34,632 bases of DNA from Eubacteriales bacterium (GTDB lineage: Bacteria > Bacillota > Clostridia > Christensenellales > Aristaeellaceae), in assembly GCA_028701335.1 (NCBI GenBank), contig JAQVQY010000004.1:12037-46668 (forward strand), read 5' to 3'. Below are positions 1-34,632 of this stretch, piece by piece. A program made the translations under genes and the position numbers. The notes beneath the pieces were generated by a model. That model saw only the letters and a list, made by a program, of their open reading frames with translations, did not search any database and was not told the DNA's origin. Position 1 is the stretch's first letter. Every line of letters begins with the position of its first letter.

Positions 1-1
1 G

Positions 2-58
2 AGCGTTGTTGACATCGAGGGGATTTCGCTGATCAAAACGACGGCTGTCACGGCGTAA
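2..58 (+). CDS. cas2: C-terminal end of Cas2 (type I-E, Cas2e), truncated by window start
   Basis: Open frame from base 2 to TAA at 56-58 reads SVVDIEGISLIKTTAVTA*. This resembles Cas2e tails of the (V)D(F/L)(D/E)G(L)xL type and sits directly upstream of a type I-E array. Not in the supplied ORF track. Confidence 0.6.
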   Translation, partial: SVVDIEGISLIKTTAVTA

Positions 59-98
59 ACCATTGATTTCATTCACTTTCTTGTTTTTTCGCTTAAGT
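59..98 (+). promoter_or_regulatory. Putative CRISPR leader (AT-rich gap between the cas2-like stop and repeat 1)
   Basis: AT-rich accattgatttcattcactttcttgttttttcgcttaagt immediately before the first repeat. The opposite end of the array is degenerate, which fits the leader being on the left. Confidence 0.55.
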
Positions 99-3000
99 AT
101 GCTCCCCACGCGCGTGGGGGTGAACCGCAATCACCATTTACACACCGCCTGCGGCAGCCCATGCTCCCCACGCGCGTGGGGGTGAACCGTGTTGCTGACA
201 CTCATGAATTAAAGATACTTACATGCTCCCCACGCGCGTGGGGGTGAACCGTTTACGGTTGGTATTATGGCAGATGGTGTGACATGCTCCCCACGCGCGT
301 GGGGGTGAACCGGACTACATCACCGCTACGCCCTGGGACGGGGTAAATGCTCCCCACGCGCGTGGGGGTGAACCGAAATACCTGGTTATCCTGATGCTCG
401 TCCTGGTATGCTCCCCACGCGCGTGGGGGTGAACCGTTGCAACATCATGCAACACCATGCAACATTCACATGCTCCCCACGCGCGTGGGGGTGAACCGGA
501 TGACCATGCCCATGGGGCAGGAACTGGTCACATGCTCCCCACGCGCGTGGGGGTGAACCGCTTCCTCTGGCCGGAAGCAGTAGATGATCGACATGCTCCC
601 CACGCGCGTGGGGGTGAACCGTACGCGGGCGCTCTACAATGCGATTGCGCCAAACATGCTCCCCACGCGCGTGGGGGTGAACCGGCTGCCCAGCAGGGCC
701 TTGCCTTTATGGCTGAATGCTCCCCACGCGCGTGGGGGTGAACCGGACTGAACGCCACCGTGGGCATGAAGCGCACATATGCTCCCCACGCGCGTGGGGG
801 TGAACCGGGCCTGATGGGCGACAAGTTCGCCGCCAACCTTCATGCTCCCCACGCGCGTGGGGGTGAACCGAGGAGGACAACATGAAAAGGACCGAAGCCT
901 ACAATGCTCCCCACGCGCGTGGGGGTGAACCGCAAGACGCAGAGTAGCAATCACCGCCGGGTCAATGCTCCCCACGCGCGTGGGGGTGAACCGACCTGTC
1001 AACCACATCGGAGCAGCTGGTCAAATCATGCTCCCCACGCGCGTGGGGGTGAACCGCACAACAATCTTGCGCACCTTAACAACGCTCACATGCTCCCCAC
1101 GCGCGTGGGGGTGAACCGCAAGCCGGTCATGTGGGAAATCCGGCCCATCACATGCTCCCCACGCGCGTGGGGGTGAACCGGAGCTTGGCCTTTTCCCGAT
1201 TTCAGGCGACACAATGCTCCCCACGCGCGTGGGGGTGAACCGGCTGTTTCTGCGCAGCCAACCGCTGCCAGTGACATGCTCCCCACGCGCGTGGGGGTGA
1301 ACCGTCCAATCTGCGCCCCCGCACGCTTGACCAGACATGCTCCCCACGCGCGTGGGGGTGAACCGCGAATGGGACGCATTTTCTAAAAAGATTGAACATG
1401 CTCCCCACGCGCGTGGGGGTGAACCGCTGAACAGCGCAGAAACCGGTGTGGCTGCCAATGCTCCCCACGCGCGTGGGGGTGAACCGCGCAAAATACCAGC
1501 GCCGCTGTTCAGATGGGATATGCTCCCCACGCGCGTGGGGGTGAACCGCGCTGGAGCCACAGGTGAGCCAGGCCATCAACGGATGCTCCCCACGCGCGTG
1601 GGGGTGAACCGTCAGACACATGCGTGTCCGGCCTTTTTGCGTTATGCTCCCCACGCGCGTGGGGGTGAACCGGAAGCCACCAAGGCCTATACCAATAAGC
1701 TGGTATGCTCCCCACGCGCGTGGGGGTGAACCGAGATACGGATATTGGTCCGACTCCGGGCCTATATGCTCCCCACGCGCGTGGGGGTGAACCGCGCTCT
1801 CCATATCCAGCGCCTTGACCGCCGCATGCTCCCCACGCGCGTGGGGGTGAACCGCGCCCATCCTCATAGCCGGGCACTTGATCCCCATGCTCCCCACGCG
1901 CGTGGGGGTGAACCAGACGGGCTTGCGGTAGCCGTCCTGCACGCCAAACATGCTCCCCACGCGCGTGGGGGTGAACCGGTGCTGATTGTGCGCCGGACGT
2001 ACAAGGAGCTGATGCTCCCCACGCGCGTGGGGGTGAACCGAATATGGGATAACCCTGATGGCTTGCCGCGCCTATGCTCCCCACGCGCGTGGGGGTGAAC
2101 CTTGCTTCGGGTTTCTTCTCGACTGCCATAAAGTCATGCTCCCCACGCGCGTGGGGGTGAACCGGGTGCTCACGCTCGACCTTGGCGATCTCAGCAATGC
2201 TCCCCACGCGCGTGGGGGTGAACCGGGTTTTAGCGGCTGGAAAATGGGTATGTCGCGATGCTCCCCACGCGCGTGGGGGTGAACCGCACGATGTCCATCT
2301 GCTTTTCTGTCAAATCTTATGCTCCCCACGCGCGTGGGGGTGAACCGAAATGGAGCTACGACAAAGGGGACCTCGGGGCGATGCTCCCCACGCGCGTGGG
2401 GGTGAACCGCGGGCAACAAAGCCACCGACTGGTCACCTGCCCATGCTCCCCACGCGCGTGGGGGTGAACCGACGGTCCAGGACTGGCTGCTGGTGACGGT
2501 ACGCATGCTCCCCACGCGCGTGGGGGTGAACCGAGCAGGCTCTCTCGACAACTCTCCCGGCGACCATGCTCCCCACGCGCGTGGGGGTGAACCGACAAAC
2601 GGCGCTTGGGTCAGGCTGACAGGCGCAATGCTCCCCACGCGCGTGGGGGTGAACCGACCGAACGGGAGTGAGTGAAACGGAGGCGGTCATGCTCCCCACG
2701 CGCGTGGGGGTGAACCGGCCTTCCAGGCGGTTGTTAACGCCATTGATACCATGCTCCCCACGCGCGTGGGGGTGAACCGGGCATCCTGTTTGAAAACATA
2801 AACGAATCCAGCATGCTCCCCACGCGCGTGGGGGTGAACCGTCTGTCGGGGGCCAATATTTGTCGAGCGGCACATGCTCCCCACGCGCGTGGGGGTGAAC
2901 CGTATTTCACGGTAGCCAACTCCGATACCGGCGGCATGCTCCCCACGCGCGTGGGGGTGAACCGCATCCCGGCATCTATCCTCCGTTGACGGGCAACATG

Positions 3001-6000
3001 CTCCCCACGCGCGTGGGGGTGAACCGCTTCATACTCGGGAGCGGGTTCAGGCGTAGGCATGCTCCCCACGCGCGTGGGGGTGAACCGAGCTGGGATGATT
3101 GCGAACCTGGAACGGATGAATGCTCCCCACGCGCGTGGGGGTGAACCGTCTGGTAGACTGGTTCAGGCGGGAGCTTAAATCATGCTCCCCACGCGCGTGG
3201 GGGTGAACCGGTTAACCCGGACATCATCGACCGGGTGAAGTACATGCTCCCCACGCGCGTGGGGGTGAACCGTTGAAGGTCGGCATGCGGTGGTTTGCGA
3301 GGCCATGCTCCCCACGCGCGTGGGGGTGAACCGAACCTTCTCATGACAAGGCAGGGCGAGGTACCATGCTCCCCACGCGCGTGGGGGTGAACCGCGCTAC
3401 AGTGAGGATACACCGATAAGGTGAATAATGCTCCCCACGCGCGTGGGGGTGAACCGGCAATAGGATCGGCATCAAGAAGTACAATATCATGCTCCCCACG
3501 CGCGTGGGGGTGAACCGGCGTCACCACCTGCCATCCCTGCGGGTACTGAATGCTCCCCACGCGCGTGGGGGTGAACCGGATAGTTATGTTGAGCTGTCCA
3601 GCAACGATACTCATGCTCCCCACGCGCGTGGGGGTGAACCGCTCAAATCACAGCGCTGGCAAGGCAGCGCAGACATGCTCCCCACGCGCGTGGGGGTGAA
3701 CCGTGTCAAGCCCGCTCCCCCCGGCCCTGTATCTGCATGCTCCCCACGCGCGTGGGGGTGAACCGCACTTATAGCGGAATCTGTGTCCGCGCGTACAAAT
3801 GCTCCCCACGCGCGTGGGGGTGAACCGCACAATTCTATTGCGTCAGGGGTCGCAAGGAACATGCTCCCCACGCGCGTGGGGGTGAACCTGCTGGACGAGA
3901 ACTTCATGACCGTGCCCTGGCATGCTCCCCACGCGCGTGGGGGTGAACCGACTACCTCAGCCAGCACCCTGGCGTCAAAACGGATGCTCCCCACGCGCGT
4001 GGGGGTGAACCGTGCAGTCCGCCAGGAGGTAGGTATGCAACCATACATGCTCCCCACGCGCGTGGGGGTGAACCGATGGCCCTGACAGACGCCATTTCCG
4101 TGGCCTGCATGCTCCCCACGCGCGTGGGGGTGAACCGAAAGGAGGCCCGCATGAGCGAAAGAACACAAGCAATGCTCCCCACGCGCGTGGGGGTGAACCG
4201 CAGGGGATCGCCTGGATATTGGAGGTAGAAGACATGCTCCCCACGCGCGTGGGGGTGAACCGCGTCTGAGCGCTACAAAGCCGCGATGATCGGGCATGCT
4301 CCCCACGCGCGTGGGGGTGAACCGCCACCCGCCGTACCAAAGGTGCGCCAGATCCACATGCTCCCCACGCGCGTGGGGGTGAACCCCCTGCGGCCTTCTC
4401 ATATGACTTCAGCGCTGCATGCTCCCCACGCGCGTGGGGGTGAACCGCTATGAGCAACATGCGTATCTACGATGCTTTCATGCTCCCCACGCGCGTGGGG
4501 GTGAACCGAGGCGTGAGCAAGTACGGCAACCGCAAGACCGATGCTCCCCACGCGCGTGGGGGTGAACCGTACAATATCAATGTACGAAAGTGGGCAAAGA
4601 GATGCTCCCCACGCGCGTGGGGGTGAACCGTCCGCCCTTTGGTTAGAGAAAGTAGGACATCGATGCTCCCCACGCGCGTGGGGGTGAACCGCCTCACCTC
4701 CCAGTGGTCGGTTCCGCCATACATGCTCCCCACGCGCGTGGGGGTGAACCGACTGACGCGTACCTGTTTGAGGACAAGCAGGCATGCTCCCCACGCGCGT
4801 GGGGGTGAACCGAAGAAAGGCACGGTGATAGGTGATGTATGGGAATGCTCCCCACGCGCGTGGGGGTGAACCGATGAGGCTGCCATGGAAAAGCAAGCCA
4901 CCTGCCATGCTCCCCACGCGCGTGGGGGTGAACCGTCTGTCGCCTGGGGCGAGCTGAAGAAGGCCAATGCTCCCCACGCGCGTGGGGGTGAACCGGCTTG
5001 ATTAGGTTCGGCGATGGCAGCATAATAATGCTCCCCACGCGCGTGGGGGTGAACCGGTGGACGTAGGCACCCTGGAATCCGCCCTGACCATGCTCCCCAC
5101 GCGCGTGGGGGTGAACCGGGAGATGACGCCAGCTACTCAAACGGGTATCGCATGCTCCCCACGCGCGTGGGGGTGAACCGCATCGTCGTCCTGAACGACC
5201 AGGGCGGCTCGCATGCTCCCCACGCGCGTGGGGGTGAACCGGTCAGGGAAGGCCAGATCGCTGGGGGACAGGTCATGCTCCCCACGCGCGTGGGGGTGAA
5301 CCGCACCCCGATCCGGATGATACGACCGTCAACGACATGCTCCCCACGCGCGTGGGGGTGAACCGCGCGGCTTGAATCCAATCCAATCCAATCCAATCCA
5401 TGCTCCCCACGCGCGTGGGGGTGAACCGAGCGCGTAGAAAGCGCCTGTAATGCGCTCAGGAATGCTCCCCACGCGCGTGGGGGTGAACCGCTTTTGGTAA
5501 AAAGAATTTTGCGTAACCTATTGCATGCTCCCCACGCGCGTGGGGGTGAACCTCGTGAAAGAAGTTGTTTCTTCTGCACCCCCGTCATGCTCCCCACGCG
5601 CGTGGGGGTGAACCGATGTACGTTTCCGGTCCGGTGGGCGTGAGTGCCATGCTCCCCACGCGCGTGGGGGTGAACCGGCGGATGAGGATGAAAACGGGGA
5701 CGTGGACTAATGCTCCCCACGCGCGTGGGGGTGAACCGATGCACGAGATCGCGGCCTGGGCGCTATCCGGATGCTCCCCACGCGCGTGGGGGTGAAGTCC
5801 AGCGTATGCGCTCAACCGCCGCCGTGTAAGGATGCTCCCCACGCGCGTGGGGGTGAACCGTAATACGGCGCCACCATGTCCAGCGATTCCTGGATGCTCC
5901 CCACACGCGTGGGGGTGAACCGGAATTCAACGCATATGATCGCATTATTGCGGGAAATGCTCCCCACACGCGTGGGGGTGAACCTAAGTGGATCAAGCTC

Positions 6001-6109
6001 ATGGTGGACATGTTTAACATGCTCCCCACACACGTAGGGGTGAACCGGCAAATGGTGGGGACCCCTACGGGACCGTGGTCATGCTCCCCACACACGTGGG
6101 GGTAATCCG
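99..6109 (+). CRISPR. Type I-E CRISPR array, 98 clear repeats
   Basis: 29-nt repeat ATGCTCCCCACGCGCGTGGGGGTGAACCG with internal CCCCACGCGCGTGGGG palindrome and I-E-style GTGAACCG end. Repeat starts run from 99 to 6081 at 60-63 bp spacing. Spacers appear unique. Confidence 0.99.
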
Positions 6110-6140
6110 ACGCATTCGTTTCCTAATGCGTCGTAAAACG

Positions 6141-6290
6141 GTTGGTCCCAGATGCGTGGGAGTGATCCTGGAAAGCACTTCGCACCTGATTCAACCAGGC
6201 CTGCTTCCTGAACAAGAAGGGGAAATTCGTGTCGCACTGGCAGCAAATTGCGTCACAGAGGATACTCCCCATTCATGCGAGGTTGGCAAC
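6141..6290 (+). repeat. Degenerate (fossil) CRISPR repeats beyond the trailer end
   Basis: 6141-6169 gttggtcccagatgcgtgggagtgatcct matches the repeat at about 18/29 positions, including GCGTGGG.GTGA.CC. Weaker candidates at 6201 (ctgcttcctgaacaagaaggggaaattcg) and 6262 (atactccccattcatgcgaggttggcaac) keep the 60-61 bp period. Confidence 0.6.
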
Positions 6291-6361
6291 TTCGAAAAGC
6301 GTTAGACAGCACCTTCCCAAATATTTTTCTCGTGCTCATACGGTCCAAAACAGCAGTTTAC

Positions 6362-6545
6362 CTACCCCCGCAGAACCCTGTTCCTCACCCGCCCCCACAG
6401 CACCTTCATCCCCTGCCTCAGATACCCGTCCAAGTGGCCTGACAGCCTTTCCAATCGCCGGGCGTGCCTTGCGCCAGGGCTTGAGCGCCTGCCAAGTGGC
6501 GCGGTACCGGATGCGAGCCAGGGTGCCCCTATCGCTTGGGGCCGC
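6362..6545 (-). pseudogene. Degenerate partial copy of the 3' end of the transglutaminase gene at 7262-9595
   Basis: Minus strand encodes GTLARIRYRATWQALKPWRKARPAIGKAVRPLGR, then after a frameshift YLRQGMKVLWGRVRNRVLRG. This parallels LALARIQYRAAWQTLKPWHKARLAISRAVRPLGGYLRRGVKGLWGRVRRKVRRG at the C-terminus of the full gene. DNA aligns at about 900 bp offset with a 1-nt insertion. Confidence 0.85.
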
Positions 6546-6571
6546 CGACAGCAAAAAAGCCTGCCGCCAAA

Positions 6572-6607
6572 AGAAAAAACCAGGGCAAATGGTACCACCC
6601 TGGTTTT
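6572..6607 (-). terminator. Intrinsic terminator of the glycine-zipper gene
   Basis: Perfect inverted repeat aaaaCCAGGG-caaatggtacca-CCCTGGtttt. On the minus strand it is followed by TTTTTTCTTTT, 16 nt after the stop codon at 6624. Confidence 0.85.
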
Positions 6608-6623
6608 GCCTGTGTGTTGAAGG

Positions 6624-6950
6624 TTATTTTTTGCTGATGGCGTTCTTGATGGCGCCGACAATGGCCGTGAGCAAAGCGCCGCCAGCGCCGCCGCCCAGAA
6701 TGCTGGCGATGATGCTGGTGATGTCCAGGCCCCCTGCCGAAACTGCCGGGGCGGCTGTTGCCGTGGCGGCCGCGGTGGCCGCGCCGATGCCCAGCAGGCG
6801 CAGCAGCTGGCCGCCGCCCAGGCCGCCAAGAAGGCCGGCAATGATGTTGCCGATGTTGCCCAAGGATACCTTGGGCGCGGCTTTGCCTGTGGCAGTTCCC
6901 CCAATAACACCGGATACGAGCTGGATGATGATCTGCACAATACCTGACAT
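6624..6950 (-). CDS. Small glycine-rich hydrophobic (glycine-zipper-like) protein, function unknown
   Basis: 108 aa MSGIVQIIIQLVSGVIGGTATGKAAPKV...AIVGAIKNAISKK. RBS GGAGAACAGC-ATG. Own terminator downstream. Confidence 0.8.
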   Translation of the reverse strand: MSGIVQIIIQLVSGVIGGTATGKAAPKVSLGNIGNIIAGLLGGLGGGQLLRLLGIGAATAAATATAAPAVSAGGLDITSIIASILGGGAGGALLTAIVGAIKNAISKK

Positions 6951-7261
6951 GCTGTTCTCCTTTCGCCAAATCCCTTGTTATTTTTTGCCGAGCAAACAAT
7001 ACGATGGTATCGTACCCGTTATTTTTGAATTGAATTGGGCAGGAGCGGAAGGTTTCAGGCATTTTGCGCGAAATTTTTGGCCGCGCTGTGACGCAACTGG
7101 GGAAAAGCCCTGGCGATGCCTTTATGGGCAGGCGGAGAAGCGCGGCCAGGGCGGGCAACCGGTGCGCCGTCTTGCCTGACAGCTCCGTTGCGCCGTCCCA
7201 GCATGGCCCGCTCCCTTTAAACCTCAGCCCGTGCGGGTCCGCTCCGGATGGAGCGCCGGGC

Positions 7262-9595
7262 TTAGCCCCGCCTCACCTTCCGGCGGACGCGCCCCCACAA
7301 GCCCTTCACCCCCCGCCTGAGATACCCGCCCAGTGGCCTGACAGCCCTGCTGATCGCCAGGCGCGCCTTGTGCCAGGGCTTGAGCGTCTGCCAGGCAGCG
7401 CGGTACTGGATGCGGGCGAGGGCGAGGCTGTCGCGATCGGGGGTGACCCGGCCATATTTGAGCGCGCTGTGGGCGCGGGCCAGGGCCATGAGGCCGGCGT
7501 CATCCGGATCGGTCCTGGACACATAGGAGATGGCGGTCTCCTGGGGCAGGATGCCCCGGCCCTGGGCTTTTAGCGTTGTGAGCAGCGCCTGCCAGAGGAT
7601 GGCGAAGGCTCCGCCGGGGTCTTTAAGTTTTGCAGCGCGGCGTTCCGGCTCCTCTTCCTTCACGCGCCAGATAAGGAGGCCCAGCAGCAGAAGCACAAGC
7701 AGCAGCCACCAAGGGAAGGGGTCATTCTCGTCATCCTGATCACCCTGCTGGGAGGTCTCCCCGGGGGCCGGAGTGGTGGTGGGCTCGGGCTCGCCCGGGG
7801 CGGGGGAGGGGCTGGGGCTCTCCTCGGGGCCTTCTTCCGGGCCCGGGGTGGGCTCAGGGGAAGGGGAGGGGCTGGGTGAGGGTTCGGGGCTTGGGGGCGG
7901 GCTTTGGGGCGGGGACTCGCCATCGCCATCGCCGTCCGAGGCGGTGGCGTCAAAGGTGACCCAGCCCAGGCCCTGGATGTAAATCTCCGTCCAGGCGTGG
8001 GCGTTGCGTGCGGTAAGCGTGATGGACTCCGCCCCCTGGGGATCGGCCAGGAAGCCCTCAACATACCTGGCGGGCAGGCCCAGGGAGCGGCTTAGCACCG
8101 TCATGGCGGTGGCGAAATAGGTGCAGTAGCCCTCCCTTATGTCAAAGAGGAAGTGGGAGGCGAAGTCCAGGGTGGGCGGTGCGTCCGGCACGTCCAGGGT
8201 GTAACGGAAGTTGGACTTCAGGTAGTTCATCAGCGCCACGCCCTGCTGGTAGGGGTCATGGATACTGCCCGCCACCTCCCGGGCCAGGGCATCGATGATG
8301 CCGCCGGGCTCCAGGTGGTCGGGTAGCCTGGTGTAGTCCTCCAGGATGTCCCCATAATCCGGGTCAGCATAGCCCCGGAAGCGCTCGGCCAGCCCGTCCA
8401 TATAGGCTGTGCCCGCCACATAACTTTCAAAGCCCGCGGTGTAGCTGTCCCCCTGCCTTAGGTCCCGGGTGATGAACAGCTCGGATGAGGCGTTGAAATA
8501 GGGCACCATCCCCTCTCCGGGTGCCAAGGCCCTTAAGCGCTGGGGCACAAAGAGGGTGGAGGGCATGGTGTCCAGGATCTCAACGGCAACTTCCAGCGGC
8601 TGCCCGCGCTCGCCGGCGGGCAGGTCCTCATCAAGCAGCGCGGATTTCAGCCCCGCAAAGCGCACCGACTGGAAGCCGTAGCGCTCGTTGGACAGGGTGT
8701 CAAACCAGGCCCGGCCGTTATAAAAGTCAAGGGCGGTACCCCGTAGGTAGGTCTTCTCCGGGGCATGCACGGCCATCAGCGGGCTGTCGGGGATCAGGGG
8801 CTTGCCGCCCAGACCTTCGTCCCCCATGGGCTGGTAGCCCTGGGAGGAAAGGGAGAACATGCGCCTGGAATCGGTGAAGAAGAAATAGTCCTCAACGGCC
8901 TGCCTCAAGCGGTCCGCCATCTGTTCCAACTGGGGCACTGTCTGCCGGGCGGCGGGGGTGAGCCAGGAGGCCAGCAGCGCCAGTATCAGCGCCAGGGCCA
9001 GGGCCTTCATTCCCCGGATTCTTTTGGGTTTGTTCTCCGGCACCGTAAGGGCGGCCTTGGCCTCCGCCGGATGCCCGTGGGCATACAGGAGCGGCAGGGA
9101 CAGCACCGCCGGGAAATACAGCGACAGGTCCTCCCTTGCGCCCGCGAACCAGAACATGAGCAGCGGCGCTGTGACCAGCGGCAGGGAAAAGGCCGGGTCC
9201 CCGTCCATAAGCAGCCGGGCGTAGAGCGCCAGAAGCAATAGCGTCATCGGGATCAGCGCGTCCAGATACCAGCGGGAGGCCTCCAGGGGCGCGGCGCCCG
9301 AGGCCAGCGTCCAGATGAAGTTAACGGCCCGGGCCGCAAGCGAGCCCGGAAAAAAGAAGGCGGGCAGAATAAGCGCGGCCAGAAGGCCCCCTGCCGCCAG
9401 CAGCCGCGCCGGCGGCCTAAGCCTTGAGAACAGCGCCAGCACCAGCGCCCAGACAAGGGCACACAGCAGGGCCCAGAGGTCCTCCGGCATCGCGTCCAGC
9501 AGCGCCAGCACCGGCCTTGAGAGCGCCCAGGCAATCAGCGCCGTCAGCAAAAAGCGCCCCAGCTCAGCCCTTATGAACTCACGCAGGCGTGACAT
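7262..9595 (-). CDS. Transglutaminase-like (TgpA-type) membrane protein
   Basis: N-terminal TM segments; transglutaminase core REGYCTYFATAMTVLSRSLGLPARYVEGFL and ARNAHAWTEIYIQGLGWVTFDAT; Pro/Ser/Glu-rich linker; C-terminal TM. Overlaps the upstream DUF58 gene. Confidence 0.92.
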   Translation of the reverse strand: MSRLREFIRAELGRFLLTALIAWALSRPVLALLDAMPEDLWALLCALVWALVLALFSRLRPPARLLAAGGLLAALILPAFFFPGSLAARAVNFIWTLASGAAPLEASRWYLDALIPMTLLLLALYARLLMDGDPAFSLPLVTAPLLMFWFAGAREDLSLYFPAVLSLPLLYAHGHPAEAKAALTVPENKPKRIRGMKALALALILALLASWLTPAARQTVPQLEQMADRLRQAVEDYFFFTDSRRMFSLSSQGYQPMGDEGLGGKPLIPDSPLMAVHAPEKTYLRGTALDFYNGRAWFDTLSNERYGFQSVRFAGLKSALLDEDLPAGERGQPLEVAVEILDTMPSTLFVPQRLRALAPGEGMVPYFNASSELFITRDLRQGDSYTAGFESYVAGTAYMDGLAERFRGYADPDYGDILEDYTRLPDHLEPGGIIDALAREVAGSIHDPYQQGVALMNYLKSNFRYTLDVPDAPPTLDFASHFLFDIREGYCTYFATAMTVLSRSLGLPARYVEGFLADPQGAESITLTARNAHAWTEIYIQGLGWVTFDATASDGDGDGESPPQSPPPSPEPSPSPSPSPEPTPGPEEGPEESPSPSPAPGEPEPTTTPAPGETSQQGDQDDENDPFPWWLLLVLLLLGLLIWRVKEEEPERRAAKLKDPGGAFAILWQALLTTLKAQGRGILPQETAISYVSRTDPDDAGLMALARAHSALKYGRVTPDRDSLALARIQYRAAWQTLKPWHKARLAISRAVRPLGGYLRRGVKGLWGRVRRKVRRG

Positions 9596-10730
9596 AGCAC
9601 ACCTCCACCAGGTTCTGCTGGAGCAGGGCGATATAGGGGCTGTATTCCGGGGCGTTGATGGTGAATGTGATTAAATAAAAGCGTACGTTGGGGCCGGAGG
9701 CACGGATGTTTTTGACCCCTTCGGCCACCGCGGCGTCAAGGCGTGTGGTGATAACGATGGTGGCCCCGGTGCGGCGCATGCGGCGCAGCTCCAGGTTTAA
9801 TACCCTTTCAAACGCCACCCCGCCGCTGAAGGACTGGCCGGCCAGCTCTTCCTTGAGCATATTCAGAGCGCCCTGCCGGTCGGCGTGGAACTCGCTCTGC
9901 CGCTCCCCATACAGGGGCACCCGTACGGGCTGGCCAGATGACATCTGCATGGCGGCCACCGACAGCGCCGTTTCCGCCAGCGTGTCGACCAGGCGGGCGC
10001 GGCCGTCCACCTTGCCTTCCCCGCCCTGGGGGGCTGTGCAGTCAAGCAGAATCAGGGTGTCCGGCGGCTCCGGGATCTCAAAGCGGCGCACGATCAGCTC
10101 CCGGCTGCGGGCGGACAGTTTCCAGTGGATGCGCTTGAAGGGGTCGCCCAGCCGGTAGTTGCGGGTGTCCTCGGGGGAGGTCACATCCTCTCCGCTCCTG
10201 CCCGGCAGCGCCCGGCCGTCGTCCATGCGGGCAAAATCCAGGGGCAGCACGTCAAAGCGCCGGGGCAGCACCAGGGCCTCCGGCAGGGGCTCCCTGACCT
10301 TTACCTTAAGCCTCAGGAGGCCGAAAAAATCCTGCAGGAACACCTTCCCCGCCCCCACGGGCCAGACGCCCACATGGGGGAAGCGCAGGGAAAAGGCGGC
10401 GCTCTCTTCCCTCATAAACCCCGCCTGCATCACGGCGTCCGCCTGGCCCTCAGGCAGCCTGAGCGGCAGGCGCACGGGGCCGATGGGCAGGGGGCTTTTC
10501 AGTTGAATGGTCACATGGAGCTTGCCGCCGTCCCCCCGCTCCAGCGTCTGGCTGTCCAGGCGCTGGGCAAAAGTGAGGGTATATCTGGCGGCGAAAAGGC
10601 TGATGACGGCATAGGCAAGCATCATGATCAGCGCCCAGGACACAAAATAAAAAACAGGCCCGCCCAGGGACAGGGCGGACAGGCCGGTGACCCCCAGCAC
10701 GCTTAAAACCGCCAGCAGGCGCCCGGTCAT
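9579..10730 (-). CDS. DUF58 domain-containing protein
   Basis: 383 aa; N-terminal TM pair and DUF58-type motif DVTSPEDTRNYRLGDPFKRIHWKLSARSRELIVRRFE. Confidence 0.92.
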   Translation of the reverse strand: MTGRLLAVLSVLGVTGLSALSLGGPVFYFVSWALIMMLAYAVISLFAARYTLTFAQRLDSQTLERGDGGKLHVTIQLKSPLPIGPVRLPLRLPEGQADAVMQAGFMREESAAFSLRFPHVGVWPVGAGKVFLQDFFGLLRLKVKVREPLPEALVLPRRFDVLPLDFARMDDGRALPGRSGEDVTSPEDTRNYRLGDPFKRIHWKLSARSRELIVRRFEIPEPPDTLILLDCTAPQGGEGKVDGRARLVDTLAETALSVAAMQMSSGQPVRVPLYGERQSEFHADRQGALNMLKEELAGQSFSGGVAFERVLNLELRRMRRTGATIVITTRLDAAVAEGVKNIRASGPNVRFYLITFTINAPEYSPYIALLQQNLVEVCYVTPA

Positions 10731-11677
10731 CCCTTGGCGCCCGGCACCGGCAAGGTGTCGATGATGTGCTTGAGCACTTCCTCCGCCGACACGCCTTTCA
10801 TTCGCGCTTCCGAGGTGAGGATAAGCCGGTGGGAGAGCACCGGCAAAGCCATCTGCCTGACATCGTCCGGCAGGATATACTCCCGGCCAAAGAGCATCGC
10901 CACAGCCTGGGCTGCGCGGATCAATGCAATGGCGCCCCTGGGGGACACGCCCAATTGAAGGGCAGGGTGGCTCCTGGTGGCGGCGGCGATGGTGGCCACG
11001 TAGCTGCGCACTTCCCGGCTGCAGTACACCGTGCCCACAGCGCCCTGAAGGGCGATGATCTCATCCGTGCCGCACACGGACTGGAGGGTTTTCAGTGGCG
11101 ACTCGGTGCCGGAAAAGCGGTCCAGCACGTCCATCTCCTCCTCAATGGAGGGGTAGCCGATGCGCACACGCAGGAAAAACCGGTCCATCTGCGCTTCCGG
11201 CAGGGGATAGGTGCCCACAAAGTCGATGGGGTTCTGCGTGGCCAAAACCATAAAGGGCTGGGGCAGCTGGCGGGTCACGCCGTCCACCGTCACCTGGGCC
11301 TCCTCCATCACCTCAAGCAAACTGGACTGGGTCTTGGGGGAGGTGCGGTTGATCTCGTCGGCCAGGAGGATCTGGGTCATCACCACGCCGGGCTTGAACT
11401 CCATATCCCCCGTCTGCATGTTGTACATGGTAAAGCCCGTCACGTCAGAGGGCGTTACATCGGGTGTAAACTGGATGCGCTTGAACGAACAGTCCAGCGA
11501 GCGGGCCAGGGCCGCGGCCAGCGTGGTTTTGCCCACGCCGGGCACGTCTTCAATCAGCACATGGCCCTTGCAGATGAGCGCGATGAGCGCCTGCTCAATG
11601 GCCTCGTCCTTGCCCACGATGACGCGGCGCACGTTGTTCTTCAGCGCGAATACCAGGTTTCGGGGGTCTATTGTCAT
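10727..11677 (-). CDS. MoxR-family AAA+ ATPase
   Basis: Walker A GVGKTTLAAALARSL, Walker B ILLADEINRTSPKTQSSLLEVMEE, ATQNPIDFVGTYPLPEAQMDRF. Start chosen at 11677 (MTIDPRN...) with GAAAGGAA RBS. ATGA overlap with the DUF58 gene. Confidence 0.93.
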   Translation of the reverse strand: MTIDPRNLVFALKNNVRRVIVGKDEAIEQALIALICKGHVLIEDVPGVGKTTLAAALARSLDCSFKRIQFTPDVTPSDVTGFTMYNMQTGDMEFKPGVVMTQILLADEINRTSPKTQSSLLEVMEEAQVTVDGVTRQLPQPFMVLATQNPIDFVGTYPLPEAQMDRFFLRVRIGYPSIEEEMDVLDRFSGTESPLKTLQSVCGTDEIIALQGAVGTVYCSREVRSYVATIAAATRSHPALQLGVSPRGAIALIRAAQAVAMLFGREYILPDDVRQMALPVLSHRLILTSEARMKGVSAEEVLKHIIDTLPVPGAKG

Positions 11678-11726
11678 GGGGATTCCTTTCGCTTTTCGGC
11701 CAGGCTTTTCCCGGCGCGGCGTCCCC

Positions 11727-11755
11727 ATTATACGGGGCGATAGGAAGATTTGCAA
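11727..11755 (-). promoter_or_regulatory. Sigma-A-type promoter for the moxR-DUF58-tgl operon
   Basis: On the minus strand: TTGCAA (11755-11750), 17 bp, TATAAT (11732-11727), about 50 bp upstream of the moxR start. Confidence 0.65.
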
Positions 11756-11780
11756 TTGTTTCGTAAAGAATGCGAAACAA
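11756..11780. repeat. Perfect inverted repeat TTGTTTCG-N9-CGAAACAA abutting the -35 (candidate operator)
   Basis: 8-bp perfect arms, 9-bp spacer, immediately upstream of the -35 hexamer at 11750-11755. Confidence 0.6.
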
Positions 11781-11845
11781 ATGGGGCCATTCTGCATGCC
11801 CCCAAACATGGTTCCTGTATCGCTTGCCCAATCAGAAGGGCTGGG

Positions 11846-12730
11846 TCAACGCTTTTGAGCCCGTTCCCTGGCCTTGAAATTCTGGCGGATATAGCCCGCG
11901 GCCAGGAAGAGGATGATCAATGTCATCACCACGGAGGCGGCCGAGGCGTAGCCCACTTTGAACATGTTCACGCCGTTATGGTAGATGTATTGGGTGATGG
12001 TGGCGGTGGTGTTGGCCGGGCCGCCTTTGGTGAGGATGTTCACCTTGTCAAAGAGGCGGAAGGTGTCGATGACCCGCAGCAGCGTCACCATCACCACGTT
12101 GTGGAAAATATTGGGCATGGTGACATAGTGGAACTGCGCCCATTTGCCCGCGCCGTCGATGGACGCGGCCTCATACTGCCCCTGGGGGATGCCCTGCATG
12201 GCGGCATAAAGCAAAAGGAAGGCAAAAGGCGTGTACTGCCAGATATCGATCACCAGGATGGCGTAAAAGGCGGTGTTCACATCTGTCAGCCAGCTGACCG
12301 GCCCAAGGCCAAACAGCCCCAGAAGGCTGTTGATGAGGCCATAGTTGTTGGACAGCATGATCTGCCAGATGAGCGCCACCGTAACCGGCGGCAGGAGGGT
12401 GGGCAGAAGCGTCACGGTGCGCAGCACTTCCTGCCCGCGCTTAAAGCTCTTCACCAGCACCGCCACCATCAGGCCCAGCGTTACCTCAAAGAGCACCGCC
12501 AGGGCGGTGAAGCGCAGGGTGTTGCCCAGGGCCTGCATGAAATACCGGTCCTTGAAAAGCTTGATGTAGTTGTCAAACAGGACAAACTGGGGCGGCCTGG
12601 TGGAGAGGTAATAATAGTCCGTCAGGCTGTACCAGAGGATAAAGAGCAGCGGAAACACGCTCAGCACCGTCAGGACCAGCATGGCGGGCGAGCTCATCAG
12701 GTAGGCGTAAAGGGTGTTGTTCTTTTTCAA
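11846..12730 (-). CDS. Carbohydrate ABC transporter permease (MalF-like)
   Basis: MFS-like hydrophobic protein with EAA-type loop YEAASIDGAGKWAQFHYVTMPNI. TTG start at 12730 preferred (CGGAGAATCAGC-TTG-AAA-AAG); the ORF track extends to 12784. Confidence 0.88.
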   Translation of the reverse strand: MKKNNTLYAYLMSSPAMLVLTVLSVFPLLFILWYSLTDYYYLSTRPPQFVLFDNYIKLFKDRYFMQALGNTLRFTALAVLFEVTLGLMVAVLVKSFKRGQEVLRTVTLLPTLLPPVTVALIWQIMLSNNYGLINSLLGLFGLGPVSWLTDVNTAFYAILVIDIWQYTPFAFLLLYAAMQGIPQGQYEAASIDGAGKWAQFHYVTMPNIFHNVVMVTLLRVIDTFRLFDKVNILTKGGPANTTATITQYIYHNGVNMFKVGYASAASVVMTLIILFLAAGYIRQNFKARERAQKR

Positions 12731-12752
12731 GCTGATTCTCCGGAATCGGGGC

Positions 12753-12782
12753 GCCGGGCCCTTCATTGAAAAGGGCGCCGGC
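12753..12782. repeat. GC-rich hairpin in the gap between the solute-binding protein and permease genes
   Basis: gccgggccctt-cattgaa-aagggcgccggc pairs as GCCGG/CCGGC and GCCCTT/AAGGGC with a single-nt bulge. No U-tract. Confidence 0.6.
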
Positions 12783-12796
12783 ATCCCCCGGGCAAA

Positions 12797-14011
12797 TTAT
12801 TTTACGATGTCTTCAATGGCGGCCTTGGCGTCTGCCAGCGCGTCATCCACGGACTTGATGCCGGAGATGGCGTTGGAGAGCTCGATGCCAAAGACGTTCT
12901 CAATGTCTCCCCACAGGGGCGTGCGCGGCCGCTCGCGGGAGGCCTCGGTGGCCGCCAGCAGGGTGGCGTAGAAGGGATACTCCTTGGAGAGGTCCGGGTC
13001 GGTAAACACGCTGGTGCGGGTGGGGACGGCGCCTGAGGGCGCCGCGGCCCGCTGGGTTTCAGCGCTGGTAAGGAAGGTGAGCAGCTTCACGGCAAGCTCC
13101 GGGTTCCGGGTGTTTTTGGGCACGCCCATGAGCCAGTTGCCGATCATGCCGGCGGGGTTCTCAGGAGAGTCGGCGTTCACCTTGCCGGGGATCTTGGCGT
13201 AGCCGGCGGTGGAGGCTTTGCCCGAAATGTACCAGCTGGGCCAGCCCAGGCTCATGGCGGCTTTGCCATCGGCCACGGAGGAGACGATGTCGTTTTTCTC
13301 GTAGTTGGCGCCGTTCTCCAGCAGCTGGATGTAGAGGTTCAGGGCGTCTTTGGCTTCCTGGGAGTCCACGATGACGTTCCAATCGGCGTCAAACACATCG
13401 CCGCCATAGGCCCACAAGACGGGCATGAAGTCCCCCACGATGGGGTTGCCCTGCTGGCCGCGGATGACGTAGCCCACCTTGCCGTCCTTGCCGTTGACGG
13501 CCTTGGCGATGTCCAGCGCGCCCTGCCAGGAATCAGGCACCTGGGCGTCAACAGACGCCAGCACATCGGCGTTGTAGAAAAGCAGCGTCACGTTGCCGGA
13601 AAAGGGTAGGGCGAAGGTGTCGCCGGCGCCGTAGGGGGCCTTGCCCAGCGCCAGGGAGGTGGGGACAAAGTCCGCGTCATCCGCGTAGCCCTGCTCCGTG
13701 AGGTTCAAGAGCATGCCGGCTTCGGTCACCTCCGGCATCCAGGGGTCGTCCAGCATCACGATGTCATAGGCGCCGGCCGCGTTGCGGCTGTCCAGGGCGA
13801 TTTTCTGCTTCAGGTCTGGGTTTTCAAGGCCAAGCACTTCAATGACGCAGTTGTTTTCCTGCTCGAACTGGGCTTTCACGGCGTTGATCACGTCTACATG
13901 GCTGCCGCCGCGGGCGGCGATAACCAGCTTGGCGGGTTGTTCAGCCAGGGCGGCGGAGGCCAGAGCGCCCACCATCACCAGGGCCAGGAGAAGGGACAAA
14001 GCTTTCTTCAT
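12797..14011 (-). CDS. ABC transporter extracellular sugar-binding protein
   Basis: 404 aa; signal peptide MKKALSLLLALVMVGALASAALA; SBP type-1 motifs (YDIVMLDDPWMPEVTEAGMLLNL, PAGMIGNWLMGVPKNTRNPELAVKLLTFLTS). Confidence 0.92.
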   Translation of the reverse strand: MKKALSLLLALVMVGALASAALAEQPAKLVIAARGGSHVDVINAVKAQFEQENNCVIEVLGLENPDLKQKIALDSRNAAGAYDIVMLDDPWMPEVTEAGMLLNLTEQGYADDADFVPTSLALGKAPYGAGDTFALPFSGNVTLLFYNADVLASVDAQVPDSWQGALDIAKAVNGKDGKVGYVIRGQQGNPIVGDFMPVLWAYGGDVFDADWNVIVDSQEAKDALNLYIQLLENGANYEKNDIVSSVADGKAAMSLGWPSWYISGKASTAGYAKIPGKVNADSPENPAGMIGNWLMGVPKNTRNPELAVKLLTFLTSAETQRAAAPSGAVPTRTSVFTDPDLSKEYPFYATLLAATEASRERPRTPLWGDIENVFGIELSNAISGIKSVDDALADAKAAIEDIVK

Positions 14012-14033
14012 GGTTTAATCCTTTCTGTGTCGT

Positions 14034-14870
14034 TTATTCCTTTACCGCACCGCCGGAAAGCCCGGCGATGAGAAAGTTCTGGGCGAAGATGACAAAAATA
14101 GCGATGGGCACCAGGGACAGGACACCCCCCGCGGCCACGTTGCCCCACTGGGTGAGCTCCTGCTCGGAGTTCAGCGTGGAAAGCGTCAGGGGGATGGTGA
14201 ACTGGCTGGGGCTCTGGACAAAGATGGCGCTGAAGAGATATTCGTTCCAGCTGGTCATGAAGGACAATATGGCCACAGCCGTTAGCCCCGGCAGCACCTG
14301 GGGCAGCACGATCCGGACAAACAGCTGCTGCTCGCTGGCGCCGTCCACCGCCGCGCTCTCTTCCACCTCCTCCGGCAGCGCCTCAAAAAAGGTGATCATA
14401 AACCAGATGATAAAGGGGATGTTGATAAGCAGGTGCGAGAGGATCAGCGGGATCTTGGTGGACAGCAGGCCCGCGTCAGAAAACAGGATGTACAGCGGCA
14501 GGGCAAAAGCGATGGGCGGCAGGATACGCAGCAGAAGCACCCAGAACAGCATGGCCCCCTTCAATTTGAAGCGGAAACGCGCCCGGGCCAGGATGTAGGC
14601 GCAGGCGAGGCCAAAGGCCAGGGACAGCGCTAGGGCCGAAAAAGTGACCGTCAGGCTGTTGATGATGGACTGGCCAAAGGCCTTTGTGGCAAACAGGTCC
14701 ACAAAATGCTCAAAGGAGAAGCTTTTGGGGAAGAGGCTCAGCGCGCCAAAAAGCTCCCCCTTTTCCCTTATGGCCAGGGAGAACATCCAATAGATGGGAA
14801 AAAGCGTCCATATCAGGAACAGGGCCAGGGCCAGGCGCTTAACTGCCCGCCCGGGAAGGGAAAAACGCAA
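14034..14870 (-). CDS. Carbohydrate ABC transporter permease (MalG-like)
   Basis: EAA loop PEEVEESAAVDGASEQQLFVRIVLPQVLPGLTAVAI. TTG start at 14870 has RBS GGAGG 7 nt upstream; the ORF track starts at an upstream TTG (14891). Confidence 0.88.
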   Translation of the reverse strand: MRFSLPGRAVKRLALALFLIWTLFPIYWMFSLAIREKGELFGALSLFPKSFSFEHFVDLFATKAFGQSIINSLTVTFSALALSLAFGLACAYILARARFRFKLKGAMLFWVLLLRILPPIAFALPLYILFSDAGLLSTKIPLILSHLLINIPFIIWFMITFFEALPEEVEESAAVDGASEQQLFVRIVLPQVLPGLTAVAILSFMTSWNEYLFSAIFVQSPSQFTIPLTLSTLNSEQELTQWGNVAAGGVLSLVPIAIFVIFAQNFLIAGLSGGAVKE

Positions 14871-14917
14871 ACGATTACCTCCAGCACTCAATATGAAAAA
14901 CGACGCTATTCGCGCCG

Positions 14918-16342
14918 TCAGTCGGGTACGTAGCTTACCTTGATCAGGTTGGTGCTGACCGCCTGGGCCAAGGGGATTCCTGCCGTTAAGACCACCAGGT
15001 TGCCCGCCTTCACCAGCCCCGCCTGCTTGGCGGTGTTGATGGCCTGGTCAAAGAGCACCTCCATCACCTTTTCCTCGCCCACCATCAGGCTGGTAACGCC
15101 CCAGGAGTTGCTCAGCACCCGCCACACGGTGGCGTCCGGGGTGCAGGCGATGATGGGGATGTCCGGGCGGAAGCGGCTGAGCATATAGGCGGTGGCGCCT
15201 GTTTTGGTGACGGTGATGATGGCGTCGGCGTGCAGGTTGTAGGCCACCAGGCAGCTGGCGTGGGAGATGGCGTCGGTGACGTCGTGGGCGTCCTCATACA
15301 TGTTGTCGATGAAGAAGCGCTTTTTATAGTTGATGTCCCGCTCGGTGCGCTCGGCGATCCTGGCCATGGTGCGCACCGCCTCCACGGGGTATTTGCCGCT
15401 GGCGGTCTCCCCTGAGAGCATGATGACGCTGGTTCCGTCATAGATGGCGTTGGCCACGTCGGTAATCTCGGCCCGGGTGGGCCGGGAGTTGAACACCATG
15501 CTCTCCAGCATCTGGGTGGCGGTCACCACCTGCTTGCCGGCCATGGAAGCCACCTTGATGATGCGCTTCTGGATGACCGGGATCTCCTCAAAGGGGATCT
15601 CCACTCCCAAATCGCCCCTGGCGATCATCACCGAGTCGCAGACCTGGATGATCTCGCTTAGGTTGCTGACCCCCTCGGCGTTCTCGATCTTGGCCATGAC
15701 GCGCACGTGCCCCCCGCCGTTCTCATCCAGGAAGTCCCGCATCATCTGCACGTCATCCCGGGTGCGGACAAAGCTGGCCGCCACGATGTCAAAGCCCGTG
15801 CGGATGCCAAAGCGGATGTCCTCCTTGTCCCGTTCGGACATATAGGGGATGGACAGATGCGCCCCGGGGATGTTGATGCCCTTGCGGTTGGAAAGCGCCC
15901 CGCCTATCACCACCCGGGTCCTGATGCGGTCCTCGTTTACCTCAAATACTTCCAGTTCAATGAGCCCGTCATCCAGGAGGATCCTCCGGCTGCCCCCCAG
16001 CTCCTGGGGGAGATGGGGGTAGGAGATGGATACCTGGCCCTGGTCCCCTTCCACATCATAGGTCACCAGGTCGAACTCATCGCCTTCCCTGAGGGTAATC
16101 CCCCCGTCCCGGAACACGCCCACGCGCACCTCGGGGCCCTTGGTATCCAGGATCGCGGCCACCGGCACGCCCAGCTCATTGCGGACCTTGTTAAGCCCCA
16201 TAAAGGTGGCCAGGTGGGTCTCCTGGGTGCCGTGGGAAAAGTTGAACCGGGCCACGTTCATGCCGGCTTCTATCATCGCCCGGATGGTTTCCCGGGTGTT
16301 GGAGGCCGGGCCCAGGGTGCAGATAATCTTGGTTTTGCGCAT
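14918..16342 (-). CDS. pyk: Pyruvate kinase
   Basis: 474 aa MRKTKIICTLGPASNTRETIRAMIEAGMNVARFNFSHG...; VMIARGDLGVEIPFEEIPVIQKRII; TRAEITDVANAIYDGTSVIMLSGETASGKYP. Confidence 0.98.
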   Translation of the reverse strand: MRKTKIICTLGPASNTRETIRAMIEAGMNVARFNFSHGTQETHLATFMGLNKVRNELGVPVAAILDTKGPEVRVGVFRDGGITLREGDEFDLVTYDVEGDQGQVSISYPHLPQELGGSRRILLDDGLIELEVFEVNEDRIRTRVVIGGALSNRKGINIPGAHLSIPYMSERDKEDIRFGIRTGFDIVAASFVRTRDDVQMMRDFLDENGGGHVRVMAKIENAEGVSNLSEIIQVCDSVMIARGDLGVEIPFEEIPVIQKRIIKVASMAGKQVVTATQMLESMVFNSRPTRAEITDVANAIYDGTSVIMLSGETASGKYPVEAVRTMARIAERTERDINYKKRFFIDNMYEDAHDVTDAISHASCLVAYNLHADAIITVTKTGATAYMLSRFRPDIPIIACTPDATVWRVLSNSWGVTSLMVGEEKVMEVLFDQAINTAKQAGLVKAGNLVVLTAGIPLAQAVSTNLIKVSYVPD

Positions 16343-16380
16343 TGGCCTCTCCTTTATAGCTTATCTCGGGTTCCCAAAAG

Positions 16381-16409
16381 AGTATAGACCATAGGACAGG
16401 GCAAATCAA
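16381..16409 (-). promoter_or_regulatory. Putative pyk promoter
   Basis: Minus strand TTGATT (16409-16404), 17 bp, TATACT (16386-16381). Confidence 0.5.
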
Positions 16410-16674
16410 GAAAGGGTTTGTTGCCGCCCTTCATTCAACACTGCTGGAAATTGCCATAACATGGGGCATAGGAGCCGCCGCTGGCCGGATGCTGACGCTG
16501 GCTGCATCCCATAGCGATGAGCAGCATGAGCGGCTGGTTGCGGCTTTCAGGGCACTGAGGGCAGGCGAAAATGCGGAGGAAGTCAAGGCGCTTCTCTCGC
16601 GCTTGGGCGGCTGAAGCGCAGCCGCCGCGGGGCTGGCCAAAAGCTTCATGCATTTCCGGGAACCAACGAGCACA

Positions 16675-16709
16675 AAAACGCCTGAAATCGTGATGAAATC
16701 AGGCGTTTT
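16675..16709 (-). terminator. Intrinsic terminator downstream of tRNA-Arg
   Basis: Perfect inverted repeat AAAACGCCTGA...TCAGGCGTTTT just after the tRNA 3' end on the minus strand. Confidence 0.8.
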
Positions 16710-16711
16710 GC

Positions 16712-16788
16712 TGGCGTTCCCGTCGGGATTCGAACCCAAGGCCTTTCGCTTAGGAGGCGAACGCTCTATCCAGCTGAGCTACGGGAAC
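16712..16788 (-). tRNA. tRNA-Arg (anticodon CCT)
   Basis: Minus strand GTTCCCGTAGCTCAGCTGGATAGAGCGTTCGCCTCCTAAGCGAAAGGCCTTGGGTTCGAATCCCGACGGGAACGCCA. Acceptor, D, anticodon (CTCCTAA loop) and T arms fold; CCA is encoded. Confidence 0.97.
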
Positions 16789-16818
16789 AAGGCCGCGGGG
16801 AACGCGGCAAGGCGCATT

Positions 16819-18762
16819 TTAGCACAACGCGTGGACAGGCGCAAGGCGGCCCATGGGGATGGCAGTGAGGTCCGACGCCTCAAACTCATCAAGGAAATCC
16901 TCATAGGGGACGGGGGTGATGTGGCGCTCCCAGTAGAGGGGCGGAGCGTCCTTCAGGCTTTCATAACGCTCCCTCAAAATGGCGCAAAGGTACTGGGCTT
17001 TACGCATGATGTGAGGGGAATTGAAAGCCTCCGGCAGTTCGTCCCCGGCCAGGAAGAGGGATTCAAAGATGCGCGCCCGGTCCTCCAGCGGAAAGGTGCG
17101 GGAATAGGCGTCGATGAACCAGGCATCCTCCGGATTTTCCCAGGCTTCCGGGTCATCAAAGGTATAGCGGGTGTCCGACAGCTCCAAGCCGTCTTCATCA
17201 TGGTAATCATAGTAGAAACCGGAATTTTCAGCCCCGGGCGGGCAGAGGAAAATCCAGTCAGACAGCAGGTCCCGCCCGACCGTTTCCGCGGGCATCGCCA
17301 GCCGGTCCTCAAAGAGGTGCATCAGCTCATGGGCCAGGCTTCTGGCGCCGCCCAGGGCGATGTAGCGCTCGTTCCCATGCATGGAGGCGAAGCCGCCCGG
17401 GGCAATGAGGCCATCCACCCCCCTGGTGCCGATGGGGCCTGAAAGGTAGACGGCCAGATGATCATAACCCGGCGTCAGCGTTTCCTGAAGCATCCCCGGC
17501 GGCAGGCGGTCCAGCTGCTCCTTGATGCTCATCAAGGAGACGGCCAGCGCCGGCTCCTCATCCAGAACCTGCCCATAATAAGTATCGTTCACAAAGCGCG
17601 CGCCTGCCTGGCGGATGTTGACCCGGATGCCATACTCCTCTATCAGGCTGGCCAGCGCGTCATTTTCCTCCCTGAGCCCTGATATGGTGGTCTGCGCCAT
17701 CCCGGCCGGTGCGCTGTGGGGCGACTGGCGATAGTCCCAGAGGTAGAGGCCAAAGCGGTTCAGTTCATACTGGTTGTCCGAAAGCACCGCGTAGCCCTGG
17801 TCAGAGAGCGCCACGCGGTCAAAGGTAATGGGCGTATCCCCTTGAGGCGCCTCAAGCTGCGCCACGACATTTCCTTTTTCCAGGTCAATGAGCCTCAGCG
17901 CCGGGCCCTCACCCCAGGCTTCGGTGATCAGGAGGCCCTGCTGGAAGCCCGCGACATACTCATCCTCCCGCCACGAGGAGAGGCGTATCACGCGCTCTTC
18001 GCCGGGAGCGGGCATAAAGAGGGCATCCCCGGGCCTGGTGGCATAGGCCAGGCCGCCGGTGGTCCCGATGAATCCTGCCATGACCGGGGTAAGCCGCGCT
18101 TGCCCCGAAGGGCCGACCGAAAAGAAGACCTCGTTACCCATACTGTTGGAAAACAGGGACAGCGCCTCACCCGATGGCTGAACGCCCAAAAAGCGGGAAA
18201 AATACCAGCCTGCCGGAAGCCCCGTGGGGTAAACGGCCGATTCCCCGGCCGCAAGATCAAAGCGGGTAAGGCCGGTACCCTCAAAACCGGCGCACCAGAG
18301 CGCCTGCCCTTTGGTGTCGGGGATAGCCAAATCAAAGCCGTCGGGCGGGGTAAATCGCAGGATTTCCTTCAAATCCTGGCCATAAACCGTGAGCCTCAGG
18401 TTCTCCTCGTGCAGGGTGTAGGGCTGCCCCGGCGCCCAGAAACCGATCTGCCAGATGTCGCCCCAGCCGGTGGTTTCAAGGGATATGGATTTAAGCGCCC
18501 GGGCGGAGCTTAAGTCATACAGGGTGAGGCTGCTTTCGGGCTGGTCCGGGCTGTTGCTGCGGATAAAGGCCAGCAGGTTCCCCTGCGCGGCCAGGGCCGC
18601 GTAATCCCCAAAGCCCCCGCCGGGAGAGAGTTCGTACACGTCCTCCTGAAAGGCCGGCCAGAACAGCCCCTGGAAGCGGGGCGCTGCGCCTGCGCGGGCC
18701 ACGGGCAGGATAAAAAGCACCGCCATCAGCGCAAAAAGCCACGCCTTAACCCGCCTTGCCAT
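16819..18762 (-). CDS. Secreted protein with HExxH zinc-metallopeptidase motif
   Basis: Start at 18762 (MARRVKAWLFALMAVLFILPVARAGA signal peptide, AAGGGGG RBS). Contains ARSLAHELMHLFEDRL (HELMH). The N-terminal ~350 aa look beta-rich and repetitive. Confidence 0.75.
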   Translation of the reverse strand: MARRVKAWLFALMAVLFILPVARAGAAPRFQGLFWPAFQEDVYELSPGGGFGDYAALAAQGNLLAFIRSNSPDQPESSLTLYDLSSARALKSISLETTGWGDIWQIGFWAPGQPYTLHEENLRLTVYGQDLKEILRFTPPDGFDLAIPDTKGQALWCAGFEGTGLTRFDLAAGESAVYPTGLPAGWYFSRFLGVQPSGEALSLFSNSMGNEVFFSVGPSGQARLTPVMAGFIGTTGGLAYATRPGDALFMPAPGEERVIRLSSWREDEYVAGFQQGLLITEAWGEGPALRLIDLEKGNVVAQLEAPQGDTPITFDRVALSDQGYAVLSDNQYELNRFGLYLWDYRQSPHSAPAGMAQTTISGLREENDALASLIEEYGIRVNIRQAGARFVNDTYYGQVLDEEPALAVSLMSIKEQLDRLPPGMLQETLTPGYDHLAVYLSGPIGTRGVDGLIAPGGFASMHGNERYIALGGARSLAHELMHLFEDRLAMPAETVGRDLLSDWIFLCPPGAENSGFYYDYHDEDGLELSDTRYTFDDPEAWENPEDAWFIDAYSRTFPLEDRARIFESLFLAGDELPEAFNSPHIMRKAQYLCAILRERYESLKDAPPLYWERHITPVPYEDFLDEFEASDLTAIPMGRLAPVHALC

Positions 18763-18824
18763 ACCGCACCCCCTTGTTTTGAGCCAACGTATCACGTGGG
18801 CCGGGTTTGCGTCAAGCAACGCGG

Positions 18825-18853
18825 TTGTCACCCTTGCGTCCACGCCTTATAAT
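18825..18853 (+). promoter_or_regulatory. Sigma-A-type promoter for DUF1292/uvrC
   Basis: TTGTCA (18825-18830), 17 bp, TATAAT (18848-18853), 29 nt before the DUF1292 ATG. Confidence 0.75.
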
Positions 18854-18881
18854 GAAAGGACAACGGAAGGGAGGCGGAAGC

Positions 18882-19172
18882 ATGTCAGAAGAAGAACGCC
18901 TGGACATCATTGAGGGCATGGATGAGGACGGCAACCGGGTGATGTTGGTGGTAGAGAAATATTTCTATTACAACGGGGACGAGTATGTGCTCTTAAGGCC
19001 CCAGGATGAGGAGGAAATGCCTGCGGACAAGGCCACCCGATACGTGATGCGGGTGAGGGTGACCGAGGAGGATGGCGAGGAAATCGAGGAGTTTGAGCCG
19101 GTAGACGAGGCGCTGGCCCAGCGGCTTTTCCCCGTAATCAAGGCCCAGTGGCAGGGCGGCCAGGATGATTGA
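18882..19172 (+). CDS. DUF1292 domain-containing protein
   Basis: 96 aa acidic MSEEERLDIIEGMDEDGNRVMLVVEKYFYYNGDEYVLLRP...; RBS GGGAGGCGG. Confidence 0.85.
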   Translation: MSEEERLDIIEGMDEDGNRVMLVVEKYFYYNGDEYVLLRPQDEEEMPADKATRYVMRVRVTEEDGEEIEEFEPVDEALAQRLFPVIKAQWQGGQDD

Positions 19173-19193
19173 CCCGGGGAACCCATTTTATTA

Positions 19194-21032
19194 ATGACTG
19201 ATGAGCTGAAAACCAAGCTGGCGCTCCTGCCCGCTTCTCCCGGCTGCTACCTGTTCAAGCAGGGGGAGCAGATCCTCTATGTGGGCAAGGCTGTGAACCT
19301 GCAAAACCGGGTGCGCAGCTATTTCGCCGCCAATATCCCCTCCCCCAAGGTGCGGGCGCTGATGGCCCGGGTGGACGACCTGGAGGTGATCCTGGCGGCC
19401 AGTGAGCTGGAAGCGCTGATGCTGGAGAGCAACCTCATCAAGCTGCACCGCCCCTATTACAACATCAAACTGACCGATGACAAAAACTACCCCTATATCC
19501 GCATCACCCTGAACGAGCCTTACCCCAGGCTGGGCGTGGCGCGCAAGGTGGAGGATGACGGGGCGAAGTACTTTGGCCCCTACATCGGCACCGGGGCCAT
19601 CCGGCAGGTGATGGGGCTTTTGCGAAAAGTCTTCCCCATGCGCACCTGCCACTTGAATCTCCCCCTGCCCCGGCCACAGAGGCCCTGCCTGAGCTATGAA
19701 CTGGGGCAGTGCCTGGGCCCGTGCGGGGAGAAATGCACGCTGGAGGAATACCGCCAGGTGGCCGAGGAGACGGTGGCGTTCCTGAAGGGGCGCTATAAGC
19801 CTGTGGTGGATAAGCTGACCCGGATGATGGAGCAGGCGGCGTTGGAACTGCAGTTTGAGCGGGCGGCGGAACTCAGGGATGCCATTAAGGATGTGGAGGG
19901 CCTCATGGCACGCCAGAACGCCCAGCAGGTGGTGGGCGTGGACCAGGATGTGATCGCCGCGGCCCAGGACGGGCTGGACGCCATGGCCCAGGTGCTCCTG
20001 GTGCGCGGCGGCAAGATGATCTCCGCTGAGTCCTTCGCCCTGCCCCGGGAGGGGGCCGAGCCGCTGGAAGAGGTGGTTTCCGCCTTTATCCAGCAGTATT
20101 ACGAAGGCCGCCAGCCCCCCCGGGAAGTGGTGGCCCAGGCAGCGGACGACGCGCAGGTCCTGGAGGCGTGGCTCAAGGACAAGCGCGGGGACGCCTTTAC
20201 CCTCACCATCCCCCAGCGCGGGGGCAAGCGGCAGCTGGTGGAAAACGCCCTGGAAAACGCCCGGGACGCGTTGACCCGCCGGAACGCCCGGGACCAGGTG
20301 GTCTTTGAGCGCACCATCGGCGCCAGCCGGGAGCTGGCCGCCGCGCTCATCCTGCCGGAAGTGCCACGGCGCATCGAGGGCTTTGACATCTCCAACACCC
20401 AGGGCGCCCAGTCAGTGGCCAGCATGGTGGTGTTTATCGACGGGGAACCGGCGAAGAAGGAATACCGCCACTTCCGCATCAGGACGGTGGAGGGCATTGA
20501 TGACTTCGCCAGCATGAACGAGGTGCTGGAGCGCAGATTGAAGCGTTCTTTGCCAGGCCTGGAGAAACTCTGGCCGAAGCCTGATTTGATATTGGTGGAC
20601 GGGGGGCCGGAGCAACTGGCCTCTGCCCTCAGGGCCCGGGACGGCCTGGGGCTGGATATCCCCATATTCGGCCTGGCCAAGCGGATGGAGGAGATCTATC
20701 TGCCAAACGAGAGCGAGCCCATCCTGTTGGATCGGCACTCCCCGGCCCTGCACCTGATCCAGCGCATCCGGGATGAGGCGCACCGCTTTGCCATCACCCA
20801 CCACCGCAGCCTCCGCAGCAAAGCCACGGTGCGCTCGCGCCTGGAGGAGGTGCCGGGCATCGGCCCGGCCCGCAGGCGCGCGCTGCTGGCGGCCTTCCGC
20901 AGCATCAGGGGCGTATCTGAGCAAAGCGCGGAGGAGCTGGCAAAGGTCAAGGGCATGACCCGGGAGGCGGCGCAGAGGCTGTATGGCGCGCTGCACGAAA
21001 AGCCAGGGCAGGGAGATATACAGGATGCATGA
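19194..21032 (+). CDS. uvrC: Excinuclease ABC subunit C
   Basis: GIY-YIG N-terminus (PGCYLFKQGEQILYVGKAVNLQNRVRSYF), UVR motif, RNase H-like domain (RRIEGFDISNTQGAQSVASMVVF), helix-hairpin-helix C-terminus. Confidence 0.98.
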   Translation: MTDELKTKLALLPASPGCYLFKQGEQILYVGKAVNLQNRVRSYFAANIPSPKVRALMARVDDLEVILAASELEALMLESNLIKLHRPYYNIKLTDDKNYPYIRITLNEPYPRLGVARKVEDDGAKYFGPYIGTGAIRQVMGLLRKVFPMRTCHLNLPLPRPQRPCLSYELGQCLGPCGEKCTLEEYRQVAEETVAFLKGRYKPVVDKLTRMMEQAALELQFERAAELRDAIKDVEGLMARQNAQQVVGVDQDVIAAAQDGLDAMAQVLLVRGGKMISAESFALPREGAEPLEEVVSAFIQQYYEGRQPPREVVAQAADDAQVLEAWLKDKRGDAFTLTIPQRGGKRQLVENALENARDALTRRNARDQVVFERTIGASRELAAALILPEVPRRIEGFDISNTQGAQSVASMVVFIDGEPAKKEYRHFRIRTVEGIDDFASMNEVLERRLKRSLPGLEKLWPKPDLILVDGGPEQLASALRARDGLGLDIPIFGLAKRMEEIYLPNESEPILLDRHSPALHLIQRIRDEAHRFAITHHRSLRSKATVRSRLEEVPGIGPARRRALLAAFRSIRGVSEQSAEELAKVKGMTREAAQRLYGALHEKPGQGDIQDA

Positions 21033-22497
21033 AAAACAAAGGACCAATCGTTTGATTGATAAGCGGCGCCGCTGGCGGGCTGTGTTGGCGGGGTTCCTGG
21101 CGGGGGTGTTCCTGCTTTCCCCGGTGTTGGCGGAGACCGGCGGCCTGGCGGGGGAAGCCAGCCTGGAGATCGCCGCCTGGCCGGACCTGGCCCAGGAATC
21201 CTTTTTGGCCATGCAGGAGTGGCTGAGCGGCTTAAGCCTTAAGCTGTATGCCGGGGAGGGCCGGAGCGCCTTCACCCTGCTTGACTCAGGGCGGGAGGTG
21301 CTGAGGGCTGACAGCCGGCAGGCAGGCGGGGAGCACAGCCTCCTGCTCACGGTGCCGGGGGCGCTTGCCCCCACGGAATACCTGGGGACCCTGGACGCGC
21401 AGCCCCTGGAGACGCTTTTTGGTGCGCCGGCGCTGCCGGATTTTACCGGCATCCCCGAAGCCCTGCCGGGCCTCACCCAGGCGCTGCTGGAAGGGCTAAA
21501 GCCTTTTGAGGTGAGCCAGGCCACCAGGACCACCATTAAAAGGGTGGGCCGCGCGGAAAGCCGGCTGAACCATGCCCTGAGCGCAGATGAGGCCAACGCT
21601 TGGTGGCAGGCGGCCCTGCCCAATGTGCGGGTGATTGTTCAGGAGGGCATGGCAGGCCTTCCCCGCGCCTGGCGGGAAAAAGCGGACCAGGCCCTGTCCA
21701 CCTTCCGGTTTACGGGTAAACTCACCTTACGGCGCCTGCTGGACGAGGCAGAAGGCGATCTGGGATTTCAGGTGACGGCCGGGATCGAGGTTTTTGGCGA
21801 GGCCAGGAAATTGGACCTCACCGCGGGTTACCGGGCGGAAACGGGCTTGTACATCAGCTTTAAACTCCCCGCGGCCCGGGGGCGGGACAAGCTGGAAGCG
21901 CTGGTTTCCCTGGCTTTCACCCAAAAGGAGGATGTGTCACACATCAAAGGGGATTACAGCCTGAGCGAAGTGCTGGAAGGGGACAAGCGTGTCCTGAGCG
22001 GCAAGATCGACCTGGCCCGGACCCCTGAGCCAGGGGGCGGGCGCCTGACGGGTACGCTGACAGTCCTGGCCCGCTATGCCGGCAGCGTGACGCTCAAGCG
22101 GGATCACCTCCTGAAGCCTGATGTTATGCTGCTGGCGGATGGGATAGCCGGGACGCTCAACTGGACGGAAGCCGAGGGGAAAACGGCGCTGAGGGATTTG
22201 ACGCTCAGCCTTCGTTTGAGCCCGGGGGCGGCGCCGGAGGAGACAGCGCCCCAGGCCCGGGTGGACTTAAGGGAAGCGCCCCAGGCGGCACGGGAACACG
22301 CCGCCCGGCAGGCGGCTGAGGCGCTGGTACCTTATCTTCAGGAGAGGACGCTCCAGATGCCACAGGATACCCGGCTATTGGTTTTACACGATTGGGGGCG
22401 TGTGCGCCGCGCCTTGATGGAGAGCAGCACACAGCTGCTCCCGGGCAGCGGACCAGGCGCCTACACCGTGACGGAAGACACGGACACTCTACCCTAA
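21025..22497 (+). CDS. Secreted or membrane-anchored protein of unknown function
   Basis: MHEKQRTNRLIDKRRRWRAVLAGFLAGVFLLSPVLAE signal/anchor. ATG overlaps the uvrC stop. Confidence 0.75.
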   Translation: MHEKQRTNRLIDKRRRWRAVLAGFLAGVFLLSPVLAETGGLAGEASLEIAAWPDLAQESFLAMQEWLSGLSLKLYAGEGRSAFTLLDSGREVLRADSRQAGGEHSLLLTVPGALAPTEYLGTLDAQPLETLFGAPALPDFTGIPEALPGLTQALLEGLKPFEVSQATRTTIKRVGRAESRLNHALSADEANAWWQAALPNVRVIVQEGMAGLPRAWREKADQALSTFRFTGKLTLRRLLDEAEGDLGFQVTAGIEVFGEARKLDLTAGYRAETGLYISFKLPAARGRDKLEALVSLAFTQKEDVSHIKGDYSLSEVLEGDKRVLSGKIDLARTPEPGGGRLTGTLTVLARYAGSVTLKRDHLLKPDVMLLADGIAGTLNWTEAEGKTALRDLTLSLRLSPGAAPEETAPQARVDLREAPQAAREHAARQAAEALVPYLQERTLQMPQDTRLLVLHDWGRVRRALMESSTQLLPGSGPGAYTVTEDTDTLP

Positions 22498-22513
22498 GCA
22501 AGGAGGAAACACC

Positions 22514-24064
22514 ATGAAAAAAGCGCTGTCGCTTCTGCTGTCGGCCCTTATGCTACTGGCAGCCCTGCCCGCCCTGGCCCAGGAATATACCCTGGACGAA
22601 AAGCTCATCAAGCAGGTACAGGATGGCTCGGGCCTCAGGGCGGCCATCACCTTTGAAAAAACCGGCGGAGCCCTCTCGCTGCTTGACGCCGCCGCCAACG
22701 CGGCGCTTAATGTTCTGGCCCAGGGCAGCGTGCTGGAAATCCGTTACCTAAGCGGTGTGGGCACGCTCAAGGGCAAGGAAGACCTGGAGATCACCCTGAG
22801 CCGCGGCACCCAGCCGCTGGCCGACTTGAGATATCTGAAAGACACCCAGCTGGAGGCCCTCACCTCCACGCTGCTTTCCGGCGTCGGCTATGCCGATGTG
22901 CGGGACGGCGGTGTGCTTCTGGCCCTGATGACGGGGCAGGATGTAGTGTGGCCGCCGGTTGAGGGTGTCCTTATCAAATTAAACACCGCCGAGTCCACCT
23001 GGCAGGCGGCGGCGGGCAGGAAGCTGGACGCCTACACAGCCAAGATGTCGCTGTGGCTGCAGGGCTACACCCAGACCAGCACCCAGCGGGATGAGGCCAA
23101 CAACCTGCTAACCAGAATCGATATCTCCATCCCCCCGGAGCCCCTGAAGAGCCAGATCAAGCAGCTGATGCTGGACGTCTACAATGACGCCGAGCTACTG
23201 GCCCTCCTGGCCCAGGAGCTGGACGGGCGCCAGGCAGCGGCCTACCTGCAGCCCGGCATGATGAACAGCTTCTTCACCTCCCTTGACCAGCTTAAGCTTT
23301 CAGGCAATGTGGAGTCCTCCCGGGTCTTTGACCGGGAGGCCCGGCTGGTGGAAAGCCGGCTGGCGCTGCCCCTGGGCGGCGCGCGGGGAATCACGCGGTT
23401 GACGCATGAGTACAGTCTTGACGCGGACGCGGCTGAGACCAACACCTGGCGGCTTGACATGCGGCCGGAAAATGAGGAAAACACCACCGGCGCCGTCCAC
23501 CTGCTGACATACGCCGGCGGCAGCCTGGCCGACGCGCCGGAGAGCCAGGCCTACACCGGCAGCTACAGCTTCACCCCGGAGGCGGGGCAGGCGGGCTTCA
23601 CCGTGGATGAAGGCCAGACGCCGGCCGTGGCTTTAGCTTACAACTTCAACCTGTTTATCAGCCCCGGCGAGGAGGTCATGGACCCGGCTACCCGGAGAAG
23701 CATCCGTGAGGATGAGATCACCCTGGTGCTGACCCCCCAGGGGGAGGACGCCCCAGCTGCCCAGTCCTTCCAGCTGAAAATGCGCCTGGAAAGCGGCGAG
23801 CGGACCAACTCCGCCACCTCCTTCAAGGGCACCCTCACCTGGCAGGACCAGGAAACCGAGGGCCTGCTCACTGCCGCCATCAACGGCACTTCCGCCCCGC
23901 CCTGGCAGATCCCCGATGTGGCTCTGACCGGCCTCACCCGGGTGGACACCATGACGCAGACCCAATTGGATGCCCTGGGAGAGCAGGTGCAGCAGACGCT
24001 TGAAAGCGCCCTCACCCAGTTGCTCTTAAGGCTCACCGCGCCGCTTCCCACCGCGGCGCCTTAA
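22514..24064 (+). CDS. Secreted protein of unknown function
   Basis: MKKALSLLLSALMLLAALPALAQE signal peptide; RBS AAGGAGGAAACACC-ATG; 516 aa. Confidence 0.8.
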   Translation: MKKALSLLLSALMLLAALPALAQEYTLDEKLIKQVQDGSGLRAAITFEKTGGALSLLDAAANAALNVLAQGSVLEIRYLSGVGTLKGKEDLEITLSRGTQPLADLRYLKDTQLEALTSTLLSGVGYADVRDGGVLLALMTGQDVVWPPVEGVLIKLNTAESTWQAAAGRKLDAYTAKMSLWLQGYTQTSTQRDEANNLLTRIDISIPPEPLKSQIKQLMLDVYNDAELLALLAQELDGRQAAAYLQPGMMNSFFTSLDQLKLSGNVESSRVFDREARLVESRLALPLGGARGITRLTHEYSLDADAAETNTWRLDMRPENEENTTGAVHLLTYAGGSLADAPESQAYTGSYSFTPEAGQAGFTVDEGQTPAVALAYNFNLFISPGEEVMDPATRRSIREDEITLVLTPQGEDAPAAQSFQLKMRLESGERTNSATSFKGTLTWQDQETEGLLTAAINGTSAPPWQIPDVALTGLTRVDTMTQTQLDALGEQVQQTLESALTQLLLRLTAPLPTAAP

Positions 24065-24080
24065 GGCGCCAGGACAAGCC

Positions 24081-24117
24081 CGGGAAGGCAGGCGTTAAAG
24101 CCCGCCTTCCCGTTTTT
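24081..24117 (+). terminator. Intrinsic terminator
   Basis: CGGGAAGGCAGGCGTTAAAGCCCGCCTTCCCGTTTTT after the stop at 24064. Confidence 0.88.
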
Positions 24118-24180
24118 AACCCTTGACATTTACGCCCAGGCCCGGAACATGGTATATTGTGCCCGGACTGGAGGATTTTT

Positions 24181-25443
24181 ATGGCATCGTTTGTGGACAG
24201 GGCGCCGATTGAGCTTAAGGCCGGTGACGGCGGCGACGGCGCGGTCTCCTTTCACCGGGAGAAATATGTGCAAAAAGGCGGGCCCGACGGCGGGGACGGC
24301 GGCAAGGGCGGGGATGTGGTGCTCCTGGCCGACCACAACCTGCATACGCTCCTGGACTTCCGCTACAAGCGCAAGCACCAGGCGGCAAACGGGATGCAGG
24401 GCAGCTCGGCCCGTAAATCCGGCAAGGGCGGGGAAGACCTGGTGATCAGGGTGCCTGTTGGGACCCTGGTGAAGCTGAAAGACACGGACGCCGTGGTGGC
24501 GGATATGTTTGAGCCGGGCCAAAAGCGGGTGCTGCTTCAGGGCGGCCGGGGCGGCTGGGGCAACGCACACTTTGCCACCCCCACCCGGCAGGCGCCCTCC
24601 TTTGCCAAGCCAGGCATCAAAACGCGCTGGCACGATTTTGTGCTGGAGCTGCGCACCATTGCGGACGTGGGGCTGGTGGGCTACCCCAACGCGGGGAAGA
24701 GCAGCCTCCTGGCCCGCATCACCGCCGCGCGCCCCAAGATCGCGAACTATCCCTTCACCACGCTCACGCCAAACCTGGGCATCGCCAGCCACAAGGGTGT
24801 GGATTTCGCCATCGCGGATATCCCCGGGCTTATCGAGGGAGCCAGCGAGGGAGCCGGCCTGGGCTTTGCTTTTCTAAGGCATGTGGAAAGGACCAGGCTG
24901 CTGCTCCAGGTGGTGGACGCCTCAGGCCAGGAGGGGCGGGAACCAAAGGATGACCTTAAGGCCATTGACAACGAGCTGGCCCGCTACGGTGATCTGGCCG
25001 CCAGGGAACGCATCGTGGTGGCCAACAAGATGGACCTGCCGGAGAGTAATAAGCACCTGGAGGCGGTCAGGGAAGCGGCGGGCGGGCGGCCGGTGTTCCC
25101 GGTGAGCGCCGCCACAGGGGAGGGCCTTGAAGCGATGCTGGACGCTGTGACAGCCGAACTGGCCAAGCTGCCCCCGGCGGCGCCGGTGCAGGAGGAGCCT
25201 TTCCTGGAGGAAGAGCGCCTGAGGGGCTGGGAGGTCAGCCGGGATACAGACGGGGCCTTCCTTGTCAGCGGCAACTCCATGGACAGCCTGCTATTGGCGG
25301 TCAACTTTGATGACTTTGAGAGCATGCGCTGGTTCCACAGGACGCTGAGAGCTTCGGGTGTCATCGACCGCCTGAGGGAAATGGGCGCCCAGGAAGGCGA
25401 CACCGTGCGCATGGGGGATACGGAGTTTGACTTTGTCGAGTGA
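24181..25443 (+). CDS. obgE: Obg-family GTPase ObgE/CgtA
   Basis: Obg fold MASFVDRAPIELKAGDGGDGAVSFHREKYV, G1 GYPNAGKSS, DIPGLIEGASEGAGLG, C-terminal OCT domain. RBS GGAGG. Confidence 0.98.
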   Translation: MASFVDRAPIELKAGDGGDGAVSFHREKYVQKGGPDGGDGGKGGDVVLLADHNLHTLLDFRYKRKHQAANGMQGSSARKSGKGGEDLVIRVPVGTLVKLKDTDAVVADMFEPGQKRVLLQGGRGGWGNAHFATPTRQAPSFAKPGIKTRWHDFVLELRTIADVGLVGYPNAGKSSLLARITAARPKIANYPFTTLTPNLGIASHKGVDFAIADIPGLIEGASEGAGLGFAFLRHVERTRLLLQVVDASGQEGREPKDDLKAIDNELARYGDLAARERIVVANKMDLPESNKHLEAVREAAGGRPVFPVSAATGEGLEAMLDAVTAELAKLPPAAPVQEEPFLEEERLRGWEVSRDTDGAFLVSGNSMDSLLLAVNFDDFESMRWFHRTLRASGVIDRLREMGAQEGDTVRMGDTEFDFVE

Positions 25444-25981
25444 ATTGGGGCTTGCCCTCATCCCGCCCAGCCTGGACTATGAAGCGCAGATCCTGGCCTA
25501 CCGGGAAGAGTTGTGGCAGGCGGATGGGCATCATCTTCAGGGAGTGGGCGGCCTGGATGAGTTGACGGTACCCGGATGGCTGGATCTGCTTGAAAGGAAG
25601 AGCAAGCCGGAAACCTGCCCTGAGGGGCTGGTGCCCGACAGCGTGTTCCTGTGCGTAAGGGTAAAGGATAACCGACTGGTGGGCATCATCAACATCCGGC
25701 ATACCTTGAACGACTATTTAAGCCGCTTCGGCGGGCACATCGGCTACGCCATCAGGCCTGATGAGCGGCGCAAGGGCTACGCTGAGGAGCAATTGCGCCT
25801 GGGCCTGGTGGAATGCCAAAAACTGGGAATCGACCCCGTGCTGCTCACCTGCCTTACAGACAACGCCGCTTCCCGCCGCACCATCATTAAAAACGGCGGC
25901 GTTTATGAGGGCATCGCGGCACGGGACGACGGCAGCCGCTTTGAGCGCTACTGGATAGACCTGAGCGGAAGGAAGGATTAA
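25427..25981 (+). CDS. GNAT-family N-acetyltransferase
   Basis: GHIGYAIRPDERRKGYAEEQLRLGLVECQKLGIDPVLLTCLTDNAASRRTIIKNGG. TTG start overlaps the obgE end. Confidence 0.88.
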   Translation: MTLSSELGLALIPPSLDYEAQILAYREELWQADGHHLQGVGGLDELTVPGWLDLLERKSKPETCPEGLVPDSVFLCVRVKDNRLVGIINIRHTLNDYLSRFGGHIGYAIRPDERRKGYAEEQLRLGLVECQKLGIDPVLLTCLTDNAASRRTIIKNGGVYEGIAARDDGSRFERYWIDLSGRKD

Positions 25982-25982
25982 C

Positions 25983-26276
25983 ATGACAGAAATCACACCC
26001 AAACAGCGCGCTGCGCTTCGCGCCATGGCCAACGGCCTGGACACCATCCTTTATGTGGGCGTGCAGGGCATCACCCCCCAGACGGTGAAAGAAGCCTATG
26101 ACGCCCTGAAGGCCCGGGAGCTGATCAAGTGCGCTGTGCAGCAAAACGCCCCCCTGACGGCAAGGGAAGCCAGCCATGAGCTGTGCGAGAAGACCGGGGC
26201 CGCCCCCGTGCAGGTGATCGGCCGGCGCTTTGTGATCTACCGCCCAAACGACAAGGAGCCCAGGATTATCCTGTAA
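25983..26276 (+). CDS. YhbY-type (CRM domain) RNA-binding protein
   Basis: 97 aa MTEITPKQRAALRAMANGLDTILYVGVQGITPQTVKEAYDALKARELIKCAV...; typical of the YhbY family. Confidence 0.88.
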   Translation: MTEITPKQRAALRAMANGLDTILYVGVQGITPQTVKEAYDALKARELIKCAVQQNAPLTAREASHELCEKTGAAPVQVIGRRFVIYRPNDKEPRIIL

Positions 26277-26316
26277 AGCCCGGGGCATAGCCTGCCCCTG
26301 GCATCCGCTTTACCGC

Positions 26317-26350
26317 GCCGGGAGAAAACCCCTTGCTCCCGGCTTTTTTT
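26317..26350 (+). terminator. Intrinsic terminator
   Basis: GCCGGGAgaaaaccccttgcTCCCGGCTTTTTTT. Confidence 0.88.
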
Positions 26351-26383
26351 GTGCTACCATGCTGGTGGTAAAGATTCCTACTT

Positions 26384-26396
26384 TGTAATGGTTACA
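26384..26396. promoter_or_regulatory. Dyad TGTAA-tgg-TTACA upstream of the Fur/PerR gene (candidate operator)
   Basis: Perfect 5-bp arms 15 nt before the ATG at 26412. Confidence 0.45.
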
Positions 26397-26411
26397 TCCG
26401 AGAGGAAGCAG

Positions 26412-26843
26412 ATGAAACTTTCGTTTGATGCGCTGAAGCAGCAGCTGAAGGACAGGGAGATCAGCCTGTCCCATCAGCGCCTGAAGGTACTGGCGTTTTT
26501 ATGCCGCAGCCGCGGCCATCCCACAGCCGATGAAATTTATCTGGCGCTCCGGGAAGAGATTGCCACCCTGTCAAAAACCACCGTGTACAACACCCTTCGG
26601 GTCCTGGAGGAGTCCGGCATGGTCCAGGCCATTGGGATCGAGGACCATGAAACGCGCTTTGACTTAAGCCCGCCGGACCACGGGCATTTCAAGTGCCTTT
26701 CCTGCGGGACGGTGTCCGATGTGCCCATGGACATACAGGCCCTGTTCCCAGAGGCCATGAATCACTGGCGGGTGGATGAGACCCAGGTCAATTTCAAAGG
26801 CATTTGCCCTGACTGCCTTTCAGGCGAAGAAGAAAGTAAATAA
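26412..26843 (+). CDS. Fur-family transcriptional regulator (PerR-like)
   Basis: [73 protein letters not shown], and CPDC. Confidence 0.9.
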
Positions 26844-26856
26844 AGGAGGATGTGAC

Positions 26857-27516
26857 ATGGTGAAATATGTTTGTGCTGTTTGCGGCTTTATTTATGACCC
26901 GGCTGTGGGCAGCCCGGAATCGGGCATCCCAGCTTTAACGGCGTGGGAGGATGTACCGGAGGACTGGGTCTGCCCGGTATGCGGCGCCGGGAAGGGCGAG
27001 TTTGAAGCCCAGGCCGCGCCTGGCAAGGAAAAACGTGAACCCGTCCTGGCAGCGCCTGAGGCGGCCGGGGAGCTCAACGCGGTGGAGAAAAGCGCGCTGT
27101 GCCTGAACCTGTCCCGGGGCTGTGAGAAGCAGTATAAGCCCCAGGAGGCGGCGCTGTTTCGGGAGCTGGCGGACTACTACAAGGCCAGCGCCCGGCCGGC
27201 CGAGTCCCCGGACTTTGGCCAGCTTTTGACGATGGTGGAAGAGGACCTGGAGGTTATCTTCCCGGACGTTAACGCCGTTGCCAGGGAGACCGCGGACCGT
27301 GGGGCGCTGCGCGCCCTGGTCTGGAGCGAGAAGGTCACCCGCATGCTCAAGTCGCTTTTAAGCCGGGAGAAGCAGGAAGCCGGCAGCTTTGAGGACACCA
27401 ACGTCTATGTCTGCACTATCTGCGGTTTCATCTACACCGGGGACAGTTTGCCTGAGGTATGCCCGGTGTGCAAGGTGCCCAACTGGAAATTTGAGAAGGT
27501 TGACGGGAGGCAGTGA
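26857..27516 (+). CDS. Double-rubredoxin-domain protein with central helical region
   Basis: N-terminal [12 protein letters not shown]...[14 protein letters not shown] and C-terminal [44 protein letters not shown]. Confidence 0.88.
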
Positions 27517-27518
27517 GA

Positions 27519-28499
27519 ATGAACGAAAAATACGCGGTCAGGAACGTCCGCCTGTGCACCAAGGACTGTTTGTGCCTCAATGTTTGCCCCACCGGGGCCA
27601 CGGACACGGAGAACAGCATCATTGACGTGACCACCTGCATCGGCTGCGGCGACTGTGCCGATGCCTGCCCCTCCGGCGCCATCTCCATGGTGCCCAAGGT
27701 GTACCCGCCCCAGCAGGTGAAAACCGATGCCGTGGTTGGGGCGATGCGCAAACTCCTAAACAGCAAGGCACGCCAGGAGAACACCGCGGCGGGAATCCCT
27801 GGGAAACTGGCCTGGGCGATCGAAAAGTCCAACCAGATCATGGCGGAGGATCTCCTCAGGGAATCCGGCTACATGCTGCCCCAGAGCGGCAATGCCCGGG
27901 ATTTCCTGCAATCGCTTCTCAGCCAGAGCCAACCCGAAGGGTTCCCCAGGGAGGCTGTGGAGAAATTATTAAAAGCATTTGAAAAGAAAGAGGAGGACAC
28001 ACACATGGCAGGCAACAAGACCCATGACAACCTGATGGCGGGATTCGCGGGAGAATCCCAGGCTAACCGGAAGTACCTGGCTTACGCCAAAAAGGCGGAG
28101 AAGGACGGAAAACTGAACGCCGCAAAGCTTTTTAAGGCGGCGTCCGACGCGGAGACCATCCACGCGCTCAAGCACTTTGAGGTGGCTGGCATGGTGGGCA
28201 GCACCGAAGACAACCTCAAGGATGCCGTGGCAGGGGAAACCTACGAGTACAAGGAGATGTACCCCGATTTCATCCCCCACGCGGAGGCTGAGGGCAACAA
28301 GGCGGCGATCCAGTCCTTCACCTATGCGATGAAGGCCGAGGAAGTGCACGCCCGGCTCTACCAGGAGGCGCTGGAGAACCTGGACGCGACTGAAGAGGTT
28401 TTCTACTACCTCTGTCCCGTCTGCGGCAACATCGAGAAATTCCGCCCGGAGAAGTGCTCCATCTGCAATATCCCGGGGGAGCGCTTCACCAAATACTGA
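27519..28499 (+). CDS. Ferredoxin (4Fe-4S)-rubrerythrin fusion protein
   Basis: N-terminal Cys clusters CTKDCLCLNVCPTG and CIGCGDCADACPSGA; C-terminal rubrerythrin GFAGESQANRKYLAYAKKAEKDG, EEVHARLYQEAL, and rubredoxin-like YLCPVCGNIEKFRPEKCSICNIPGERF. Confidence 0.9.
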   Translation: MNEKYAVRNVRLCTKDCLCLNVCPTGATDTENSIIDVTTCIGCGDCADACPSGAISMVPKVYPPQQVKTDAVVGAMRKLLNSKARQENTAAGIPGKLAWAIEKSNQIMAEDLLRESGYMLPQSGNARDFLQSLLSQSQPEGFPREAVEKLLKAFEKKEEDTHMAGNKTHDNLMAGFAGESQANRKYLAYAKKAEKDGKLNAAKLFKAASDAETIHALKHFEVAGMVGSTEDNLKDAVAGETYEYKEMYPDFIPHAEAEGNKAAIQSFTYAMKAEEVHARLYQEALENLDATEEVFYYLCPVCGNIEKFRPEKCSICNIPGERFTKY

Positions 28500-28584
28500 G
28501 CCTGGCATAAGGCATTTTCGCCAGGGGCACGCGCGTTTCAGGCCGCGTGCCCTTTTTGGTGGCTGTTGCATGGCTTGTGAATAT

Positions 28585-28631
28585 CCACAACATATTGTGG
28601 ATAGAAATAAAAAAAGTACAATAAATTGTGT
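28585..28631 (+). promoter_or_regulatory. Tandem candidate NrdR boxes upstream of nrdD
   Basis: CCACAACATATTGTGG (28585-28600) and GTACAATAAATTGTGT (28616-28631), starts 31 bp apart. Matches the NrdR consensus ACACwATATATwGTGT in layout. Confidence 0.8.
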
Positions 28632-28639
28632 TTATGTCC

Positions 28640-28668
28640 TTGACAGCCTATACTGCCGATGCTATTAT
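28640..28668 (+). promoter_or_regulatory. Sigma-A-type promoter for nrdDG
   Basis: TTGACA (28640-28645), 17 bp, TATTAT (28663-28668). Confidence 0.8.
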
Positions 28669-28724
28669 GAGCAAGCCACTTTAATATGTTACCAAATTAT
28701 TACACAATAGAGGAGAATTCACCA

Positions 28725-31049
28725 ATGATTTCCACCATCATCAAGCGGGACGGGCGCCAGATGCCCTTTGACCTGGAGAAGATCCAGCAGGCCATCGCCA
28801 AGGCCTTCGCTGCCGGCGGCAACCAGCAGGGACCCCAGACCGCGGGCGAGCTGGCCAGGCTGGTGCAGGAGATCCTGGAGTCCAGCGAAGAGACCGCGAC
28901 CAGCCCCACCGTGGAGCAGGTGCAGGATGTGGTGGAGCGGGTGCTGATCGAAAAGGGCTTTGTGAACACCGCCAAGCGCTATATCCTCTACCGCGCCGAG
29001 CGAAGCCGCGCCCGGGAGATGAACAGCCGGCTGATGAAAACCTATGAGGAAATCGCCTACGCCGATGCCGCTGATTCTGATGTCAAGCGGGAGAACGCCA
29101 ACATCAACGGCGACAGCGCCATGGGCGCCATGCTCAAGTTCGGTTCCGAGGGCGCCAAGCGCTTTTACGACATGTATGTCTTGAATCCCAAGCATGCCCA
29201 GGCGCACCGGGAGGGGGACATACACATCCATGACCTGGACTTCCTGACGCTCACCACCACCTGCTGCCAGATAGACCTGACACAGCTGTTTGACGGCGGA
29301 TTTTCCACCGGACACGGGGTGCTGAGGGAGCCCAATGACATCTACTCCTATTCCGCCCTGGCCTGCATCGCCATCCAGGCCAACCAGAATGACCAGCACG
29401 GCGGGCAAAGCATCGCCAACTTTGACTACGGCATGGCCCCCGGCGTGCGCAAGACCTACCGGAAGCGCTTCAGGGACAACCTCAGCCGCCTTTTGGACGC
29501 GGAATATGAGGTGGAGGACAGCGATGCCATGGCCCGGGGGATGCTGGAAGAAATAGAGGGCGAAACCGGCCTCATCCCCGAAATGGAGGAGAAGGAGGCC
29601 TTTGACACGGCGCTAAAAGCGCGCCTTGGGAAGCTGATGGCGTCCGAGGAGGCGGCAAAGCTCCTGCGCTCGGCGCGCAAGTTCTCGCTGAAGGAAATCA
29701 CCAAGGCCACCTACCAGGCCATGGAGGCGCTGGTGCACAACCTGAACACGATGAACTCCCGCGCCGGCGCCCAGGTGCCCTTTTCCAGCATCAACTACGG
29801 CACAGACACAAGCCCAGAGGGCCGGCTGGTGATGGAGCAGCTACTTCTGGCTACCGAGGCCGGGCTGGGCCGGGGGGAGACGCCCATCTTTCCCATCCAG
29901 ATTTTCCGGGTCAAGGAAGGCGTTAACTACAACCCCGGCGACCCCAACTATGACCTCTACCGCCTGGCCATCCGCTGCTCGGCCAAGCGCCTGTTCCCCA
30001 ACTTTTCCTTTATAGACGCGCCCTATAACCTGAAATATTACGTGCCCGGCCGGCCTGAGACCGAGGTGGCATACATGGGCTGCCGCACCCGGGTGCTGGC
30101 CAACCTGCACGACCCGGAGAATGAGGTGTCCACCCGCCGGGGCAACCTGTCCTTCACCTCGGTGAACCTGCCGCGCCTGGCCATCCAGGCCAAGGGAGAT
30201 ACCAACCGCTTCTTCCAGGACCTGGAACGGGTGTTGGAGCTTACCTACGACCAGCTCAATGAGCGCTTTGAGATCATTGCCCGCAAGAAGGTCTACAACT
30301 TTCCCTTCCTGATGGGGCAGCATGTCTGGCGGGGGAGTGAAAACCTTAAGTGGGACGACGAGGTGCGGGAAGTCCTGAAGCACGGCACCTTCTCCGTGGG
30401 CTTTATCGGCCTGGCGGAAACCCTGGTAGCCCTCAGGGGCAAGCACCACGGGGAAAGCGGGGAGAGCCAGAACCTGGGGCTTGAGATCGTAAGCTTTATG
30501 CGCAGCTTCCTGGACAAGAAGGCCCAGGAGACCAGGCTCAACTATACGCTGATCGCCACCCCCGCCGAGGGCCTCTCCGGCCGCTTTGTGCACCTCGACC
30601 GGGAGCGCTTTGGCGTGATTCCAGGCGTCACCGACCGGGACTACTACACCAACTCTTTCCACATCCCGGTGTATTTCCCCATCAGCGCGTTTATGAAGAT
30701 CAGCCTGGAGGCCCCCTACCACGCGCTGACCAACGCCGGCCACATCACCTATGTGGAGATGGACGGCGACCCGCTGGAGAACCTGGAAGCCTTTGAAAAA
30801 GTCGTGCGCCACATGCATGACACCGGCGTGGGCTACGGCTCCATCAACCACCCTGTGGACCGGGACCCGGTATGCGGCTTTAACGGCATCATCGGCGACA
30901 GTTGCCCCCAGTGCGGCAGGGCGGAGGAGGAGCACAAGTTTGAACGCATCCGCCGCATCACCGGCTACCTGGTGGGCACCACCGACCGCTTCAACAACGC
31001 CAAGCAGGCGGAGGAAAAGGACCGGGTGAAGCACGGGACGGAAGCTTAA
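28725..31049 (+). CDS. nrdD: Anaerobic ribonucleoside-triphosphate reductase
   Basis: ATP-cone MISTIIKRDGRQMPFDLEKIQQAIAKAF, HIHDLDFL, C-terminal zinc-ribbon Cys (CGFNG...CPQCGR) and glycyl radical segment RRITGYLVGTTDRFNNAK. RBS AGAGGAG. Confidence 0.97.
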   Translation: MISTIIKRDGRQMPFDLEKIQQAIAKAFAAGGNQQGPQTAGELARLVQEILESSEETATSPTVEQVQDVVERVLIEKGFVNTAKRYILYRAERSRAREMNSRLMKTYEEIAYADAADSDVKRENANINGDSAMGAMLKFGSEGAKRFYDMYVLNPKHAQAHREGDIHIHDLDFLTLTTTCCQIDLTQLFDGGFSTGHGVLREPNDIYSYSALACIAIQANQNDQHGGQSIANFDYGMAPGVRKTYRKRFRDNLSRLLDAEYEVEDSDAMARGMLEEIEGETGLIPEMEEKEAFDTALKARLGKLMASEEAAKLLRSARKFSLKEITKATYQAMEALVHNLNTMNSRAGAQVPFSSINYGTDTSPEGRLVMEQLLLATEAGLGRGETPIFPIQIFRVKEGVNYNPGDPNYDLYRLAIRCSAKRLFPNFSFIDAPYNLKYYVPGRPETEVAYMGCRTRVLANLHDPENEVSTRRGNLSFTSVNLPRLAIQAKGDTNRFFQDLERVLELTYDQLNERFEIIARKKVYNFPFLMGQHVWRGSENLKWDDEVREVLKHGTFSVGFIGLAETLVALRGKHHGESGESQNLGLEIVSFMRSFLDKKAQETRLNYTLIATPAEGLSGRFVHLDRERFGVIPGVTDRDYYTNSFHIPVYFPISAFMKISLEAPYHALTNAGHITYVEMDGDPLENLEAFEKVVRHMHDTGVGYGSINHPVDRDPVCGFNGIIGDSCPQCGRAEEEHKFERIRRITGYLVGTTDRFNNAKQAEEKDRVKHGTEA

Positions 31050-31054
31050 ACGCC

Positions 31055-31558
31055 ATGGAAATCCGTATCAGCGGCACGGTGATGGACAGCATCGTGGACG
31101 GGCCGGGGCTCAGGTTCACGGTGTTCACCCAGGGCTGCCCGCATCGCTGCCCCGGATGCCACAATCCCGAAACGCACGATCCCCTGGGCGGCAGGATCGC
31201 CGATACAGAGGACCTGCTCGCCCGGATGCGGGAAAACCCCCTGCTTTCAGGGCTCACCCTCTCCGGCGGCGAGCCTTTCGCCCAACCGGAGGCCTGCCTG
31301 GCCCTGGCCCTGGCTGCCCGGGCGCTGGGGCTTGATGTGTGGGTTTATTCGGGCTACACTTATGAGGAACTGTTAAAGCGGGGGGGAGCGGCGCGGGAGC
31401 TGCTGACGGCCTGTGACGTGCTGGTGGACGGCCCTTTTATCATGGATCAGCGCAGCCTGGAACTCTCATTCCGGGGCAGCCGGAACCAGCGCTTGATTGA
31501 CCTGGCAAAGACCCGGGAGGCGGGGGAAGTGAGGCTGTGGGCGCCGCCCGTGTGGTGA
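31055..31558 (+). CDS. nrdG: Anaerobic ribonucleotide reductase activating protein (radical SAM)
   Basis: DGPGLRFTVFTQGCPHRCPGCHNPETHD and LSGGEPFAQPEACL; directly after nrdD. Confidence 0.96.
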   Translation: MEIRISGTVMDSIVDGPGLRFTVFTQGCPHRCPGCHNPETHDPLGGRIADTEDLLARMRENPLLSGLTLSGGEPFAQPEACLALALAARALGLDVWVYSGYTYEELLKRGGAARELLTACDVLVDGPFIMDQRSLELSFRGSRNQRLIDLAKTREAGEVRLWAPPVW

Positions 31559-31579
31559 GCGTCCGGGAAGGAGGCGGTG

Positions 31580-31978
31580 ATGGAAGAAATTCGGGTGGCG
31601 ATGCGCTTTGGCAACAGGTTCCGGGGGGAACTGATATCCGATGACCGCCAGATCTCCATTGGCAAGGGCGCCGGGGGCATGACGCCCTATGAACTGCTCC
31701 TGGGCTCGCTTGGCAGCTGCTATTATTCCACGTTTATAGACATCGCCCGGAAAATGCGCCTGGAATACACCGGGGCTGACATCTTAATCCGCGGTGTCAA
31801 GCGGGACGAGGTCCCCACGATGCTGAAGACGGCGGAGATGATGGTCACCATCCGGGGCGCCAAAAGCCACAAGGGCTTCGCGAGGGCCAGCGAGCTGGCC
31901 GCCAAGTATTGCTCCATCCATGCCACCCTGTCGCATGTGGCCGACATCACGCTGACACTCCTGTTTGAAGACAGCTGA
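31580..31978 (+). CDS. OsmC-family protein
   Basis: ISIGKGAGGMTPYELLLGSLGSCYYSTFIDIARKMRLE; GGAGG RBS. Confidence 0.85.
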   Translation: MEEIRVAMRFGNRFRGELISDDRQISIGKGAGGMTPYELLLGSLGSCYYSTFIDIARKMRLEYTGADILIRGVKRDEVPTMLKTAEMMVTIRGAKSHKGFARASELAAKYCSIHATLSHVADITLTLLFEDS

Positions 31979-31999
31979 AAACCAATAGCCTGACATATA

Positions 32000-32037
32000 A
32001 AAACCGGCCGGGAAGTATCATAACCCCGGCCGGTTTT
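32000..32037. terminator. Bidirectional intrinsic terminator
   Basis: AAAACCGGCCGGG...CCCCGGCCGGTTTT between convergent genes. Confidence 0.88.
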
Positions 32038-32048
32038 GTTCAGGTGGT

Positions 32049-33011
32049 TTACGCCCAGTACATCTCCCCGGCACTTTCTTTGATCAGCACGTCCTTGAGG
32101 AAGTGGATGGCCTTGGTCAGGCCTTCCTTGCCGCTCATCAGCGCGTCCTCATGCTCAATGGAGATGGGGCCGTCATAGCCCGCCTGCCTGAGGGCGGAGA
32201 TAATCCGGTTCCAGGTGAGCTGGTCATGGCCGTAGCCCACCGTGCGGAACACCCAGGAGCGCCCGGGGTGGCCGTAGTGCTTGTAATCCAGCACCCCGTT
32301 GACGGGGTTATTGGTGGGGTCAAAGCTGGTGTCCTTGGCGTGGAAGAAGTGGATGGCCTTCCCCAGGGCGCGGATGGCGCGGGTGGTGTCAATCCCCTGC
32401 CAGAAGAGGTGGGAGGGGTCCAGGTTGGCGCCGATGACCTCCCCCGCGGCATCCCTGAGCCTTAAGAGCGTCTCCGGGTTGTACACACAGAAGCCGGGGT
32501 GCATCTCCAGGGCGACCTTGTTGATGCCCTGGGACTTCACGAACTCCGCCTCCTTCTGCCAGTAGGGGATCAGCACGTCGTCCCACTGGTAGCTGAGGAT
32601 TTCCTGGAAATCATCCGGCCAGGCGCAGGTGACCCAGTTGGGCATGCGGTCTTCACGGCTGCCGCCCGGGCATCCGGAGAAGGTGACCACCCGGTCCACC
32701 TGAAGTTCCGCCGCCAGGCGCACCGCGTCCTCAAAATCCTCATGGAAGGCCCGGGCCACTTTGGGGTCCGGGTGCACGGGGTTGCCGTGGCAGGAGAGCG
32801 CCGCGATGGATAGATTGTTGTCCGACAGGATGGAGAGAAACTCCTTTTTCGCCGCCTTGTTGCCAAGCAGCGCCTTGGGGTCGCAGTGCTGCTTGCCGGG
32901 GTTGCCGCCGCAGCCGATCTCCACCGCGTCCACCCCCTGGCCCGAAAGGAAGCGGCAGGCCTCCTCAAAAGGCAGGCCGCCCAGCACCACGGAAAAAACA
33001 GATAATTTCAT
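32049..33011 (-). CDS. Sugar phosphate isomerase/epimerase (xylose isomerase-like TIM barrel)
   Basis: LSVFSVVLGGLPFEEACRFLSGQGVDAVEIGCGG, VALEMHPGFCVYNPETLLRL, GANLDPSHLFWQGIDTTRAI, ISIEHEDAL. Confidence 0.92.
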   Translation of the reverse strand: MKLSVFSVVLGGLPFEEACRFLSGQGVDAVEIGCGGNPGKQHCDPKALLGNKAAKKEFLSILSDNNLSIAALSCHGNPVHPDPKVARAFHEDFEDAVRLAAELQVDRVVTFSGCPGGSREDRMPNWVTCAWPDDFQEILSYQWDDVLIPYWQKEAEFVKSQGINKVALEMHPGFCVYNPETLLRLRDAAGEVIGANLDPSHLFWQGIDTTRAIRALGKAIHFFHAKDTSFDPTNNPVNGVLDYKHYGHPGRSWVFRTVGYGHDQLTWNRIISALRQAGYDGPISIEHEDALMSGKEGLTKAIHFLKDVLIKESAGEMYWA

Positions 33012-33026
33012 AACAAAACCTCCCTT

Positions 33027-33587
33027 TTATTGTTTCTCAATCAGGATGGCCACTGGTGCTCCGGGGCCGGCGTTCAGGAAGTCATGCCTTAGGGCTGTGA
33101 AGCGTTGGGGTAAAAGGCCCTTGGCCAGCTCCGTGAGCGCGTTCAGTTCCCTTTGCCCCTCCTTATGCCCCGGGTAACAGCAGAGGCTGATGAGCCCGCC
33201 TGGAGCCAATAGTTCCATCGCCGCCTGAACAGCCAATAGCGTGGTGTCCGTCCGGGTGGTAAGTCCCTTGCTGCTCCCGGGCAGCCAGCCCAGGTTGAAG
33301 GCCGTCAACTTGACTCCTTCGGACACCGCTTCCGCCATGCGCTCATGCCCCATCAGATGAAGGCTGGCGCGCCCCAGCATCCCCTCCCGCTCAAGCAGCG
33401 CCCGGGTTTCTGTCAAGGCTGCCTCCTGCACATCAAAGGCGTATACATGGCCTGTTTCCCCCACCAGGCGGCAGAGCGCCAGGGTATCCCGGCCACGGCC
33501 CATGGTGGCGTCCACTGCCCTGTCACCGGGCACAAGCGTCTTTTCAAAAACCTCCAGGGCGATGTGCCGCGCGGACTTAAGGCTCAT
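33027..33587 (-). CDS. mnmM: Class I SAM-dependent methyltransferase, YtqB/MnmM-like
   Basis: AVDATMGRGRDTLALCRLVGETGHVYAFDVQEAALTET and FNLGWLPGSSKGLTTRTDTTLLAV, characteristic of the YtqB/MnmM family. Confidence 0.8.
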   Translation of the reverse strand: MSLKSARHIALEVFEKTLVPGDRAVDATMGRGRDTLALCRLVGETGHVYAFDVQEAALTETRALLEREGMLGRASLHLMGHERMAEAVSEGVKLTAFNLGWLPGSSKGLTTRTDTTLLAVQAAMELLAPGGLISLCCYPGHKEGQRELNALTELAKGLLPQRFTALRHDFLNAGPGAPVAILIEKQ

Positions 33588-34300
33588 TTCAGCGCGTCCA
33601 GCTCCGCCTGGGTCAGTTCCCGCCAGGTCCCGCGCTCCATGTTGCCAAGGGCCACCGGCCCGTACTGCACCCGTTTAAGCCGCACTACCTCATGCCCGAT
33701 GGCCTCCACCATCTTCCTGATCTGCCGGTTGCGCCCCTCATGGATGGTGATCAGGATATCAGTTGAAAAGGCGTCCTGCCGGAGTACGCTAACCTTGGCC
33801 GGGGAGGTTTTCCGCCCGTCAATCACCACGCCCTGCCTTAAAGCCCTGAGCTTCTCCTCCGGCACCTGGTTGGACACCCGGGCTATGTAGCGCTTCTCCA
33901 CCTCAAAGCTGGGGTGGGTAAGCCGCTTGGTGAGTTCCCCGTCATTGGTTAAAAGCAGCAGGCCTTCCGAGTCAAAGTCCAGCCGGCCCACCGGGTAAAG
34001 CCGCACCGGGAAATCCCGGAAATGGTCCATCACTGTGGGGCGGCCCTCCGGGTCAGACACAGTGGTCACCTCGCCAATGGGCTTGTAATAGAGGATGTAT
34101 CGCTTCTGCCCTTCCGGGCGCACCACCTCGCCCCTGAAGGTCACCACATCCCCCGGGCCCACCCGCGTCCCCATCTCGGTCACAGTTTGCCCGTTTACCT
34201 GCACCAGCCCCTGGGCGATGTATTCCTCCGACTGGCGGCGCGAGGCAACCCCGCAGTCAGCCAGGTATTTCTGCAGGCGCACGGTTTGCTGTTCACTCAT
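33584..34300 (-). CDS. rluB: RsuA/RluB-family pseudouridine synthase
   Basis: S4 domain VRLQKYLADCGVASRRQSEEYIAQGLVQVNG and catalytic VGRLDFDSEGLLLLTNDGEL. ATGA overlap with mnmM. Start (34300, or GTG at 34333) uncertain. Confidence 0.88.
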   Translation of the reverse strand: MSEQQTVRLQKYLADCGVASRRQSEEYIAQGLVQVNGQTVTEMGTRVGPGDVVTFRGEVVRPEGQKRYILYYKPIGEVTTVSDPEGRPTVMDHFRDFPVRLYPVGRLDFDSEGLLLLTNDGELTKRLTHPSFEVEKRYIARVSNQVPEEKLRALRQGVVIDGRKTSPAKVSVLRQDAFSTDILITIHEGRNRQIRKMVEAIGHEVVRLKRVQYGPVALGNMERGTWRELTQAELDALK

Positions 34301-34632
34301 TGTATCGATAAAGACCTTTCTCTCAATGGCCACAGTTTACCACAGGGGCGGGGGAGATGCCACAGGGGTAGCTGTTGAGATATGCGATGCTCTTGGCCTC
34401 TGAGCGTTTCCTTGTCCAAACCAATTATATGTGCTGCCATTATTTATATCATTTTTATCATACACGAATCGGAGCTGTTTATGACTGGAGTTAATCTTGT
34501 TTAAGTAGTGTCCCCTGAATAACATCGACCTCACGCTATCAACCCGCAGCCAGCTGCAGCAAGCAAACTTCCTGCCTCCAAAACCACAGTTTTACCCTCC
34601 CCCATATAAGCGCAAAAAAGAACCTCAACCGC

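What the first reader, a model, noticed from the sequence alone, without database searches (positions are those of the whole stretch)
99..6169. Exceptionally long type I-E CRISPR array: 98 clear repeats plus decayed ones
Sequence: hand enumeration of ATGCTCCCC starts gives 98 repeats (99 to 6081) with spacers that look unique on inspection. Inference: this is a long-lived, heavily used immune record, and such depth is uncommon for a single I-E locus. Its spacers are a direct record of the host's mobile-element exposure.
Basis: partly seen in the sequence, partly recalled or inferred. Interest (0 to 1): 0.7.

Follow-up and report, generated by a model that had tools for sequence, protein, structure and literature searches.

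The report
Long but ordinary type I-E CRISPR array
This is a real, unusually long (98-repeat) memory bank of a complete type I-E CRISPR immune system in an uncultured anaerobic bacterium, with spacers that match tailed phages and prophages of close relatives; it is a large example of a well-known kind of system.

Summary
In detail: 98 repeats of a 29-nt unit start at window 99 and end at 6109, with 97 unique spacers of 31-34 nt. Repeats 95-98 carry mutations, and a heavily decayed 99th repeat lies in register at 6141-6169. Upstream on the same contig is a complete I-E operon (cas3, cas8e, cse2, cas7, cas5, cas6e, cas1e, cas2e), so the subtype is right. Seven spacers have matches in phage or prophage genes (terminase, tail and others), mostly next to AAG; reversed and shuffled spacers give none. 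"Exceptionally long" is overstated. About 3.5% of I-E arrays are expected to be this long under a published fit, I-E maxima are 239-246 spacers, and relatives here reach 99-122 repeats. An assembly gap with an exact 127-bp overlap sits right after repeat 1, which suggests several alternative first spacers in the population. A side finding is a strong 3'-terminal C bias of spacers (59/97). Across 53 I-E arrays this bias grows with spacer-length looseness, and it matches the known C/A preference of E. coli Cas1. Verdict: a new member of a known kind, of low interest.

The parts
1..58 (+). 3' end of cas2e (TAA at 56-58), repeated here because of an assembly overlap; the whole gene is at contig C27:11586-11867, upstream of the window
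   Evidence: C27:12037-12163 is identical to C27:11810-11936 (127 bp) across a 100-N gap; Cas2e by TIGR01873 and PF09707
59..98 (+). leader: only 40 bp between the cas2e stop and repeat 1, AT-rich
   Evidence: no sigma-70-like promoter found in C27:11500-12200
99..6109 (+). CRISPR array: 98 repeats of 29 nt, 97 unique spacers of 31-34 nt
   Evidence: independent finder
5771..6109 (+). trailer-end repeats; 93 and 95-98 carry 1-4 substitutions (decay)
6141..6169 (+). heavily decayed 99th repeat, 18/29 identical and in register
376..407 (+). spacer 5: 32/32 match to a prophage-like contig of a same-genus genome (G268:C83), PAM AAG
499..531 (+). spacer 7: 31/33 match in a minor tail protein gene of a prophage (G268:C12), flank CAG
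871..903 (+). spacer 13: 32/33 match in the tail gene cluster of the same prophage (beside the tail sheath gene), PAM AAG
1612..1643 (+). spacer 25: 32/32 match in a phage-like contig of a same-family genome (G199:C119), flank AGG
1673..1704 (+). spacer 26: terminase large subunit gene, 3-4 mismatches in the best relatives, PAM AAG
4076..4108 (+). spacer 65: conserved phage peptide MALTDAISVAC, 4 mismatches to two IMG/VR contigs flanked by AAG
5678..5709 (+). spacer 91: terminase large subunit gene, 1 mismatch to IMG/VR contig L136, PAM AAG
2165..2196 (+). spacer 34: resembles a rubrerythrin gene (6-7 mismatches in genus members, no AAG)

Best explanation
[quoted passage not shown] Cas1e-Cas2e take up 31-34-nt pieces of invading phage DNA next to an AAG-type PAM and insert them at the leader end. 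The transcript is cut by Cas6e at the repeat hairpin, and Cascade (Cas8e, Cse2, Cas7, Cas5, Cas6e) with Cas3 destroys matching phage DNA. Shown here: the array, the operon, the targets and the PAM. Inferred from the family: expression, processing and interference. Inferred from the assembly: ongoing acquisition at the leader end.
For: 98 repeats and 97 unique spacers. All eight I-E cas genes are adjacent and in the same orientation; all score above Pfam cut-offs, and each scores above an NCBIfam I-E-specific or Cas3-domain cut-off. Repeats 95-98 and the 99th decay at the trailer end. Spacer hits with 6 or fewer mismatches in 203 phage or prophage loci: 72, against 0 for reversed and 0 for shuffled spacers. 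Targets are terminase, tail and other phage genes. 5' flanks are AAG for spacers 5, 13, 26, 91 and for the two closest AAG-flanked relatives of 65, AGG for 25, CAG for 7. The last repeat base is G in 91 of 98, as expected if it derives from the PAM (PMC8482600). The repeat folds into a hairpin of -12.4 kcal/mol.
Against: No expression or interference data. The repeat hairpin is no stronger than shuffles of the same composition (z -1.15). No sigma-70-like promoter was found before the array. Only 7 of 97 spacers have a phage target in the collections used.
Confidence: 0.96

Rival explanations
1. The array is a fossil: adaptation has stopped and the 98 units are kept without use.
For: Trailer-end repeats are decayed; no promoter-like site was found near the leader.
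Against: The leader-end 92 repeats are almost perfect. All cas genes are open and full length. Two spacers match contigs of relatives without a mismatch. The assembly breaks exactly after repeat 1 with a 127-bp overlap, as expected if several first spacers exist in the population.
Confidence: 0.06
2. The 100-N gap with duplicated 127 bp means that the array is really longer or that two arrays exist.
For: A repeat stands on both sides of the gap.
Against: The copy after the gap begins with the end of cas2e and the leader, so it starts at the leader itself. The exact 127-bp identity is what an assembler with k = 127 leaves at a branch point. No other copy of this repeat occurs in the assembled genome.
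Confidence: 0.05
3. The 3'-terminal C bias reflects a 30-nt repeat with a loosely kept first C, not a preference of the integrase.
For: 33-nt spacers end in C more often (32/45) than 32-nt spacers (17/36).
Against: 32-nt spacers are enriched as well (p = 0.009). The base before repeat 1 in the leader is T. The penultimate base and the first base show no such trend across arrays. The one mapped terminal-C spacer with a near-perfect target (sp7) has that C in its target.
Confidence: 0.15

Closest known systems
Type I-E CRISPR-Cas of Escherichia coli K-12 (cas3-cse1-cse2-cas7-cas5-cas6e-cas1-cas2)
   Same: Gene content and order, 29-nt repeat ending in GAACCG, about 32-33-nt spacers, AAG-type PAM, last repeat base G (E. 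coli details from own knowledge and PMC10011333)
   Different: 98 repeats in one array, looser spacer length (31-34), only 40 bp between cas2e and repeat 1, strong 3'-terminal C in spacers
I-E locus of the same-genus MAG 'Clostridiales bacterium isolate AS07pgkLD_4' (L013, JAAYFC010000073.1; by length and array the same contig as G270:C152)
   Same: Cas1e 80% identical, operon-like series of ORFs of matching sizes, repeat differing at one base, array directly after cas2
   Different: 19 repeats only, mostly 32-nt spacers
Long I-E arrays of Acidobacteria MAGs (L034 122, L070 119, L069 104 repeats) and of same-family genomes G058 (105) and G234 (99)
   Same: I-E-type repeats, comparable or greater length
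   Different: Other lineages; the Acidobacteria arrays have near-uniform spacer length

Membership tests
Type I-E CRISPR-Cas | Signature cas8e/cse1 and cse2 (cas11) | tested here: met
   TIGR02547 110 bits (cut-off 70), TIGR02548 51 bits (cut-off 28.5), PF09481 198 bits
Type I-E CRISPR-Cas | cas7, cas5, cas6e of the I-E subtype in one operon | tested here: met
   TIGR01869, TIGR01868, TIGR01907 all above cut-off
Type I-E CRISPR-Cas | Cas3 with HD and helicase domains | tested here: met
   PF18019, PF22590, TIGR01587, TIGR01596 above cut-off; the full-length PRK09694 model is below its own cut-off
Type I-E CRISPR-Cas | I-E type Cas1 and Cas2, no Cas4 | tested here: met
   TIGR03638 344 bits, TIGR01873 68 bits; no cas4 among the eight operon genes
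Type I-E CRISPR-Cas | About 29-nt repeat with stem-loop and 32-33-nt spacers | tested here: met
   hairpin, though not stronger than shuffles
Type I-E CRISPR-Cas | PAM of the AAG type, last repeat base taken from the PAM | tested here: met
   small number of protospacers (7 spacers with flanks)
Type I-E CRISPR-Cas | crRNA production and interference | not testable with these tools
   needs RNA or plasmid/phage assays
Exceptionally long arrays | Length beyond the known I-E range | tested here: not met

The most novel reading that the evidence does not exclude
In a broad set of I-E systems the non-PAM end of the new spacer is chosen by base (a 3'-terminal C) rather than by a strict length ruler. 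Arrays with variable spacer length show the strongest terminal-C bias (Spearman 0.51 over 53 arrays; 61% C here against 28% inside the spacers). This would make spacer-length looseness and nucleophile choice two sides of one property of Cas1-Cas2.
Probability: 0.3. Interest if true: 0.35.

Novelty: new member of a known kind. Interest (0 to 1): 0.2.

Why it matters
The array is a readable record of phage pressure on an uncultured anaerobic bacterium and links it to specific tailed phages. The terminal-C pattern in it, and in related arrays, offers a cheap natural-data test of how Cas1-Cas2e choose the end of a new spacer. Neither changes what is known about how type I-E systems work.

Tried and rejected
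Phage (INPHARED) and plasmid (PLSDB) collections gave only chance-level hits with E around 0.2-0.5 (the plasmid search used only the first 46 spacers, and spacer 86, a simple repeat, was left out of the phage and whole-genome searches). An exact scan of spacer 31 in IMG/VR found nothing. Self-targeting: the only own-genome match besides the array is a 23-nt partial match of spacer 34 to a rubrerythrin gene, with 7 mismatches over the spacer and no AAG, so it is not a self-target. A second repeat type for the second I-E operon on C155 was sought in the own genome and not found. Rfam gave no hit in the array region. A further decayed repeat at 6262 (16-17/29) was rejected because it is within background and out of register.

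Full report
What is there. A scan for the 29-nt unit ATGCTCCCCACGCGCGTGGGGGTGAACCG finds 98 copies with starts from 99 to 6081, with 97 spacers of 31-34 nt, all different. A second array finder agrees. Repeats 95-98 carry 1-4 changes, and a 99th, strongly decayed copy lies in register at 6141-6169.

Which system. The window is G000:C27:12037-46668 of a 2.09-Mb, 166-contig genome. The DNA left of the window on the same contig holds cas3 (3482-6109), cas8e/cse1 (6099-7628), cse2 (7621-8199), cas7 (8201-9307), cas5 (9312-10034), cas6e (10036-10677), cas1e (10661-11605) and cas2e (11586-11867), all on the strand of the array. Their I-E identity is given by NCBIfam and Pfam. Only 40 bp separate the cas2e stop from repeat 1.

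An assembly feature that matters. Between the operon and the window start lie 100 N, flanked by two identical copies of 127 bp (end of cas2e, leader, repeat 1). An exact 127-bp overlap is what an assembler with k = 127 leaves where its graph branches (own knowledge of such assemblers). The branch comes right after repeat 1. This suggests two or more alternative first spacers in the sampled population, that is, live acquisition. Without reads this remains an inference. It also means that the 98-repeat array starts at its own leader and was not cut.

What it targets. A search of 308 same-family genomes with all spacers except spacer 86 (a simple repeat) found 32/32 matches of spacers 5 and 25 and a 32/33 match of spacer 13. 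The fetched contigs carry phage genes: terminase, portal, protease and major head protein in L128; tail sheath, tape measure and minor tail in L130; endolysin and a reverse transcriptase in L129. Spacers 7, 26 and 91 fall in the same contigs. Relatives of these phages were pulled from IMG/VR, and all 97 spacers were scanned against 203 loci (2.36 Mb). There were 72 matches with 6 or fewer mismatches, against none for reversed and none for shuffled spacers. The raw count is dominated by two spacers (26 and 91) that hit many terminase homologues, so it shows phage origin of those spacers rather than 72 independent targets. Spacer 65 corresponds to a conserved peptide of a phage gene. The 5' flanks are AAG for spacers 5, 13, 26, 91 and for two close relatives of 65, AGG for 25 and CAG for 7. 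AAG is a known I-E PAM, and the last repeat base G is known to be PAM-derived (PMC8482600). Here 91 of 98 repeats end in G.

How unusual is the length. A survey of 226 I-E systems gives mean 30, median 19, third quartile 37 and maximum 239 spacers, with a geometric parameter of 0.034 (PMC5575924). Under that fit 97 or more spacers are expected in about 3.5%. A 2026 survey reports up to 246 spacers for I-E, with a median of 9 over all arrays (PMC12814883), and the longest array known overall has 587 (PMC7145573). Among I-E loci fetched here through Cas1e relatives plus the family search, the array ranks fourth of 38 that are complete within the fetched DNA (122, 119, 104, 98). That set includes one locus twice and is capped by flank length. 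In the same family two genomes carry 105 and 99 matching repeats, counted as totals per genome. So the array is long and uncommon, but not exceptional.

A side finding. Spacers here end in C in 59 of 97 cases (A 19, G 11, T 8), against 27.6% C inside the spacers (p = 9e-12). Across 53 arrays with 14 or more spacers the terminal-C excess rises with the share of spacers off the modal length (Spearman 0.51, p = 1e-4). The penultimate base and the first base do not show this. The arrays are phylogenetically related and repeat boundaries were set by script; a few, such as L061's first array and L068, were probably framed wrongly, so the test is exploratory. In vitro, E. coli Cas1 prefers C or A over G and T at the incoming 3' end (PMC4574026), in line with the order seen here. 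The simplest reading is that in these systems the non-PAM end is trimmed or chosen at a C within a loose length window.

Conclusion. This is a complete, standard type I-E system with a long array. It is a new member of a known kind. Mechanistic steps after acquisition are taken from the family, not shown here.

Noticed in passing
C27:11810-12163 (window 1-127): A 100-N gap flanked by an exact 127-bp overlap directly after repeat 1, the mark of a k=127 assembly branch; suggests several alternative first spacers in the population.
   Followed up: partly
window 99-6109 and 52 related arrays: Spacers end in C far more often than expected, and more so in arrays with variable spacer length.
   Followed up: partly
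G000:C155 (L012) 3-4521: A second, partial I-E operon on a 4.5-kb contig of the same genome (cas8e by Pfam; the ORFs after it look like cse2, cas7, cas5 and the start of cas6e). No array with a GC-type repeat was found in this genome, while a same-genus genome (G271) carries such a repeat.
   Followed up: partly
window 2165-2196 (spacer 34): Spacer resembles a rubrerythrin gene of same-genus genomes (6-7 mismatches, no AAG flank), an unusual target for a CRISPR spacer.
   Followed up: partly
L129 (G268:C83): Prophage-like contig hit by spacer 5 carries a reverse transcriptase and two similar stretches that look like a diversity-generating retroelement; identified by PHROG for the reverse transcriptase and by reading for the repeats.
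   Followed up: no
window 6387-6523 and 7287-7422: A 137-bp stretch with 83% identity to the 3' end of the transglutaminase-like gene (7262-9595) stands beside the array: a partial gene duplication or remnant.
   Followed up: partly
window 16819-18843, 20983-22497, 22514-24064: Open reading frames of 674, 504 and 516 aa without any Pfam match, between ordinary chromosomal genes (pyruvate kinase, UvrC, Obg).
   Followed up: no
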